A stretch of 64,000 nt of DNA. Origin: Cohaesibacter intestini (GTDB lineage Bacteria; Pseudomonadota; Alphaproteobacteria; Rhizobiales; Cohaesibacteraceae). The notes beneath the pieces are model-generated. The model saw only the letters and a program-made list of their open reading frames with translations. It was not told the origin of the DNA and did no database searches. The stretch is taken from assembly GCF_003324485.1 (NCBI RefSeq), contig NZ_QODK01000001.1, positions 496,001 to 560,000 on the forward strand, written 5' to 3'. Below, in pieces: positions 1 to 64,000 of this stretch. How positions within the stretch are numbered: position 1 is the stretch's first letter; each line of letters begins with the position of its first letter. The translations under genes and the position numbers were made by a program.

Positions 1-469
1 TCACCGCTTCGAGCAAGATCTGGCGCTCGCGGTTGCGGACCTTGTAGTGAGCCGATTTTTCTTCATATTTGGAGCGCAGGATGTTGTTGCGGGTCTGAAA
101 GCCGTTGAACAGGCGCTGGCTGGCACTCAAGCCATATTGGCTCGTACGCAAGCGGGAATAACCGCCACTCTTCAGCTTATTCTCTTCATAATTCTGCGAC
201 AGGGTCGCGTTGACCTTTGGAAACAGCGCAGCACGGGCCTCTTTCGACTGGGCTTTCTTGATATCGCGGGCGGCTTCCTCGGCTCGGATGTCGGGATTGT
301 TGTCGTAGACGTCATAGAGCATCTGGGCAAGATTATCTGCCTTGACCGGTCCGCTCAGGGCGCAGACACAAAGTGTCAGACAGGCCAAGACCCATCCCAC
401 GCGCCACCTTGACGGCGTCACGAAAGAATGGTGCCTGCTGCTTTGACTCGACTGGTACGCAACGGACAT
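1..469 (-). CDS. TolC-family outer membrane channel, N-terminal part (runs off left edge)
   Basis: This is the 5' part (about 156 codons) of a gene read leftward off the window edge. It would form the outer-membrane duct of the type I secretion system encoded beside it. Residues 1-44 form a long signal peptide with a hydrophobic core ending near PVKA. The mature start, DNLAQMLYDVYDNNPDIRAE, and the later stretch with LFPKVNATLS and SASQRLFNGF are typical of TolC/OEP proteins (a helical repeat entry followed by the 'q.lfdGf' strand). The start at 469 was chosen because GGTGAGG lies about 10 nt upstream. An in-frame ATG at 517 has no visible ribosome binding site. It follows the hlyD-like gene by about 175 bp on the same strand, so it is probably the last gene of that operon. 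The family call is from motifs only, because the C-terminal two thirds are outside the window. Confidence 0.82.
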   Translation of the reverse strand, partial: MSVAYQSSQSSRHHSFVTPSRWRVGWVLACLTLCVCALSGPVKADNLAQMLYDVYDNNPDIRAEEAARDIKKAQSKEARAALFPKVNATLSQNYEENKLKSGGYSRLRTSQYGLSASQRLFNGFQTRNNILRSKYEEKSAHYKVRNRERQILLEAV

Positions 470-644
470 GCCTGTTTTGACCTCACCCTGGATCTCGTTG
501 ATGTCGATGAACGACATGGTTCGCGAAACGGCATGGCCCCCCATCAAGGCGCATGCGCACCCTGTGATTATTGGCTACTTATGGTTAATAAACAGCTAAG
601 CAAGACCGGGTTGAGCGACGGTACGATGGCGAAATGCGGAGGCG

Positions 645-2021
645 TTAGCGCTCGGAGAAGGCGACATCCATTGAGCGGAAGACCGGCTTGAGCAAATAGC
701 GGGCCAGGGATTTTTCGCCGGTGACAATGTCAGCGGTGACGACCATGCCGGGCAGAACAGGGAAGGTCGCCCCTTTGCGTTCAAAGGCGTTGTTGTCGAG
801 GGCAATATGCACCTTGAAATAGGGGTCGCCGCGCTCATCCTCAAAGGAGGTGGCTGAAACGGTTTTGACATGTCCTTCCAGAGCACCAAACAGATAGGGA
901 TCGAAGGTGGAGATGGTGACCTTGGCATCGGCTCCGACGCGGATATGACCGATATCCTTGGGCTGAACCTTCACTTCGGCGACAATGCGCCGATTGTCAG
1001 GTACGATCTTGGCCACAACTTCGCCGGAGCGAACAACCGCACCGATGGTCTTGTAGGCCAGTTCCTGAATGATGCCATCGGTTGGCGCGACGAGATCAAG
1101 ACTTTCGACGCGATCCTGCTGTTTGGTCAGGACGCGTTCGAGTTCGGCCAGTTCACTGGCGCTTTTGGCCCGTTCCTTGGCCAGTTCGGACTGGATGGCG
1201 GCACGGGCCTGTTGCATCTGGATTTCTGCTTCGGTCACCTGCTCGCCGGTCGAGGCAATCTTGCCATCAAGCGCATAGAGTCTGGCACGCGCTTCTTCGA
1301 GCGCTGCCTGCGCTTCGAGAACGGAGCGGCGTGATGCATATTGCTGGCGCAGCAAAGATTCAAGGCTCTGATATTGCTCCTTGGCAATCTCGGCCCGTTT
1401 CTCGACGCTTTTCTTTTCGGCCAATGCGGCCTTGTGTTCGGCCCTGCGGCGTGCCAGCTGGGAGGCATATTTCGCCTCTTCGCGATTGATGCGGGTTTTC
1501 TCCGATTGGAAGACAGCGCTTTGGGAGGCAGCCAAGGTCGGGAAGCGGACTTCATCGCGACCGAAATTGGGGGCTTCACCCCGCTGCATCAGGGCATTGA
1601 GACTGGCGAGTGACATGCGCAGGGAAGTCGCGCGGATCACCATCTGGTCGCGCTCGCTTTCAGTTGCCGTGGCCCGCAGGCGGATCAGTGGCTGACCGGC
1701 TTTCACCCGATCCCCTTCGGCAACCAGAATCTGGTCGATATAGCCGCCTTCCAGATGCTGAACTGCCTGTACCGAACCGGACGGCTGAACCTGTCCGCTG
1801 GCATGGGTGACTTCAAGCACCGACGTGACAAATGCCCAGATCACAAAGCAGGATAAAAACAGCAAACTGCCTGACACGACATAGTTGAACAATTGCGGCG
1901 GTTGCTCATTCTCGAGCGCCAGCGGCAACGTCAAAGTCTTGGCATCAAGATCATTCTTTTTGGACGCAAACAACTTCACCGAATTCAACCTTGATATCAA
2001 ACAGCATGTCCAAACAGACAC
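645..2021 (-). CDS. HlyD-family type I secretion periplasmic adaptor (membrane fusion protein)
   Basis: This protein would link the inner-membrane ABC exporter to the TolC-like channel. A single transmembrane segment lies at about residues 47-69. It is followed by the lipoyl-like half motif (GGYIDQILVAEGDRVKAGQP, about residues 91-110), then a long Glu/Ala/Arg-rich coiled coil (about 170-310). The second lipoyl half and beta-barrel (LVAPTDGIIQELAYKTIGAV, then VAEVKVQPKDIG) follow, and the protein ends in the usual LPGMVVTADIVTGEKSLARY region of T1SS adaptors. A length of 458 residues is normal. The start shown is a GTG with GGGGGA 5 nt upstream. A GTG at 1979 is an alternative that would remove 14 residues. 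About 180 bp separate it from the upstream ABC gene, a larger gap than elsewhere in the operon, so it may have its own promoter. Confidence 0.93.
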   Translation of the reverse strand: MSVWTCCLISRLNSVKLFASKKNDLDAKTLTLPLALENEQPPQLFNYVVSGSLLFLSCFVIWAFVTSVLEVTHASGQVQPSGSVQAVQHLEGGYIDQILVAEGDRVKAGQPLIRLRATATESERDQMVIRATSLRMSLASLNALMQRGEAPNFGRDEVRFPTLAASQSAVFQSEKTRINREEAKYASQLARRRAEHKAALAEKKSVEKRAEIAKEQYQSLESLLRQQYASRRSVLEAQAALEEARARLYALDGKIASTGEQVTEAEIQMQQARAAIQSELAKERAKSASELAELERVLTKQQDRVESLDLVAPTDGIIQELAYKTIGAVVRSGEVVAKIVPDNRRIVAEVKVQPKDIGHIRVGADAKVTISTFDPYLFGALEGHVKTVSATSFEDERGDPYFKVHIALDNNAFERKGATFPVLPGMVVTADIVTGEKSLARYLLKPVFRSMDVAFSER

Positions 2022-2204
2022 ACGTGTCCCCCACGATACACGCCTCTAGAATAACGCCATTAATGTTAAAACTTAGTTGCTTTTCTAAGCAGTTTGACGC
2101 AAAACCAAAAATTGCGGTTTCTTGCGTAACACTGCAACATATTGATAATACGACGCTTTATTATTTGGCAATTCGATTGATAGACATCCCGCTGTCATGC
2201 AGCA

Positions 2205-4700
2205 TCACGCAACGGATTTGTTGAAGGCATCGAGTTGCGGCATCACCTGTTCGGGTGGGCCATTGAGAATGACCTGACCTTCATGCAGCACGATGATGCG
2301 ATCCGCTATCCGCATATGGCTCGGTCGCTGGGTGGTGAAGAGCACCGTAGCCTCCCCCTTCAGCGCACTGACATTTTCCATGAACTGGGTGTCGGCGGCA
2401 AAATCGAGATAGTTGGCGGGCTCATCAAGGAAATAGTAGGACGCCTTTTTGGCAAAGCTGCGACACAGTAGCAGCTTCTGCTTGAGCAGATCCGGCATCT
2501 GGTTGAGCACCTCGGTCTTCAGGCGGGTATCGATGCCTTCGGGCAGGTTGGGATGATTGCGCTGAATGAGGAATTTCTCGAACAATGCCAGAATCTCAGC
2601 CCGCGAGACTTTCGGATCGTTGAGATGGATATTCTGCTCAACGGTTCCATAGAAGAAGGTGGGATGGTCGGGCTGATAGCTGACCTCAAAGCGCAACTCA
2701 CCCAGATCTATCTGACGAATGTCGAGATGATCAAAGGCCACCACACCGGCCACCGGGCGATAAAGACCGGCAAGCAGCTTCAGCAAGGTCGACTTGCCGC
2801 CACCACTTGGGCCGGTGATGGCAACCAGTTCACCGGGATTGATGGTGATGTTGGCCGACTTGATCGCCGCGTCGGAGGCTTGCGCATAGCGGAAGGACAG
2901 ATTTTTTGTGGTGATGTGGCCCTCAAAGGAACGCGAGATGCTTGGCACCGTGCCGGGTTCGCGTTCCGGCTTCATCCGCATCAGATTGTTGACCAGACGG
3001 ATCGCCTCGATCAGTTTGCCAACCCGAGACAGGCTCAGGAATGCATTTTGCAACGGCGACAGCACCCGCCAGATCAGGGCCATGATGGCGATCAGTCCAC
3101 CAACACCCATATCGCCGGTCATCACCAACATGGTGCCAAAGCCAAGGGTCGCGAGGCCTGCCATCATCGACAGGGCCTGACTGACAATCTGGATTTTCTG
3201 CGAGAAATGCTGCGCACGGAAGTCCAGCGCGGCAAAGCCCGCAGCGGCATCATCATAGCGTTCTTGCCACTTTGCCTCGCCGCCAACATTGCTGATCTCG
3301 CGATGCATCAGGAACAGTTCCATCATTACATTCTGCTTGTGAGACTTGGCGTCGCCAGACTGGATCGTCTGGCGTTTGGCGATGGGAATGCTGACAATGG
3401 CCATGATGATATAGGCCCCCAGCAGAATGGCAGGGATCGCTGCGAGCCAGCCACCAATCAATGCAATGGCGATGATGAAGACCAGCACAAAAGGCAAGTC
3501 CAACACCGCTGTACCGAAGGAACCCAGAAAGATCTCACGCAGTTTCTCAAACTGGCGCAGTCGGGACAGCTGCGAGCCGACCGACGCATTCTGCACCATG
3601 GAATAGGGGAAATAGAGCAGGCGCTGGAAGACCTCGACCGACAATGCAGTGTCAAAGCGCGCACCAACATAGGCCAGTACCCGGGTGCGCAATTGCCGCA
3701 AGGCATAGTCTGCCCCAATGATCAAGCCAATGCCGACGACAAACATGGCAAGACTGAAGGGTGCTTTGGACGGGATCACATAGCCATAGACCGACATGAT
3801 GAAGATCGGCACGGCCATTGCAGCCAGATTGATACCAAAATTGATCAGGAACAGGGACAGAAACAGCCGCTTGAAAGAAGAGGCGGCGTGGGTGACCCAA
3901 CCGAAGGACTGGACAAATCTGTTTTGCCCCGTCAGATCAAGCGGCTTGATGAGATAGACCGTCACCTGCCCTTTGGGGCTTGGGATCACCTCTTCATTGC
4001 CGGTTGCCCCGTTGAAACAATTGATCGTGCCATCCCCATGATTGAGCGACAGCAAAAGATGGGTGATGCCCGAGGCATCTTCATAAAGACATGGCAGACG
4101 TTCCGGCGACAGATTTTGCAAGTCCACCTCGTTGGCGGTGGTGACAAAATTCAATCGCGTTAAAACAGCACGCAAGCCTTTGAAATCATTTACCTGATTG
4201 AAGTGAGGCAAGGCCTGAGCCAGATGGCGACCATCACCACCCCAGCCCAACACCGCCAGCACCACCTGTAAACAGCGCCCTGCCGAGCTTTCGCAATCGA
4301 TGCCAGCCCAGCGCTCCTTAATGCCAAGACGGGCTTCATAGTCAGAGAAGAAAGAGGTCTCCCGGCCGTCGAAGTCGTCATGGTGGGCTGGATGCGGGAC
4401 ACGACCCGTTTCTGTGCCTTGTTGAGCCTCAGGCATCGCCAAGTGATGGTCTTGGGACAGGCTTGCCAGATCGGAGAGGCTTAGCTCGCCGTCTGATGTC
4501 TGCTTTGCAAGTTCGGAGAACAGGCCCGTCCCATCCCCGCCTTGTTTGCCGTGCTGAGGCATGTTGGTATTGGACGCCGGCGCCCCGTTGCTGCGTGCCT
4601 TTCGGCGCGTGGGTTGAAGCATAATCCGCCCGGGTTGCTTGGAATTCCGGTCTGTCGTGCCACTGGTCCGATGTTCGGTCTTGCGATCCTTGTCACTCAT
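2205..4700 (-). CDS. Type I secretion ABC transporter with C39-like domain and incomplete NBD motifs
   Basis: This is an 831-residue ABC half-transporter for protein secretion. The first ~115 residues are hydrophilic and unrecognised. Residues ~135-260 resemble a C39 peptidase-like domain without the catalytic cysteine (ESSAGRCLQVVLAVLGW), as in the substrate-docking domain of RTX exporters. Transmembrane helices fill ~280-560. The NBD has an intact Walker A (GPSGGGKST, ~residue 628) and an intact Walker B (YYFLDEP, ~757). However, the signature LSGGQ is replaced by MPDLL, the Q-loop glutamine by Asp (YQPDHP), and the switch histidine by Gln (TTQRP). The ATG overlaps the stop codon of the upstream ABC gene (ATGA) and has GGGGAGG about 6 nt upstream, so the two are translationally coupled and probably form a heteromer. 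Family assignment is firm. The consequence of the lost motifs is inference. Confidence 0.9.
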   Translation of the reverse strand: MSDKDRKTEHRTSGTTDRNSKQPGRIMLQPTRRKARSNGAPASNTNMPQHGKQGGDGTGLFSELAKQTSDGELSLSDLASLSQDHHLAMPEAQQGTETGRVPHPAHHDDFDGRETSFFSDYEARLGIKERWAGIDCESSAGRCLQVVLAVLGWGGDGRHLAQALPHFNQVNDFKGLRAVLTRLNFVTTANEVDLQNLSPERLPCLYEDASGITHLLLSLNHGDGTINCFNGATGNEEVIPSPKGQVTVYLIKPLDLTGQNRFVQSFGWVTHAASSFKRLFLSLFLINFGINLAAMAVPIFIMSVYGYVIPSKAPFSLAMFVVGIGLIIGADYALRQLRTRVLAYVGARFDTALSVEVFQRLLYFPYSMVQNASVGSQLSRLRQFEKLREIFLGSFGTAVLDLPFVLVFIIAIALIGGWLAAIPAILLGAYIIMAIVSIPIAKRQTIQSGDAKSHKQNVMMELFLMHREISNVGGEAKWQERYDDAAAGFAALDFRAQHFSQKIQIVSQALSMMAGLATLGFGTMLVMTGDMGVGGLIAIMALIWRVLSPLQNAFLSLSRVGKLIEAIRLVNNLMRMKPEREPGTVPSISRSFEGHITTKNLSFRYAQASDAAIKSANITINPGELVAITGPSGGGKSTLLKLLAGLYRPVAGVVAFDHLDIRQIDLGELRFEVSYQPDHPTFFYGTVEQNIHLNDPKVSRAEILALFEKFLIQRNHPNLPEGIDTRLKTEVLNQMPDLLKQKLLLCRSFAKKASYYFLDEPANYLDFAADTQFMENVSALKGEATVLFTTQRPSHMRIADRIIVLHEGQVILNGPPEQVMPQLDAFNKSVA

Positions 4701-6547
4701 GCAGACCTCCCCATTTGCAGGACCTCAGCCTGTGGCTTGCCTTGCTGCTGTTGAACGGCGTTTGCCTGTGTCGGGTGGGATGCCGCTTGAGGCGACTGGT
4801 CCTGGCGCTCACACAGCTTGCCATCCGACAGGATATATTGCCGGTCTGCCATGGAGAGGAAGGAAGGGCGATTGGACAGGAACACCAATGTCATCTCCCC
4901 ACGCAACTTCTCAAGTCCCTTGCGCAACAACGTGTCGGACCGTTGATCCAGCAGCGCATTGGCTTCTTCCAGAACCAGTATGCGCGGTTTTTGGGCAATG
5001 GCCCTTGCAATGCAGATGCGCTGGCGGAAGCTTGGCGGCAGGGTTTCGTTGCCGCCCATGCCAAGCATCATGTCGTAGCCCTGCGGCAATTGCTGGATGT
5101 CACGCTCCAGACCAATCAACTGACAGGCTTCACGGGCGGCATGCAGCCCCTCACGTGGGTTGAACAAAGTGAGATTTTCGAGGATGGTCCCACTGAAAAT
5201 GGCCGGACCATTTGGCACATAGGCGACCGATCCGGCGATGCTGCTATTCACCAGTGCGTCCAGCGGGCGCCCGCCCAACAGGACCTCACCAGACAGCGGC
5301 AATGCGCGCGCACGAATGAGGCGCAAGAATTCGTGGTCGTCACGGGGAATATTGCCCTTCAGGGCGATAAACTCGCCATCTCTGACCTCCAGATCAATCT
5401 GGTACGGCTCAGAAGAGTCATCCATTTGTGAGGCCAGAGTGACATTGCGCATGGAGACCGTCCCCGCGGAAAGGCTTTCACGACGAATTGCCAGCTCCGG
5501 ATCGGGATTGATCGACAGCAGAGCGTCCACATTCTGCTTGACCAGATTGAAAGAACTCATTTCGCTCCATGAGCGCACGGAGCGCACCAAAACCTCAACA
5601 GCCCGGCCACCCAGCAGCAGGCAACAGGCGAGCGAACCGATAGACTGGGTGCCTTCGATCACCAGAATAGCACCACTGCTGACGATGGTGACCATGGTCA
5701 CCGCAGCGAAAGCCGCGCTGAGAGACTGGGTTGCGCCATCGAGCAAGACCGAGCGATGGAAGGCCACGGCAATGGCTTCCTGAAGACGCTCATATCGGCG
5801 CATCATTTGCGGCTCACAGGCCATGATCTTGATGGTTTCGACGCCGGCCAGCACTTCGATGACAAAATCATATTTGCGCCGGTCGAGATTTTGTCGCTCA
5901 TCCTGCAATTGCTGGATATCGTCGGCCTTTTTCATCAGCATCCAGGCAAACACCACGAACAGAGCAACCAGCAGGCCAGTGATTACCGGACTGACAATGG
6001 CCATGACGCCTAGAAAAATAAAAATGAATGGCAGATCAACAAGGCCCATCCGCGCCGGTCCGGCAAACATCCGAGCGGTGGCGGAAAGGGCATTCATCCG
6101 GTCGATATGGGTGCTGGCTGCGTCTTGCTCCACCCGTTCGGAGGACGCCCGCAAGGAGCGGCGCACCGCTTCGACGCCTGCCACATAATCAAGATAGGAG
6201 GCAGACCAGCCCGACACATGGGAGCGGACGATCTTGAGAATGGTGTCAATCACCAACACCGCAAAGAGCCCCCCCATCAGGTAGAGCAGGGTTTCATAAG
6301 ACTGGTTGGGAATGATCCGGTCATAGATCTGCAAAATCACCAGCGGCATCGCCAGACCGAGGCTGTTGATCACCAGAGAGGCGGCAATGATGCGCTTGGG
6401 GACCCGGATATGCTCGGCAAACCAGGTATTCTGCATCGATTCCGGCGGCTGAAACACCGTCCGAATATGGGACAGGTAGGCACCCAGCCCCTTCGGGCGC
6501 TCCCCTTCATTTCCCGCTTGATACCCTGCAGACATGAGACCCATCAT
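4697..6547 (-). CDS. ABC half-transporter with strongly degenerate ATPase domain, partner of the T1SS exporter
   Basis: This is a 616-residue half-transporter from the preferred ATG. It has a PrtD/RTX-exporter-like membrane domain (~residues 45-330, for example NSLGLAMPLVILQIYDRIIP and GLVDLPFIFIFLGVMAI). The C-terminal NBD fold is recognisable from SGTILENLTLF and PRILVLEEANALLD, but its catalytic motifs are lost. The Walker A position reads LKGNIPRDDHEF with no Gly-Lys-Ser/Thr. The signature is LPPSF, the Q-loop is YVPNGP, Walker B reads LEE instead of DE, and the H-loop is SNRP. A Gln-rich tail follows. The longest frame begins at a TTG (6604), which is unlikely. ATGs lie at 6547, 6544 and 6535, and 6547 is chosen provisionally. 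It is the first gene of the leftward secretion operon, divergent from the giant substrate gene. It probably acts as a non-hydrolysing subunit. Confidence 0.87.
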   Translation of the reverse strand: MMGLMSAGYQAGNEGERPKGLGAYLSHIRTVFQPPESMQNTWFAEHIRVPKRIIAASLVINSLGLAMPLVILQIYDRIIPNQSYETLLYLMGGLFAVLVIDTILKIVRSHVSGWSASYLDYVAGVEAVRRSLRASSERVEQDAASTHIDRMNALSATARMFAGPARMGLVDLPFIFIFLGVMAIVSPVITGLLVALFVVFAWMLMKKADDIQQLQDERQNLDRRKYDFVIEVLAGVETIKIMACEPQMMRRYERLQEAIAVAFHRSVLLDGATQSLSAAFAAVTMVTIVSSGAILVIEGTQSIGSLACCLLLGGRAVEVLVRSVRSWSEMSSFNLVKQNVDALLSINPDPELAIRRESLSAGTVSMRNVTLASQMDDSSEPYQIDLEVRDGEFIALKGNIPRDDHEFLRLIRARALPLSGEVLLGGRPLDALVNSSIAGSVAYVPNGPAIFSGTILENLTLFNPREGLHAAREACQLIGLERDIQQLPQGYDMMLGMGGNETLPPSFRQRICIARAIAQKPRILVLEEANALLDQRSDTLLRKGLEKLRGEMTLVFLSNRPSFLSMADRQYILSDGKLCERQDQSPQAASHPTQANAVQQQQGKPQAEVLQMGRSA

Positions 6548-6604
6548 AACTCTATTTGTTGCCAGCCTGATCCGGAGTTGCACAGCAATCCCCAATGCGG
6601 GCAA

Positions 6605-6814
6605 ACAGATTTACCTCCCTTTATGCCCCTAAGTCTCTTGATCATTTATTAACCACGTTCCCAATATCCGGATAAAATCGAGGCAGGAGCGCCCAAAATG
6701 GCGCTTTTTAGATCTTCGTAACCATTTTCGAAAACACACGCTTAACAAGGAGTCCGATAGCGTCGAAGCCGACTGCCTGAACACCAAGGGCGAAGTGTAT
6801 CGAGGAACAGGGTT
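6605..6814. promoter_or_regulatory. Divergent intergenic region between secretion operon and giant substrate gene
   Basis: About 210-265 bp (depending on the true start of the leftward ABC gene) separate the two divergent transcription units of the secretion locus, so both promoters should lie here. An AT-rich patch is seen at about 6640-6720. A short hairpin with a T run sits inside it (listed separately). The giant gene has GAGG about 10 nt before its ATG. No convincing -35/-10 pair or named operator could be assigned by eye. Confidence 0.5.
6688..6709 (+). terminator. Small hairpin plus T-run in the leader of the giant secreted-protein gene
   Basis: AGCGCC (6688-6693) pairs perfectly with GGCGCT (6700-6705) around a 6-nt loop and is followed by TTTT. 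In the + direction it has the form of a weak intrinsic terminator. It lies about 105 bp before the giant ORF, so it could attenuate its transcription or end a short upstream transcript. A 6-bp stem can arise by chance. Confidence 0.4.
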
Positions 6815-9800
6815 ATGGCTGACACCAATATTCCGGACATGAATACCAACAACACCATCTCCAAGCAGGAGGCAAACCGTACCCAACAGGCGGCTCAAAA
6901 GGCCGAGCTGGAGAAATCGGTAAGCGACTATGATACCGGAGACAGTGTGGCGTTCCGTCAGGATATCCTGAACCCGAACCTGCATTATGGATTGCTCAAC
7001 GAAGCCGAGCAGGAATTTCCGGATACCGTTAGCGGTCCGGCCGAGAGTGGCGCCACGGATGTCGATGCCAATGCAGCATCCGGTGACCAGACAGCGGATC
7101 TTGCCAGCCCGACCAGTTCCTTTGCCTCTTCGCCTGTATCCCAGACCGGTCTGTCAGCCGCCGATGAACCCATTGCAAGCGAAGCCCAGTCCGGCATCCA
7201 GTCGATTGATCATAGTGACGATGGCGCGTCTCAAGCGACCGCACCGACCGATGCCTCTCGTTCTGATGGCAATAGCATCGACGCTTCTGCTGTGCCGACA
7301 CAGTCTTCCGATGACAATATTGCTCCACCAACCGACGGCGGAACAGAAACAAAGCCGAACAGCCCCGTTGTGGCCAACGACAGCGACGTTACCACATCCG
7401 AGAATGTGAGCCTTGATGGCAATGTCACGGCCACGGATCTCGATGGCGATGCGATCAGCTACAGTCTTGATGGCCAGCCTACGGAAGGCACGGTCACGCT
7501 CAATGCCGATGGTTCTTACAGCTTTGCCCCGGGCACGGACTTTGATGATCTGGCCGTTGGCGAAAGCCGCACGGTGACCTTTGACTTCACCGCTGACGAT
7601 GGCAAGGGCTCAACGGATACCGGCACCGTGACCATTGAAGTGACCGGCACCAATGATGCCCCAACTGCGATTGATCTCTCGGCCACGTCCGTTGATGAGA
7701 ATGATGGCGGCGCGGTGATTGGCACCCTGACCAGCTCTGACGTGGATAGCTCTGACACGCATACATACTCTGTCTCTGACAACCGCTTTGAAGTGGTTGA
7801 TGATGGCTCTGGCAATATGGTCCTCAAGCTCAAGGATGGTCAGTCCCTTGATCATGAGAGTGAGCCAAGCGTCACCCTCACGGTCACCTCTGATGACGGC
7901 AATGGTGGCACCTTTGATCAGGACTTCACCATCAATGTCGCCGATCTCAATGAAGCGGTCACCGCTGATGATGCCTCTGAGACCACATCCGAGAATGTGA
8001 GCCTTGATGGCAATGTCACGGCCACGGATCTCGATGGCGATGCGATCAGCTACAGCCTTGATGGCCAGCCAGCGGAAGGCACGGTCACGCTGAATGCCGA
8101 TGGTTCTTACAGCTTTGCCCCGGGCACGGACTTTGATGATCTGGCCGTGGGCGAAAGCCGCACGGTGACCTTTGACTTCACCGCTGATGATGGCAAGGGT
8201 TCAACGGATACCGGCACAGTGACCATTGAAGTGACCGGCACCAATGATGCCCCAAGCGCCATTGATCTGTCGGCTGCATCCGTTGATGAGAATGATGGCG
8301 GCGCGGTGATCGGCACCCTGACCAGCTCTGACGTGGATAGCTCTGACACGCATACTTACACGGTGTCTGACAGCCGCTTTGAAGTGGTTGATGATGGCTC
8401 TGGCAATATGGTCCTCAAGCTCAAGGATGGTCAGTCTCTTGATCATGAGAGCGAGCCGTCTGTTACCCTCACCGTCACCTCTGATGACGGCAATGGTGGC
8501 ACCTATTCCGAAGACTTCTCGATCAATGTCGCCGATCTCAATGAAGCGGTCACCGCTGATGATGCCTCTGAGACCACGTCTGAGAATGTGAACCTTGATG
8601 GCACTGTCACGGCAACGGATCTCGATGGCGATGCGATCAGCTACAGCCTTGATGGCCAGCCAGCAGAAGGCACAGTCACGCTCAATGCCGATGGTTCTTA
8701 CAGCTTTGCCCCGGGCACGGACTTTGATGATCTGGCCGTCGGCGAAAGCCGCACCATCACCTTTGACTTCACCGCTGATGATGGCAATGGCTCAACGGAT
8801 ACCGGCACCATCACCATTGAAGTGACCGGCACCAATGATGCCCCAAGCGCCATTGATCTCTCGGCCACGTCCGTTGATGAGAATGATGGCGGTGCGGTCA
8901 TCGGCACCCTGACCACCACAGATGTGGATAGCACCGATACCCATAGCTACACTGTCTCGGACAGCCGCTTTGAAGTGGTTGATGATGGCGCTGGCAATAT
9001 GCAGCTCAAACTCAAAGATGGTCAGAGCCTTGATCATGAGAGCGAGCCAAGCGTCACCCTTACCGTCACCACCAATGACGGCAATGGCGGCAGCTTCGAT
9101 CAGGACTTCACCATCAATGTGGCCGACCTCAATGAAGCGGTCACCGCCTATGATGCTTCTGAGACCACATCGGAGAATGTAGCGCTCAATGGCACTGTCA
9201 CGGCAACGGATCTCGATGGCGATGCGATCAGCTACAGCCTTGATGGCCAGCCAGCAGAAGGCACAGTCACGCTCAATGCCGATGGTTCTTACAGCTTTGC
9301 CCCGGGCACGGACTTTGATGATCTGGCCGTCGGCGAAAGCCGCACCATCTCCTTTGACTTCACCGCTGATGATGGCAATGGCTCAACGGATACCGGCACC
9401 GTCACCATTGAAGTGACCGGCACCAATGATGCCCCAAGCGCCATTGATCTGTCGGCTGCATCCGTTGATGAGAATGATGGCGGTGCGGTCATCGGCACCC
9501 TGACCACCACAGATGTGGATAGCACCGATACCCATAGCTACACTGTCTCGGACAGCCGCTTTGAAGTGGTTGATGATGGCGCTGGCAATATGCAATTGAA
9601 ACTCAAAGATGGTCAAAGCCTTGATCATGAGAGCGAGCCAAGCGTCACCCTTACCGTCACCACCAATGACGGCAATGGCGGCAGCTTCGATCAGGACTTC
9701 ACCATCAATGTGGCGGACCTCAATGAAGCGGTCACCGCCAATGATGCTTCTGAGACCACATCAGAGAATGTGGCGCTCAATGGCACTGTCACGGCGACCG

Positions 9801-12800
9801 ATCTCGATGGCGATGCGATCAGCTACAGTCTTGATGGCCAGCCTGCGGAAGGCACGGTCACGCTGAATGCAGATGGCACCTACAGCTTTGCCCCGGGCAC
9901 GGACTTTGATGATCTGGCCGTCGGCGAAAGCCGCACGGTGACCTTCGACTTCACCGCTGATGATGGCAAGGGTTCAACGGACACCGGCACCGTGACCATT
10001 GAAGTCACCGGCACCAATGATGCCCCAACTGCCATTGATCTCTCGGCAACATCCGTTGACGAGAATGATGGCGGCGCGGTGATCGGCACCCTGTCGACCA
10101 GTGATGTCGATACGTCCGATACACATACATACTCTGTCTCTGACAACCGCTTTGAAGTGGTTGATGATGGCTCTGGTTCCATGGTCCTCAAGCTCAAGGA
10201 TGGTCAGTCCCTTGATCATGAGAGCGAACCGTCTGTTACCCTCACCGTCACCTCTGATGACGGCAATGGTGGCAGCTTCGATCAGGACTTCACCATCAAT
10301 GTGGCGGACCTAAATGAAGCTCCAACCCTTTCGCACACTGCCGACAATCTGCAAGACTTTGAGAGTGATGCAACTGGGTGGTCCAACACTTTGCGGACCG
10401 ATGATGGATCAGGAAATACCATTCTTGGCCGATTTGGCAACGCAACAGGCCTTGAAGGTAGCTCGACCTCGCTCGGAACACCGGATGGCGCAGCAAGCAC
10501 AGTGATCGAGTTCGACCTACTTGAAATCGATAGCTGGGATGGTCGCGGCGATGGCGGTGAAAATGCTGGTGCAGAATCAATCATCATCAATGTTGCCGGT
10601 GAAACGATCGAGATCCCGCTTGATTTCAACTGGAATGCTGAAAGCGCATCAGGCACCTCGGGAAGTGTTAGCTGGTCGCTCTCGACAAATGATGTCAGCA
10701 ACGGCAATAGCATGTTTGGTTCATATAGTGATCAGACCCACACTGTGCAGATCACAGTGAATAATCCGACATCTGAAATCGACCTGAATATTACCAGCAG
10801 TCTTGATCAATCAATTGCCGATGAATCATTCGGCATTGATAATGTTCGTTTTTCGAATTTCGACAGCGATGGCAATCAGATGTTAACGGTCAATGAGAAT
10901 GAAGCCGAAGCATCGGTCGCGATCATGTCGGTTTCTGACCCGGACGCTGGCGATACCCATAGTTATTCGGTATCTGATTCACGGTTCGAGGTTGTCGATG
11001 ACGGATCGGGCAACATGGTTCTTCAGCTCCGAGACGGAGTGAGGCTGGATCATGAAGTCGAAGCACAGGTAAACCTCACCGTGACCGTAACCGACAGTGG
11101 GGGATTAACAGACAGCCAGACACTGACTGTTCATGTCGGGAACTTAAATGACTCTGTTACGGCACAGGATGCGTCGGCAACAACCACAGAAGGCAGCGCT
11201 CTAGTTAGCGCAGCCCATTCATCGGATGCAGAAGGTGAAAGTCTGACTTACGGTGTTACTATCCAGCCCTCCGAAGGCACGGTGACAATGAATGCCGATG
11301 GATCATATAGTTTCGATCCGAACGGTGAATTCGAAGATCTTGCGGTTGGTGAAAGCCGGACGGTAACTTTCGAATATAATGCCGTAGATGCTTCAGGAGA
11401 GCATGACACGGGCACCGTCACCATCGAAGTGACCGGCACCAATGATGGTCCAAGTGCCATTGATCTGTCGGCTAGCCGTGTTGATGAGAATGATGGCGGC
11501 GCGGTGATTGGCACCCTGACCACCACAGATGTCGATGCCTCTGACAGCCACACTTATTCTGTCTCTGACAGCCGCTTTGAAGTGGTTGATGATGGCGCTG
11601 GCAATATGCAGCTCAAACTCAAGGATGGTCAGACCCTTGATCATGAGAGCGAGCCAGCGGTTAATCTGACCATCACCTCGACTGATCCGCATGGGGCGAG
11701 CACTGACCAAGACTTCACCATCAATGTGGCGGATGTTAATGAGGGCGTAACCGCCTATGGTGGCACCGTTTCAATTGCGGAAAATGGCTTGCAGACGGGT
11801 TGGGCCTATGCGACCGATGCAGACGGCGATGCCCTGACTTATTCCATCGTTTCGTCGCCTGCCGAAGGCACGCTGACAATGGATTCCAATGGCTATTCGA
11901 CCTTTGATCCTGGCACGGATTTTGATGATCTGGCGGTTGGTGAAAGCCGCACCGTGAGCTTCCAGTATCAGGCTGAGGACGGGCGCGGCGAATCCGATAT
12001 TGCCACGGTGAATATCGTCGTGACTGGTACCAACGATGCGCCTACGGCGGTCATCCTGGATAACAATCTGATCAATGAGAATGCCGACGGTGCAACCATC
12101 GGCACCCTGACCACCACAGATGTCGATGCCTCTGATACCCATAGCTACACTGTCTCTGACAATCGCTTTGAAGTGGTTGATGATGACGCTGGCAATATGC
12201 AATTGAAGCTCAAGGATGGTCAGAGCCTTGATCATGAGAGCGAGCCAAGCGTCACCCTCACGGTGACCACCAATGACGGCAATGGCGGCAGCTTCGATCA
12301 GGACTTCACCATCAATGTGGCGGACCTCAATGAAGCGGTTACTCTGACGGCAGAAGGATCCTTCAACTTCCTCTATAACGGCAGCTTTGAGCAGTTCAGC
12401 AATGGCGTGCATGGTGGTGGAGACGGCACTGGTTGGTACGAAGGTGCGACGATTGACGGTTGGTCACAGACCAACATTGATGTGCATGAAGGTGGCCATA
12501 TGGGTCTTGGAGCGACAGATGGGGATCATCATGTGGATCTGGCAGGCACCACCAACGGATCGTTGAGCCGCGAAATGCAAGGCATGGAAGACGGTGATAC
12601 CTACAGCTTGTCGATGGATTTGAAATCCCGCGGTGCCGATGGCTCGGGCACGGGTGATGCCTCAGCTGCGGCTGGGCAGAGTGTGGTCGAGATCGTCTGG
12701 AATGGCGAGGTGATTGCCACGGTCGACCCATCCACCGATGGGATGGGCTGGCATACTTACACGTTTGACATCGTGGGCGGCTCTGGCGACGGCTCGAATA

Positions 12801-14839
12801 TCATCACCTTCAACGAAATTGGCTCCGACAACAGTTTTGGCACCATCCTCGACAACTTCCAGATCACTGATTCCGATGGCTTCGGGGTGCTGGAAAATGA
12901 AGTGGGAGCCAAAATCGCCACCCTTGGTGTGATTGATGAAGATGTCGGCGACAGCTACAGCTACACTGCTTCCGATAGCCGCTTTGAAGTGGTGGATGAT
13001 GGCTCTGGCACAATGATCCTCAAGCTCAAGGACGGCGTCTCCCTAGATCATGAGGCGGAACCGACCGTTGATGTCACCGTGACGGTGACCGACAGTGCGG
13101 GCAATTCGGACAGCCAGATCCTCAATGTCACAGTTGGCGATATCAACGAGACGCCTTTGTCGATCGAGTTGAGCGGCACTATGGTGGTTGAGGACAATGC
13201 CGGCGAGATCATCGGCATCTTGACCACAACCGACACCGATGATGGCGACAGCCATACCTACACTGTCTCTGACAGCCGCTTTGAGGTGGTTGAGGATAGC
13301 GGTGACATGGTGCTGAAGCTCAAAGATGGCCAGAGCATCGATGCGGACGCTGAACCCACCGTCAATCTGACGATCACCTCTACCGATAGCGGCGGCATCT
13401 CGACGCAGCAATCCTTCGCGATTAATGTTGACCCGGTCGCAGATGCGCCGAGCCTTTCTATCGGCAATGCCCAGACAACAATCATCAACACCAACTTTGA
13501 ATCCCTTGCCGGGGACACGTCGGCCTTCCTGCCGGAAGCCGAAGGCTGGCAGACCGACAGTTCCGTCGAGGTGTGGCAGGGTGATACAGTCGATTATGGT
13601 GCCGCGAGCACCCATATCGAGCTGAATACCGATCCGCGCGTTGGCTATGCGGATGCCCCGAATATCTATCAAACCGTCGACACGGTTGACGGAGCAACCT
13701 ACACTCTGACCCTCGATTATGCCGGGCGGCCGGGCTATGGCGCAGATGTCAACACAATCGAAATCATCTGGGACGGTCAAGTGGTTGCCACCATTTCGGA
13801 CAATGCGCAGGATAGCACCACCTATAACTGGCAGACCCACACCATCAACCTGACGGGTGATGGCGATCCTTCCAAGATCGAGATCCGCGAAGCCGGTGTC
13901 GATTTGGATTATGGACGCGGTATGCATATCGACAATATCTCTATGGTCGAATCCATCACCTCTGCAGCCCATGGGGAAGCAGGAGCGGCCATCAACTTGC
14001 CCGATATCCTGCCAACCCTTCCAGACAATGACGGTTCTGAGAGTCTGGCCCTGTCCCTTGGCAATTTGCCGGACGGCACGGTCCTGAGCGACGGCAGTCA
14101 TACGGTGACCATTGGCGCTGATGGGGACAGCGGCGATATCGCCAGCTGGGATCTAGACAACCTGCAGGCAACGCCGCCTGTGGACTATGTCGGTACGGTG
14201 AATGTGCAGGTGACCGCCACAACGACCGAAATGTCCAATGGAGACACCGCCACCACCACGACTAGCTTCGACATTCAGGTCGAGGAACCACACATTGTGA
14301 ATGAGGTGACGGGCACCACCGCTTCTGAAACCCTTGATGGCACCAATGGTGAGGACCTGATTTCAGCCAGTGCCGGGGATGACACCATCAATGCCTATGA
14401 CGGCAGTGACATCGTCTATGGCGGCGACGGCAACGACACGATTGATGGCGGCAGCGGCAATGACACCCTGTATGGTGACCATGGCAGTGACGTGATTGTT
14501 GGTGGTAGCGGCTCCGATATGATCTATGGCGGTATCGGCAATGACACCATGTCCGGAGGCGATGGCAATGACAGCTTCTTCTACATGATGGGGGATGGCA
14601 ACGACAGTGTGAATGGTGGCACTGGTTCGGACTGGACCGACTCGATTGAGATCTTGGCCGCAGATGGCACGGAGACGACCGAGTATGGGACCGACTGGAC
14701 CATCAACTTGACCTCGGGCTATTCTGGGATCACGCCGGACGGCGAACAGATGCTGCTCAGTGACGATGCCACTGGCACCATCGACTTTGCCGATGGCAGC
14801 AGCATCACGTTCGAGAATATCGACCGTATCGCCTGGTAA
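6815..14839 (+). CDS. Giant secreted VCBS/cadherin-like repeat protein with C-terminal RTX repeats (T1SS substrate)
   Basis: This 2674-residue acidic, Asp/Gly/Thr-rich protein is probably a calcium-dependent adhesin or biofilm protein exported by the adjacent T1SS. Residues 1-195 are a low-complexity N-terminus without a Sec signal. Residues ~196-1180 are five tandem 197-residue units. Each pairs a VCBS-like domain (VTATDLDGDAISYSLDGQPA ... VTIEVTGTNDAP) with a cadherin-like domain (VDENDGGAVIGTL ... INVADLNEAV). A jelly-roll-like domain (~1170-1350) and further divergent repeats follow. Two similar beta-sandwich domains resembling DUF642 or carbohydrate-binding modules lie at ~1846-2022 and ~2219-2382. 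RTX nonapeptides (GGDGNDTIDGGSGNDTLYG, ~2505-2605) precede a short hydrophobic-ended tail (FENIDRIAW) typical of uncleaved C-terminal T1SS signals. The start is supported by GAGG upstream. The secretion role is inferred from context and the RTX tail. The ligand is unknown. Confidence 0.93.
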   Translation: MADTNIPDMNTNNTISKQEANRTQQAAQKAELEKSVSDYDTGDSVAFRQDILNPNLHYGLLNEAEQEFPDTVSGPAESGATDVDANAASGDQTADLASPTSSFASSPVSQTGLSAADEPIASEAQSGIQSIDHSDDGASQATAPTDASRSDGNSIDASAVPTQSSDDNIAPPTDGGTETKPNSPVVANDSDVTTSENVSLDGNVTATDLDGDAISYSLDGQPTEGTVTLNADGSYSFAPGTDFDDLAVGESRTVTFDFTADDGKGSTDTGTVTIEVTGTNDAPTAIDLSATSVDENDGGAVIGTLTSSDVDSSDTHTYSVSDNRFEVVDDGSGNMVLKLKDGQSLDHESEPSVTLTVTSDDGNGGTFDQDFTINVADLNEAVTADDASETTSENVSLDGNVTATDLDGDAISYSLDGQPAEGTVTLNADGSYSFAPGTDFDDLAVGESRTVTFDFTADDGKGSTDTGTVTIEVTGTNDAPSAIDLSAASVDENDGGAVIGTLTSSDVDSSDTHTYTVSDSRFEVVDDGSGNMVLKLKDGQSLDHESEPSVTLTVTSDDGNGGTYSEDFSINVADLNEAVTADDASETTSENVNLDGTVTATDLDGDAISYSLDGQPAEGTVTLNADGSYSFAPGTDFDDLAVGESRTITFDFTADDGNGSTDTGTITIEVTGTNDAPSAIDLSATSVDENDGGAVIGTLTTTDVDSTDTHSYTVSDSRFEVVDDGAGNMQLKLKDGQSLDHESEPSVTLTVTTNDGNGGSFDQDFTINVADLNEAVTAYDASETTSENVALNGTVTATDLDGDAISYSLDGQPAEGTVTLNADGSYSFAPGTDFDDLAVGESRTISFDFTADDGNGSTDTGTVTIEVTGTNDAPSAIDLSAASVDENDGGAVIGTLTTTDVDSTDTHSYTVSDSRFEVVDDGAGNMQLKLKDGQSLDHESEPSVTLTVTTNDGNGGSFDQDFTINVADLNEAVTANDASETTSENVALNGTVTATDLDGDAISYSLDGQPAEGTVTLNADGTYSFAPGTDFDDLAVGESRTVTFDFTADDGKGSTDTGTVTIEVTGTNDAPTAIDLSATSVDENDGGAVIGTLSTSDVDTSDTHTYSVSDNRFEVVDDGSGSMVLKLKDGQSLDHESEPSVTLTVTSDDGNGGSFDQDFTINVADLNEAPTLSHTADNLQDFESDATGWSNTLRTDDGSGNTILGRFGNATGLEGSSTSLGTPDGAASTVIEFDLLEIDSWDGRGDGGENAGAESIIINVAGETIEIPLDFNWNAESASGTSGSVSWSLSTNDVSNGNSMFGSYSDQTHTVQITVNNPTSEIDLNITSSLDQSIADESFGIDNVRFSNFDSDGNQMLTVNENEAEASVAIMSVSDPDAGDTHSYSVSDSRFEVVDDGSGNMVLQLRDGVRLDHEVEAQVNLTVTVTDSGGLTDSQTLTVHVGNLNDSVTAQDASATTTEGSALVSAAHSSDAEGESLTYGVTIQPSEGTVTMNADGSYSFDPNGEFEDLAVGESRTVTFEYNAVDASGEHDTGTVTIEVTGTNDGPSAIDLSASRVDENDGGAVIGTLTTTDVDASDSHTYSVSDSRFEVVDDGAGNMQLKLKDGQTLDHESEPAVNLTITSTDPHGASTDQDFTINVADVNEGVTAYGGTVSIAENGLQTGWAYATDADGDALTYSIVSSPAEGTLTMDSNGYSTFDPGTDFDDLAVGESRTVSFQYQAEDGRGESDIATVNIVVTGTNDAPTAVILDNNLINENADGATIGTLTTTDVDASDTHSYTVSDNRFEVVDDDAGNMQLKLKDGQSLDHESEPSVTLTVTTNDGNGGSFDQDFTINVADLNEAVTLTAEGSFNFLYNGSFEQFSNGVHGGGDGTGWYEGATIDGWSQTNIDVHEGGHMGLGATDGDHHVDLAGTTNGSLSREMQGMEDGDTYSLSMDLKSRGADGSGTGDASAAAGQSVVEIVWNGEVIATVDPSTDGMGWHTYTFDIVGGSGDGSNIITFNEIGSDNSFGTILDNFQITDSDGFGVLENEVGAKIATLGVIDEDVGDSYSYTASDSRFEVVDDGSGTMILKLKDGVSLDHEAEPTVDVTVTVTDSAGNSDSQILNVTVGDINETPLSIELSGTMVVEDNAGEIIGILTTTDTDDGDSHTYTVSDSRFEVVEDSGDMVLKLKDGQSIDADAEPTVNLTITSTDSGGISTQQSFAINVDPVADAPSLSIGNAQTTIINTNFESLAGDTSAFLPEAEGWQTDSSVEVWQGDTVDYGAASTHIELNTDPRVGYADAPNIYQTVDTVDGATYTLTLDYAGRPGYGADVNTIEIIWDGQVVATISDNAQDSTTYNWQTHTINLTGDGDPSKIEIREAGVDLDYGRGMHIDNISMVESITSAAHGEAGAAINLPDILPTLPDNDGSESLALSLGNLPDGTVLSDGSHTVTIGADGDSGDIASWDLDNLQATPPVDYVGTVNVQVTATTTEMSNGDTATTTTSFDIQVEEPHIVNEVTGTTASETLDGTNGEDLISASAGDDTINAYDGSDIVYGGDGNDTIDGGSGNDTLYGDHGSDVIVGGSGSDMIYGGIGNDTMSGGDGNDSFFYMMGDGNDSVNGGTGSDWTDSIEILAADGTETTEYGTDWTINLTSGYSGITPDGEQMLLSDDATGTIDFADGSSITFENIDRIAW
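7400..10354 (+). repeat. Five tandem 591-bp near-identical coding repeats (VCBS + cadherin-like unit)
   Basis: The string GAGAATGT recurs at 7400, 7991, 8582, 9173 and 9764, an exact spacing of 591 bp (197 codons), and long stretches between are identical or nearly so. The cadherin halves fall into two types: SSDVDSSDTHTY with GSGNMVLKL in units 1 and 2 (unit 5 similar), and TTDVDSTDTHSY with GAGNMQLKL in units 3 and 4. More diverged half-units recur near 11450-11740 and 12060-12340. This is a recombination-prone array. The copy number in an assembly should be treated with caution. Confidence 0.95.
14340..14640 (+). repeat. RTX (haemolysin-type Ca2+-binding) nonapeptide coding repeats
   Basis: About ten glycine/aspartate-rich nonapeptides of GGxGxDxxx type are encoded here (for example GGDGNDTID, GGSGNDTLY, GGIGNDTMS, GGDGNDSFF), some degenerate. 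They form the C-terminal calcium-binding beta-roll of the giant protein, which in this family folds outside the cell after type I export. Confidence 0.92.
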
Positions 14840-14855
14840 CCAACGAAGGGCAGGA

Positions 14856-14945
14856 TTCGGGTCGCGAGCCTTGTAGATCGACCCGAAACAACTGGCCTTG
14901 CCTCAAAAATCGGCCTTGGAGACAGGGGTTTCCAAGGCCTTTATT
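14856..14945 (+). terminator. Intrinsic terminator after the giant secreted-protein gene
   Basis: A 9-bp perfect stem, GGCCTTGGA (14912-14920) with TCCAAGGCC (14931-14939), is followed by TTTATT. A second 9-bp hairpin without a T run, TTCGGGTCG (14856-14864) with CGACCCGAA (14879-14887), precedes it, directly after the stop codon at 14839. Confidence 0.85.
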
Positions 14946-15012
14946 GCTCCGATGGATGGAGCTTGTCCCATGTGGCCTCTGGAGCGATGCCTTGAGACCC
15001 AAAGCCACCAAC

Positions 15013-15041
15013 AGACCGCTATCCTTTTGGTCGGTCTTTTT
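15013..15041 (+). terminator. Second terminator-like hairpin downstream of the giant gene
   Basis: AGACCG (15013-15018) pairs with CGGTCT (15032-15037), and the stem is followed by a run of five T. It may be a back-up terminator or the end of an unseen short transcript. The rest of the 14840-15247 gap holds no convincing gene, only an AT-rich stretch at 15050-15100. Confidence 0.5.
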
Positions 15042-15247
15042 CAACCAAGTCCAGTTAGGGAACGTTGTTTAAGTTTGTTGCAATTAACTTAATCTTAGAC
15101 TCGGGCGCCTAGACTTGTTTCAGATTGGGTTCTGTTTAAGACCGAGCTGCTTCAGGATCCAGAAGACTTTCAGGTTGACGCCGCTGATGACCATGGCGCG
15201 ACACCAATGATGTGGGTTGCAACCCGCGCGACAAGAAGAGTTTGTTC

Positions 15248-16321
15248 ATGCTTGATACCATCACAGATCTAGCCCGCGAAAAGTCAAGTGACAAACGCAG
15301 AGAACTGCTCGGTCGTGTGGCTGACATGTTTTTTGATGGCGCCGAGCATCATTCTCAGAAGGAAGCCGTGATTTTTCGCGATATCGTGCTGAAAATGCTC
15401 GATGATGTCGATCTTGAGGGACGCGCGGAATTTTCCGAACGCGCCGCACCCCATGACAGTCTGCCGTCTGATGTCGCACGCCAACTGGCGCAAGACGACG
15501 TTGCGGTGGCCGGACCGATGTTGCAGCATAGCCCGGTCCTGACCGATGACGATTTCGTTGCCTTTTCCCAGTCCCTGTCCCCAAGTCATCTGGAAAGCAT
15601 CGCCCAGCGTGAAAGCCTTTCGGGCACGGTTACCGATGCACTGATCGAGAATGGCACGCGGGAAGTCTGGCACAAGGTGACCCAGAACAAGGGCGCAGAA
15701 ATCACGTCCAAAGGGTTTGACAAACTGGTTGACAATGCCTCTGGCGACCAAATCCTCCAGGCCAGTCTGAGCGCCCGACCTGACATCACGATCGAGGCCG
15801 CCAAAAACCTGCTGCCATTGCTGCCTCAGGAAGGCAAGCAACGTCTGGTGCAATTGTTCGAACAGGATTCGGCCATGGGCGGCGAGTTGCTCGATATGGC
15901 ACAAAAACGTGTTACCGCCGAAAAGCTGGATGGACGCAAGGGCCGGATTGAAACCAAGTTGCTGATCACCGATGTGAAAGAAGGCAAGGTGCAATTGTCT
16001 GACGCCATCATCCAACTGGCCGAAGCTGACCGCAGCGCAGACCTCATCTCTCTTCTTGCTGCCATGGCTGATATGGATGAACCACTGGTTTCCAATGCCT
16101 TCTATCAGGAAAATGACGACCCGATCGCCATCCTGTGCAAGTCACTGGATGTCAGCGTCGATGCCTTCACCCGTGTGATGCGGGTGCGATGTGATAAGCT
16201 GAAGCTGCCACTGAGTGCAGGCGGTCGCAGCATCATTCGTTACAAGGAACTGGATATTTCCTCTTCCCAGCGCGCGATGCGGTTTGTCCAGATGCGCAAA
16301 AATCTCGGGCAAGCAAGCTAG
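15248..16321 (+). CDS. DUF2336 domain-containing protein
   Basis: This 357-residue all-helical, charged, cytoplasmic protein has no signal peptide or transmembrane helix. It matches the alphaproteobacterial DUF2336 family by its layout: an N-terminal MLDTITDLAREKSSDKRREL block, a central run of HEAT-like helical pairs (ARQLAQDDVAVAGPMLQHSP, DFVAFSQSLSP, ARPDITIEAAKNLLPLLP) and a C-terminal winged part. The family's biochemical function is not established. The ATG at 15248 (AAGAAGAG 7 nt upstream) is preferred to an in-frame GTG at 15212. It is a monocistronic gene between terminators. The AT-rich region ~150 bp upstream contains a near-consensus CtrA half-site pair. Confidence 0.85.
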   Translation: MLDTITDLAREKSSDKRRELLGRVADMFFDGAEHHSQKEAVIFRDIVLKMLDDVDLEGRAEFSERAAPHDSLPSDVARQLAQDDVAVAGPMLQHSPVLTDDDFVAFSQSLSPSHLESIAQRESLSGTVTDALIENGTREVWHKVTQNKGAEITSKGFDKLVDNASGDQILQASLSARPDITIEAAKNLLPLLPQEGKQRLVQLFEQDSAMGGELLDMAQKRVTAEKLDGRKGRIETKLLITDVKEGKVQLSDAIIQLAEADRSADLISLLAAMADMDEPLVSNAFYQENDDPIAILCKSLDVSVDAFTRVMRVRCDKLKLPLSAGGRSIIRYKELDISSSQRAMRFVQMRKNLGQAS

Positions 16322-16366
16322 GGCTTGCCGGGACTGTCCGTCAAACCACCATGGTGCTGAAATAAC

Positions 16367-16392
16367 AAAGGGGGCTTTCGCCCCCTTTTCTT
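16367..16392. terminator. Bidirectional intrinsic terminator between DUF2336 gene and the betaine-uptake operon
   Basis: AAAGGGGGC (16367-16375), loop TTTC and GCCCCCTTT (16380-16388) form a stem of up to 9 bp. T-rich sequence follows on the + strand (TTTTCTTTG), and AAAG on the other side gives U residues on the - strand. It lies between two convergent genes. Confidence 0.85.
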
Positions 16393-16414
16393 TGTCTTGT
16401 TGATATAAGAGCGG

Positions 16415-17704
16415 TTACGCCGGCTCTGGCTTCTTCGCCTCTGATGCTTTCTCTTTTGCTTCGGAGCTCGCTTCAACGCCCTCTTCGGCATCTTTCGATT
16501 TTGCGTTATTCTCCTCGGAGGACGACTCATTGCTCAGAACACCGGCAAGATCATCCCGCGACAACGAGCCATGGAACTCTCCTTCGTCATCGACCACCGG
16601 CACCGGATAGTCAGCGGAAAGGGTCTCAGGCAGCACCTCCTCTAGCGGAGCATCCGGCGAGATGTGCGGCACATCGGCATAATGCTCTTCGCAGAGCTCG
16701 GCCTTGGCATCTTCCTGATAATATTCCTCAAGGCTTTCCTGAGTCAGGGTACCCTGATAGCCCTCATCGGTGACGTGATAGGCATAATCATCGGAATGGG
16801 CCCGCATTTGCTTGAGTGCTTCACCGATGGTGGCTGCGGTGATACGGAAGGCCTGGGGCTGCATAACCGTTTCCACATTCAGAGCCCGGGCGCGGTTGAC
16901 GTCGCGCACGAAGGCCTCGACATAGTCGGTCGCCGGGTTGAGCAGGATTTCTTCCGGCTTGTCGTCCTGAACCAGCTCACCATCCTTGAGGATGGCGATG
17001 TTATTGCCAAGACGCAGGGCTTCATCCAGATCGTGGGTGATGAAGATGATGGTCTTGTGCAGCTTTTCCTGCAACTCGATCAGCTGATCCTGCATTTCCG
17101 AACGGATCAACGGGTCGAGGGCAGAGAAAGCCTCGTCCATCAGCAGGATTTCAGCGTTGGTTGCAAGGGCACGGGCAAGCCCGACACGCTGCTGCTGACC
17201 ACCGGACAATTGCGAGGGATACTGGTTCTCATAGCCAGCCAGACCGACCGTTGCCAACCATTCGACACCCCGCTCATGGGCTTCCGCCTTGCTCACGCCC
17301 TGAACCGTCAGACCATAGGAAGCATTATCGAGCACTGTGCGGTGAGGCAAAAGGCCGAAGCGCTGAAAGACCATCGACATTTTGTGACGGCGGAATTGTT
17401 CCAGCTCTTTTTCCGACAGCTTCATCACATCTTCGCCGTCAACGATGATCTGGCCTTCGGTCGGATCGATCAGCCGGTTGAAGTGGCGGATGAGTGTCGA
17501 TTTGCCCGATCCGGACAGACCCATGATCACCGAGATATCACCCTTTTTGATTTTCAGGTTGATATCCTTGAGACCGAGCGTATGGCCGGTTTGGGCGAGG
17601 ATATCGTCCTTGCTCAAACCCTGATGGACCAGTGGCATATGCTTTTCAGGTTCATTGCCAAACAGCTTGTAGAGCCCTTTTACCTCAATCAATGTATCAG
17701 ACAT
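16415..17704 (-). CDS. proV: Glycine betaine/L-proline ABC transporter ATP-binding protein (ProV type)
   Basis: This is the ATPase of an osmoprotectant uptake system. The N-terminus has the ProV-specific long leader before the NBD (LYKLFGNEPEKHMPLVHQGL). It is followed by Walker A (GLSGSGKST), the Q-loop (VFQRFGLLPHRTV), the signature LSGGQQQR, Walker B (ILLMDEAFSALDP) and the switch His (FITHDLDEAL), all intact. Residues ~280-385 are a CBS-domain pair, which in ProV/OpuA proteins senses ionic strength. The last ~45 residues are a Ser/Glu/Lys/Ala-rich, low-complexity tail beyond the usual family end. The ATG overlaps the stop of the permease gene upstream. Betaine or proline specificity is inferred from the family. 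Confidence 0.95.
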   Translation of the reverse strand: MSDTLIEVKGLYKLFGNEPEKHMPLVHQGLSKDDILAQTGHTLGLKDINLKIKKGDISVIMGLSGSGKSTLIRHFNRLIDPTEGQIIVDGEDVMKLSEKELEQFRRHKMSMVFQRFGLLPHRTVLDNASYGLTVQGVSKAEAHERGVEWLATVGLAGYENQYPSQLSGGQQQRVGLARALATNAEILLMDEAFSALDPLIRSEMQDQLIELQEKLHKTIIFITHDLDEALRLGNNIAILKDGELVQDDKPEEILLNPATDYVEAFVRDVNRARALNVETVMQPQAFRITAATIGEALKQMRAHSDDYAYHVTDEGYQGTLTQESLEEYYQEDAKAELCEEHYADVPHISPDAPLEEVLPETLSADYPVPVVDDEGEFHGSLSRDDLAGVLSNESSSEENNAKSKDAEEGVEASSEAKEKASEAKKPEPA

Positions 17705-18597
17705 TAGTGGGCTCCTTTCATATGCTTCTGGCTACGCTGGGCGTAAGCCTGGGATACCCGGTCGAAGATGATGGCGAGCGCCACAATTGCGAGGCCATTG
17801 AAAAGGCCGAGGGTGAAATACTGGTTGGTGATCGATTTGAGAACCGGCTGGCCGAGGCCTTTCACGCCGATCATCGAGGCCACAACAACCATCGCCAGAG
17901 CCATCATGATGGTCTGGTTGATGCCTGCCATGATGGTCGGCATGGCGAGCGGCACCTGAACACCGAACAGGCGTTGGTGCGGGCTCGCCCCAAAGGCGGT
18001 CGCGGCTTCCAGCACTTCCTTGTCGACAAGGCGAATACCAAGGTTGGTAAGGCGAATGACGGGCGGAATGGCATAGATGACCACAGCGATCAGGCCTGGA
18101 ATCTTGCCGATGCCGAGCAGCATCACAACCGGAATGAGATAAACGAAGGCAGGCATGGTCTGCATGATGTCGAGAATCGGCGTGACAACCGCCTGAACCC
18201 GATCAGACCGGGCCATGGCAATACCGACCGGAATGCCCACGACAATCGCCATCAACGTGCAGACCGTGATCATCGAAAGGGTCCGCATGGTGTCTTCCCA
18301 CATGCCGAAATAGCCGATCAGCAACAGGGAAATGACAACACCGATCAACAATTTCCAGGAGCGGCTGGCGCTGAAGACAATGGCGCCGATGGCCAAGATA
18401 ATGATGGGCCACGGGGTGTTCAGCAGCAGTTTCTCGAACCAGATCAAAAAGGCAAGAAGGGGATCGAAGATCGTTTCGATGGCTTCGCCATATTCACGGG
18501 AGAAACTGCGATAGGCACCGTCCAGAGTTTTGCGGATAGCAACAAGGGTGCCTCTATCAAGTGAGGGGAATTCGCTCAGCCATGACGCATCCGCCAT
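17704..18597 (-). CDS. proW: Glycine betaine/L-proline ABC transporter permease (ProW type)
   Basis: This inner-membrane permease (297 residues) has the binding-protein-dependent transport EAA region (EAATAFGASPHQRLFGVQVPL near residue 190), the ProW-like periplasmic amphipathic N-terminus (PSLDRGTLVAIRKTLDGAY) and six to seven hydrophobic segments. The ATG at 18597 has GGAGG at good spacing. The longer frame to 18684 would run through the intergenic hairpin and is not credible. It lies between the binding-protein gene (upstream) and proV (1-base overlap downstream). Confidence 0.94.
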   Translation of the reverse strand: MADASWLSEFPSLDRGTLVAIRKTLDGAYRSFSREYGEAIETIFDPLLAFLIWFEKLLLNTPWPIIILAIGAIVFSASRSWKLLIGVVISLLLIGYFGMWEDTMRTLSMITVCTLMAIVVGIPVGIAMARSDRVQAVVTPILDIMQTMPAFVYLIPVVMLLGIGKIPGLIAVVIYAIPPVIRLTNLGIRLVDKEVLEAATAFGASPHQRLFGVQVPLAMPTIMAGINQTIMMALAMVVVASMIGVKGLGQPVLKSITNQYFTLGLFNGLAIVALAIIFDRVSQAYAQRSQKHMKGAH

Positions 18598-18620
18598 TTG
18601 CTTGCCTCCAATATGTCTGT

Positions 18621-18661
18621 TTAAAAAACAAAATCCCGGGCCCCAAGCAGGGTCCGGGATT
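18621..18661 (-). terminator. Stem-loop with U-tract between proX and proW (attenuating terminator)
   Basis: A 12-bp stem (18632-18643 with 18650-18661, one G-U pair) is followed on the - strand by TTGTTTTTT. It sits directly after the binding-protein stop codon and before the permease ribosome binding site. Such partial terminators commonly let binding protein be made in excess over membrane components. That role is inferred from position. Confidence 0.75.
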
Positions 18662-18693
18662 CGTGCGCCTATGACAAGGCGCAATCATGCTTT

Positions 18694-19692
18694 CTAGAGC
18701 TCTGCGAGCGCTTTCTTGACTTTTTCAGCCGCTTCAGCAGGAACCCAGGAAGACCATTGGGCTTCATTTTCTTTCAGGAAGTGGATGCCAGCAATTTCGC
18801 CGTCAGCCTGATTGTCTTCCATCCATGCCAGAAGACCGTTCATCTGGGAGTTCTTGAAAGAACGCTTGCCAAGATAAGCGGCGATCTCTTCATGTTTCTT
18901 GGAGAAATCACCGGTGGTCACAGTCCAGACTTCAGAAGGCGGATACATGGTTGGTTTTGGATCCGCGCAATCTGCCTGGGTGATGCATTCCTTGAACATT
19001 TTGTCGTCGACGCCGGAACCGAAGTCAACTTTGACCATTTCATACTTGCCGAGCACAGCGGTCGGTGCCCAGTAGTAGCCGAGCCAGCCTTCGCCACGCT
19101 CATAGGCCTTGGCGATGGAACCAGAGAGGCCCGCGCCTGAACCCGGATCGACAATTTCAAAGCCGGCCTCTTCCATGTTCAAGGCTTTGAACAGGTTGCC
19201 GGAAGAAATCTGACAGTTCCAGCCAGCCGGGCAGCCATAGAAGCCTGCAAGGGAATCGTCTTCCGGATGCGGGAACATCTTGACGTTCTTCAGCACCCCT
19301 TCGATGGTTGCAAGGCTAGGATCCTTGTCGACCATATATTTCGGTACCCAAAAGCCTTCTTCGCCGCCATCAGACAGGGAGGCGCCGGTAATGGCCAGAC
19401 GACCTTCTTCGACACCCTTATCAATGGCTTCGCGCATGGAGTTAACCCAGAATTCCGGAGCAATGTCCGGCTCACCCTTCTCGGTCATCGATGCGCCAGT
19501 CGGCATGGTGTCGCCAGGAACCAGCTCGGCTTCACAGCCATAGCCGTGTTCGAGAATGAAGCGGTCAACATTGGCGATGAGCGTTGCAGAGTTCCAGTTC
19601 ATGTCTGCGATGGTGACTTTGCCACAATCTGCAGCCTGTGCAGCAAAGGCGGAGCCTGACAGCATCAAGGCTGCGATCACAAAGCGTTTCAT
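18694..19692 (-). CDS. proX: Glycine betaine/L-proline ABC transporter substrate-binding protein (ProX type)
   Basis: This periplasmic binding protein has 332 residues. A Sec signal peptide is clear (MKRFVIAALMLSGSAFAAQA). The mature protein begins ADCGKVTIADMNWNSATLIA, the ProX/OpuAC start. It is rich in Trp and Tyr (EFWVNSMREA, EGWLGYYWAPTAV, EVWTVTTGDF), as expected for an aromatic cage binding quaternary ammonium groups. Paired cysteines (YGCPAGWNC, CITQADCADP) suggest disulfides. The start at 19692 has GGAGG upstream. It is first in the operon proX-proW-proV. The 740 bp before it has no gene, so the promoter and any osmotic control must lie there. Confidence 0.94.
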   Translation of the reverse strand: MKRFVIAALMLSGSAFAAQAADCGKVTIADMNWNSATLIANVDRFILEHGYGCEAELVPGDTMPTGASMTEKGEPDIAPEFWVNSMREAIDKGVEEGRLAITGASLSDGGEEGFWVPKYMVDKDPSLATIEGVLKNVKMFPHPEDDSLAGFYGCPAGWNCQISSGNLFKALNMEEAGFEIVDPGSGAGLSGSIAKAYERGEGWLGYYWAPTAVLGKYEMVKVDFGSGVDDKMFKECITQADCADPKPTMYPPSEVWTVTTGDFSKKHEEIAAYLGKRSFKNSQMNGLLAWMEDNQADGEIAGIHFLKENEAQWSSWVPAEAAEKVKKALAEL

Positions 19693-20432
19693 ATTTACCT
19701 CCGGGATGGTATGTCTCATATATTCTGATCCACTGCAGGACGGCTTTGGGATGCCATCTGGATAGGTAGATCAATCTCGTTGCAGTTGAAGCGTCCGCGC
19801 ACAGGTGCGCGAAGGGTGATCTCGTGCATGACCGGGGCCGACATCACCCCGGAATTCTCAAAAGAATAAAATCCGAACTTGGGACTGTTCACGCAGTCTT
19901 CCTTGTCTGTTTAATGGTCCAGATTTTCGCAGCAGACAGAAGATTAACAATTCTCTTTATGGCTCGTCAATCAAAGATCTCCAAAATCCTGTCGATTAGG
20001 TTCGACACTGCCACTGCCTTAAAAAAAATAGTTCACCAATATTTCCAATAAATACCCCAGATAAAACGGAAACAACTTTTTACATTTACTCTAAACTTCC
20101 AAAATACAATCGAAATCTTTATTTTAAAAACCATTTTGCAGAAAACAACTTAGGACACAATCTGAGGTTTCAGCAGGAATGATGCATTTTCAAGACTTCG
20201 AACGGCTTTTACTGATCAGGAATAGGGCCAATCGGTCCGGAAAAAACCAGATCAATGCGACCAATTGATGCGCCCAAAATGGCGGGGAAAACTTTTTGCA
20301 AAGCGGCTTCAAAGGGTCTGAAAGGTCGAATTGAAGAGCGAAGGTTGCCCGAATGAGAATAGAAAAAACAACATCTTGGTGCACTTTTTGCGGCGCACAT
20401 CTTGCAAGTGCGAACAACCCAGCTCGCTTGCT
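19693..20432. promoter_or_regulatory. Long AT-rich non-coding region upstream of proX, with inverted repeats
   Basis: About 740 bp hold no credible gene. Short frames present lack ribosome binding sites and family features. Near proX there is a perfect inverted repeat, CGCGCAC-AG-GTGCGCG (19796-19811), and a CCGGGG...CCCCGG hairpin (19832-19852). Both would fall in the proX leader or promoter. The far half (19900-20420) is AT-rich and also lies downstream of the HPr gene. No terminator was identified after HPr. Osmoregulation is plausible but not shown. Confidence 0.45.
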
Positions 20433-20714
20433 CTATTCCCCTTCGCCGAAGCGGTCTTCGATCAGAGTGGAGATCGCCTTCAGCGCGTCTTCAGCCTGAT
20501 TGCCCGACGTCACAACGTCAATGTGACAGCCCGGCGCTGCCGCCAGCATCATCAAACCCATAATTGACGTGCCACACACCGTGTGACCGTCCTTGGAGAC
20601 CTGTACGTCCGCATCAAACTGATCAACTGTCTGGACAAACTTGGCCGATGCTCTGGCATGCAGGCCACGCTTGTTCTTGATGCACAATCGTTCGGAGAAA
20701 GAGGACTGGGACAC
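20433..20714 (-). CDS. ptsH: HPr-family phosphocarrier protein
   Basis: This 93-residue HPr has the phosphorylatable His19 in NKRGLHARAS and the regulatory serine (Ser50) in GTSIMGLMML, the site that HPr kinase would modify. In alphaproteobacteria lacking sugar-transporting PTS components this protein takes part in a regulatory phosphorelay with EI(Ntr), EIIA(Man) and HprK. It is the last gene of the leftward regulatory block, about 100 bp after the EIIA gene. The length and both phosphosites are normal. Confidence 0.95.
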   Translation of the reverse strand: MSQSSFSERLCIKNKRGLHARASAKFVQTVDQFDADVQVSKDGHTVCGTSIMGLMMLAAAPGCHIDVVTSGNQAEDALKAISTLIEDRFGEGE

Positions 20715-20814
20715 GTCTGACGAAACGGCTTTCTTGGCAAGGGGTTACACTCTATTGACTGCCCTTGCCCAGAATCACGTCAGGGACCTGGACGAGCCGG
20801 TCGGAACACTCCGC

Positions 20815-21213
20815 TCAGCCGGACAGCAAATCACTGGCAATATTAATATATTTTCGGCCTGCATCACAAGCCTCATGAACAGCTTCGGTCATCGTACGGT
20901 CGGCGCGCACACTGGCCAGCTTGATCAGCATCGGTAGATTGACACCGGCCAACACTTCGATCTTGTTCTCGTCCATGACGGAAATCGCCATATTGGACGG
21001 TGTTCCACCGAACATGTCGGTGAGCAAAACCACACCATCGCCCTTGTCGACCGCTTCGACGGCGGTGAGAATATCCTGACGCCGCTGCTCCATGTCATCA
21101 TCCGGGCCGATGCAGATGGTCTCGATCTGCTCCTGTGGCCCGACCACATGTTCCAGCGCGGCACGAAATTCTTCGGCCAGTCGACCGTGTGTAACAAGGA
21201 CAAGACCAATCAT
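20815..21213 (-). CDS. PTS mannose-type EIIA domain protein
   Basis: This free-standing EIIA(Man) of 132 residues has the phosphorylated histidine at position 9 (IGLVLVTHGRLAEE), the GDGVVLLTDMFGGTPSNMAI core and the EVLAGVNLPML strand of the family. No EIIB, EIIC or EIID gene is nearby, so it is regulatory rather than a sugar transporter, as known for alphaproteobacterial ManX-like proteins. AAGGAG lies 12 nt before the ATG at 21213. An ATG at 21234 would place that site inside the coding region. About 140 bp separate it from hprK. Confidence 0.94.
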   Translation of the reverse strand: MIGLVLVTHGRLAEEFRAALEHVVGPQEQIETICIGPDDDMEQRRQDILTAVEAVDKGDGVVLLTDMFGGTPSNMAISVMDENKIEVLAGVNLPMLIKLASVRADRTMTEAVHEACDAGRKYINIASDLLSG

Positions 21214-21356
21214 GGAATGTCTGCTCTCCTTCATATGTCCGGCACCCCGACGGATTTTAGTCAGGATGGTCCTTACTACATCCCGTTGGGCACCAAAGAC
21301 TGCCTATCTTCACCAACATGGGGGCGAACGCAACCCCAAAAGACAGCCCTGAGCCG

Positions 21357-21914
21357 TCATCCACCAGCCTTCCATGTGGATAGACGGGCAAAAATCAGAT
21401 CACAAGCGAGTGCGGATTGGCGCTCCGGTGCCTGCAGGTGATCAATGCGAACACCCTGCACGTCCAATCGGGCCTCATCGCGCGAGGGCATGCGCACAAT
21501 GTCTTTGGCATCGGTCAGGTCGATCAGCAGGTGCATGACAGCACTGGTCAGATGATGGGCGGGGGACAGTTCGGTGACACCAAAGCCCCTCACCTCTTGC
21601 AGCCGTCGGGTTGCCAATGGTGCAAAAGCCAGAAGGGATGGGGCTTGGTGCTCGGCGCCAGCAGTTCGCGCAAGGCGGACATAATCGTCACTGATAAGAG
21701 CAGCATAGAGGCCGCGATGGTCGGCCTCTTGCCGCAAATGACGCTGAAGCAGGGACTTGCCACTGCCGGTAGCCCCTCTGATCAGGATGCCGAGACTGCC
21801 GATCACCAGTGAAGCGGCATGCATGATGTCACTGCCTTGGGCCAGATGATCGGGGATGTCGAAGATGGGCCCATTGCGGGCTTCGTCATGGTCCGGGTCA
21901 AGATAAAGCGACAT
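21357..21914 (-). CDS. hprK: HPr kinase/phosphorylase, short alphaproteobacterial form
   Basis: This is a 185-residue protein corresponding to the catalytic C-terminal half of HprK, lacking the N-terminal domain found in Firmicutes. That is the usual alphaproteobacterial form. It shows the P-loop (IRGATGSGKSLLQRHL, ~45-60), a following acidic pair (ALISDDYVRL) and the HprK signature region (LQEVRGFGVTELSP). It would phosphorylate the serine of HPr, encoded two genes downstream. It lies 46 bp after chvG on the same strand, a conserved arrangement linking the phosphorelay to ChvG/ChvI. Confidence 0.92.
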   Translation of the reverse strand: MSLYLDPDHDEARNGPIFDIPDHLAQGSDIMHAASLVIGSLGILIRGATGSGKSLLQRHLRQEADHRGLYAALISDDYVRLARTAGAEHQAPSLLAFAPLATRRLQEVRGFGVTELSPAHHLTSAVMHLLIDLTDAKDIVRMPSRDEARLDVQGVRIDHLQAPERQSALACDLIFARLSTWKAGG

Positions 21915-21960
21915 GGCAGGCTCCCAACAGCCTAGATTATTTGGTGCTCATTCACCCAGC

Positions 21961-23793
21961 TTAGCTGTTTTGGTCGGGTTTGGGATCAAGCCTTTTCGTC
22001 GCATTGACAGGACCTGCGGGCAACTCGACCGTAAAGCGAGCACCGAGAATCGTCGCTTCGGCCTCTTCATGGGCGGGGTCTTCGTCCGGCGCACTGGTGC
22101 GATTGGACGCGCGTATCGTCCCCTGATAGGCTTCGACGATCTGCTTGGAGATGGACAGACCAAGACCGGAATTCTGACCGAAATCCTCGCCCTGCGGACG
22201 GTCGGTATAGAAGCGCTCGAAGACACGATTGACATCCTCGGCCTGAATGCCCGGTCCATGATCGTCGACGGTCACAACGACCTTCTTGTCCTGTCTGGTC
22301 AGGGCAACATCGACGGTGCCGCCCGGCGCGGTAAAGGAGCGGGCATTGTCGATCAGATTGACAAAGACCTGCCCCAGACGACTGTCATTGCCATGGACCA
22401 TGAAGGCATCGGCCATGTCCTCACCACCGGACAGGCTCAGCGTGACATGAATGTCGGATTTGGACCCGATTTCATCCTGAATGGTGACGATCGTTTCCAT
22501 CAGGGCCTGCAGATCAAGGGGCTCGGAATCCTGTCGCGCCAGTTCTGCGTCCAGACGCGAGGCGTCTGAGATATCCGAGATCAACCGATCAAGGCGCCGC
22601 ACGTCATGTAGAATGATTCCCACCAGCCGCTCACGGGATTCCGGTTTCTTGGCCAGAGGCAGGGTTTCCACCGCCGAACGCAGGGAAGTCAGCGGATTCT
22701 TCAGCTCATGGGCCACGTCGGCCGCGAAGGCTTCGATTGCATCCATGCGCTGATACAGGGTTTTGGTCATCGCCCGCAAGGATTGGCTCAATTGACCGAT
22801 CTCGTCCTTGCGGTCGGAGAAATCCGGGATCTGTTCGCGGGCCTTGACGCCGCGACGCACCCGTTCTGCGGCTTCGGACAATTTGCGCACCGGCCCGGCA
22901 ATGGTCCCGGCGAGCAGAATGGACAAGGTACCGGTCACCAAGGCGGAAATCAGAAAGACCCGGACAATACCCCAGCGCTCGGCCTGAACGATTTCATCGA
23001 TTTCCCCGTCGCGGGTGGAGAGCAGCAAGGCGCCTGCAATGACACGGGAGCGCTGGATCGGCACGGCAGCCGAGACAATCAGACGTCCCTTGTCGTTGAC
23101 CCGGACAATCGACGCGGCCGACCCGTCAAGGGCCTGGGAGACTTCCGGATAGCGACGCCCGTCGGTGCTGCCCAGCTCCTTGTAGAGGGGCAGATCGGCC
23201 TGTCGGATCCAGCTGACGAACCGGCTCCAGACTTCCGTCCATCCCTCCTCGCGCTCCACCTCCGGCTCGGGCAGATTGAAACGCAGGATGCCACGGGCAT
23301 GAAGCTGGCGGGAATCAATCACCAGATTGCCAGCCAGATCATAGATACGGGCACGGGTGTCGGTGGGTGAAATAGCCGCGCGTAGAATGGGAGCCGCCCG
23401 TTCGGGATCGATGGGAAACTCGAAGAATCCGAAGGTATCATCAGTCGGTGTGAAGCTTTCACCCGCCTGCAGTTCCAGCAGCCGATCCGGATTGATGGTG
23501 ATCGCGTCGGCGTCAGCCGCCGCTGAGGCAGCTACGGCCCCGGCGATGATCTTGCCCTGAGTCAGCAGAGAAGAGACGCGGGCATCGATCAAGCCTTCGC
23601 GGAACTGGTTGAGATAGAGAATGCCAAGCACCAGCACAGCCAACGCGGCAAGATTGAGAAAGACGATTCGACGGGTCAGGGAAGAAAAGGCAATTGAAGC
23701 ACCAAGGCTGCGCAAGGGCGCAAGGCTGCGCTTCCGGCTTTCACCGGAAGAGGCTCGCTTGGCTTCCTGTTTGTCCCTGCTTTTCTGCAACAT
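21961..23793 (-). CDS. chvG: ChvG/ExoS-type sensor histidine kinase
   Basis: This is a 610-residue membrane kinase. A basic cytoplasmic start is followed by TM1 (~43-63), a periplasmic sensor of ~210 residues (with IRAR-type IYDLAGNLVIDSRQLHARG), TM2 (~275-297), a HAMP domain and the DHp H-box (FAADVAHELKNPLTSL, His ~361). The HATPase has an N-box (VNLIDNARSFTAPGG), G1 (DDHGPGI) and G2 (NSGLGLSI), all intact. In Sinorhizobium and Agrobacterium relatives ChvG controls exopolysaccharide, acid and envelope responses through ChvI. Here a GST gene separates chvI and chvG. The spacing (126 bp to that gene) allows co-transcription. Confidence 0.94.
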   Translation of the reverse strand: MLQKSRDKQEAKRASSGESRKRSLAPLRSLGASIAFSSLTRRIVFLNLAALAVLVLGILYLNQFREGLIDARVSSLLTQGKIIAGAVAASAAADADAITINPDRLLELQAGESFTPTDDTFGFFEFPIDPERAAPILRAAISPTDTRARIYDLAGNLVIDSRQLHARGILRFNLPEPEVEREEGWTEVWSRFVSWIRQADLPLYKELGSTDGRRYPEVSQALDGSAASIVRVNDKGRLIVSAAVPIQRSRVIAGALLLSTRDGEIDEIVQAERWGIVRVFLISALVTGTLSILLAGTIAGPVRKLSEAAERVRRGVKAREQIPDFSDRKDEIGQLSQSLRAMTKTLYQRMDAIEAFAADVAHELKNPLTSLRSAVETLPLAKKPESRERLVGIILHDVRRLDRLISDISDASRLDAELARQDSEPLDLQALMETIVTIQDEIGSKSDIHVTLSLSGGEDMADAFMVHGNDSRLGQVFVNLIDNARSFTAPGGTVDVALTRQDKKVVVTVDDHGPGIQAEDVNRVFERFYTDRPQGEDFGQNSGLGLSISKQIVEAYQGTIRASNRTSAPDEDPAHEEAEATILGARFTVELPAGPVNATKRLDPKPDQNS

Positions 23794-23919
23794 GGTCTTC
23801 CAGTCTGCGGATATGCCTGCCTTATGCTTTGTCGGCTTATCCCTTATTCATTCTCTGATCGCCAAGACACGGGCCTTGCCCTTGTCAAACCCGCCTTGAC
23901 TGGCGCAAACCGGCCCTCT

Positions 23920-24519
23920 TTATGCGTGTTTTGGCAGACGTTCAGCCAAGGCTGGATAATGCGCGCGAAACGCATCCATAAATTCGTTGACCCATGGCCA
24001 TTGCACTTCCCAACGCCCGGCAAAGCGAAGTGCCAGATACCCTGCCATTCCGGCGAGAGCCAGATGGCCACCATTTAGCCCATCAGCCAATGTTGGTGGG
24101 GCCGCCTGCAATCGATCGAGGCCCCGCGCGACTTTCTCCCACTGCCGGTCAAGCGCCAGCTGGTATATCTTGTCATCGGGGCGAAAGCGAATTTCATAGG
24201 CCTGTGCAAGCAAGCAGTCGGTAATGCCGTCACCAAGCGCTTCGAGAACCTCCACGTCGGTTCGGTCCGAAGGATCCTCAGGGTAGAGCATGCCACCGCT
24301 TTCGCGGTTGAGGAATTGCATGATTGCGCGGCTGTCAAAAATGGCCTTGCCGTCATCGGTCAAAAGGGTTGGTATTTTACCCAAGGGATTGTTTTCAATC
24401 AGAATATCCGGGTCGTCGGTCGTGACAACCGTAGCGCACTTGGCTTCGATGTTGCAGAACCGCGCGGCCATGCAAACCTTCGAGGAATAGGGGGAGGTTG
24501 GGGAAATGAGAAATTTCAA
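23920..24519 (-). CDS. Glutathione S-transferase family protein
   Basis: This 199-residue cytosolic GST has a thioredoxin-like N-terminus beginning MKFLISPTSPYSSKVCMAAR, with Ser/Tyr near the usual catalytic position. The cis-proline (LGKIPTLLTDDG) and the SNAIL-like segment (IFDSRAIMQFLN) bind glutathione. An all-helical C-terminal domain follows (RPDDKIYQLALDRQWEKVAR, ALAGMAGYLALRFAGR). The substrate cannot be told. It is inserted between chvI and chvG on the same strand, which is not the usual order of that locus. Confidence 0.92.
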   Translation of the reverse strand: MKFLISPTSPYSSKVCMAARFCNIEAKCATVVTTDDPDILIENNPLGKIPTLLTDDGKAIFDSRAIMQFLNRESGGMLYPEDPSDRTDVEVLEALGDGITDCLLAQAYEIRFRPDDKIYQLALDRQWEKVARGLDRLQAAPPTLADGLNGGHLALAGMAGYLALRFAGRWEVQWPWVNEFMDAFRAHYPALAERLPKHA

Positions 24520-24596
24520 AGCAGAATATCCTGTATGGAATAGGCAGATTGTCGATGCTTTTTCAACATCCCTCTATTGCGCTCCGGTTGATCGGA

Positions 24597-25307
24597 TCAA
24601 CCCTGTTCCCGGAACCGGTAACCAACCCCATAGAGGGTTTCGATCATATCGAAATTGTCATCGGCTGCCTTGAATTTCTTGCGCAGACGCTTGATGTGGC
24701 TGTCAATGGTTCGGTCATCGACATAGACCTGATCTTCATAGGCGGCATCCATCAGGGCGTTGCGGCTTTTGACCACGCCGGGACGCTGGGCCAGCGCAAA
24801 GAGGATCAGAAACTCCGTGACCGTCAGGGTGACCGGTTTGCCATCCCAGCTGCAGGTATGGCGCTCCTGATCCATGCTCAGCAGACCGCGCTCCAACAGG
24901 TCGGCCTTAGCGGTCTGACCATCGGAAGAGACTTTTACCTCACGGGCCTGCGCCCGGCGCAAAACTGCCTTCACCCGCTCGACCAGCAGGCGCTGGGAGA
25001 AGGGTTTGTGAATGAAATCATCCGCACCCATTTTCAAACCGAACAGCTCGTCGATCTCATCATCCTTGGACGTCAGAAAGATTACCGGCAGGTCGGTTTT
25101 CTGGCGCAATCGGCGCAGAAGTTCCATCCCGTCCATACGGGGCATCTTGATGTCGAGGATCGCCAGATCCGGCGGGGCATGCAACAGGCCATCGAGACCC
25201 GAGGCACCGTCGGTATAGGTGTCCACTTTGTATCCTTCGCTTTCCAGTGCGATGGAAACAGATGTCAGAATGTTGCGATCATCATCGACAAGGGCAATTG
25301 TTGCCAT
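24597..25307 (-). CDS. chvI: ChvI-type response regulator (OmpR family)
   Basis: This 236-residue regulator has a receiver domain with acidic pocket VDDD (8-10), phosphoacceptor Asp52 ([13 protein letters not shown]), switch Thr (FLTSKDD) and Lys in HKPFSQRL. A winged-helix DNA-binding domain follows ([39 protein letters not shown]). That last motif and the Asp-Asp-Arg-Thr recognition helix match ChvI/PhoB-type proteins. The ATG at 25307 has AAGGAAAGG upstream. The annotated longer frame to 25349 is not needed. It is the first gene of the block chvI-GST-chvG-hprK-EIIA-HPr. The 260 bp before it holds no gene and should contain the promoter. Confidence 0.94.
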
Positions 25308-25568
25308 GCCGTTTCCTTTCCTTGACCGGTTCGCTGTGCGTTGCTTCACAGCCTCTTTGACCAGAGGCCTGTGGCTGCGAACCGCTGTGAGCCAGACCTA
25401 TTGTTGAAACGCTCGGACAGATCCGATTCTCTCCAGAGGATTGGCCCAGACGCAGGAGGAAAATCCTTTTTTTCCCCACTGCCATCCTCAGACCAAAGCC
25501 GTCAATCTGCCATTGGTTTGAGCACTATAACCCGAAATGCGCCAAAATAAGGCAGCTTCTTTTCCGTG

Positions 25569-26528
25569 TTACCATTCCTTCCAATCCATCAACAGGCCGT
25601 TGGCCCCGCCCGCAGCCTCGGCAGCCTGACAAGCCGCCCTGATATCTGCCAGCGGCGTCTGTGCCTTGAAGCTTGCGGCAACAAAGGCCGGATCGAGCAA
25701 CTGGATCGGACCGCGACGCGCGATCAGGGTGAAAAGCAGCGGGCCAGTGCTCCACCATGCGGGCGCGTCAGCCAGGCGTTTCAGGACATCTGGAATCGCC
25801 TCGATCATGCCCGTCATTGCCGGATGACCGGCGGGTGCCGCAATGAAGGAATTATAGAGCAGCATGCTGCCCCACCCAAGATTGCGCGGGACCGGCTCAG
25901 CCATGGCCGTCAATCCGGCCATCGACATGAAGGCATCAAAGCTCCGGTCCATTCGGGCGGGATACCAGTCGCAATCGAGATAGATGCCACCCTCGCGGGC
26001 GAGGATAACATAGCGGGCCACATCAACCGCACCGGGATAATCGCCTGCTGCCAGCATGTCATTGAATTCAGGCAGCACATCAATGCCGAGTGTTTGCAGA
26101 TCGGCTTCGCGCCAGAGCTTGTATTGATACCCATTGCTTGCCGCATGGCTGGCCCATGCGCGGGTTGCTTCTGGCACCGGGCGCTCCCCGATCCAGATTT
26201 GATGGATGGTTCTGGGGATGGCCTGCTGGTTGGCCGCGACAATCGCGCGTCTGTCATCGGGGTTGACTTTGGTCAGATCAGCCAAAAGCGCCGGGTCAGG
26301 CACAAGGTGATATTGATAGGCAATCTTCAATAGGGCATTGCCGTCGCGTTTGGCGGTGCGCAGCATCGCGGCATGCAGCTTGCGCGGCAAGCCCAACGCC
26401 GTATGAGGCTGGACTGCCATCACCTCAGTGTCCTGTTTGGCCGCCTCCAGCACCTGCCAGGCGCGTTCGTTCTCTCCGGCATCGCGCAGGCTGGCAGCCG
26501 CGGCGAGCACTTGTCTGAGTTTTTCCAT
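25569..26528 (-). CDS. Glycosyltransferase, GT32/Gly_transf_sug type
   Basis: This 319-residue cytoplasmic enzyme has helical N-terminal ~100 residues of unknown role. The catalytic domain starts IPRTIHQIWIGERPVPEATR, and the DXD metal and sugar-nucleotide site is GGIYLDCDWYP within ARYVILAREGGIYLD. These are typical of capsular/initiating sugar transferases with a DXD motif (GT32 group). SWW-like AWWSTGPLLF follows. The ATG at 26528 has GGAG 7 nt upstream. A longer frame to 26723 would run into the opposite gene and is rejected. It is divergent from the peptide ABC operon with a dyad between. The acceptor is unknown. Confidence 0.85.
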   Translation of the reverse strand: MEKLRQVLAAAASLRDAGENERAWQVLEAAKQDTEVMAVQPHTALGLPRKLHAAMLRTAKRDGNALLKIAYQYHLVPDPALLADLTKVNPDDRRAIVAANQQAIPRTIHQIWIGERPVPEATRAWASHAASNGYQYKLWREADLQTLGIDVLPEFNDMLAAGDYPGAVDVARYVILAREGGIYLDCDWYPARMDRSFDAFMSMAGLTAMAEPVPRNLGWGSMLLYNSFIAAPAGHPAMTGMIEAIPDVLKRLADAPAWWSTGPLLFTLIARRGPIQLLDPAFVAASFKAQTPLADIRAACQAAEAAGGANGLLMDWKEW

Positions 26529-26552
26529 AGGCGCTCCGGTCTTTTTCCCTCT

Positions 26553-26588
26553 ATGATCAATGTGATTTCTGTTTGTCACTTTGATCAT
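26553..26588. promoter_or_regulatory. Dyad operator candidate between GT32 gene and peptide ABC operon
   Basis: ATGATCAATGTGAT (26553-26566) and GTCACTTTGATCAT (26575-26588) form an inverted repeat with 12 of 14 positions paired around an 8-nt spacer. It lies in the 180-bp divergent region, 25 bp before the leftward start and ~120 bp before the rightward start, the place for a regulator binding both promoters. More TTGATC/GGATCAA copies follow to ~26625. The regulator is unknown. Confidence 0.6.
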
Positions 26589-26709
26589 GCTATTGATCTT
26601 GAAACTCATTGGATCAAGCATGCGCAAAAACTCGCATGCCCATCTTGGAAAGTCTGCATCGCTTGAGATAGTCTCTTCCTTCACGGATTTCAAAATTTTG
26701 GGAATTTTC

Positions 26710-28686
26710 ATGTCGCCCACCACTCAAGACCCAGTGCAGGTGCCCAACGCATCCACCGATCCCACAGCCATTCCGACCGTGGCTCAAGACCTGCTTCGTA
26801 TTGAGGGGATGTCGGTTGATTTCTCGCTGATCGGCGGCGGACATTTCAGGGCGGTGAAAAATGCCAGCCTGCGGGTCTTGCCCGGCAAGGTGACAGCGCT
26901 GGTCGGCGAGTCCGGATCGGGCAAATCGGTCATTTCTCAGGCGGTGATGGGTATCGCGCCGAGGACGGCGACAGTCAAGGGCAATGTCTGGTTCGATGAT
27001 GCCCGCTATGACGAGCCACCAGTGGACCTGTTGACCTTGCCCAAGGACGGGCCGGAAATCCGTCATGTTCGGGGCAATCGCATCGGCATGATCTTTCAGG
27101 AGCCGATGACGTCCTTCTCGCTGATGCATACAATCGGCAACCAGATCAGCGAAAGTCTCGCCATCCATACGGATTTGTCGCCGATGGAGCAAATCGAGCT
27201 TTGCCATGAAACGCTGGCAATGGTGGGCTTTGACAATCCGCAACGCATTTATGAGATGTATCCGTTCGAGCTGTCGGGCGGTATGCGGCAGCGCGCGATG
27301 ATCGCCATGGCACTGATTTGCTCGCCAAGCCTGCTGATTGCCGACGAGCCAACCACGGCTTTGGATGTGACCATTCAGGCGCAGATCCTGAAATTGCTGA
27401 AAGATTTGCAGACCAAGCTCAATATGGGTGTGTTGCTGATCACCCATGATTTGGGCGTCGTGGCCAATATGGCCGATGAGGTGGTGGTGATCCATCGCGG
27501 CAACATTATGGAAATGGGGTCGGTGGACGACATTTTCCGCAATCCCACCCATCCCTATCTCAAGGGACTGATGGAAGCCGTGCCGCATTTCGGTATGGGA
27601 CAGGGGGATCGGCTGAAACCTCTGCGCGAGATCCCCATCGACAAGGTTCGGGGGCTCGGCAATTATACCAAACAGAGCGACGCTGCCAATGGCAACAGCG
27701 CGGGACCGCAAGTCATTCTCTCAGTGCAGGGCATCAACAAGAGCTTTGCCACCCGCAAACAGAGCTGGGGCCTGAAGGCATCGGGACATGCCCCAAAAAA
27801 AGCCGTCTCCGACGTCAGCTTCGATATTTTCAAGGGTGAATGTCTGGGACTGGTTGGGGAAAGCGGTTGCGGCAAGACCACCCTGTCCAAGATTCTGATG
27901 CGGGCACTGGAGCCCGATGAAGGGTCGATCCATTATGTGGACGAACAGGGACCAATCAATATCAGCGAATGCAACGGCGCGGCCCTGCAAGCCTTGCGCT
28001 CGGATATTCAGATGGTGTTTCAGGATCCGGTCTCGTCCCTGTCGCCGCGCATGACGGTGAAGAATATCCTGACCGAACCGCTCGACATCCACCAGTTGGG
28101 TAACCGGAAAGACCGGCTGGATGTGGCTGAGAATCTGCTCAGCGCCGTTGGGCTGGATCGTGCCTCGCTCAACCGCTATCCGCACAGCTTCTCTGGCGGA
28201 CAAAGGCAGCGCATCGGCATCGCCCGGGCCTTAGCACTTGGTCCCCGTCTGGTGGTTTGTGATGAGCCGGTCTCAGCACTTGATGTGTCGGTGCAGGCAC
28301 AGATCCTCAATCTGCTCAAGGATCTGCAATCGGAACTGGGCCTGACCTATCTGTTCATTTCGCACAATCTGGCGGTGGTCAATTATATGGCGGACCGGGT
28401 GGCGGTGATGTGTTCGGGGCGAATCGTCGAGATCGCCCCTTGCGAAGCCTTGATGGCCAATCCGGTCCATCCCTATACCCGTTCGCTACTGGAAGCGGTG
28501 CCCTATCCGGATCTTGACCGCAAGCTCAATTTCGAGATTCCGATGAAAGCCAGCAGCGCCTTGCAGGATACATGGCCGTCAGACTTCCAGTTTGACGATG
28601 AGAATGCCCTGACGATGATCGATCTGGGCGGCGACCACAAAGTGCTCGCCAAACGAGGCGCAAGCATCGAGGGAGCACAGGGATGA
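26710..28686 (+). CDS. Peptide-type ABC transporter, fused double ATP-binding protein (DppD-DppF-like)
   Basis: Two complete NBDs are joined in one 658-residue chain. In most peptide/nickel transporters these are separate D and F subunits. NBD1 has Walker A GESGSGKS, signature LSGGMRQR, Walker [13 protein letters not shown] and switch His ([10 protein letters not shown]). NBD2 has [29 protein letters not shown] and FISHNLAVV. Both carry the oligopeptide-family C-terminal extension ([30 protein letters not shown]). It is likely the energy source for import through the permeases encoded two genes on. The start at 26710 is placed by protein homology-like content. The upstream frame to 26581 overlaps the dyad. 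The next gene overlaps its stop by 4 nt. Confidence 0.94.
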
Positions 28687-30605
28687 TCACCAGACGCAAC
28701 GCACTGAGCCTGCTGGCCAGCGCCGCCACCCTGCCCTTGTTGCCGATCAGGGCCAAGGCGCAAGCAAGGGATCTGGAACCGGATTTTCTGAAAATTCTGG
28801 TCGCCAAGGGCAAGTTGCCACCCGTGGAAGAGCGGTTGCCCAGCAATCCGCGTGTCGTCAAGCTCGCTCAGATGGGGCGTGCCGCCGGACGCTATGGGGG
28901 CACATTGCGGACCCTGATTGGTGGCCAGCGGGGCATTCGGCTGGTGCCAATCAACAGCTATGCCCGCCTGATCGGCTATGACGAAGCACTCAATCTGGTG
29001 CCAGACCTGCTGGCTTCGTTTGAAGTGGACGCGGATAGCCGCGTCTTCACCTTCAAACTGCGTGAGGGGCATCGCTGGTCGGACGGGTCTCCCTTTACGG
29101 CAGAAGACTTCCGCTATTGCTGGGAAGACGTGATCCTCAATGAGGAGCTTTATCGTGGCGGTCCACCGGCCAACATGCTGATTGACGGCAAGCCACCGAT
29201 CTTTGAAGTGCTTGATGAACTCACCGTGCGTTACACATGGCACGACACGATGCCGGATTTCCTTGCCAATCTGGCCCAGCCAGTGCCACTTAAAATCTTC
29301 ATGCCATCGACCTATCTGAAGCAGTTCCACGCGAAGTACCAGCCGTCTCAGAAGCTTGAGGAGCTGTCCTACAAATATCGGGTGGATGACTGGGTACGTC
29401 TGCATAAGCGGGTTTCGCGCACCAACCGGCCGGAAAACCCCGATCTGCCGACGCTGGAAGCCTGGATGCCGCGCACCAGTCCGCCTGCAGAGCAATTTGT
29501 CTTTACCCGCAATCCCTATTATCACCGGGTGGACGAGAATGGCCTGCAACTGCCCTATCTCGACCGGCTTGAACTCAATGTCAGCACCAATGACATCATT
29601 CCGGCGGCGACCTCGAGCGGCCAGAGCGATCTGCAGTTCGGCGGCCTGACCTTCTCCGATTTCACCTTGATGAAAACCGCAGAGGAAACCAACCATATCA
29701 AGGTCAGTCTGTGGCGGCGGGCGCAGGGTTCGAGCTTCGCGCTCTATCCCAACCTGACCTATAAGGATCCGGTCTGGCGCGACGTGTTCCGCGATGTGCG
29801 CTTCCGCCGGGCGGTGTCGCTGCTGATCAATCGCGAAGAGATCAACAAAGCGCTGTTTTTCGGACTGGCGGCAGAGAGTGCCAATACGGTCTTGCCGGAA
29901 AGCCCGCTCTATAAGGACGCCTATGCGCAAGCCTATGCCCAGTTTGATCCGGACGCAGCCAACCGGCTGCTTGACGAGATGGGCCTGAAGCCAAAGCGTT
30001 TCAGTCGCCAGCGTCATTTGCCCGATGGGCGTCCAATGGACATCATCATCGAGACAGCGGGGGAAAGCACCCTTGAAACCGACATACTGGAACTGATGAC
30101 CGATCATTTCCGCCGCTGTGGCATCCGCATCTTTACCCGCTCAACCCAGCGTGAGGTGTTTCGCAAGCGGGCGATCGGCGGTGAAATCATGATGGCGGTG
30201 TGGTTCGGTCTCGACAATGGGGTGCCAACAGCGGACATTTCGCCTCAGGCATTGGCCCCGTCAGCGGACGATCAGTATCAATGGCCTGTTTGGGGTATGT
30301 ATTATCAATCCGCCATGACCAAGGGCGAGCCGCCTGACATGCCCATCGTGATGGAACTGGTGGATCTGCTCAAGCAATGGCGTCATGCGACCAACCACGC
30401 ACAGAAAACCGAAATCTGGCATAAGATGCTGCAGATCCATGCGGATCAGGTCTTTTCCATCGGGACCCTGAACAGCGCCCTTCATCCGGTCGTCTCGGCC
30501 GCCAACTTGCGCAATCTGCCGGAAAAGGGGCTTTATGGCTATTATCCCATGTCCTATCTGGGCGTCTACATGCCGGACACCTTCTGGTATGACGAGGAAA
30601 GCTGA
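28683..30605 (+). CDS. ABC transporter substrate-binding protein, peptide (SBP_bac_5) family
   Basis: This is a 640-residue periplasmic binding protein. The signal peptide has a twin-arginine look ([20 protein letters not shown], cleavage near RAKAQA), so Tat export is possible. The family core is seen in RVFTFKLREGHRWSDGSPFT, AEDFRYCWEDV, FRDVRFRRAVSLLINREEIN and LLDEMGLKPK. It is longer than typical DppA (about 510-540), with extra sequence around residues 215-260 and a long C-terminus, as in binding proteins for larger or unusual peptides or glycan-like ligands. The ligand cannot be told. It overlaps the ATPase gene (ATGA) and lies 3 bp before the permease gene. Confidence 0.92.
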   Translation: MITRRNALSLLASAATLPLLPIRAKAQARDLEPDFLKILVAKGKLPPVEERLPSNPRVVKLAQMGRAAGRYGGTLRTLIGGQRGIRLVPINSYARLIGYDEALNLVPDLLASFEVDADSRVFTFKLREGHRWSDGSPFTAEDFRYCWEDVILNEELYRGGPPANMLIDGKPPIFEVLDELTVRYTWHDTMPDFLANLAQPVPLKIFMPSTYLKQFHAKYQPSQKLEELSYKYRVDDWVRLHKRVSRTNRPENPDLPTLEAWMPRTSPPAEQFVFTRNPYYHRVDENGLQLPYLDRLELNVSTNDIIPAATSSGQSDLQFGGLTFSDFTLMKTAEETNHIKVSLWRRAQGSSFALYPNLTYKDPVWRDVFRDVRFRRAVSLLINREEINKALFFGLAAESANTVLPESPLYKDAYAQAYAQFDPDAANRLLDEMGLKPKRFSRQRHLPDGRPMDIIIETAGESTLETDILELMTDHFRRCGIRIFTRSTQREVFRKRAIGGEIMMAVWFGLDNGVPTADISPQALAPSADDQYQWPVWGMYYQSAMTKGEPPDMPIVMELVDLLKQWRHATNHAQKTEIWHKMLQIHADQVFSIGTLNSALHPVVSAANLRNLPEKGLYGYYPMSYLGVYMPDTFWYDEES

Positions 30606-30608
30606 CCC

Positions 30609-31607
30609 ATGCTGAGTTATATCTTGCGGCGCATCGTCATGATGATCCCGACCTTGCTGATCATTTCAGCCTTGGTTTTCACCATCATCCAGTTGCCCCC
30701 GGGTGATTATTTCGACAGCTACATTTCCGAGCTGCGCGCCATGGGCGAAGCCTCCGATCTGGCGGAAATCGAGGAATTGCGCGAACGCTATGGTCTCGAC
30801 AAGCCCGTGGTTGAGCAATATGTCCGCTGGGTTGGTGGCATGCTGGTGGGGGATTTCGGCTATTCGTTCGAATATCGCCTGCCGGTCAGCGATGTGGTCG
30901 GTGACCGCTTCTGGCTGACGGTGCTGGTCTCTATGCTGACGATCATCGTCACCTGGGCCCTTGCTTTCCCCATCGGCATCTATTCGGCCACCCACAAATA
31001 TAGCTGGGGGGATTATGGCCTGACCTTCCTTGGCATGATCGGCATTGCGGTGCCGAACTTCATGCTGGCGCTGGTGATTATGTATTTCTCCAACAAATGG
31101 TTCGGCATCTCAATCGGTGGGCTGATGGACAAGGCCTATCTCAACCAGCCGATGAGCTGGCCGAAATTCTGGTCGATCCTTGAGCATCTGTGGATTCCGG
31201 TGCTGATCATCGGTACGTCGGGGACGGCGGCTATGATCCGCCGCCTACGGGCCAATTTGCTGGATGAATTGCAGAAGCAATATGTCGTGACGGCGCGGGC
31301 AAAGGGGCTGCATCCCAAAAAGGTCCTGCATAAATATCCGTTGCGGGTGGCACTCAATTTCTTCGTCTCCGACATTGGCTCAATCCTGCCCGCGGTCATT
31401 TCAGGGGCCGAGGTGACGGCAATCGTGCTGTCGCTGGAGACCACCGGTCCGATGCTGGTGCGGGCCCTCAGCTCGCAGGATATGTATCTGGCCGGTTCGT
31501 TCCTGATGTTCCTCGCCTTTCTCACGGTGATCGGCATGCTGGTGTCAGACATTGCCCTTGCCTTGCTTGATCCACGTATCCGTTTCGGGGGAGGACGCGC
31601 CAAATGA
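30609..31607 (+). CDS. Peptide-type ABC transporter permease (DppB-like)
   Basis: This 332-residue inner-membrane permease starts with the DppB/OppB N-terminus (MLSYILRRIVMMIPTLLIIS, then FTIIQLPPGDYFDSYI) and contains about six helices. The EAA-type loop region lies at VVTARAKGLHPKKVLHKYPL. Features such as MIGIAVPNFMLALVIMYFS are typical of the family. It is the third gene of the operon. Its stop overlaps the next start (ATGA). Confidence 0.94.
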   Translation: MLSYILRRIVMMIPTLLIISALVFTIIQLPPGDYFDSYISELRAMGEASDLAEIEELRERYGLDKPVVEQYVRWVGGMLVGDFGYSFEYRLPVSDVVGDRFWLTVLVSMLTIIVTWALAFPIGIYSATHKYSWGDYGLTFLGMIGIAVPNFMLALVIMYFSNKWFGISIGGLMDKAYLNQPMSWPKFWSILEHLWIPVLIIGTSGTAAMIRRLRANLLDELQKQYVVTARAKGLHPKKVLHKYPLRVALNFFVSDIGSILPAVISGAEVTAIVLSLETTGPMLVRALSSQDMYLAGSFLMFLAFLTVIGMLVSDIALALLDPRIRFGGGRAK

Positions 31608-32779
31608 CTGCCATGCTGCCGCCACCTGGCGCTCCGATCAAACATTATGTCTCAGACGCCCCGTTCGACCCTTATGCGGTTGAACAGGATGAGGGCGATC
31701 AGAAAGGCCTCGCCGCCGCTTCGCAATTGCGGCTGATGTGGATCCAGTTTCGTCAACACAAGCCTGCCGTGATTTCCGGCCTGTTCCTGCTGATCTGCTA
31801 TCTGAGCATTCTGTTCAGCGAGTTTCTGGCGCCCTACAGTCTGGAAACCCGCAATCTCGACGACATCTATGCGCCACCGCAATCGATCCATTTGTTCCAT
31901 GAAGGAGACTTTGTCGGCCCCTTCGTCTATGGACGGACAATGGAATTGGACATGACCCGATTGCAGCGGATCTACACCGACGACAAGCAGGATGTGCAAC
32001 CCTTGCGGTTTTTCTGCAAGGGCGAGCTTTACAAATTCTGGGGTCTGTATGACGGCGATTTGCATCTGGTCTGCCCCGCCGAAGGGGGCAAATTCTTCTG
32101 GCTGGGGACAGATCGGCTCGGCCGGGACATTTTGTCACGCATTCTTTATGGCGCACGGATTTCCCTCACGATCGGTCTGTTCGGCATTATCATGAGCTTT
32201 GTGCTGGGCATCGTGATCGGTGGGCTGGCTGGCTATTATGGCGGGATCATTGATCTGGCCGTGCAGCGGATCATCGAAGTGCTGCAATCGATCCCGTCGA
32301 TCCCGCTTTGGTTGGCTCTGGCAGCGATCATTCCGGTGACCTGGCATCCGTTGCTGGTCTATGCGGGGATCACGCTGATCCTTGGCTTGTTGGACTGGAC
32401 GGGGCTGGCCCGCGCCGTGCGCTCCAAGCTTTTGGCCCTGCGCGAGGAAGATTATGTGCTGGCTGCCCAATTGGTGGGAGCCAAGCCTAGGCGGATCATT
32501 TTGCGCCATCTGGTGCCCGGCTTCATGTCACACCTGATTGCCAGCGCCACCCTGACCATTCCGGGCATGATTCTGGGCGAGACCGCGCTCAGTTTTCTCG
32601 GTCTTGGCCTCCGGCCGCCGATCACTTCGTGGGGTATCTTGCTGACCGAAGCCAGAGGCATAAACATAATTGCGCTCTATCCGTGGCTTTTATTGCCGGT
32701 TGTTCCGGTCATTTTGGTGATTCTGGCCTTCAATTTTCTTGGCGATGGGTTGCGTGACGCTGCGGACCCCTATAGGTAG
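31604..32779 (+). CDS. Peptide-type ABC transporter permease (DppC-like)
   Basis: This 391-residue permease is longer than usual DppC (~300). The N-terminus (~30 residues, FDPYAVEQDE...) is hydrophilic, and after TM1 there is a ~100-residue periplasmic loop (RNLDDIYAPPQSIHLF to CPAEGGKFFWLGTDRLGRDI). It then follows the OppC pattern: DRLGRDILSRILYGARISL, EAA loop EEDYVLAAQLVGAKPRRIIL and TSWGILLTEA. The enlarged loop is common in permeases paired with the larger binding proteins, which fits the 640-residue partner. It is the last gene of the operon. About 140 bp precede the next gene. Confidence 0.93.
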   Translation: MTAMLPPPGAPIKHYVSDAPFDPYAVEQDEGDQKGLAAASQLRLMWIQFRQHKPAVISGLFLLICYLSILFSEFLAPYSLETRNLDDIYAPPQSIHLFHEGDFVGPFVYGRTMELDMTRLQRIYTDDKQDVQPLRFFCKGELYKFWGLYDGDLHLVCPAEGGKFFWLGTDRLGRDILSRILYGARISLTIGLFGIIMSFVLGIVIGGLAGYYGGIIDLAVQRIIEVLQSIPSIPLWLALAAIIPVTWHPLLVYAGITLILGLLDWTGLARAVRSKLLALREEDYVLAAQLVGAKPRRIILRHLVPGFMSHLIASATLTIPGMILGETALSFLGLGLRPPITSWGILLTEARGINIIALYPWLLLPVVPVILVILAFNFLGDGLRDAADPYR

Positions 32780-32921
32780 CACCATGTTGTAGAAAAAGAG
32801 GCGCGCAGTCGCGATTTTGCCAGTGACCTACAGTTCAGAACATATTGCGTTCGAGGCCCCTGTTTCATCGGGGTTCCATACCAGCAAAGATGGCACTTCA
32901 TTCATTGACGGTGAGAGAGAC

Positions 32922-34136
32922 ATGGCACGTCGAAATCTGAATATTCGCATCATGATGTATAGCCATGACACGTTCGGGCTGGGGCATCTGAGGCGCTGCC
33001 GAACCATCGCGCATTCACTGGTGGAAGATTTCAGTGGTCTGGAAGTGTTGATTGTCTCCGGCGCGACGATTGCCGGTGCCTATGAATATCGAGCGCGGGT
33101 CGATTTCGTGAAGGTCCCCAGCGTGATCAAACTGCGCAATGGCGAATATAGCTCGATGGAAAAGCATATCGACATCAAGCAAACGCTGGCCATGCGCTCT
33201 GCCATCATTCGCCAAAGCGCCGAGATTTTCAAACCGGACATCTTCATTGTCGACAAAGAGCCCATGGGGCTGCGCGGCGAAGTGGAAGAGACCCTGCGGT
33301 ATCTCAAAGCCCATGATACCCGGTTGGTGCTGGGCTTGCGTGATGTGATGGACGCGCCCCACTTGCTTGATGCGGAATGGGCCCGCAAGGAAACGATGGA
33401 CAAGATCGACCATTTTTTCGATGAGATCTGGGTCTATGGACCGAATGACTTTTACGATCCGCTGACTGGCCTCGATGTGCCGCAGTCGGTGCGCGACCGG
33501 ATGGAGTTTGTCGGCTTTCTGCAGCGTCAGACCGCCATGTCGGATGAAGGCAGCCATGCGCTCGACGAAGGGGACTTCATTCTGGTCACGACAGGCGGTG
33601 GTGGCGATGGGGATGATCTGGTGCGCGATGTGCTCAATGCCTATCATCATGATCCCAGCCTGACGACCCGAGCCCTGATCGTTCTGGGTCCCTATCTGCC
33701 AGCTGAAGATCGCCATGCGCTGATCGAGCTTGGCGCTGACATCGATCATGTCGATATGATTGCCTTTGACAGCAAAATGGAAAATCTCGTGGCCAAGGCC
33801 AAATATGTGGTCGCCATGGGGGGCTACAACACCTTTTGCGAGATCATGTCTTTTGACAAACCTGCCCTGATCGTGCCGCGGACAGAACCGCGTGAAGAAC
33901 AATTGATCCGAACAAAACGCGCCGAAGAGTTGAATTGGGTCACAATGCTCTTACCTGAGCAGTCAAGAGATCCTGCCACCATGGCAGCCGCCCTCAAAAA
34001 ATTGATCCATCAGCCGGCCCCCTCGGCCCATGCGAATGGCATCAAACTCGATGGGCTGGTCAATATATCCGACAAGATCGAGCGTTTGTTTGTGCCGGAC
34101 GACAACGACGCAAAGAGCGAAGCCGAAAAGGCCTGA
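32922..34136 (+). CDS. Predicted glycosyltransferase, COG4671/MurG-like GT-B fold
   Basis: This protein has 405 residues. The N-terminus has IRIMMYSHDTFGLGHLRRC, the hallmark of COG4671 predicted glycosyltransferases. The C-terminal half has a MurG/GT28-like nucleotide-sugar region (VTTGGGGDGDDLV, MENLVAKAKYVVAMGGYNTF, EIMSFDKPALIVPR). No signal or transmembrane helix is seen, so it acts on the cytoplasmic side. The ATG at 32922 has GGTGAGAGAGAC just upstream. The longer frame begins with a TTG at 32817 and adds an unconserved-looking segment. It starts a five-gene rightward cluster (three transferases, an ABC exporter, a CNBD protein), with 3 bp to the next gene. Donor and acceptor are unknown. 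Confidence 0.87.
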   Translation: MARRNLNIRIMMYSHDTFGLGHLRRCRTIAHSLVEDFSGLEVLIVSGATIAGAYEYRARVDFVKVPSVIKLRNGEYSSMEKHIDIKQTLAMRSAIIRQSAEIFKPDIFIVDKEPMGLRGEVEETLRYLKAHDTRLVLGLRDVMDAPHLLDAEWARKETMDKIDHFFDEIWVYGPNDFYDPLTGLDVPQSVRDRMEFVGFLQRQTAMSDEGSHALDEGDFILVTTGGGGDGDDLVRDVLNAYHHDPSLTTRALIVLGPYLPAEDRHALIELGADIDHVDMIAFDSKMENLVAKAKYVVAMGGYNTFCEIMSFDKPALIVPRTEPREEQLIRTKRAEELNWVTMLLPEQSRDPATMAAALKKLIHQPAPSAHANGIKLDGLVNISDKIERLFVPDDNDAKSEAEKA

Positions 34137-34139
34137 ATT

Positions 34140-35396
34140 GTGACCGACAAGACCAAAATCGTCGTACTGCTGAAAGGCTATCCGCGCCTTTCAGAGACCT
34201 TCATTGCACAGGAGCTTCTGGGGCTGGAACGCGCGGGACTGGAGCTGCATCTGGCCTCGATGCGCCATCCCACCGACAAGAAACGCCATCCGGTGCATGA
34301 TGAAATCAAGGCGCCGGTTTTTTATCTGCCTGAATATCTCCATCACGAACCGTTGCGGGTACTCAAAGGACTCTGGAAAGCCGCCAAGACCCCCGGATTT
34401 GGCAAGGCCTTCAAACGCTTCCTGAGCGACCTGCCCAAAGACGTGTCCCGCAATCGGGTGCGCCGGTTCGGACAGGCAGCGGTCTTGACAGCGGAATGGC
34501 CCGAAGGGGCGACGTGGCTCTATGCCCATTTCATCCACACGCCCGCCTCCGTGGCGCTCTATGCCAGCGAAATGATGGGCATTCCTTGGAGCATATCGGC
34601 CCACGCCAAGGATATCTGGACCTCGGAAGACTGGGATCTGTCAGAAAAGCTGACGCGTGCCAACTGGACGGCAACCTGCACCAAGACCGGCCACGAGCAT
34701 TTGCAATCGCTGGCCGAAGATCCGAGCCGGGTGCATCTGAGCTATCACGGGCTCGATCTGGATCGCTTCAAGGGCAATCCGGTGCCGCTTGACCCAAGGG
34801 ATGGGTCGGATCCGGCCAATCCGGTGGTGCTGTTCAGTGTCGGGCGTCTTGTTGAGAAGAAGGGCTACGACACGCTGCTTGAGGCCTTGTCGCTGCTGCC
34901 CAAAGACCTCAACTGGCGCTTTGATCATGCAGGCCACGGGCCTTACAAGAAACAGCTGGTGGCCCAGAGCGAGTCATTGGGGATTGCCGACAAGATCAAC
35001 TGGATGGGTGCGGTCGATCAAAAAGACGTGTTGGCAGGCTACCGTGCCTCGGACATTTTCACGCTGGCCAGCAAAATCGCGGCTGACGGCGACCGGGATG
35101 GCCTGCCCAATGTGCTGGTGGAAGCCGCCAGCCAGCAGAAATGCTGTGTGGCAACCCGTGTTTCGGCAATCCCGGAGCTGTTCCGTGATGATGAAAATGG
35201 CCTTCTGGTTGACCCCGAACAGCCAGTTGCGCTGGCCCATGCTCTGGAACGGGCGATTACCGACCCGGCTTTGCGGGCCCGTCTGGGGGCACAGGCCGAG
35301 AAGGATGTGCGCAAGGATTTCGACCATAAGGTCAGTGTGTCCTTCCTCAAATCCCTGTTTATCGGTCCGGCTAAGGGTTCGGCCCCTAAAGCATAA
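34140..35396 (+). CDS. Glycosyltransferase family 4 protein
   Basis: This 418-residue GT-B enzyme begins at a GTG 3 bp after the preceding stop. Features include the N-terminal acceptor domain with KGYPRLSETFIAQELLGLER, typical of exopolysaccharide GT4 enzymes, and AHFIHTPASVALYASEMMG. The donor-binding domain has VLFSVGRLVEKKGYDTLLEA, then DGDRDGLPNVLVEAASQQKC, holding the E-x7-E-like pair. No membrane helices are obvious. It probably adds one sugar in the surface glycan or glycolipid made by this cluster. The next gene starts ~45 bp downstream. Confidence 0.92.
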   Translation: MTDKTKIVVLLKGYPRLSETFIAQELLGLERAGLELHLASMRHPTDKKRHPVHDEIKAPVFYLPEYLHHEPLRVLKGLWKAAKTPGFGKAFKRFLSDLPKDVSRNRVRRFGQAAVLTAEWPEGATWLYAHFIHTPASVALYASEMMGIPWSISAHAKDIWTSEDWDLSEKLTRANWTATCTKTGHEHLQSLAEDPSRVHLSYHGLDLDRFKGNPVPLDPRDGSDPANPVVLFSVGRLVEKKGYDTLLEALSLLPKDLNWRFDHAGHGPYKKQLVAQSESLGIADKINWMGAVDQKDVLAGYRASDIFTLASKIAADGDRDGLPNVLVEAASQQKCCVATRVSAIPELFRDDENGLLVDPEQPVALAHALERAITDPALRARLGAQAEKDVRKDFDHKVSVSFLKSLFIGPAKGSAPKA

Positions 35397-35441
35397 AAGC
35401 CCTGCACAAAACAGATCGGCAAAGAGCGGATAGTCTGAAGG

Positions 35442-36605
35442 ATGGAAGAAATGGATAAGCAGAATGGGTCCGGTCGCGGCAAAAAAGTGATGTTCTATGT
35501 GCAGCATCTGCTGGGAATCGGACATCTGGCGCGGGCCAGCCGGATCTCTGCTGCGCTGATTGAAGAGGGATTCGATGTGACCGTGGTCACCGGCGGCAAG
35601 CGCGTCGAAGGGTTCCCCGGCAAGGGCATCAAGCATGTCGCACTGCCCGGCATTGCGTCGGACAATGCAAGCTTTTCAAAACTGATCGATGAGAATGGCA
35701 CGCCGGTTGATGACGCTTTCAAGGCCATGCGGGCTGAATTGTTGATCAAGACCTATCACGACATCGCACCGGACTTCGTGCTGGTCGAGGCCTTTCCGTT
35801 TGGCCGCCGTCAGGTGCGGTTCGAGTTGCTGCCGCTGATGGAGACCATTCAGGCAAGCGACAACAAGCCGATCGTCATCGGCTCGGTGCGCGACATTCTG
35901 CAAGAAAAGATCAAGCCGAGCCGCAATGAGGATACGGTTCAGTATATCGATCAGTATTTCGATCATATCTTCGTCCATGGCGACCCCGACTTCATGCCGT
36001 TCGAGGCGACCTTCCCGCTGTTTGACCGAATCAAGGACAAGGTGCGCTATACGGGCATCGTCGCGGCGCCACCGCCAGAGGAACCAGAGGACACGTTTGC
36101 CGTTGTTGTGTCGGCTGGCGGCGGTGCGGTTGGCCGCGATTTGGTCACGGCAAGCCTTGAAGCCGCCAAAAACAGCCCCCTGCCTGGCAATTGGTGCATC
36201 ATCACGGGGCCCAATCTGCCGCAAGTTGAGTTTGAGCAATTTCGCGCCGATGCCCCCTCTCATGTTCAGATCGAGCGGTTTCGCACAGATTTTGCCAGCC
36301 TATTGAAGGGGGCTTCCCTGTCCGTGTCACAATCGGGTTATAATACGGTCTGCGATATTCTGAGGGCGCAGTGTGGCAGCGTTCTGGTGCCATATACCAG
36401 TGGAGGAGAAACCGAACAGACCCGCCGGGCGGAAAAGCTGGAGGGGCTGGGTCTGGCAACTTATCTGAATTCGGATGATCTGAGTGGACCGACGATTGTG
36501 GCCGCCATGCGCGAGGAAATGGACAGGATGGCGCGACGCCCTGCCTTCAAGATTTCTCTCGACGGGGCGAAGACCACTGCGCACATGCTCCGCGCACTTG
36601 CCTGA
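35442..36605 (+). CDS. MurG-like glycosyltransferase, related in design to the first gene of the cluster
   Basis: This 387-residue GT-B enzyme has an N-terminal motif KVMFYVQHLLGIGHLARASR that parallels the GLGHLRR motif of the gene at 32922. Its C-terminal motifs (VVVSAGGGAVGRDLV, FASLLKGASLSVSQSGYNTV, LVPYTSGGETEQTRRAEKLE) match the nucleotide-sugar half of GT28/COG4671 proteins. The two genes may be diverged paralogues flanking the GT4. It is followed after ~100 bp by the ABC exporter gene. A role in the same glycan is inferred from the order. The substrate is unknown. Confidence 0.88.
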   Translation: MEEMDKQNGSGRGKKVMFYVQHLLGIGHLARASRISAALIEEGFDVTVVTGGKRVEGFPGKGIKHVALPGIASDNASFSKLIDENGTPVDDAFKAMRAELLIKTYHDIAPDFVLVEAFPFGRRQVRFELLPLMETIQASDNKPIVIGSVRDILQEKIKPSRNEDTVQYIDQYFDHIFVHGDPDFMPFEATFPLFDRIKDKVRYTGIVAAPPPEEPEDTFAVVVSAGGGAVGRDLVTASLEAAKNSPLPGNWCIITGPNLPQVEFEQFRADAPSHVQIERFRTDFASLLKGASLSVSQSGYNTVCDILRAQCGSVLVPYTSGGETEQTRRAEKLEGLGLATYLNSDDLSGPTIVAAMREEMDRMARRPAFKISLDGAKTTAHMLRALA

Positions 36606-36706
36606 ATTTGCCTGAATTGGACTAAACGTCTCTTGAGAAGAGTGGCTTGATGCGCCAATGCTTGCCAGAGCAATGCAGCGCTTCGATGGCCTGCATAAAG
36701 GTGAGC

Positions 36707-39421
36707 ATGGAACGAAACCTGATTCGATATATCTGGACGCATACCAAGCAAGAGCAGTTGATTGTTCTGACGCTCGTCCTGTTGTCGATGATCCCCTATT
36801 ATCTGGCGCTTGATCTGCCCAAGCAGATCGTCAACGGACCAATTCAGGGGCAGGGTTTCGAGGCGGAAGGCGCCACACAGCTCTTTTTCCAGACCATCAT
36901 CGACCTGCCCTACTTTGGCTCGGTCGAACTGTTTCCCGGCATGGAGCTGGATCGGCTCGATTCCCTTTGGGCGCTGAGCGCGCTGTTTCTCGCCTTTGTC
37001 ATCATCAAGGGCATTTTCAAGCTCAACATCAATACCTTGAAAGGACGGCTCGGGGAACGCCTGCTGCGCCGCATCCGCTATCAACTGGTCGATCGCATCC
37101 TGCGCTTTCCTCCCAGCTATTTCAAACGGGCCAAGGCCGGTGAAATTTCGAGCATGGTCAAGGACGAGGTGGAGCCGATGGGCGGCTTCGCCGGGGATGC
37201 CTTCGTCCAGCCCGCCTTGCTTGGTGGGCAGGCGCTGACCGCGCTGACCTTCATTTTCGTTCAGCATTTCTGGCTCGGCATGATTGCCGTATGCATGGCC
37301 TTGTTTCAGGCCTTCATCATTCCGAAGATGCGCATGCGGTTGATCGAGTTGGGGCGGCAGCGGCAATTGACCGCCCGTCAGCTGGCCGGTCGGGTGAGCG
37401 AAATCATCGATGGCATCCAGACAATCCACGCCTACGACACGTCCAACTATGAGCGTGCCGGGATTGGCGGATTGTTGGCCACGATCTTCAAGATCCGCTA
37501 CGACATCTATCAATGGAAGTTTTTTGTCAAATTTCTCAATAACTTCCTTGCCCAACTAACGCCGTTCCTGTTCTACAGCATCGGCGGCTATCTGACCATC
37601 AAGGGTGGTCTGGATGTGGGGCAGCTGGTCGCCGTGATCAATGCCTATAGCGAGCTGCCCGGACCGCTGAAGGAGCTGATCGACTGGGATTTGGCGCGGC
37701 AGGATGTGCAGGTCAAGTATGAGCAGGTGATCAACCAGTTCGAGCATGACGACATGTTGGCGTCTGACATGCAGGCGATCAATGGCAATGCCGACCAACC
37801 GCTGCCGTTGCCCCTGTGCGCTGCCAATGTGACGCTGGAGGATGAGTCCGGGGCAGTTTTGTTGCGCAATGCCACCGTCCGCATCGAGAAGGGTGAAACC
37901 GTCGCCTTCGTCGGAGGAGCCAGCAGCGGGGCCTCGCCGCTGGCGCAATCCCTCTCGCGCCTGTTGCCGCCTGTGAGCGGGCGCATTCAGGCTGGGCAAG
38001 TTGATCTCTACAGCCTACCGGAGACCATCACCGGACGGCGGATCTCCTATGCTTCCAACGATCCCTATCTGTTTGTCGGTACGCTGAAGGAAAATCTGAC
38101 CTATGGGTTGAAGCATGAACCGGTGGCCGTGCATTTGGTGTCCGAAAGTGAACAGGCACAGAAAAAATGGGAGTATTCAGAAGCCAGGCGGACCGGCAAT
38201 CCGACGCTCGACATCCATTCGGACTGGGTGTCGGAGAATAGCATCTTCCGGCCCGGATCAGGGGCCGATACCGGTCTGGCGGCTGCGCGCGTGGTGTTCG
38301 ATACGGTGCAATTGACCGGTGACATTGTTGATTTTGCCCTCAATACCATCGTTGATCTTGAGGCTTATCCGGACATTCGCAACACCATCCTCAACCTGCG
38401 CAAGGATTTTCGACAGGAGCTTGAAGCCCGCGGAATCACCGACCTCGTCGCACCATTCGAATTTGAAGGCTTCAATGATCATGCGATGCTGATCGAGAAT
38501 TTTCTGTTCGGCAATGTGGTCGATCCGGAAAATACCATGCCGCTGATCGCCGAGAATTCCCACTTCGGCAAGGTCATGTCCGATACCGGGCTGGATGTCG
38601 ACTTTTTCGAAATGGGCCGAACGATCGCCGCCAACCTTGTTGAATTGTTTGCTGATCTACCCGAAGACCATCCGTTCTTTCAGAATCTCGACCATATCAC
38701 GGCGGATGACATTGCAGCGCTGGGCAAAATCCTGCCCAAGGTGGAAAATCGCGCCATGCGTCAGGTGAACAGGGACAACACCATCCCCTTCATTCGGCTG
38801 GCGGCGATCTATATCGAGCCACGCTATCGTCTCGGCCTGTTGACTGATGCGATGAAGAAGAAAATCATCGCAGCCCGCAAGCGCTTCCATGCGGCGCTGG
38901 ATCCGAAGCTGCTCACCTTGATGGATCCCTACAAGGCAGACAGCTATCTCACTTCGGCCAATCTTCTGGAAAATATCCTGTTTGGCAAAGTGGACATCAG
39001 CTATGGCGACGCTTCCCGACAAATCCGCAATATCCTGTCGGATCTGCTCGGGCGCCATCAGGAGTTGAACTTTGCGATTATGAAGCTCGGTCTCGACTTC
39101 AATGTCGGCGCTGGTGGCAGGCTTTTGACCGAGGCCCAGCGGATCAAAGTGGGGCTGGCGCGGGCCATCATCCGGCGCTCGGACTATTATATCCTCAACC
39201 GTCCCATTGCCGGCTTTGACCCTGATATTCAAGACGAAATTGTCCGTGACACACTGGCGTTGCTCAGTGAATCGGCCGACAATCCCGGTGTAATCTGGGT
39301 CCTTTCACATGAGAGGTTTACGAAGTTTTTCCAGCGTGTTAGCATCTTTGAGCAAGGCACGTTAAAAGAAGACTGTGCTCTTGAAGACTACATTCAAAAA
39401 ACTAAATCTAATAAGAGCTAG
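36707..39421 (+). CDS. ABC exporter with interrupted, catalytically atypical nucleotide-binding domain
   Basis: This protein has 904 residues. An ABCB-type membrane domain occupies ~1-340 (MERNLIRYIWTHTKQEQLIV, GRLGERLLRRIRYQLVDRIL, YHYD-like SEIIDGIQTIHAYD). The NBD starts normally (AANVTLEDESGAVLLRNATV), but the P-loop reads VGGASSGAS with no lysine (~403), and the Q-loop reads YASNDP. After TLKENLTYGL (~465) come about 270 residues of unknown, mostly helical sequence. A second ENL-like segment (TSANLLENILFGK) then leads to signature LTEAQ (~807) and Walker B-like YYILNRP, where Asp-Glu is Asn-Arg. The switch His is kept (VLSHERF). It is likely a glycolipid or glycan exporter, or a regulated/non-hydrolysing relative. 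The ATG at 36707 has AAAGGTGAG upstream. Confidence 0.87.
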   Translation: MERNLIRYIWTHTKQEQLIVLTLVLLSMIPYYLALDLPKQIVNGPIQGQGFEAEGATQLFFQTIIDLPYFGSVELFPGMELDRLDSLWALSALFLAFVIIKGIFKLNINTLKGRLGERLLRRIRYQLVDRILRFPPSYFKRAKAGEISSMVKDEVEPMGGFAGDAFVQPALLGGQALTALTFIFVQHFWLGMIAVCMALFQAFIIPKMRMRLIELGRQRQLTARQLAGRVSEIIDGIQTIHAYDTSNYERAGIGGLLATIFKIRYDIYQWKFFVKFLNNFLAQLTPFLFYSIGGYLTIKGGLDVGQLVAVINAYSELPGPLKELIDWDLARQDVQVKYEQVINQFEHDDMLASDMQAINGNADQPLPLPLCAANVTLEDESGAVLLRNATVRIEKGETVAFVGGASSGASPLAQSLSRLLPPVSGRIQAGQVDLYSLPETITGRRISYASNDPYLFVGTLKENLTYGLKHEPVAVHLVSESEQAQKKWEYSEARRTGNPTLDIHSDWVSENSIFRPGSGADTGLAAARVVFDTVQLTGDIVDFALNTIVDLEAYPDIRNTILNLRKDFRQELEARGITDLVAPFEFEGFNDHAMLIENFLFGNVVDPENTMPLIAENSHFGKVMSDTGLDVDFFEMGRTIAANLVELFADLPEDHPFFQNLDHITADDIAALGKILPKVENRAMRQVNRDNTIPFIRLAAIYIEPRYRLGLLTDAMKKKIIAARKRFHAALDPKLLTLMDPYKADSYLTSANLLENILFGKVDISYGDASRQIRNILSDLLGRHQELNFAIMKLGLDFNVGAGGRLLTEAQRIKVGLARAIIRRSDYYILNRPIAGFDPDIQDEIVRDTLALLSESADNPGVIWVLSHERFTKFFQRVSIFEQGTLKEDCALEDYIQKTKSNKS

Positions 39422-39479
39422 TCTGGCATCGTCGTTTCTTTGAACCCCAAACCCCGATTTCCGGGTGAGGATCTTTCGG

Positions 39480-39926
39480 ATGCTGTTGTGTGATGAAGTC
39501 GAGACGTTAACCCATACGTCTTTGTTTGAATGCCTGGACAAGACCAAGCTGAAGCTCCTGGCATTCAATTCTGATCGCGTGAAATTCATGCCTGGGCAAA
39601 CCTTGTTTGCGCGGGGCGATGAAGGTGACTTTGCATTTGTGGTCTTGAGTGGTCAGGTGGACGTGTTCGTCGATGTCGGCGAGGGTGACCGTCAGAAAGT
39701 CCGGGAAGCTTCGAATGGGGATCTGATCGGCGAAATGTCAATCATCGCCAACCGCCCGCACCAGAAAACCGCCATTGCCAAGACATCGACAGAAAGTTTG
39801 CGGATTGGCAAACAGTGCTTCCTGAAAGTCATTGAGGGATGTCCAAAAACATCTGCCAACGTGATTTCCCATTTGGGGCACCGCCTGTCGGAAGAAACCC
39901 GCAGCATGGAAAATCCGGTTTCCTGA
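39480..39926 (+). CDS. Cyclic nucleotide-binding (CRP-like) domain protein without DNA-binding domain
   Basis: This 148-residue cytoplasmic protein is essentially one cNMP-binding beta-roll: LFECLDKTKLKLLAFNSDRV, MPGQTLFARGDEGDFAFVVL, then the phosphate-cassette region GDLIGEMSIIANRPHQKTAI. The cassette Gly-Glu is present, and the usual Arg contact is plausibly in NRPHQ. There is no helix-turn-helix and no enzymatic domain after it. The ATG at 39480 has GGTGAGG 9 nt upstream. It lies ~60 bp after the atypical ABC exporter. A role as a nucleotide-responsive subunit for that exporter or cluster is inference. Confidence 0.88.
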   Translation: MLLCDEVETLTHTSLFECLDKTKLKLLAFNSDRVKFMPGQTLFARGDEGDFAFVVLSGQVDVFVDVGEGDRQKVREASNGDLIGEMSIIANRPHQKTAIAKTSTESLRIGKQCFLKVIEGCPKTSANVISHLGHRLSEETRSMENPVS

Positions 39927-40054
39927 AGGCCCTGTCCGGCCGTTCTCTCCCCTCCGCCGAAATCCGATAACAGACATTGCTTCAGAGCGCTCGAGCTTGG
40001 CTCCAACTTTGGCGTTGGCTTTTGCTCGCCCCGTCCTTTTCACCCTGCACCTGA

Positions 40055-40816
40055 TCAGGACTTGATCAGAGTGGCCGGGTCGATCCAATGGCAGGCCGCA
40101 TGGGATGTCGTGATCTCGAATAGCCGTGACAGAAAGCCCGTTGCCTGATCGTCATGAACCAGATGATGGGTCAGAATACCGATAACCTCATCGGAACCAC
40201 TGGATTGAATCAGACCAGTCATCTCGTTGAATAGCGCATCGGATGGACGACCAATGCTGCCTGCCTTCCAGTTGATGATATCGACATGGGTCTCGTGAAA
40301 AGGCAGGGCATGCGATGCCTTCCAGCCAGACTTTTTGTCGTGAAAGGTAGACAGTGCCCGATAGCCGATCGCGCTTAGAGGATCGACCAACGCCGGGTCG
40401 ATCCGGTTCCATGGCGGCACCAGCATTGGGATGCATTGTTCGCCATAAAGACAAGCCAGTTTGTTCAAGCCTGCCTCAAGCTCCGCCAGAACCGTTTTCA
40501 TGGGACGGTGAAGCCCCAGCTCCTGCTTTTTCTCGCCGGGTGCCGCATGATTCTGATGCGACCAGCCATGCACGGCCACACGGACACGATCCGCCCCGAA
40601 GGAGGTCAGACAGGACTGCAGCGCCTCTCCGGTTTCCTGGGGAATGACCGCCAGCAAGGCGGGAATGGCGTGCTGTCCTGCACCGTCAAGAAACCGGGTA
40701 AGCTTGTCGCTTGGCTCCACCGCATCATCGTCTCGGAGCCAAAACCGGATGCGGCGGCCCGCTCCGGCCTTGGTGTCGAGCGCCTCGATAAATCGCTTAT
40801 CTGGTGTTGTTGGCAT
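40055..40816 (-). CDS. Polysaccharide deacetylase (NodB-like) family protein
   Basis: This 253-residue protein without a signal peptide shows the divergent carbohydrate-esterase-4 pattern: FWLRDDDAVEPSDKLTRFLD (acidic motif 1), VAVHGWSHQNHA (metal His pair), MLVPPWNRI (motif 3 Arg-like) and GILTHHLVHDD near the C-terminus (motif 5 His). Similar cytoplasmic-looking NodB relatives are found beside GT4 genes in glycan clusters. It probably deacylates a sugar in the polysaccharide pathway. It is the last gene of a leftward three-gene operon (lyase-like, GT4, deacetylase). Confidence 0.85.
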   Translation of the reverse strand: MPTTPDKRFIEALDTKAGAGRRIRFWLRDDDAVEPSDKLTRFLDGAGQHAIPALLAVIPQETGEALQSCLTSFGADRVRVAVHGWSHQNHAAPGEKKQELGLHRPMKTVLAELEAGLNKLACLYGEQCIPMLVPPWNRIDPALVDPLSAIGYRALSTFHDKKSGWKASHALPFHETHVDIINWKAGSIGRPSDALFNEMTGLIQSSGSDEVIGILTHHLVHDDQATGFLSRLFEITTSHAACHWIDPATLIKS

Positions 40817-40873
40817 GGAATGATCCAGTTTTAATTGATCCGATCTTTGGGGGCTTGTGTCAGTGCAGGCCCG

Positions 40874-41974
40874 CTAGTAGCCCGCATAGGCTTCCTGCAA
40901 AATGGCATCAAGCCGATCTGCTGCTTTTTCGAAAGAATGATCCGCTAAGACATGGGCACGGGCTTGTTCGCCCTGCCGGATCCGCTTTTCCTCATCCAGC
41001 AATAAATCGCGTATGGCGGCGGCAAGGTGCACGGGCTCCTGCGGGGTAACGAGGGTACCACCCTCCCGGTCAGAGACCACCTCGGGCACTCCGGTGACAT
41101 CATAGGCGATCACCGGCACACCCATCGCCTGTGCTTCCAGATAGGCAAGGCCATAGGCTTCACCGATGCCCGGCCAAAGATAGAGCGCCGAACGACCAAG
41201 GATTTGCCGAACCTCTTCCGGCGGTTGCTGGCCGTGAAAAGTGACACGCTCAGGACCAAAGGCGGCAAACAGACTCTCGACCTGCGCCCGCTCTGTTCCA
41301 TCGCCGACAATATCAAGCTGCCATGGCTCGGTATCAAGCATCGAGAGGGCCTGGCTCAGATGGCTGTAGCTTTCAAGCTTGTCCCCTGGTCGCATCATGG
41401 CAACCGTTGCCAGCGCCTGTGCCGGTCGGCCCCTGACGGGAGGCGCTTCCCGGAAAGCGTCGACCTTTAAAAACGGCTTGATCTGATCGATCCGGACATT
41501 GGGGTTGGCCTCCAGCAGACCACGGGCATCGCGCCGGGTGATGCAGATGTTGGAGACGGCCTGACCAATCGCTTCGCGCACAAATTCCTGCAACGGCGCC
41601 CAACCTGCCGCATCGCGCCGCCGGGAATGGGAGGCTTCAAGCGTCACATAGGGAATGGCATATTTGCGACAGAGCGTGGGGCCGAGCAGGTCGGGCGATT
41701 TGTAATAGGGGTGATAACTAAACCACAAATCCGGTAGATTGCCTTCCTTGGCAAACAAGGTGTCTAGCCGCTGGAATTCCAGCGCAGCGGCTTCGCGCAG
41801 TGCGCTCACGCCCGCACCATCAGGCTCTCTGGTAAAGGCCCGCAGCTGCGATATCACCTCGACCTGATGTCCCTTGGCCTGCATCGCCTCGATCAGCATG
41901 CGCGCCATCAGACGGTCACCGGAAGGGGTCGGGTGATTGGGAGACTTCAGCGGTGCGTAGAAAGAAATTTTCAT
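40874..41974 (-). CDS. Glycosyltransferase family 4 protein
   Basis: This GT-B enzyme has 366 residues. The N-terminus MKISFYAPLKSPNHPTPSGD is the GT4 start, with the nucleotide-sugar domain LDIVGDGTERAQVESLFAAF and the conserved GIGEAYGLAYLEAQAMGVPV containing the Glu pair. No membrane helices are seen. It lies between the lyase-like gene (8 bp upstream) and the deacetylase gene (58 bp downstream), suggesting joint action on one polysaccharide. Donor and acceptor are unknown. Confidence 0.92.
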   Translation of the reverse strand: MKISFYAPLKSPNHPTPSGDRLMARMLIEAMQAKGHQVEVISQLRAFTREPDGAGVSALREAAALEFQRLDTLFAKEGNLPDLWFSYHPYYKSPDLLGPTLCRKYAIPYVTLEASHSRRRDAAGWAPLQEFVREAIGQAVSNICITRRDARGLLEANPNVRIDQIKPFLKVDAFREAPPVRGRPAQALATVAMMRPGDKLESYSHLSQALSMLDTEPWQLDIVGDGTERAQVESLFAAFGPERVTFHGQQPPEEVRQILGRSALYLWPGIGEAYGLAYLEAQAMGVPVIAYDVTGVPEVVSDREGGTLVTPQEPVHLAAAIRDLLLDEEKRIRQGEQARAHVLADHSFEKAADRLDAILQEAYAGY

Positions 41975-41981
41975 ATTTCTA

Positions 41982-42974
41982 TCAATACTTTATCGAACTG
42001 CAAAGCGCTTCATTCTTCAGCACATCCATACAGTCTGCCGAGCGTACGAAATTATCGTAAAAGACGGTCCAGCTGCGCGGGGCAGGGTCGCGATACAGGC
42101 CGAATTTGAAATACTGGTTGGGACCCAAGCCCTCTGCTTTCTGACCGATATGGCCCCTGATTGTAGCCAGATGCAGGCCGTTGGCAAACAATTCCAGATG
42201 ACCGTCTCCGTCGGCGCCCGGTTTGGAATAGACCGCGAAGTCTATCCAGCCAGAGGTGGCGGACGGCATGCTGTGACCATAGGTGGTGATCTTGATCCTG
42301 TTTGAGCAGGCAGCGAACCGTGCACCGACCTTGGGCTGAAAGCCATCCTCATATGCGACCAGCGCCCGCATCTGGCCTTCATGTGGCCGCAACCAGACCG
42401 GTGCGTCCCCGGCGGTACATTCGGCCAGAGAGCCAGCCTTTGTGGACTTTTGGGCCGGATAGGCGTTGGTTTCGACGGTTGCATAAATCTTGCCGTGCTT
42501 CATGCGCAAGGCCAGATAGGGACTGATGGCCTGCATCCGGGTGCTGCCCGATTCCCGCTTCCATTGGGCAAAGACAAAACGGTGATGTAATTTTGGCATT
42601 GGTGCCTGAAAGCGAACTGAAATGCCGTACCACACGCCCTTGTCGAACGGCACACGGGAAACCGTTTTCTCCCAAACCTCGGCCCGTTCGCTGCAATTTT
42701 CCTCATCAGGTCGGCATTTTGGGGTGACCGTGAGTTTGAGTGCCCGCTTTCCATCGCGGACCATATCGGACTGGAAGGCATATCCCTCGGCAGCCTGCTC
42801 CTTGGACTGTCGGTAATACAAACCACAGGAATGGGCAAAGTCGCTGCCTTCAAAGCCATCCTCTATTTTTGTGCGATAGTCCCAAGGCGCCGCCTGCGCC
42901 AAGTCGCCCGCGCAAAGGCCCATGGAAGCAGACGCCAACAAGGTCAGAACGGATACGGCAACTTGGCTTCTCAT
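41982..42974 (-). CDS. Secreted polysaccharide lyase-like protein (heparin lyase I / PF14099-like)
   Basis: This protein has 331 residues. A signal peptide is seen (MRSQVAVSVLTLLASASMG ... AQA), so it acts in the periplasm or outside. The mature part is a concanavalin-like jelly roll: YYRQSKEQAAEGYAFQSDMV, SERAEVWEK, GVWYGISVRFQAP, then RFVFAQWKRE and YFKFGLYRDPAPRSWTVFYD near the C-terminus, as in polysaccharide lyases of the heparin-lyase-I group. Several cysteines suggest disulfides. GGGAGGAG precedes the ATG at 42974. A 366-residue frame to 43082 adds a non-signal start and is rejected. It may trim or clear the glycan made by the adjacent genes. Confidence 0.8.
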   Translation of the reverse strand: MRSQVAVSVLTLLASASMGLCAGDLAQAAPWDYRTKIEDGFEGSDFAHSCGLYYRQSKEQAAEGYAFQSDMVRDGKRALKLTVTPKCRPDEENCSERAEVWEKTVSRVPFDKGVWYGISVRFQAPMPKLHHRFVFAQWKRESGSTRMQAISPYLALRMKHGKIYATVETNAYPAQKSTKAGSLAECTAGDAPVWLRPHEGQMRALVAYEDGFQPKVGARFAACSNRIKITTYGHSMPSATSGWIDFAVYSKPGADGDGHLELFANGLHLATIRGHIGQKAEGLGPNQYFKFGLYRDPAPRSWTVFYDNFVRSADCMDVLKNEALCSSIKY

Positions 42975-43238
42975 TATGGGCTCCTCCCTCGGGCACTTGC
43001 TTCCCTTGATTTCCCTGCCGACAGAGGTAAGGAATTTGAGGCATGATTTCAATTGGTTGTCTATCCAATCGCGGCATCTCAACGCCTTTGACTGTCATAA
43101 TTTCGTTAACAAAATCGCGAGCGGACCAAAGCGATGGAAATTCGCTCGATTGGCTCCTATATTCCCGACAGAGGGCGCGGTTCGCGCGAGGCACGCCCCG
43201 AGCATCTGTCCCTTTCAAAGAAGAAGCGAGTTTTCCTC

Positions 43239-44513
43239 ATGACGCTTGACGACCTGAAGATCGCCGTCATTGGCCTTGGCTATGTCGGTCTGCCCCTTGG
43301 CATCGAGTTTGGCAAGGTCTATCCGACCATCGGATTCGATATCAATGCAGAGCGCATTGCAGATCTTCGGGCAGGCAAGGATAAGACTTTGGAGGTCACG
43401 GGCGCGGATTTTGCCAAGGCGCACAATCTCATCTTTACCTCGGATCCTGCCGATCTGGCCGATTGCAATTTCTATATCGTCACGGTGCCAACCCCGGTCG
43501 ACAGTTTCAAGCGCCCGGACCTTGCTCCCCTGATTGGCGCATCGCAGACCGTGGGAAAGGTGCTGAAGGAAGGCGACATCGTGGTCTATGAAAGCACAGT
43601 CTATCCGGGCGCCACCGAGGATGACTGTGTGCCCATTCTGGAGCGGGAATCCGGCCTCACCTTCAACCAAGATTTTTTTGCCGGCTACAGCCCCGAACGC
43701 ATCAATCCAGGCGACAAGGCCCACCGCTTGCCGGACATTCTCAAGGTCACATCAGGTTCAACCCCCGAGATTGCCGATTTTGTTGACGCGGTCTATGGCT
43801 CCATCATCACGGCAGGCACCTTCAAGGCCGAGAGCATCAAGGTGGCCGAGGCTGCCAAAGTGATCGAGAATACCCAGCGCGATCTCAACATTGCTCTGGT
43901 CAACGAGCTGGCGATCATTTTCAATCGTCTGGAAATCGACACCCAGTCGGTGCTGGACGCTGCGGCGACAAAATGGAACTTCCTGCCTTTCCGCCCCGGT
44001 CTTGTTGGCGGTCACTGCATTGGTGTCGATCCCTACTATCTGACCCACAAGGCGCAGTCGATCGGCTATCACCCGGACATTATTCTGGCAGGTCGCCGGA
44101 TCAATGATGGCATGGGGGGCTATCTGGCCGGGGAAATGATGAAGGCTATGCTGAAGAAGAGGATTCAGGTCAATGGCTCACGGGTGCTGGTGATGGGGCT
44201 GACCTTCAAGGAGAATTGCCCGGATTTGCGCAACACGCGGGTGATCGATCTGATTGACGGGCTGAAGGAATGCGGCGTGCAGGTGGATGTCCATGACCCT
44301 TGGGTCGACCAGCCGCTGGCCTGTTCCTCCTATGGCATCGACATGGTGGAAGACCCAGAATCGGGCACCTATGATGGTGTGGTGCTGGCGGTGGCGCACG
44401 ATATTTTCCGCGATCAGGGCCTTGATGCCATTCGCGGCTATACCAAGGATCTCAGCATCTTCCTTGATCTCAAGAGTGTTTATGGGCCTGCGGATAGCGA
44501 CTTGCGGCTCTGA
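43239..44513 (+). CDS. UDP-N-acetylhexosamine 6-dehydrogenase (TviB/WbpO-like nucleotide sugar dehydrogenase)
   Basis: This 424-residue enzyme oxidises a UDP-sugar to the uronic acid for surface polysaccharide. The N-terminal Rossmann motif is [17 protein letters not shown]. The central domain contains [20 protein letters not shown], and the catalytic cysteine is in [15 protein letters not shown]. The C-terminal domain has [20 protein letters not shown]. The TviB-type features ([20 protein letters not shown]) point to UDP-GalNAc/GlcNAc dehydrogenases rather than UDP-glucose dehydrogenase. The ATG at 43239 has AAGAAGCGAG upstream. It is divergent from the lyase/GT4/deacetylase operon across a 265-bp region that should hold both promoters. 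Confidence 0.93.
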
Positions 44514-44567
44514 GGCCCAATCGGAACATTTGGTCCCATCATGCAGTCAGAATGATCGGGCCTTTTC
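44513..44567 (+). terminator. Probable terminator of the UDP-sugar dehydrogenase gene, inside the 3' end of map
   Basis: AGGCCCAATC (44513-44522) pairs with GATCGGGCCT (44554-44563) apart from one position, and TTTC follows. The convergent methionine aminopeptidase gene ends at 44539, so the hairpin lies partly in its last codons. The 31-nt loop makes it a weaker call. Confidence 0.5.
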
Positions 44568-45279
44568 TGGTAACAACAATCGAGTGTTCAAACTGAGCGG
44601 TCAGAGCGCCGGGTGTGAAGAGTTCCCATTCCCGCTCCCCATCATGGGCAAACTCCGCGCCGGTTGACAGGAACGGCTCAATGGCGAGCACCATGCCCTC
44701 TGAAAAGCGGCGCTGATCGCGTTTGTCGGTCACAGCAAGGATTTCGGGTTTATCATGCAGGGTTTCTCCAACGCCATGGCACCCGAGCAGATTCTCGATG
44801 ATCGTGTAGCCGCCTGTCTTGGCTTCTGCCTCGAAGGCCGCCGGGATGACCTGCATCGACGCACCAGCGCGAACCGCATCAATCGCCCGATCACGGGCGC
44901 GTTTGGCAGCCTTGACCAGGGTTTCCTTCTCCGGCGTGACCGGCGGCAGGATGAAGGTCGCGCCCGCATCGGTGAAATAGCCATTCTTGCAGGCCGAGAC
45001 GTCGATATTGACCAGATCACCGGCTTTCATGCTTTGTGTGTCAGCCCAGCCATGGGCAATGACCGGTTCGATGGAAATGCAGGTGGCGCCGGGAAAGCCA
45101 TAGACCTTTTCGGGGGCCGATTCCGCCCCTTCCGCTTCCAGCCATGCCCGCGCCAGATCATCGAGCTCACGCGCGGTCATGCCCGGCTCGAGGGCGGCTC
45201 CCATCTGGCGGATCACCTTGGCAACGGCTCGCCCACAGGCTTTGAATGCTTCGAGCTGTTCGTCGGTCTTGATGATCAT
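44539..45279 (-). CDS. map: Methionine aminopeptidase, type I
   Basis: This 246-residue pita-bread enzyme removes the N-terminal methionine from nascent proteins. Metal ligands are recognisable in [20 protein letters not shown] (two Asp), [16 protein letters not shown] (His), [10 protein letters not shown] (Glu) and near the end EHSIVVT (Glu). The region HDKPEI replaces the commoner FHE-P, so it is a slightly divergent type I member, and a second map elsewhere would not be surprising. The start at 45279 gives the normal [17 protein letters not shown] beginning, with AGGA upstream. It is divergent from the nitroreductase gene. Confidence 0.92.
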
Positions 45280-45412
45280 GACATGTCCTGTCTTATGCGG
45301 GAGGGGGCGTGCCGATGCCAAGGATCACTTGCAAGCCTTCGACAAAACCGCTTATAAATTCATGACTTCGCAAAGGCAAGGGGACCGGAAGGCGAAGTCT
45401 GGAGGTGTGCTC

Positions 45413-46081
45413 ATGACAGAGACGGAAAAGTATGTACCGCTCGATTTTCACGCGTTAGACGAGGGGGAAATGCAGCGGCGGGCCGATGCCTTTTTCGACG
45501 TCATGCGCACAAGACGCACGGTGCGGGATTTTTCGGATCGAGTTGTCCCGCGCTCGATCATCGAGACCTGTGTCGCCACTGCGGGGCGCGCGCCATCCGG
45601 CGCCAATCAGCAGCCATGGACCTTTGTCTGCATCTCCAGCCCGGAGATCAAAAAGCAGATCCGTCTGGCAGCGGAAGAAGAAGAACGGGCCTTTTATGGC
45701 GGGCGAGCGGGCGAGGAATGGCTCGACGCCCTGTCGCATCTGGGGACGAACGCCAACAAGCCGTTTCTGGAGCACGCACCATGGTTGATTGCCATCTTTG
45801 GCCAGCGCTGGGGCAAGCAACCGGATGGTAGCCGCAAGAAGCATTATTATGTGCCGGAATCGGTGAATATCGCCACCGGCTTTCTGATAGCTGCCCTGCA
45901 TCAGGCAGGGCTTGCCACCCTCACCCATACCCCGGCACCGATGAATTTCCTGGGCGAAATCTGCGAACGGCCGGAAAATGAAAAGCCTTATATCCTGCTG
46001 GTGGTGGGCTATCCGGAAGATGGGGCCAAAGTGCCGAACATTACCAAGAAGCCGCTCGGGAAGATCACCAGCTGGCTCTGA
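45413..46081 (+). CDS. Nitroreductase-family flavoprotein (iodotyrosine-deiodinase-like subgroup)
   Basis: This protein has 222 residues. FMN-binding and family motifs are present: [58 protein letters not shown] and the C-terminal GYPEDGAK. The active-site lid region [20 protein letters not shown], with [20 protein letters not shown], resembles bacterial IYD/BluB-like nitroreductases. The natural substrate cannot be told. The ATG at 45413 has GGAGGTG at good spacing. The ORF extends upstream into the divergent map gene, and that extension is rejected. It is monocistronic. Confidence 0.92.
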
Positions 46082-46133
46082 AACAAAGCCAGACAAGGGG
46101 ACACAGCGACCTTCCCAAGACGGTTGGCGACGG

Positions 46134-46373
46134 TCATAGTCCTCTGTCGCCGTCACCGAAAGTTTCATTGAGCTGCAGGCTGACGCTCATCAGCATCCAG
46201 AAGCTGATCCCAAGCATGATCAGGCGCCCTTCCGCGGCCATGGGCAGGGAATAGCTGGTCACAAACATGGCCACGCAAGAGCCTGCCCAATACAGGCAGA
46301 AGGCCTTTTCAGAGATGGTCCATAACAGGCACCCAACAAAGAAGACAGCGCAAAGGACGAATGCGATTTCCAT
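46134..46373 (-). CDS. Small hypothetical membrane protein
   Basis: This 79-residue hydrophobic protein has two to three transmembrane segments (MEIAFVLCAVFFVGCLLWTI, FCLYWAGSCVAMFVTSYSLP, LIMLGISFWMLMSVSLQL) and a short charged C-terminus. GAGGAGG stands 7-9 nt before the ATG at 46373. No family is recognised. It is convergent with the nitroreductase gene. About 280 bp of AT-rich sequence without a gene lie between it and the LysR gene's stop. Confidence 0.7.
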   Translation of the reverse strand: MEIAFVLCAVFFVGCLLWTISEKAFCLYWAGSCVAMFVTSYSLPMAAEGRLIMLGISFWMLMSVSLQLNETFGDGDRGL

Positions 46374-46653
46374 GGAATCCTCCTCTCCATGATGATGATC
46401 CCACGATAACGCTGGAGGCTGTTCTGTGAGATTGACACAACACAAAAGCCAAGCTTCAAAACGCATTTTTCTTTCGTTATCCCGCGCTATTTTGCATAAT
46501 TTGTCCTAACAATTCAGCCATTTTCAGGATTTTAATTACCATAAAGCAGATATATTAGAACATATATTTCTTATAGCTAAGAATGCCTACAAAGAGCCGC
46601 TCAGAAGGGCTGAAATCCGGCATTTCGGTTGCGCGAAGTCGCGCACGAAATGA

Positions 46654-47547
46654 TCATTTTGCGGCAGCTGAGCTTTGCACTTCGATCTCGGCATGAGAAG
46701 CAATCCAGTTGCAGACCGTCTCGATGACCTCATTCTTGAGGGCCTGTTTCGGAGTGAGCAAATAGAAATCCTTGCCACCATCCGTCTTCTGGTCGCTGAC
46801 CCGCACAAGGCGGCCCTCTGCCAGATCCTGCTTGACGAGAAAGGCACTGACCAGGGCCACCCCCTGCCCGGCCAGAGCCGCATCAAGGGCCAGTGATGTC
46901 TGACTGAAGCGCAATCCTTGTGCACCGCAATCCTCCAACTGCATGGCCTTGAGGTAAGACGGCCAGCCATTGTGGGCGTCGTGCAGCTTGGGCAGCTGAG
47001 CCAGTGCTTCCGGGCTCAAAGGCAAGTCTTGCATGGCCACCAGCTGCGGCGCGGCAACGGCGATCAGTTGGTGGCGAAACAGCAAAGTTGCTTCCAGCGC
47101 TGCGCCAAAGGGCGGATTGCCCTGCCGGATCGCGATATCGACCTGATCATTGATCAGGCTTGAGACATTTTCCGTGGCAAGAAACTGCAGTTCAATCTCC
47201 GCATGGTGCCTGGAAAAGTCGGGCAGATGAGGAATGAGCCATTTGGCCGTGAAGGTCGGTGTGGCGCTGATCACCACGCGGCGCTGTTCAGGCAGGACCT
47301 GCCGGGTCGCGTCATGCAAGTCGAGAAAGATTGCCGCGATCCGGGCATGATAAGAGCGGCCTGTCTGGGTGAAAGCAAGCCCTTTGGCATGCCGCTCGAA
47401 CAGGGGCACTCCAAAGTGGGCCTCCAACTGGCGGACCTGTTGGGCGACGGCCCCTTGGGTGACATGCAGCTCGTCGGCGGCAGCGCGAAAGGTGAGATGG
47501 CGGCCTGCAGCTTCAAAGGCACGCAGAGCATTGAGTGGTGGCAACAT
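46654..47547 (-). CDS. LysR-family transcriptional regulator (GcvA-like)
   Basis: This 297-residue protein has an N-terminal winged helix with PPLNALRAFEAAGRHLTFRA and ADELHVTQGAVAQQVRQLEA, the GcvA-like subgroup. A periplasmic-binding-protein-like effector domain follows (VVISATPTFTAKWLIPHLPD, VDIAIRQGNPPF). The ATG at 47547 was chosen for the MLPPLNALRAF start. A longer frame to 47670 would overlap the divergent SDR gene. As usual for the family it faces the SDR gene across ~100 bp and probably controls that gene and itself. The effector is unknown. Confidence 0.93.
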   Translation of the reverse strand: MLPPLNALRAFEAAGRHLTFRAAADELHVTQGAVAQQVRQLEAHFGVPLFERHAKGLAFTQTGRSYHARIAAIFLDLHDATRQVLPEQRRVVISATPTFTAKWLIPHLPDFSRHHAEIELQFLATENVSSLINDQVDIAIRQGNPPFGAALEATLLFRHQLIAVAAPQLVAMQDLPLSPEALAQLPKLHDAHNGWPSYLKAMQLEDCGAQGLRFSQTSLALDAALAGQGVALVSAFLVKQDLAEGRLVRVSDQKTDGGKDFYLLTPKQALKNEVIETVCNWIASHAEIEVQSSAAAK

Positions 47548-47648
47548 ATTTGTCGATAGTTTTTCTACAGTGAGAAGAGATGGAAAGTCATGCGAACTTT
47601 CCGCCAGAATGGCGTATTCTCGACCAATTGAAAAGAAGGATACATGGT

Positions 47649-48353
47649 ATGACTGCAGAAAAAGTTGCATTGATCACGGCTGGAGGCAGTGGCATGGGGG
47701 CAGATGCTGCCAAACAGCTCGCCACTGATGGTTTCAAGGTGGGTGTTTTGTCCTCTTCGGGCAAAGGCGAAGCACTCGGCGATGCCTTAGGCGGCTTCGG
47801 GGTTACCGGGTCCAATCTCGATCCCGATCATCTGACAGCTTTGGTGGATGGGGCAATGGCACGCTGGGGGCGGGTCGATGTGCTGGTCAATTCTGCCGGT
47901 CATGGCCCGAAGGGAGCGATCCTCGACATCCCGGATGAAGATTGGCACAAGGGGATGGAGGTCTATTTGATGAATGTGATCCGTCCGACCCGTCTGGTCA
48001 CCCCGATCATGCAGGCGCAGGGGGCCGGTGCAATCATCAATATCTCGACCTTTGCGGCCTTTGAGCCGGATCCGCTTTTCCCGACTTCCGGCGTGTTTCG
48101 TGCCGGTCTGGCAAGCTTTTCAAAACTCTATGCGGACAAATATGCAGCCGACAATATCCGCATCAACAACATCCTGCCTGGCTTCATCGACAGCCTGCCG
48201 GAGACGGACGAGCGCCGCGCCCGCATCCCGCTTGGTCGTTATGGCAAGGCGAAAGAAGTCTCATCTCTGATCAGCTGGCTTGCGTCGGAGGATGGCGCCT
48301 ATATGACCGGACAAAATTTGCGGATCGATGGTGGATTGACCCGATCGGTTTGA
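47649..48353 (+). CDS. Short-chain dehydrogenase/reductase (SDR)
   Basis: This 234-residue Rossmann enzyme has a cofactor motif AGGSGMGADAAKQLATDG (TAGGSGMG in place of TGxxxGxG), LVNSAGHGPKGAIL (NSAG), catalytic Ser in ISTFAAFEPD and Tyr/Lys in SFSKLYADKYAADNIR. Here the usual YxxxK appears as SKLYADKY with slight shift. The tail GAYMTGQNLRIDGGLTRSV is standard. The start at 47649 has AAGAAGGA upstream. The substrate is unknown. It is a probable target of the divergent LysR regulator. A terminator hairpin follows at 48370-48400. Confidence 0.92.
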   Translation: MTAEKVALITAGGSGMGADAAKQLATDGFKVGVLSSSGKGEALGDALGGFGVTGSNLDPDHLTALVDGAMARWGRVDVLVNSAGHGPKGAILDIPDEDWHKGMEVYLMNVIRPTRLVTPIMQAQGAGAIINISTFAAFEPDPLFPTSGVFRAGLASFSKLYADKYAADNIRINNILPGFIDSLPETDERRARIPLGRYGKAKEVSSLISWLASEDGAYMTGQNLRIDGGLTRSV

Positions 48354-48369
48354 TCAGGTTCGAAATCAA

Positions 48370-48400
48370 CAAAGGCCCATCGCTGAGCGACGGGCCTTTG
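48370..48400. terminator. Bidirectional terminator hairpin between SDR and choice-of-anchor-I genes
   Basis: CAAAGGCCC (48370-48378) and GGGCCTTTG (48392-48400) are perfectly complementary, with an inner TCGC/GCGA extension of the stem. A T-rich tail follows on the - strand (TTTGTTGATTT), and a weaker one on the + strand. It lies between two convergent genes. Confidence 0.85.
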
Positions 48401-48426
48401 TCATTATAGTCAAGAAAGGTAACGCC

Positions 48427-49956
48427 CTATTTCACTTCATAGAGCGTGGTGGAGCCGGAGACTTCGTTGGCAACCGCGATCATTGGCTTGCCATGTGGGC
48501 TGTCTTTGGCAGAAATGAAGACGATGCCTTCGGGGGCGATGTCACCAGCGGTCATTTTCTCGGCTTCGCCGTCGAGTTTCACATTGTTGGCATAGGTCAC
48601 ATAAGAAGCATTGGCCGGGTCGGTGATGTCATAGACAACCACGCCGCCCATACGCTCCAGACCGATAAAGGCATAGAGTTTATCGCCGATGGAACCTAGC
48701 GCCAGCGCTTCCGGCTCGGTGCCTTTGTCGTCGGAGCGATTGTCAAAGCTCTCATTGGCGCCTTGGCTGTTGAAAGCGGTTGGGGCCAGCTCGGCCATTT
48801 TCGCTTCGATTTCAGTGCCGCTGTCAAACACCATCTCGCCTTTTTCATTGAAGATCGAGAAAGAGCGGCCGCCATAGCCATAAATGGCGTCAAAATCGCC
48901 GTCGCCATCCACATCACCCTTGGCGGTGGTGATTTTCAGACGGCCAAGATTTTTCTTGTCCTGCAACTCGGCTGCATTCGGGAAGGCTTTCTCGTCGAGC
49001 TTGACCTTGCCCAGACGGGTTTCTTCCGAATAGCCGTCATAATCGCGGGCGTCGCCTTCGTTGGCGGTCACGACATAGGCCATGCCGTCCTTGGTGAAGG
49101 AGGCGATGGTGTCCGGCTGGCGCATGGAGAGAACTGGCCAGTTTTTGCGGTTGATGGCGCCATCCTTGTCGGACAGGTCAACCAGCTCTTTGCTGTAATC
49201 CTGAAAACCGAGGGCGAAGACCGTTTTTAGCGCGGCTTTGTCGGCGTCGATGACGGCGATGGCGTTGTTTTCCTGCAAGGAGACAAAGATGGTCTTGGAG
49301 TCGGCGCTGATGGCCACATATTCCGGCTCGACATCCTGCGCGATGCTGGTGCCTTCAGGCGACGGGGTGTGGAAGCTGTCGCCCAGTGCCTTGGCATCGA
49401 GCGAGGCAAAGGAAATGGTCTTCACTTCCAAAGACGGGATAGCGACGATGGAAACGGTGCCTTCCGGGTCGGTCTTGTAGTCGCCCGATGGTTCGCCCTC
49501 ATTGGCCACCACGGCATAAGCGCCATTTGGTGCGAAGACCACATTGTCCGGCAGTGCGCCAACGGTGGCTTCACCAACGAAGGAGCCGTCGGTTTTATAC
49601 AGGGCCAGCTTGCCATCGGCCTGCTTGTTTTTCATCTCGACAGCGATGGCCACATAGTCCCCATGGACAGCAACGGAATTGGCACCTTTGCCGTGTTTCT
49701 TGACGTCGATGGCACCGGCTTTCCTGATCTCGGCCGGATTGGCAATATCGAGAATATCGATGGTCTTGTCATTGCCATTGACGACATAGAGCTTTTTGCC
49801 AGCCTTGTCATAGGACAGGACTTCGGCGGCACCTTCGTCAAACACTTTGGCTTCATAGGAGCTGATCGGCTCAAGCGACAGGGCGGAGGCGTGCGCCGCG
49901 AGCGTTAAAGACAGAGTGCTGGCCAGCAGCAGGGTCTTGGAAATGGATTTCAGCAT
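48427..49956 (-). CDS. Choice-of-anchor I family secreted beta-propeller protein
   Basis: This protein has 509 residues. The Sec signal is MLKSISKTLLLASTLSLTLA ... ASA. The mature part is a beta-propeller of LVIVD/NHL-like repeats: AEVLSYDKAGKKLYVVNGND, NSVAVHGDYVAIAVE, LPDNVVFAPNGAYAVVANEG and the diagnostic ANEGDARDYDGYSEETRLGK. The last part, IVFISAKDSPHGKPMIAVAN followed by EVSGSTTLYEV, marks the choice-of-anchor I family. The function is unknown. Related domains are fused to phosphatase/nucleotidase modules elsewhere, but no catalytic domain is present here. GAGGGG precedes the ATG at 49956. It is monocistronic. Confidence 0.88.
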   Translation of the reverse strand: MLKSISKTLLLASTLSLTLAAHASALSLEPISSYEAKVFDEGAAEVLSYDKAGKKLYVVNGNDKTIDILDIANPAEIRKAGAIDVKKHGKGANSVAVHGDYVAIAVEMKNKQADGKLALYKTDGSFVGEATVGALPDNVVFAPNGAYAVVANEGEPSGDYKTDPEGTVSIVAIPSLEVKTISFASLDAKALGDSFHTPSPEGTSIAQDVEPEYVAISADSKTIFVSLQENNAIAVIDADKAALKTVFALGFQDYSKELVDLSDKDGAINRKNWPVLSMRQPDTIASFTKDGMAYVVTANEGDARDYDGYSEETRLGKVKLDEKAFPNAAELQDKKNLGRLKITTAKGDVDGDGDFDAIYGYGGRSFSIFNEKGEMVFDSGTEIEAKMAELAPTAFNSQGANESFDNRSDDKGTEPEALALGSIGDKLYAFIGLERMGGVVVYDITDPANASYVTYANNVKLDGEAEKMTAGDIAPEGIVFISAKDSPHGKPMIAVANEVSGSTTLYEVK

Positions 49957-50174
49957 GATGGTTCCCCTCAACATGAACTAGAATGCCCCTGCCTTAGACG
50001 CTGCGTGTGACAGCCACGTGAAGCACAGAAGGGTGTTTTCAGGGGCCTTTTGCGCTTCATCCATGCTGCGAGGGTGGAAAATGTCGGCCAGACAAGTTCG
50101 CGCTTTTGCTCTCTTTTCCTTTGCTTTGGATAGAGATAGGTTGGGTCAAAATAACAATCCTCCCGGAGACCGAC

Positions 50175-50945
50175 ATGTGCCGCTGGATCGCCTATAAGGG
50201 GCAGCCCATCTATCTTGAAAATTACGTCACCAAGGCCGAGCATTCTCTGCTGCATCAAAGCTTGCATGCGGAAAAGGCCAAGACCGAAACCAATGGTGAT
50301 GGCTTTGGCATCGGCTGGTATGCCAACCGCGCGGAGCCGGGCATTTATCGCGAAATCCTGCCCGCATGGAATGACTGCAATCTCAAATCCCTTGCCGCAC
50401 AGATCCAGTCGCCGCTTTTCTTTGCCCATGTCCGCGCCTCCACGGGCACCGCCACCAGCCGGTCGAACTGCCATCCTTTCTCGCATCAAAACTGGATGTT
50501 CATGCATAATGGCCAGATTGGCGGCTATTCCAAGGTGCGGCGGTTGTTGGAGCGTCAACTGGATGACACCTGTTTCGATGCGCGGCAGGGCACGACGGAT
50601 TCCGAACTTCTGTTCCTGCTGGCGATGCAGGAAGATCTAAAAACCTGCCCGGTCAAGGCTCTGCAGGCGGTGCTGGAACGGGTGCGGGCCGCGATGGTGG
50701 ACAAACGGGTCGATGCCCCCTTACGCTTCACCTCTTGCCTGTCGAATGGCGAGAAATTGTTCGGCTTCCGTTGCTCGTCGGACAATCAGGCGCCGTCGCT
50801 CTTTTATCGCCGCTATGAGAACGGCGATATCATTCTGGTCTCCGAGCCGATCGACCGGCAGACCGAATGTTGGCAGGAAGTGCCGCAGGATCACGCGATC
50901 TGTTTCACCGATGACACGATGATCCTGCGGGAGATGAAGTTGTGA
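50175..50945 (+). CDS. Class II glutamine amidotransferase (YafJ-like)
   Basis: This is a 256-residue stand-alone glutaminase-fold protein. Cys2 follows the initiator Met (MCRWIAYKGQPIYLENYV) as the N-terminal nucleophile. NGDGFGIGWYA, FFAHVRASTGT and HPFSHQNWMFMHNGQIGGY are the conserved NTN-hydrolase motifs. No synthase domain is attached, so the ammonia acceptor is unknown. The ATG at 50175 places the Cys second and has GGAG upstream, which decides the start. The next gene's GTG overlaps its stop by 4 nt. Confidence 0.93.
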   Translation: MCRWIAYKGQPIYLENYVTKAEHSLLHQSLHAEKAKTETNGDGFGIGWYANRAEPGIYREILPAWNDCNLKSLAAQIQSPLFFAHVRASTGTATSRSNCHPFSHQNWMFMHNGQIGGYSKVRRLLERQLDDTCFDARQGTTDSELLFLLAMQEDLKTCPVKALQAVLERVRAAMVDKRVDAPLRFTSCLSNGEKLFGFRCSSDNQAPSLFYRRYENGDIILVSEPIDRQTECWQEVPQDHAICFTDDTMILREMKL

Positions 50946-51373
50946 CAGCCTCCCATCCCAGTTTTGCCAATCCGGCCCTTGCCGATGCCTTCAATGCTTT
51001 CCCTTTGCCAACGCGCCAAGCCTTACAGAAGGTTCGGAGCTGGATCTATGAGATTGCAGCCGCTGATGCGCAGATCGGGACGATTGTTGAAGAACTGAAA
51101 TGGGGGCAGCCCTCTTATGCCACGCAGCCCAAAAGCGGGGTGCCTTTGCGGCTGGGGCAGCCAAAGGATGGGGCCAGCAGTGCTCTTTATGTCCCGTGCC
51201 AGTCGGCCTTGATTGGGGAGTTGCGCGCCCATTATGATCGCGGCGAAGCCTCCAGCATTTGGTTTGAAGGCAATCGGGGTCTGCATTTTGACCCAACCAA
51301 ACCCTTGCCGGAGGCCGAGCTTCGTCACGCCATCAAGCTGGCGCTCACCTATTATCAGCGACGCAAGGGTTGA
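50942..51373 (+). CDS. DUF1801 domain-containing protein
   Basis: This 143-residue cytoplasmic protein has DUF1801-like features: LPTRQALQKVRSWIYEIAAA, VEELKWGQPSYAT, then LRLGQP and LYVPCQSALIGELRAHY. The family's function is not settled. It is translationally coupled to the amidotransferase gene (GTG start within the upstream stop), so the two are probably co-expressed. It converges on the DUF1428 gene. Confidence 0.85.
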   Translation: MTASHPSFANPALADAFNAFPLPTRQALQKVRSWIYEIAAADAQIGTIVEELKWGQPSYATQPKSGVPLRLGQPKDGASSALYVPCQSALIGELRAHYDRGEASSIWFEGNRGLHFDPTKPLPEAELRHAIKLALTYYQRRKG

Positions 51374-51416
51374 CGAGACGCCTTGCACTGCAGCCAACGC
51401 TCCGCTTGCCGAGTGC

Positions 51417-51770
51417 TTAATCTGATTGGGCTTGCGCAACAATGCTGAAAGTGCCGTGGATCATCCGTTTGCCATCGAAGGGCATCGGTTCTTGCATTTG
51501 GCCATCCGCCATAATTTGCTCCCACGCTGCGTCATGCGCCTCTTTGGATGGCCAGACAATCCAGGAGAAACAGACCGTCTCATCGGGCTTGCATTGAACG
51601 GCCATTGGGAAGGACGTCACTTCTCCCTCGGGCACGTCATCACCCCAGGCATCAACGGCGTGCAATGCGCCATAGCGAACGAATGTCTCGCACATTTGCT
51701 GAGCAACCTTGGTGAAGTCTTCTTTCCTGTCGCTGGGCACCGCATAGGCAACCCCGTCGATATAGGCCAT
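51417..51770 (-). CDS. DUF1428 family protein (ferredoxin-like dimeric alpha/beta barrel)
   Basis: This is a 117-residue protein with the family start MAYIDGVAYAVPSDRKEDFT, then WGDDVPEGEVTSFPMAVQCK and the end DGKRMIHGTFSIV. Those match DUF1428/YbaA-type small proteins. The function is unknown. The start at 51770 has GGAGA upstream. It is monocistronic. Confidence 0.9.
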   Translation of the reverse strand: MAYIDGVAYAVPSDRKEDFTKVAQQMCETFVRYGALHAVDAWGDDVPEGEVTSFPMAVQCKPDETVCFSWIVWPSKEAHDAAWEQIMADGQMQEPMPFDGKRMIHGTFSIVAQAQSD

Positions 51771-52057
51771 TCTCTCCGTCTCCCTGACCATGTGTGCCAT
51801 TTGGCTCCACTTTCATGCCAAGCATCAGGCTATAGCAGATACCGAACCGAGGCGATCCGTGGCTGGCGAAGTCTTGCTCACGTGTGCGTGAGCAAGAATA
51901 CTCAACCAGTCGCATGGCAAGCTGGATTTCCACTCGGCGCCATGCTAGAGCCAGTTGGCATCCTCGCGGCCTAACAAGCCCGATTGCGACGCGGTCTCTC
52001 ACCCTGTTCACGCCTGATCGTGACCCCTCATCCACGGAACCGATACAAGTCTCTGCC

Positions 52058-52972
52058 ATGCCTACCTGGATTCTGATCACCATCAGTGCTGCCTTTCTGC
52101 AGAATATTCGCTCGTCGCTGCAAAAGCACCTGAAAGGCGCTTTGGGGACGATGGGCGCGACTTTCGTGCGCTTTGCCTTTGGCGCCCCATTCGCTGTGCT
52201 CTATCTGCTGGTCTATGCAAGCAGCGTCGGCAAGGCGCTGCCAACCGCCAACGAGGCCTTTCTCTTTTGGGTACTGGTGGGGGCGAGCACCCAGATTATC
52301 GGCCAGTTGCTGCTGATCTACCTGTTTTCCTTCCGCAATTTCACCGTCGGCAGTGCCTATTCCCGCACCGAGCCAGCACAGGCGGCATTGTTTGCCTTCA
52401 TCGTCTTTTCGGAAACCCTGACTCCGGGCGCTCTGGTTGCCATTGGCATCGCCGTGCTTGGCGTGATGCTGATTTCGGTCGCCCGAACCAGCCTCACCCT
52501 GCACAGTCTGCTAACCTCGGCCTTTTCCAAAACCGCCTTGATCGGACTTGGTTCGGGTTCGTTTTTCGGGGTGGCAGCCTCCTCATATCGCGCAGCTTCC
52601 CTCTCCTTGGTCGACAGCATGGCTGCACCGGATACGATTTTGCAGGCCAGCTTCACCTTATCGGTCGCCATATTGATCCAGACCCTTGCCATGGGGATCT
52701 GGATCGCAATCCGGCACCGTGAAGAGTTTGGCAATATGCTGCGGGTTTGGAAGGCATCTCTTGCCACCGGCTTTGTCGGAGCGACGGCATCGTTCTGCTG
52801 GTTCATCGCCATGACCCTGCAGCAAGCGGCAATGGTCAAAGCGGTGGCTCAGGTTGAGCTGCTTTTCACCTTTGCGACCTCGGTCTTTGTCTTCAAGGAA
52901 AAGATCAATCGGCTGGAACTGATTGGCTGCGCAATGATTGTTCTGGGCGTGGTCACTTTGGTGCTGGGATGA
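52058..52972 (+). CDS. EamA/DMT-superfamily transporter
   Basis: This 304-residue inner-membrane protein has ten predicted helices in two EamA repeats (LFWVLVGASTQIIGQLLLIY; TGFVGATASFCWFIAMTLQQ ... VELLFTFATSVFVFKEKINR). The N-terminal half ends VAIGIAVLGVMLISVARTSL. The ATG at 52058 starts directly on the first helix. The longer frame to 51884 lacks a signal and is rejected. The substrate is unknown. Family members move amino acids, nucleotide sugars or metabolites. It is isolated, with no clear operon. Confidence 0.88.
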   Translation: MPTWILITISAAFLQNIRSSLQKHLKGALGTMGATFVRFAFGAPFAVLYLLVYASSVGKALPTANEAFLFWVLVGASTQIIGQLLLIYLFSFRNFTVGSAYSRTEPAQAALFAFIVFSETLTPGALVAIGIAVLGVMLISVARTSLTLHSLLTSAFSKTALIGLGSGSFFGVAASSYRAASLSLVDSMAAPDTILQASFTLSVAILIQTLAMGIWIAIRHREEFGNMLRVWKASLATGFVGATASFCWFIAMTLQQAAMVKAVAQVELLFTFATSVFVFKEKINRLELIGCAMIVLGVVTLVLG

Positions 52973-53018
52973 TGGCAAGGCATTTGCACACCTCGCCATA
53001 GCCCAATGCGTGTGGGAC

Positions 53019-53675
53019 TTATTTTTTGTTCAAACCTATCGAGGCCCCGCAGGTCACAGAGACTTCATATTTGTAGCTGTCGCGTTGACTCGTGGTGTTG
53101 CTCAACTTCCAGCCTTTCTTGGCTTTGTTCTTGCGTGCCGCAACCGCATCCAGCTCGAAATAGGCGTAAGCCTTGACGCTTTGCTGTTTGCTCAGCACCT
53201 GCTGCTTGCTTTGTCCCTTGCCCATCAGATATTGCATCCGCAGTGCGCAGCGTTTTTTCGGATCAGAGCCGTGCCATTTGATCGCATGAAGTGGGAGTTT
53301 GGCATTGTAATGCAATGAGACCGTGCGTTTGCTGCCAGATCCGACAGCCCGGTGGGCAAAGCTCTTGCTCCAAAGGGCACCGTCCGCTTCGAAATAGCGC
53401 ACACCCTTGAAGGATCCGAGCTTCATGGCGACGATGCGCTTGCCGCTTTTCGCTTTGGCATAGAGCCCCAGCGGGAAGGTATAGCTGGTGGTCTTGATCT
53501 GGGTGTAGCCGTTGCCATTGGCCGCAACATAGATCGATTTGGGATTGATACCATCGCGCTTGACCTCAACCTTTTCGATCCAGTCCTTGGCGTGGGCCAC
53601 GGAGGGGACGGCGAGGCCGGTAGCGACAATGCCAGTGGTGAGACAAGCGGCGATGAGAGCGGTTTGTTTGAACAT
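53019..53675 (-). CDS. Hypothetical secreted protein
   Basis: This is a 218-residue protein with a clear Sec signal (MFKQTALIAACLTTGIVATG ... AHA). The mature part is Lys/Ser-rich and beta-like (KDWIEKVEVKRDGINPKSIY, SLHYNAKLPLHAIKWHGSDP) with only two cysteines (RCALRMQYL and VTCGASIG), suggesting one disulfide. No family is recognised. It is probably periplasmic or secreted. AGGAAAGG precedes the ATG at 53675. It is convergent with the EamA gene and downstream of hisC on the same strand. Confidence 0.8.
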   Translation of the reverse strand: MFKQTALIAACLTTGIVATGLAVPSVAHAKDWIEKVEVKRDGINPKSIYVAANGNGYTQIKTTSYTFPLGLYAKAKSGKRIVAMKLGSFKGVRYFEADGALWSKSFAHRAVGSGSKRTVSLHYNAKLPLHAIKWHGSDPKKRCALRMQYLMGKGQSKQQVLSKQQSVKAYAYFELDAVAARKNKAKKGWKLSNTTSQRDSYKYEVSVTCGASIGLNKK

Positions 53676-53783
53676 GGGAATTCCTTTCCTGAGTGATATC
53701 CGCGATTGCTGTTTCCCATCAGTCGCGGCCACCCCGGAAAGGGTTCTTCCAAAAAGCGCAAAAACTACGCAATTGTACCTAAC

Positions 53784-54854
53784 TTAGTTCGGAGCACCTC
53801 GCAGGATCTCCTTGAGCGACGTCACCAGAGCCTGACATTCCGTGCGGGTGCCGATGGAAATCCTCAGCCAGTTGACAATCCTTGGGTGGTTGAAATGGCG
53901 CACCAGAATGCCGCGCTCACGCAAGGCGGCAAGGATGGTGGCCGCAGGCATATCCCCGTGGGAGGCAAAGACAAAGTTGGTGGCCGAGGGCAGCACATCA
54001 AAGCCGAGCATTGTCAGATCACCCACGAGCTGTGCCCGGTCCGACTTCACTTTGGCGATCGTCTCCTCAAAGCCTTCCCGGTCCTGCCAGGCGGCGAGCG
54101 CCGAAGCGAGCGCCAGTCGCCCAAGCGGATAGGAATTGAAGCTATCCTTGACCCGGACGAGGCCTTCGATCAGGTGGGGTTGGCCGAGTGCAAAGCCAAC
54201 GCGCATCCCGGCCAAGGCGCGGGACTTGGAGAAGGTCTGCACCACCAACAAGTTATCATAGAGTGGGATCAGGCTTGCGGCACTGTCAGCACCGAAATCG
54301 ACATAGGCCTCATCGACCAGCACCACCACATCGGGGTTTTGCTGCAAGATCCGTTCAATTGCCGCCAGAGGCTGAGCAATGCCTGTTGGCGCGTTGGGGT
54401 TGGCCACCACGATGCCACCACAGGGGCGGGCATAATCTTCCAGCCGATAGCGAAAGCCCTCATCCAGCGGGACCAGTTGATGTTCGATCTCGAACAAGCG
54501 GCAATAGGTCTTGTAGAAGCTGTAAGTAATGTCAGCAAACAGGATCGGCTGTTTGCCCGAAAAGAAGGCGCGAAAGGCATGGGCCAGCACTTCGTCCGAT
54601 CCATTGCCGGCAAAGACATGGGATGCATCCAACCCATGGCTTTCGCCGATGGCCGTGCGCAGGGCACTGGCGGTCGGGTCGGGATAGAGCCGCAGATCCT
54701 CTCCTGTCTCGGCCCGGATCGCGTCCAATATCTTGGCCGATGGCCCATAGGGGCTTTCATTGGTGTTGAGCTTGATCACCCGCTCGCCCTTGGGCTGCTC
54801 ACCGGGAATATAGGGCTGCAAGTCCCCAACAATCGGGCTCCAGAATTTCGACAT
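53784..54854 (-). CDS. hisC: Histidinol-phosphate aminotransferase
   Basis: This 356-residue PLP fold-type I aminotransferase acts in histidine synthesis. Motifs include KLNTNESPYGPSAKILDAIR (substrate and PLP loop), GNGSDEVLAHAFRAFF, VDEAYVDFG (Asp binding the pyridine N), SKSRALAGMRVGFALG with the PLP Lys (FSKSRALAGMR) and the C-terminal RISIGTRTECQALV. Length and motifs are normal. The family also contains aromatic aminotransferases, but this pattern is HisC-like. Other his genes are not nearby. Confidence 0.92.
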   Translation of the reverse strand: MSKFWSPIVGDLQPYIPGEQPKGERVIKLNTNESPYGPSAKILDAIRAETGEDLRLYPDPTASALRTAIGESHGLDASHVFAGNGSDEVLAHAFRAFFSGKQPILFADITYSFYKTYCRLFEIEHQLVPLDEGFRYRLEDYARPCGGIVVANPNAPTGIAQPLAAIERILQQNPDVVVLVDEAYVDFGADSAASLIPLYDNLLVVQTFSKSRALAGMRVGFALGQPHLIEGLVRVKDSFNSYPLGRLALASALAAWQDREGFEETIAKVKSDRAQLVGDLTMLGFDVLPSATNFVFASHGDMPAATILAALRERGILVRHFNHPRIVNWLRISIGTRTECQALVTSLKEILRGAPN

Positions 54855-55078
54855 AAGTGGGCTCCTTCACTTGAAGACGGAGATGGGAGACAGAGGCGGG
54901 AAAAAGTGGCTCTAGAAATAGGCGTAGCGCGATGGAAGCGGGAGGGCCAGCACTTATATCTCGATTTGGCTTTTAAATTGCCGGTGCGCCATGAAATGCA
55001 ACCTGTATAGAACTACAGGTAGAAATTACCCAAAACCCTGCTAGGATGATGTTCCTAAATCTTAATCAGCGGGACACC

Positions 55079-56035
55079 ATGCTTGGCCAACTTTTATCGA
55101 AGCTCGCTTCGGAATATGAGAATGCTTGCCTCGGCGACTTTTCTGGGGCCCCAATTGGTCGCTTTGTAAAGGACGAACTTACCCCAGAAGCCCGTAGTGT
55201 GGTTCGCTATCACAATACAGATCTTTTGGTTAAGGCCAGCATTGGACAAGGAACATGGGCTACTATTCCTTGGCTAGCGATATTTGATCCAATAATCACT
55301 ACGTCTGCAACGAGGGGCTTTTATGTCGTATTTTTGATCAACCCTTCGGACCAAAAAATCTTCCTTTCATTTAATCAAGGCACTACGGAAATATTCGATG
55401 AGTTTGGCATAAAGACGGGAGAACAAATTCTAAGACGCCGAGCCAAAGACATTTGTGATCGGTTGCCCGAATACTCAAAGAAATTTTCCACCCATGAAAT
55501 ATCTTTAGGGTCGTCAGCACGTTTACCTCGTGGTTACGAAGCCGGTCACGCATTTGGTAAATGCTATTATGTATCTAGAATTGAAGAGAGAGAGATCTCA
55601 GACGACCTTCAACTTATGTTGCAGGCGTACGAAACACTGATAGAACGCGGTGGGACAATGCCGCCCGATATCATGAGATCAGAGTCTGGCTCAGAAAACA
55701 TTGAAGAAACCCGGCAGTATATTCTGTCGCGTCGAATTGAGCGCAGCAGTCACGTACGGAAAAAGGTTCTCGAATGCAAAGAACACATTTGTGAATGCTG
55801 CAAATTCGACCCGGAGAAACACTTAGTAAACTCTGGTCTTAAGGGTCATATTCCGCTCGATGTTCATCATTCAAAGCCCCTCAAGGAGCTGCATGAAGGA
55901 GAGAAGAAACATTACAAAATTCCAGATGATTTCTTACTGCTTTGCCCTAATTGTCATAGATTAATTCATCAGCAAAGTGATCCTTCTGATTTAGACAAAT
56001 TGAAATCGAGGATTCGTTTCAAATACTTGTTATAA
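55079..56035 (+). CDS. HNH endonuclease with MrcB-like N-terminal domain (orphan modification-dependent restriction candidate)
   Basis: This protein has 318 residues. The N-terminal half resembles the DUF3578/MrcB_N domain (GRFVKDELTPEARSVVRYHN, VKASIGQGTWATIPWLAIFD, GFYVVFLINPSDQKIFLSFN). A C-terminal HNH nuclease follows with CECCKFDPEKHL, DVHHSKPLKEL and LLLCPNCHRLIHQ (zinc Cys pairs and catalytic His/Asn region intact). Such architectures cut modified foreign DNA. The gene is visibly AT-rich with codon use unlike its neighbours, implying horizontal acquisition. The ATG at 55079 has AGCGGGA upstream. An ATG at 55046 is the alternative. It sits alone, 8 bp from the convergent transporter gene. 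Confidence 0.87.
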   Translation: MLGQLLSKLASEYENACLGDFSGAPIGRFVKDELTPEARSVVRYHNTDLLVKASIGQGTWATIPWLAIFDPIITTSATRGFYVVFLINPSDQKIFLSFNQGTTEIFDEFGIKTGEQILRRRAKDICDRLPEYSKKFSTHEISLGSSARLPRGYEAGHAFGKCYYVSRIEEREISDDLQLMLQAYETLIERGGTMPPDIMRSESGSENIEETRQYILSRRIERSSHVRKKVLECKEHICECCKFDPEKHLVNSGLKGHIPLDVHHSKPLKELHEGEKKHYKIPDDFLLLCPNCHRLIHQQSDPSDLDKLKSRIRFKYLL

Positions 56036-56042
56036 ATCACCC

Positions 56043-56963
56043 CTACCGCTTTTTCCCACGGCCCAAAATAAACAGGCCCGACAGGACGATGAGGACGGAG
56101 CCGAAGAGCATGGCGGGCGTGAGGGGTTCGCCGAACCATAGGGTGCCGAGCAGCACGCCGAAAATCAGGCGGGAATAGCGAAACGGGGTAACGGCAGAAA
56201 TCTCGCCAGTGCGCATGGCTTTCATCAGGCAGGCATAGGCGGCGACGCCGATGAGGATCGCGATGGCCGTATAGATGAGTGCTGCGGATGTCGGGGCACG
56301 GAAGGCTTCGCCTTGCCAGAGTTGCAGAATCAGACCCGCTGCGGCCAGTGCCAGAAACCCGTAAAAGCCGAGCTGCGAGGTGCTGATGGTGGACGGGGCC
56401 GCACGGCTTGCCAGATCGCGGCCCGCAAAGCCGAACATGCCGATCACGGCCAAAATCGAGAGCAGAGAAAAACCGTCGGTGCCGGGGCCAATGATGATCA
56501 ACACCCCTGCCAAACCGACGCCGATGGCCGACCAGCGCCGCCAACCAACCCGCTCGCCAAACAATATGGCGGCGGCGGCCACCACGACCAGAGGCGTCGC
56601 CTGCAAGATGACCGAAGTGGCCGACAGAGGGGTCAGAACAATCGCCAAAGCATAGAAGAGTCGACCGGTCATCTCGAACAGAGCACGGATGCCCATAGCC
56701 GGTGACAGGATGTCTTGGGTGAAGAGACGCTCGCGACGCAAGATGCTCGCTAAGGCAAACACCAAGGCGCCGCCAAGTCCAAGCAATGCCATAATCTCAC
56801 CGATTGGCAGCGTCACAGCCAGGAGCTTGACCGCCGTATCCTCCAATGCAAAAGCTGCCATAGAAGCAACCATCCAGAGGCTGCCCATCAGGTTGGCATG
56901 TCGACTGAAACGGGCTTCTTCCGCTGGCTTTGCAGGCCCGTGCGATGTGGCTTGGTTGATCAT
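56043..56963 (-). CDS. EamA/DMT-superfamily transporter
   Basis: This 306-residue membrane protein has two EamA repeats, about ten helices (MGSLWMVASMAAFALEDTAV, PLSATSVILQATPLVVVAAA ... ILFGERVGWRRWSAIGVGLA; TPFRYSRLIFGVLLGTLWFG). The ~25-residue N-terminus is hydrophilic. The ATG at 56963 is preferred over a longer frame to 57110 that overlaps polA. The substrate is unknown. It is downstream of polA on the same strand. Confidence 0.9.
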   Translation of the reverse strand: MINQATSHGPAKPAEEARFSRHANLMGSLWMVASMAAFALEDTAVKLLAVTLPIGEIMALLGLGGALVFALASILRRERLFTQDILSPAMGIRALFEMTGRLFYALAIVLTPLSATSVILQATPLVVVAAAAILFGERVGWRRWSAIGVGLAGVLIIIGPGTDGFSLLSILAVIGMFGFAGRDLASRAAPSTISTSQLGFYGFLALAAAGLILQLWQGEAFRAPTSAALIYTAIAILIGVAAYACLMKAMRTGEISAVTPFRYSRLIFGVLLGTLWFGEPLTPAMLFGSVLIVLSGLFILGRGKKR

Positions 56964-57056
56964 GATGGCATGGTCTCGAAGGAAAACTGGGCAGAGCAAA
57001 ACACCCTGCCCTGACGGGGCAAGAGACTGCACTCTAGGCGTATTTGCGTCACCTTG

Positions 57057-57087
57057 ACCAGCCCCAAACTGCATGGGGGAGGCTGGT
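57057..57087 (-). terminator. Stem-loop after polA
   Basis: ACCAGCC (57057-57063) pairs with GGCTGGT (57081-57087), extended by further G/C pairing, directly after the polA stop codon. No T run follows on the - strand, so it may be a weak or factor-assisted terminator, or simply an mRNA 3' structure. Confidence 0.4.
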
Positions 57088-57091
57088 TGCT

Positions 57092-59980
57092 CTAGTGCGC
57101 TTCGTCCCAATTGTTGGCTGCTTCGGCATCGACCTTCAAGGGCACGCTGAGCTGGAGGGCGGGCATTGGGGCATTTTCCATGATGTCACGAACCACTTTG
57201 ATGGTGCTGTCGACTTCCGCTTCCGGCACTTCGAAGATCAATTCGTCATGCACCTGCAACAGCATGCGGGCGGAAGAGCCAGCCGCCAAGAGGGCGTCAT
57301 CCATGCGCACCATCGCACGGCGGAGAATGTCGGCGGCCGAGCCCTGAATTGGGGCGTTGATGGCGGCGCGCTCCTGAAAGGCCTTCATATTCGGGTTTTT
57401 CGACTTGATATCCGGATAATGGATCTTGCGGCCAAAGATGGTTTCAACATAGCCCATGTCGCGGGCCTGCTGTTTTGTGTTTTCCATATAGTCGCGGATG
57501 CCGGGGAAGCGGGCGAAATAGGTGTCGATATAATCCTTGGCTTCGCTGCGCGAAATGCTCAGCTGGTTGGCCAAACCAAAGGCCGAAATGCCATAGATGA
57601 TGCCGAAATTGATCGCCTTAGCACGGCGGCGGGTCGCCGGATCCATATCCTCAATCGGCACATTGAACATTTCCGACGCGGTCATGGCATGAATGTCGAG
57701 GCCGTCTTCAAAGGCCATTTTCAGCTGTTCGATATCGGCCATATGGGCCAGCACGCGCAATTCGATCTGGCTATAGTCGGCAGAGATCAGCTTGTTGCCT
57801 GCATCGGCCACAAAGGCGGTGCGGATCTTGCGGCCTGCTTCGGTGCGGACGGGGATATTTTGCAGGTTTGGATCGGACGAGGACAGACGCCCCGTGGTGG
57901 TCGCGGCCAGAGAATAAGAGGTATGGACGCGTTTGGTTTCAGGATTGATGAAGCCGGGCAGCGCGTCGGTATAGGTGCTTTTCAGTTTGGACAGCTGGCG
58001 CCATTCGACGACCTTTTTCGGCAGATCATGACCTTCGGCGGCCAAGTCTTCGAGCACGCTGGCCGAGGTGGACCAAGCACCGGTTTTGGTTTTCTTGCCA
58101 CCGGGCAGGCCCATTTCGCCAAACAGGATGTCGCCGAGCTGCTTTGGCGAACCGATATTGAAGGGCTGGCCTGCAAGGGCATGAATTTCTTCTTCCAAGC
58201 CCGCCATGCCCTGCGCGAAGGTGCCGGACAGGCGCGACAGGATCTGGCGATCAACCGAGATGCCGCGCTTTTCCATGTTGCGCAGGACCGGCAGCAAAGG
58301 CCGCTCCAGCCGCTCATAGACCGAGACCATGCCATTGGCCGCAAGGCGCGGCTTGAGGATCATCCAGAGGCGCAGGGTGACATCGGCATCTTCGGCGGCA
58401 TAGGCGCTGGCCTTGTCGATTTCGACCTTGTCAAAGGTCAACTGGCTCTTGCCGCTGCCAGCCACTTCTTTAAATGGGATCGGCTTGTGACCGAGCCACA
58501 GCTCACTCAGCTCATCCATGCCATGGCCATGCTTGCCTGCATCGAGCACATAGGACAGCAGCAACGTGTCGTCGAGCGGCGCCAGATCAATGTCATAGCG
58601 CGAAAGCAACAGAGTGTCATATTTGAGATTCTGGCCGATCTTCAGCACGCTTGGATCTTCCAGCAAAGCCTTTAATCTGGTGACAGCCTCTTCCAGCGGG
58701 ATCTGGCCTTCGACCAGCCCACCGCCGAACATGTCACCCTCACCACTGACATGGGCCAGCGGAATATAGCAGGCTTTGCCCGGCTCGGTCGCCAGTGACA
58801 CGCCAACCAGATTGGCCTGCATGGCGTCGAGGCTATCGGTTTCAGTGTCCACCGCCACATGGCCAATGCGGCGCGCCTCGGCGATCCAGCGATCCAGATC
58901 CTCAAGGCTGGTGACGGTCTCATATGTTTCGTGATCGATGGGCAATGCGCCGATTTCACTTGCCATCCGGGCCGCCAGATCAGCCGGGGATGGATTGTCC
59001 TTGTCACCACTCTGTGCGGACTCTTCTGCAACGTCAGGCATTTCCCAGCCGGCCACCTCAATGCTTGCCTCATCGACATTCTCAGCATCGGTGTCCGTTG
59101 CCTCGGCAATGCGGCGTGTCAGGGTGGTGAATTCCATCGCTTTGAGGAAGGATACCAGCTTTGGCCCTTCCAGATCGCAGCAAACCAGAGCATCGAGCCC
59201 AAGGGGCAACGGCACATCGCGCTTGAGGAAAACCAGCTCCTTGGAAACACGGGCCTGATCGGCAAATTCAATCAGATTTTCCCGGCGCTTTTTCTGCTTG
59301 ATGGTGTTGGCCTTGGCCAACAGGCTTTCCAGATCGCCAAATTCATTGATCAGCAGCGCTGCGGTTTTCACGCCGATTCCCGGCACGCCGGGAATGTTGT
59401 CAACCGAATCGCCCGCCAGAGATTGCACTTCGACCACCTTGTCAGGGGTGACGCCGAATTTCTTCATCACCTCTTCGTCATCGATGCGCTTGTTTTTCAT
59501 GGTGTCGACCATGGATATGCCCGGCTGGATCAGCTGCATCAGATCCTTGTCCGAGCCGATGATGGTGACATCGGCCCCTTCAGCCAAAGCGCGTTCGGCA
59601 TAGGTGGCGATGATGTCGTCGGCCTCATAGCCTTCAAGCTCGATGCAGGCGACATTGAAGGCACGCACCGCATCGCGGATCAGGCCGAATTGCGGCACCA
59701 GATCTTCCGGTGCGGGCGGACGATGGGCTTTATATTGATCATAGATATCATTGCGGAAAGTCTTGCCCTTGGCGTCGAAAATTACGGCCAGATGGGTCGG
59801 CTGAACCCCTGCCAGTCCCTTGTCGCCTTCTTGCATGAGCTTCCAGAGCATATTGCAAAAACCAGACACCGCGCCAACCGGCAGGCCGTCGCTTTTGCGG
59901 GTCAGGGGTGGCAGAGCATGATAGGCCCGGAAGATGTAGGACGATCCGTCAACCAAAAAGAGATGCGGCTTGTCTGTCAT
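57092..59980 (-). CDS. polA: DNA polymerase I
   Basis: This is a 962-residue polymerase for repair and Okazaki-fragment processing. The N-terminal 5'-3' exonuclease is present (LFLVDGSSYIFRAYHALPPL, then YEADDIIATYA, GSDKDLMQLIQP). The proofreading-type domain retains its acidic motif (VAVDTETDSLDAMQANLVGV). The polymerase has motif A (ISADYSQIELRVLAHMADIE), motif B (RRRAKAINFGIIYGISAFG) and motif C (QVHDELIFEVPE). The ATG at 59980 gives the normal MTDKPHLFLVDGSSYIFRAY start with GGGAG upstream. The 1071-residue frame to 60307 runs into the acyltransferase gene and is rejected. Confidence 0.97.
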   Translation of the reverse strand: MTDKPHLFLVDGSSYIFRAYHALPPLTRKSDGLPVGAVSGFCNMLWKLMQEGDKGLAGVQPTHLAVIFDAKGKTFRNDIYDQYKAHRPPAPEDLVPQFGLIRDAVRAFNVACIELEGYEADDIIATYAERALAEGADVTIIGSDKDLMQLIQPGISMVDTMKNKRIDDEEVMKKFGVTPDKVVEVQSLAGDSVDNIPGVPGIGVKTAALLINEFGDLESLLAKANTIKQKKRRENLIEFADQARVSKELVFLKRDVPLPLGLDALVCCDLEGPKLVSFLKAMEFTTLTRRIAEATDTDAENVDEASIEVAGWEMPDVAEESAQSGDKDNPSPADLAARMASEIGALPIDHETYETVTSLEDLDRWIAEARRIGHVAVDTETDSLDAMQANLVGVSLATEPGKACYIPLAHVSGEGDMFGGGLVEGQIPLEEAVTRLKALLEDPSVLKIGQNLKYDTLLLSRYDIDLAPLDDTLLLSYVLDAGKHGHGMDELSELWLGHKPIPFKEVAGSGKSQLTFDKVEIDKASAYAAEDADVTLRLWMILKPRLAANGMVSVYERLERPLLPVLRNMEKRGISVDRQILSRLSGTFAQGMAGLEEEIHALAGQPFNIGSPKQLGDILFGEMGLPGGKKTKTGAWSTSASVLEDLAAEGHDLPKKVVEWRQLSKLKSTYTDALPGFINPETKRVHTSYSLAATTTGRLSSSDPNLQNIPVRTEAGRKIRTAFVADAGNKLISADYSQIELRVLAHMADIEQLKMAFEDGLDIHAMTASEMFNVPIEDMDPATRRRAKAINFGIIYGISAFGLANQLSISRSEAKDYIDTYFARFPGIRDYMENTKQQARDMGYVETIFGRKIHYPDIKSKNPNMKAFQERAAINAPIQGSAADILRRAMVRMDDALLAAGSSARMLLQVHDELIFEVPEAEVDSTIKVVRDIMENAPMPALQLSVPLKVDAEAANNWDEAH

Positions 59981-60139
59981 GAAAGTCTCCCTGCCGGCCT
60001 TTGGCCGTGTCCTGTCTTGCTTGGCGTCTGGATTTGGATCTGGTGTCTGGTTCAGCACCATGCACGATGCGAACAAACCATGATCATCATTACGCGTGAC
60101 CTTAGCGCACCGACGCCACAGAAGAAAAGGGAAAAGGAC

Positions 60140-60174
60140 AAAAAGCCCCCGACTGCCTATGGGCAATCGAGGGC
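60140..60174 (-). terminator. Intrinsic terminator after the acyltransferase gene
   Basis: On the - strand, 60174-60161 pairs with 60157-60145 (imperfect stem of about 12 bp: GCCC..CGATTGCC with GGCAGTCG..GGGC), and TTTTTG follows at 60144-60139. It lies just past the stop at 60205. Confidence 0.8.
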
Positions 60175-60204
60175 ATCTAGAGCTGTTTCTGCTGTCCGAT
60201 CCGC

Positions 60205-61251
60205 CTATTCGGCTGGCAGATAGGCCGGTTTCTCGGCGTTTTTGAGAGTCAAACGAGTCCAGTTCGGGCGCTGGTAAAGATAGTGCAACAGCGGCAGGCG
60301 CTTGCACAGCTCATACATAGCAATCGCGCCGAGAATGGCAATCACGGAGACGAGGAAGGAAATCATGCCTGCGCCACAGACGGTACACAACTTTGGCAAT
60401 AACAGGCGTGACACACCCATCGGCAAAAAGAAACCAAGATAGATCGGCAGTGAGCGCTGACCACAAAAGCGCAGGATCTGTGCCAGACCGCGGCTTGGCA
60501 GAATGGCGAGGAAATCAATCACCGCGACAAAGCCAAGAATGCCCATGACGATGGCAACCGGGGTGAACTGGGCATAGCCGAAATAGAGCACGGCTCCGTT
60601 GGCGACCACCCAGACAGCAAGACCAACTATGGATGCCAGCTTCTGCTCGCGGGCGGTTTCGGCCATTTTGAACCAGATATCGCGGCCAAAATGCCCAACG
60701 AGGAAGAAGACGTAATATTTCGAGAAGAAGTCGACGACCTCGATGCCTGTAGCACTCAGGATATATTTGCAGGCCACGGCAAACGCAAACTGGGCCAGCA
60801 TCGGCACGCCTGCGCTCAGCCGCAACACAAGGAAATAGATCGGCAGCAGATAGATAAACCACAGCATCCCGAAAGGCTGGACAAAGGAGCTGAGATAATA
60901 AAGCAGCGTGCCTTCCTTGCCAAATTCACTGATAAAGAAAGGCGCCTTGAAGACGAACTGAATGGTCATCCAAAGGAAGTAGAAATAAAAGAAATGGGCA
61001 AATTTGCCATCAAGGAATGGACGCCAATGCTTGCTGATCGCCTTGGCGGCAAACAGGCCTGCGACGGCAAAGAAGACCGGCATACGGAAGGTACTGGCAA
61101 AAGCCACCACATAATGCATGAAGCCTTCGGTCCCGAGATATTTCTCCACGCCTCCGGTGGAATGCATGATGACGACCAGCAATATGGTCATGCCCTTGGC
61201 GAGATCCACCCAGGCAACGCGATTTTTTTGTGCAGGCGATGTATCCGACAT
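60205..61251 (-). CDS. Acyltransferase 3 family membrane protein
   Basis: This 348-residue protein has ten or more transmembrane helices and the AT3/OpgC-like N-terminus (RVAWVDLAKGMTILLVVIMH with the conserved histidine). FRMPVFFAVAGLFAAKAI has the RxxxF/FxxSG-like motif, followed by PFGMLWFIYLLPIYFLVLRL. Such proteins acylate periplasmic glucans, lipopolysaccharide or exopolysaccharide. The acceptor is unknown. The start at 61251 has GGAGAG at proper spacing. An ATG at 61257 would place that site too close. It ends at a terminator (60140-60174). A CtrA-like site lies ~130 bp upstream. Confidence 0.9.
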   Translation of the reverse strand: MSDTSPAQKNRVAWVDLAKGMTILLVVIMHSTGGVEKYLGTEGFMHYVVAFASTFRMPVFFAVAGLFAAKAISKHWRPFLDGKFAHFFYFYFLWMTIQFVFKAPFFISEFGKEGTLLYYLSSFVQPFGMLWFIYLLPIYFLVLRLSAGVPMLAQFAFAVACKYILSATGIEVVDFFSKYYVFFLVGHFGRDIWFKMAETAREQKLASIVGLAVWVVANGAVLYFGYAQFTPVAIVMGILGFVAVIDFLAILPSRGLAQILRFCGQRSLPIYLGFFLPMGVSRLLLPKLCTVCGAGMISFLVSVIAILGAIAMYELCKRLPLLHYLYQRPNWTRLTLKNAEKPAYLPAE

Positions 61252-61701
61252 GGCCATCTCTCCAACCCTTCGGCCGCTTTGACAGGCGGCGGGGTCCCTT
61301 ATGTTTTCGTAAAATTTTATCTATTCTGTAAGTACTATCGCTCAGTTTTTGCAATCATGCGCGGTCTAGTTGCAGTTAACGTTAACTTAACAATCAACCC
61401 ATTGAAATTTAACACTTAAATATCTTTCAACTGATTGTGAACGGCGGGGCTCTACGGGATCTTTGGCCTGTTTTTTCGGTGTTGGTCAGTCTGTCGGGTG
61501 TGCCAAGGCGACACACAGCATTAACAGGCTATTTGCTTTCCGGTCGCTAGACTGGGGCCCGAATCATGCCATCTGGAGGGGCAAATGGCGTCTTTCCCAC
61601 GAATTTGCCTCAATCCGGGCGCATAGACCATGCCCAACCATAACCAAGACAAGTCACTCCGCCTTGTCGACTGCTCTGAAACGTGGACATTGTAAGCCAA
61701 T
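61252..61701. promoter_or_regulatory. Divergent AT-rich intergenic region between acyltransferase and PBP1 genes
   Basis: About 450 bp without a credible gene. The part 61300-61440 is AT-rich and contains AGTTAACGTTAACT, a perfect 14-bp palindrome (61374-61387), overlapping the CtrA-type site listed separately. No strong -10/-35 was assigned. The downstream part (61460-61700) is ordinary-composition sequence. Confidence 0.5.
61376..61390. promoter_or_regulatory. Consensus CtrA-binding site (TTAA-N7-TTAA)
   Basis: TTAA at 61376-61379, seven bases, then TTAA at 61387-61390 match the alphaproteobacterial CtrA consensus exactly. It lies in the divergent region between an acyltransferase gene and a class A PBP gene, both envelope genes, which fits the cell-cycle role of CtrA. 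TTAA is common in AT-rich sequence, so binding is inferred. Confidence 0.55.
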
Positions 61702-63954
61702 ATGCCTCGGAAAAGACCTCCCGGCCCTGCCGACATGCCATACGAAACGCGGCCCAACAGAGCCCGACCCAAAGCATCCCGGCCAAATGACATCCGCTTG
61801 ACGGAAGATGATCGCAGTCATCCCGGAGCGCAGCGCAAGCGCCCGACCAAGAAGGCTGCCCGCAAAGAGGATGCTGGGCGCAAGGAAGGGGCTGGACGCA
61901 AACGACCGGCAGCATCCGCAAAAGGCGGGAATGGTGGCGCACGGGGTGGCGCGGGCAATGGTTGCAAGCCAGCCACGCGTGGCAAGCAACGGGCGCCCCG
62001 GCGTGGCATTTTCGGCTTTTTGTTCCGCGTGGCACGGGACGTCACCTACTGGCTGGTCATCCTTGGCCTGTGGGGCTCGATCGTGGCCGGTGGCATATTG
62101 CTTTATTACGGGGCGCAGTTGCCGCAATCGACCGCTTGGCGCATACCGGATCGCCCCCCAAACATCCAGATCGTGTCGCTTGATGGCGGCGTCATTGGCA
62201 ATCGTGGCGAGACCGGTGGGCAGAGGGTGCGCCTGTCATCACTGCCGCCATACCTGATGGATGCGGTGGTGGCGATTGAGGATCACCGTTTCTATTCCCA
62301 TTTCGGCTTTGATCCGGTTGGCTTTACCCGTGCGATGGTGACCAATGTGGTGCGCGGTCGACTGTCGCAAGGCGGCTCGACCCTGACCCAACAGCTGGCG
62401 AAGAACCTTTTTCTCGAGCATAAGCGGACCATCGAGCGCAAGGTGCAGGAGCTGATATTGGCGATCTGGCTGGAGGCCAAATTCTCCAAGCAGGAAATCC
62501 TCGAAATGTATCTCAACCGGGTCTATCTGGGCGCCGGTGCGACCGGGGTCGATGCGGCTGCGCGCACCTATTACAACAAGCCTGCCTCCATGCTGACCCT
62601 GTCGGAAGCGGCCACCATTGCCGGTTTGCTCAAAGCCCCCTCCCGTCTGGCACCAAACCGCAACCCAAAGGCGGCCAAGGAACGGGCCAAGCTGGTGCTG
62701 GCAGCCATGGAGCGCGAAGGCTTCATCACTGCTGAAGAGCACAAGCTCGCCCTCACCCAGAAAATCAATGCGGTCGAGCGCCACAAGGCCAGCTCGCTCA
62801 ATTACATTTCCGACTGGGTAATGGAGCAGGTGCCGGATCTGGTTGGCGAGATCAAACAGGACCTGATCGTGGAGACGACGATTGATTTGCGGATGCAGAC
62901 CCTTGCGGAAAAAGCGATTTCCAATGCGATCGATGCGTCTGGCAAGAAATATGGGGTTGAGCAGGGCGCTCTGGTGTCGGCGTCACCCTTTGGCGAAATC
63001 CGGGCGCTGGTGGGTGGGAAATCCTACCGGGAGAGCCAGTTCAACCGTGCGGTAAAAGCCAAGCGGCAACCGGGCAGTGCCTTCAAGCCATTTGTCTATC
63101 TGTCCTCGCTGGAACTGGGCAATCGCCCCGAAAGCATGCGGGTCGATGAGCCGGTCAGCTATCGGGGCTGGGAGCCGAAAAACTACTCCAAGAAATATAT
63201 GGGTCAGGTCACCTTGAGAAAGGCCTTGGCTATGTCCCTGAACACGGTCGCAGCCCAGCTGACCTTCGAGGTGGGACCGAAACAGGTCATCCAGACCGCG
63301 CATAGGCTGGGCATCAAGTCTGATCTGGCCAATCATCTCTCCATCGCACTGGGCACTTCGGAAGTCTCGGTGCTGGAAATGGCTGGCGCCTATATGCCCT
63401 TTGCCAATGGTGGCGCGCGGGTGGATCCCTTTATCATCCGCCGGATTCTCAGCAAGGATGGTCAGGTGCTCTACACCCATGGCAACCAGCCGGGCACGCA
63501 GGTGATCGAGCCCAATACGCTATCTTTGATGAATTCGATGATGCAGGAAACGCTGATTTCCGGTACGGGCAAGAAGGCCCTTTTGCCGGGACGACCCGCT
63601 GGTGGCAAAACCGGCACCTCTCAGAATTACCGCGATGCCTGGTTCGTCGGCTATACGGCCAATCTTGTCACGGCGGTCTGGTTCGGCAATGATGATGGCC
63701 ATCCGACCAAGCGTGCCTCTGGCGGCAATCTGCCCGCCTCGACGTGGCATGCCTATATGGCCGGGGCACATAATGGCATGACCATTGCCGCCCTGCCAGG
63801 GGTCAGCGTCAAACAGCTGGCAGAGACAAGGCGGGTTGCCGGAGGAGAGAAAAATCCTTGGGTCAACCCCGATCTGTTGCCTCCGGGCGAGACATTGGCA
63901 CCGCCTTTGCCGCGCGAGCGCAAGAGTTTGTTCTCGCGCATATTTGGCGACTAG
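61702..63954 (+). CDS. Class A penicillin-binding protein (bifunctional transglycosylase/transpeptidase, PBP1 type)
   Basis: This is a 750-residue peptidoglycan synthase. A ~100-residue basic Lys/Arg-rich cytoplasmic N-terminus precedes one transmembrane helix (VTYWLVILGLWGSIVAGGIL, ~114-133). The transglycosylase GT51 has catalytic Glu in AIEDHRFYSHFG, GGSTLTQQLAKNLFL and AIWLEAKFSKQEILEMYLNR. The transpeptidase has SxxK in GSAFKPF, SxN in AMSLNTVAAQ and KTG in GGKTGTSQNYRDAW, all intact. The C-terminal tail is short (FSRIFGD). The start at 61702 has only a weak ribosome binding site. An ATG at 61735 is an alternative. The long basic tail may be a regulatory or interaction segment. Confidence 0.93.
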   Translation: MPRKRPPGPADMPYETRPNRARPKASRPNDIRLTEDDRSHPGAQRKRPTKKAARKEDAGRKEGAGRKRPAASAKGGNGGARGGAGNGCKPATRGKQRAPRRGIFGFLFRVARDVTYWLVILGLWGSIVAGGILLYYGAQLPQSTAWRIPDRPPNIQIVSLDGGVIGNRGETGGQRVRLSSLPPYLMDAVVAIEDHRFYSHFGFDPVGFTRAMVTNVVRGRLSQGGSTLTQQLAKNLFLEHKRTIERKVQELILAIWLEAKFSKQEILEMYLNRVYLGAGATGVDAAARTYYNKPASMLTLSEAATIAGLLKAPSRLAPNRNPKAAKERAKLVLAAMEREGFITAEEHKLALTQKINAVERHKASSLNYISDWVMEQVPDLVGEIKQDLIVETTIDLRMQTLAEKAISNAIDASGKKYGVEQGALVSASPFGEIRALVGGKSYRESQFNRAVKAKRQPGSAFKPFVYLSSLELGNRPESMRVDEPVSYRGWEPKNYSKKYMGQVTLRKALAMSLNTVAAQLTFEVGPKQVIQTAHRLGIKSDLANHLSIALGTSEVSVLEMAGAYMPFANGGARVDPFIIRRILSKDGQVLYTHGNQPGTQVIEPNTLSLMNSMMQETLISGTGKKALLPGRPAGGKTGTSQNYRDAWFVGYTANLVTAVWFGNDDGHPTKRASGGNLPASTWHAYMAGAHNGMTIAALPGVSVKQLAETRRVAGGEKNPWVNPDLLPPGETLAPPLPRERKSLFSRIFGD

Positions 63955-63963
63955 TGCACCGGT

Positions 63964-64000
63964 TTAGTCTTCGACCCCATAGCGATGCAGATCGCGGCCA
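63964..64000 (-). CDS. C-terminal codons of an unidentified gene entering from the right edge
   Basis: On the - strand the last codons of an open frame read GRDLHRYGVED followed by TAA (63964-63966), converging on the PBP gene. Twelve codons are too few to name the product, and a chance frame is possible. Confidence 0.3.
   Translation of the reverse strand, partial: GRDLHRYGVED

Follow-up and report, generated by a model that had tools for sequence, protein, structure and literature searches.

What could be the role of an exporter whose ATPase domain (NBD) has lost its catalytic residues and grown by some hundreds of residues, given that a cycle driven by ATP is what defines an ABC transporter? 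This question is raised by a gene of Cohaesibacter intestini that lies within a 64,000-nucleotide stretch of contig NZ_QODK01000001.1 (positions 496,001 to 560,000 of the forward strand), here termed the window and numbered from its first letter. No paper on the family was found among open-licence PMC papers, and its annotated relatives are named plain ABC transporter or ATP-binding proteins.

An exporter architecture with degenerate motifs

The gene (36707..39421, + strand) encodes a pseudo-ATPase ABC half-exporter of 904 aa, recognized by PF00664 together with a partial PF00005 match. The initial annotation described a full-length open frame with an intact membrane half, broken catalytic motifs and about 270 additional NBD residues, and these claims were borne out. 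The frame begins with ATG, with AAGGTGAG immediately 5′ of it, and the transmembrane domain (TMD; residues 1–345, 36707..37741, +) matches PF00664 at residues 87–311 (2.6e-27, above the Pfam cut-off). The N-terminal part of the NBD (residues 366–447; 37802..38047, +) is modeled in blocks of pLDDT 80–95, and the PF00005 match starting at residue 386 (2.1e-9, above cut-off) covers just the first 88 of 137 profile positions. The Walker A motif reads GGASSGAS (residues 403–410; 37913..37936, +), with Ala409 at the position of the Lys, and the Walker B motif reads YYILNRP (residues 827–833; 39185..39205, +), with Asn831 and Arg832 at the positions of the Asp and Glu. The degenerate signature reads LTEAQ (residues 807–811; 39125..39139, +), and Asn451 occupies the position of the Q-loop Gln. 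Thus, the MsbA-like architecture of the ABC exporter superfamily, i.e., an ABC_membrane TMD and, after it, an ABC NBD fold, is present, while neither the Walker A consensus GxxGxGK[ST] nor the Walker B Asp with the catalytic Glu is found; the protein passes one of six catalytic tests, that for the H-loop His (His868). A replaced Q-loop Gln was also read, as previously noted, in the T1SS pair of the window, where the segment is VSYQPDHP in the 831-aa ORF (2205-4700, −) and VAYVPNGP in the 635-aa ORF (4697-6604, −).

The predicted models are of moderate confidence (pLDDT 69.8 and 76.9; pTM 0.56 and 0.63), with high confidence for the core NBD fold. The full-length model matched ABC exporter structures in Foldseek with E 2.7e-13, and exporters of the MsbA/PCAT1/TmrAB type were the best matches in both PDB-sequence and Foldseek searches; TM-scores by query length to these half-size exporters were about 0.3–0.37, being low because of the insert and the moderate-confidence models. 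CFTR NBD1 was also among the structural matches. The likeness to MsbA, PCAT1 and TmrAB comprises the TMD fold and the core NBD fold (PF00664 and PF00005), whereas the window family differs by its lost motifs, by two extra helical/signature units and by the usual partnership or fusion with a cyclic-nucleotide-binding-domain (CNBD) protein. Against the NCBIfam model of the MsbA lipid A flippase, TIGR02203, the window protein scored 125.3 bits, below the cut-off of 602.

Repeat units and conservation across the family

Among 387 alphaproteobacterial genomes sampled, 149 gave a match to the family, and a search of 397 genomes of the phylum gave one match outside Alphaproteobacteria, the TMD-only ORF G546. 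A homologue is found in Sinorhizobium meliloti. Within the genus of the window the family is accessory, since only 1 of 17 other genomes carries a member (E ≤ 1e-30). For alignment, 139 NBD-bearing members were assembled from 142 rows by adding the window and removing one duplicate, the two TMD-only rows (L077 and L078) and L082, a further copy of the window gene; later loci (L171-L195, L196-L200 and L205-L208) lie outside this set. The members were chosen as best matches with hand picks for diversity, so that counts over 139 members or 118 loci are non-independent, as they include near-copies and two loci from some genomes.

The extra residues are a property of the family: 234–312 residues stand at this place in 139 of 139 members. 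The insert is therefore not a recent mobile element confined to one strain, and homologues with an intact P-loop and no insert, which would speak against the initial annotation, were not seen among them. A profile search with the insert alone returned from Pfam only DUF6854 (E 0.012, below cut-off) and nothing from NCBIfam; an unrelated domain was set aside, as internal repeats explain the segment better. Two ENILFG-like segments were counted previously and a duplication of NBD sequence was suggested; the count was too low, as three are present (TLKENLTYG, MLIENFLFG and NLLENILFG), while the duplication gained ground through profiles with shuffled controls and through repeated Asn and Arg residues.

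In place of the single Q-loop/helical/signature unit of a normal NBD, the window NBD has three in tandem. The unit U1 (residues 448–580; 38048..38446, +) contains the Q-loop Asn451, the ENL Asn463 and a LAR-type Arg565, and was defined by profile comparison, in which it was entered as residues 440–580, and by conserved columns. U2 (residues 581–735; 38447..38911, +) carries Asn598 and Arg724, each kept in 139/139 members, and was recognized by HHalign against U3. U3 (residues 736–835; 38912..39211, +) contains Asn756, LTEAQ, Arg819 and the Walker B position and matches canonical NBDs. Comparisons of the units with each other scored 42.6, 47.5 and 82.6, versus maxima of 15.1, 16.6 and 16.1 from 30 column shuffles per unit pair, the pair U2–U3 reaching the HHalign score of 82.6 against 16.1. 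Across the 139 members the "ENL" Asn463, Asn598 and Asn756 are kept in 133, 139 and 139, and the "LAR" Arg565, Arg724 and Arg819 in 139, 139 and 135. With four canonical NBDs from the same genome, U3 aligned over 83 columns (E 2e-16), U1 over 30 columns only and U2 weakly over 34 columns (E 0.00029, probability 40.5%). Since the latter alignments are short or weak, the NBD origin of U1 and U2 is argued from their likeness to U3 together with the recurring Asn and Arg. At the sequence level, derivation of the insert from copied NBD sequence is supported, given the three ENL-FG segments.

The survey of homologues showed degraded motifs throughout, with no member passing more than 3 of the 6 tests. 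The Walker A Lys is found in 53/139 members and GK[ST] (Lys, then Ser/Thr) in 4/139, the Ser/Thr position being Glu or Asp in 101/139. Walker B Glu is retained in 56/139 and Asp together with Glu in 6/139; the His of the H-loop, counted over two neighboring alignment columns, in 34/139; the signature Gln in 123/139 and the D-loop Asp in 114/139. Because Lys and Glu persist in these 53 and 56 members, and Lys, Glu and His together in 18/139, nucleotide binding or hydrolysis may persist in part of the family. The 39 members of the clade of the window (FastTree support 98) include none with the Walker A Lys or the Walker B Asp, 7 with Glu, 2 with the Q-loop Gln and 3 with His.

The TMD is the best conserved of five regions (65 of 345 columns at ≥90%), with a mean modal identity of 0.624 versus 0.482–0.523 in the four NBD regions. 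Compared with the congeneric ortholog, dN/dS was 0.073 for the whole gene, 0.101 for the insert and 0.048 for the C-terminal part; over four pairs the whole-gene value was 0.044–0.103, with a paralog pair near saturation (dS >1), and the highest regional values were 0.163 (insert, Shinella) and 0.144 (first NBD part, Sinorhizobium). Judged from these ratios, purifying selection is maintaining all parts of the ABC gene. The initial proposal of selection for a non-hydrolytic or regulated function is supported to this extent; "non-hydrolytic" as a blanket term does not fit the 18 members that keep Lys, Glu and His.

The CNBD partner and the glycosyltransferase neighborhood

Directly downstream lies a gene for a CNBD protein of 153 aa (39465..39926, +; PF00027 3e-20, 72.4 bits against a cut-off of 27.5). 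A CNBD adjoins the ABC gene downstream or is fused to it at 100 of 118 loci under a strict rule (same strand, with the CNBD starting between −200 and +600 bases relative to where the ABC frame ends, each frame running stop-to-stop) and at 108 of 118 by a relaxed rule (CNBD stop 200–1800 bases beyond the ABC stop); the relaxed rule found none at 10 of 118 loci, where, as throughout, flanks were uneven (about 4–10 kb, shorter at contig ends). At 13 of the CNBD-bearing loci the CNBD is fused in frame, in such cases at the C-terminus of the ABC protein, and a further fused protein outside the 118, L026, carries PF00664, PF00005 (25.2 bits against a cut-off of 25) and PF00027 on a single polypeptide. 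The window's own genome (4.79 Mb) has nine PF00027 matches, and two of them come after its two family genes. By comparison, 11 TMD-only relatives showed no CNBD match in the flanks searched, with L237 (which runs off its contig) set aside, L201 left out and L203, L204 and L236 belonging to one genus.

The phosphate-binding cassette of the window CNBD has the Gly-Glu and carries His in place of Arg, a loss shared with the congener, while the Arg is kept in 104 of the 108 CNBDs counted, the window included. The paralog of the same genome, on contig C6, keeps the CNBD Arg and has a cyclase alongside; no cyclase or MBL gene was found around the window copy, over about 10 kb. The case for gating by cyclic nucleotides is therefore weakest at the window copy, and with the phosphate-binding Arg lost there and in the congener, this copy may work without a ligand, be constitutive or be regulated by a protein.

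Upstream of the ABC gene are ABC importer genes of the window-type operon (a substrate-binding protein and two permeases by annotation of relatives; 28683..32779, +), a GT28-like glycosyltransferase of the same operon (32817..34136, +; PF04101, searched from 32922), a GT4 glycosyltransferase (34140..35396, +; PF00534) and a second GT28-like enzyme (35442..36605, +; PF04101). Downstream, on the opposite strand, follow a polysaccharide-deacetylase-like protein (40055..40816, −; PF01522 0.0052 and PF10096 0.0024, both below the Pfam cut-off) and a GT4 glycosyltransferase (40874..41974, −; PF00534 4.8e-29). Raw neighbor counts at the 118 loci, with uneven flanks, were 72 for GT28-type and 77 for GT4 enzymes, 24 for cyclases and 21 for MBL hydrolases. 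The CNBD link, the operon and the class-wide family are additions to the initial annotation.

The S. meliloti homologue (L080) stands in an importer-GT-GT-GT-ABC-CNBD array. In the same species, the MsbA2 operon (SMb21188-SMb21191) also combines an ABC exporter with glycosyltransferases and was proposed to export an unknown polysaccharide (PMC3687685, PMC12239276). However, as described there it consists of an acyltransferase, two GTs and msbA2, with no CNBD, and the homologue of the window protein was set apart from MsbA2 on this ground.

Two of the TMD-only relatives adjoin TolC-family and copper-oxidase genes, and in L202 and L078 PF00664 is the sole Pfam match at E ≤ 0.01. SbmA/BacA-like peptide transporters have an ABC-exporter-like TMD without any NBD and are driven by the proton gradient, thus offering a precedent for NBD-free working of such a TMD, unlike the window protein, which retains an NBD; the SbmA_BacA Pfam model gave no match in the window protein (E ≤ 1) or in L202 and L078 (E ≤ 0.01). 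The Pycsar anti-phage system consists of a Pycsar cyclase and a toxic effector and would imply a defense context. PADLOC matched the CNBD to PycTIR (4.8e-11) and the cyclase of locus L071 to PycC (3.1e-20), and at 0.001 neither the ABC protein nor the MBL hydrolase of L071 was matched; for a defense reading the matches are thus confined to CNBD and cyclase, and they may reflect shared domains only.

A transporter switched without ATP?

The explanation that we prefer, at a probability of about 0.45, is that the protein is a non-hydrolytic translocator of a glycan or glycolipid, whose pseudo-NBD would be the platform on which the CNBD partner docks and through which it gates the transporter. In this mainly alphaproteobacterial family, at least in the clade of the window, the protein would no longer be an ATPase and would dimerize like other MsbA-like exporters, as the common D-loop Asp suggests. 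The cargo, guessed from neighboring genes, would be a glycolipid or lipid-linked glycan that the GT28/GT4 enzymes produce, and it would cross the inner membrane by downhill scrambling or be driven, either by the proton gradient or through coupling to its synthesis. The CNBD partner would open and close the transporter through the enlarged pseudo-NBD as a lever, the signal in many members possibly being cAMP or cGMP. More tentatively, the family may be a cyclic-nucleotide-gated ABC transporter, in which docking of the CNBD on the three-lobed pseudo-NBD replaces the ATP switch and a glycolipid is moved without ATP under second-messenger control.

Could the ATP site instead be supplied by another protein? 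The window protein might be the degenerate half of a heterodimer, the canonical ABC half-exporter that completes it being encoded at another place in the genome, as its half-size TMD-NBD architecture would allow. Foldseek matches of the full model include the heterodimeric TmrAB and TM287/288, the latter having one degenerate site. The two halves of such heterodimers are generally encoded next to each other, but a crude scan of the 118 loci showed a canonical TMD-NBD exporter nearby in just one, so a locally encoded partner was rejected; moreover, two repeats enlarge the NBD, for which we know of no counterpart in heterodimer halves. Known type I exporters do pair a degenerate with a canonical site, and NBDs of Pdr5 and ABCG5/G8 have lost the Walker A Lys, Walker B Glu, H-loop His or signature residues (PMC7756269). 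TAP (ABCB2/B3), Pdr5 and ABCG5/G8 resemble the window protein in residue loss within the NBD, yet they keep a canonical site, whereas at 117 of 118 loci no such partner is near and the NBD is enlarged. We regard a heterodimer as unlikely. The NBDs might also bind ATP (or cNMP) and close with little or no turnover, making the protein a slow ATPase, or an ATP-gated channel or sensor comparable to CFTR or SUR. In these two, the fold of an ABC exporter has become a gated channel or a regulator that uses ATP in a non-standard way, and both bind ATP; to our knowledge, a CNBD and triplicated helical subdomains are absent from both. The predicted core NBD fold, the retained D-loop Asp and signature Gln, the Lys of 53 members (often before Glu or Asp) and the 18 with Lys, Glu and His fit such a switch, but the clade of the window has neither the Walker A Lys nor the Walker B Asp, and an acidic residue replaces Ser/Thr in 101/139, which makes this a doubtful account.

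A regulatory or scaffold protein without transport activity, which would bring the glycosyltransferases together at the membrane and act as a sensor of cyclic nucleotides, would explain why both kinds of gene often adjoin. The TMD, however, is the best conserved region and exists without an NBD in relatives, of which two have TolC-family and copper-oxidase genes as neighbors; this fits a transport role, and we find a regulator or scaffold quite improbable. Broken catalytic motifs and the patchy presence in the genus could likewise point to a decaying gene or an assembly artefact, but the insert common to all aligned members, the low whole-gene dN/dS in four pairs and a congener whose frame is likewise open, at 91% identity, leave this reading hardly credible.

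With its tandem helical subdomains, degraded catalytic motifs and usual CNBD partner, the family would provide a test of whether an ABC exporter fold is able to function, and to be turned on or off, when ATP plays no part. The TMD-only cousins are a natural comparison for the NBD-bearing members, and the S. meliloti homologue offers a tractable plant symbiont as a host for study.

The divided nucleotide-binding domain

The gene at 36707-39421 (+ strand), starting with ATG at 36707, encodes a 904-residue ABC exporter composed of an ABC_membrane domain, forming the transmembrane domain (TMD), and a nucleotide-binding domain (NBD). The initial annotation described degenerate motifs and an NBD split by about 270 residues, and the window sequence bears this out: the P-loop reads GGASSGAS, Asn451 stands at the Q-loop Gln position, the signature and Walker B read LTEAQ and YYILNRP, the Pfam ABC_tran match is confined to the first part of the NBD, and ~270 additional residues separate it from the C-terminal part. 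The NBD model (pLDDT 76.9, pTM 0.63) matches the NBDs of ComA, TAP1 and CFTR, and the model of the whole protein matches TmrAB, PCAT1 and MsbA; some parts of the insert have pLDDT below 60, so that its predicted tertiary arrangement is provisional.

At the level of sequence, the insert is a repeat. HHalign scores among three tandem units, U1 (residues 440-580), U2 (581-735) and U3 (736-835), were 42.6 for U1-U2, 47.5 for U1-U3 and 82.6 for U2-U3, against maxima of 15.1, 16.6 and 16.1 in 30 column shuffles per pair. The pattern TL-ENLLFG ... GL ... R is common to all units; among 139 family members the Asn of ENL (463, 598 and 756) is retained in 133, 139 and 139, and the Arg (565, 724 and 819, the last being the Arg of LARAL) in 139, 139 and 135. 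U3 aligned to four canonical NBDs of the same genome over 83 columns (E 2e-16), U1 to such NBDs over 30 columns (E 6.7e-9) and U2 weakly over 34 (E 0.00029). The predicted helices agree with the repeats: besides other helices, each unit has one at ENL and a longer one at the Arg position. The NBD thus contains three helical/signature units versus one in a normal NBD.

Family spread, catalytic motifs and selection

Judged by homologous sequences, this architecture is that of a family and not an oddity. The same genome carries a second copy on another contig (33% identity over 1-898, P-loop GGDGSGRT). At E ≤ 1e-30 the family was matched in 21 of 61 near genomes, own genome counted; within the genus just one of 17 further genomes matched, and this lone congener also has both copies. 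Named genomes, including Shinella, Rhizobium, Sinorhizobium, Neorhizobium, Paracoccus and Loktanella, yielded 25 loci, and 298 plasmid records matched at 1e-30 (262 with query coverage of 80% or more). Profile searches at 1e-60 matched 149/387 alphaproteobacterial genomes (a few partially) and, phylum-wide, 39/397, with one match outside the class, which is TMD-only. Locus L081 adjoins the Rhizobium leguminosarum locus L079 in the tree, and the genome of L081 shares its assigned order with that of the window, which therefore most likely belongs to Hyphomicrobiales. Five loci (L196-L200) form a subfamily with strongly diverged TMD and shorter first unit, the later NBD repeats being the same, while the ORF at L125 (genome G172), a 1386-residue stop-to-stop frame, exceeds other members in length.

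Motifs were counted in 139 NBD-bearing members, the window protein among them. The Walker A Lys position is occupied by K in 53, R in 41, A in 24, G in 15 and others in 6, followed by Glu/Asp in 101; Lys and Ser/Thr occur together in only 4. Walker B Asp is present in 24 members, Glu in 56 and both in 6, the Q-loop Gln in 28 and the H-loop His, at either of two columns, in 34. No member passed more than three of six motif tests and 49 passed none; the D-loop Asp (114/139) and signature Gln (123/139) are retained. In a FastTree phylogeny of the TMD, the clade that holds the window protein (39 rows, support 98) has neither Lys nor Walker B Asp in any row. Lys versus non-Lys requires at least 17 changes over the TMD tree, and well-supported branches impose 11 of these.

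The family genes are under purifying selection. Between the window gene and its congener, dN/dS was 0.057 for the TMD, 0.058 for the first NBD part, 0.101 for the insert and 0.048 for the C-terminal part; three other pairs gave whole-gene values of 0.044-0.103, with single regions up to 0.163.

Two adjoining T1SS-like ABC ORFs of the window (2205-4700 and 4697-6604, - strand) are unevenly decayed: the former retains GPSGGGKS and FLDEP and lacks a normal signature, the latter lacks Walker A and has LEEA. The Q-loop Gln, annotated earlier as replaced in this pair, is indeed missing from both. A repeat-rich 2674-residue ORF (6815-14839) adjoins them.

Gene neighbourhood and the CNBD partner

In the window, genes for an importer substrate-binding protein, permeases and GT28-like, GT4 and GT28-like glycosyltransferases precede the ABC gene, which is followed by a cyclic-nucleotide-binding domain (CNBD) protein (39465-39926) and, on the opposite strand, a deacetylase-like protein and GT4. 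A polysaccharide lyase (41982-43082, - strand; PF14099, 2.4e-31) shares this glycan region. Largely the same order recurs at Shinella, Rhizobium, Sinorhizobium, Phyllobacterium and Paracoccus loci, and many deeper members have glycosyltransferase genes divergently upstream. Among 118 loci with uneven flanks, GT28-type genes neighbour 72, GT4 77, deacetylase-like 31, class III cyclase 24 and MBL hydrolase 21. A CNBD is adjacent or fused at 100/118 by a strict rule (13 fused) and 108/118 by a relaxed one; nine PF00027 matches occur in the own genome, two of which follow its two family genes. Pfam confirmed a fused protein at L026 (not among the 118), the cyclase and MBL protein of L071 and a ferredoxin-cyclase at L057. 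The latter (11242-12942), a class III cyclase that also carries a 2Fe-2S ferredoxin domain, adjoins an ABC-CNBD pair, which suggests a possible redox input; the cyclases closest to it are also found at L033, L048 and L050.

TMD-only relatives without NBD also exist (L077, 8797-10266; L078, 8770-9972; L202, 5926-7200; L203 and L204). Two such relatives lie on Phaeobacter plasmids, next to TolC-family and copper-oxidase genes, and L202-L204 have neighbour families in common with these. A second, more distant group (L231-L236, frames of 332-406 residues, 28-32% identity to L202) occurs in other alphaproteobacterial genomes. No CNBD match was found at the 11 TMD-only loci examined, and the contrast with the relaxed count, resting on a small, related sample, suggests that the CNBD acts on the pseudo-NBD, i.e., the NBD with lost catalytic motifs. 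The phosphate-binding Arg is retained in 104/108 CNBDs, and only those of the window, its congener, L042 and L207 lack it. The window cassette reads PHQKTA, common to the congener, versus PRTA in most relatives.

A possible mode of action

To our knowledge, neither an ABC NBD composed of tandem helical subdomains nor an ABC exporter family with such a CNBD partnership has been described, and a literature search of open-licence papers turned up neither. Degenerate ABC sites are well known, though accompanied by a canonical one (PMC7756269). Beyond the anatomy, CNBD association and selection observed here, we infer that the transporter would not hydrolyse ATP, that its substrate may be a glycan or glycolipid and that the CNBD partner would gate it through the pseudo-NBD; the energy source of translocation is likewise presumed. 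The members that retain Lys, Glu and His together (18/139) may still make some use of ATP. Ligand gating seems doubtful in the window copy, since the Arg is missing from its CNBD and a search of about 10 kb around it detected no cyclase. Of the readings considered, the likeliest is a non-hydrolytic glycan/glycolipid translocator, which the CNBD partner would gate through the pseudo-NBD.
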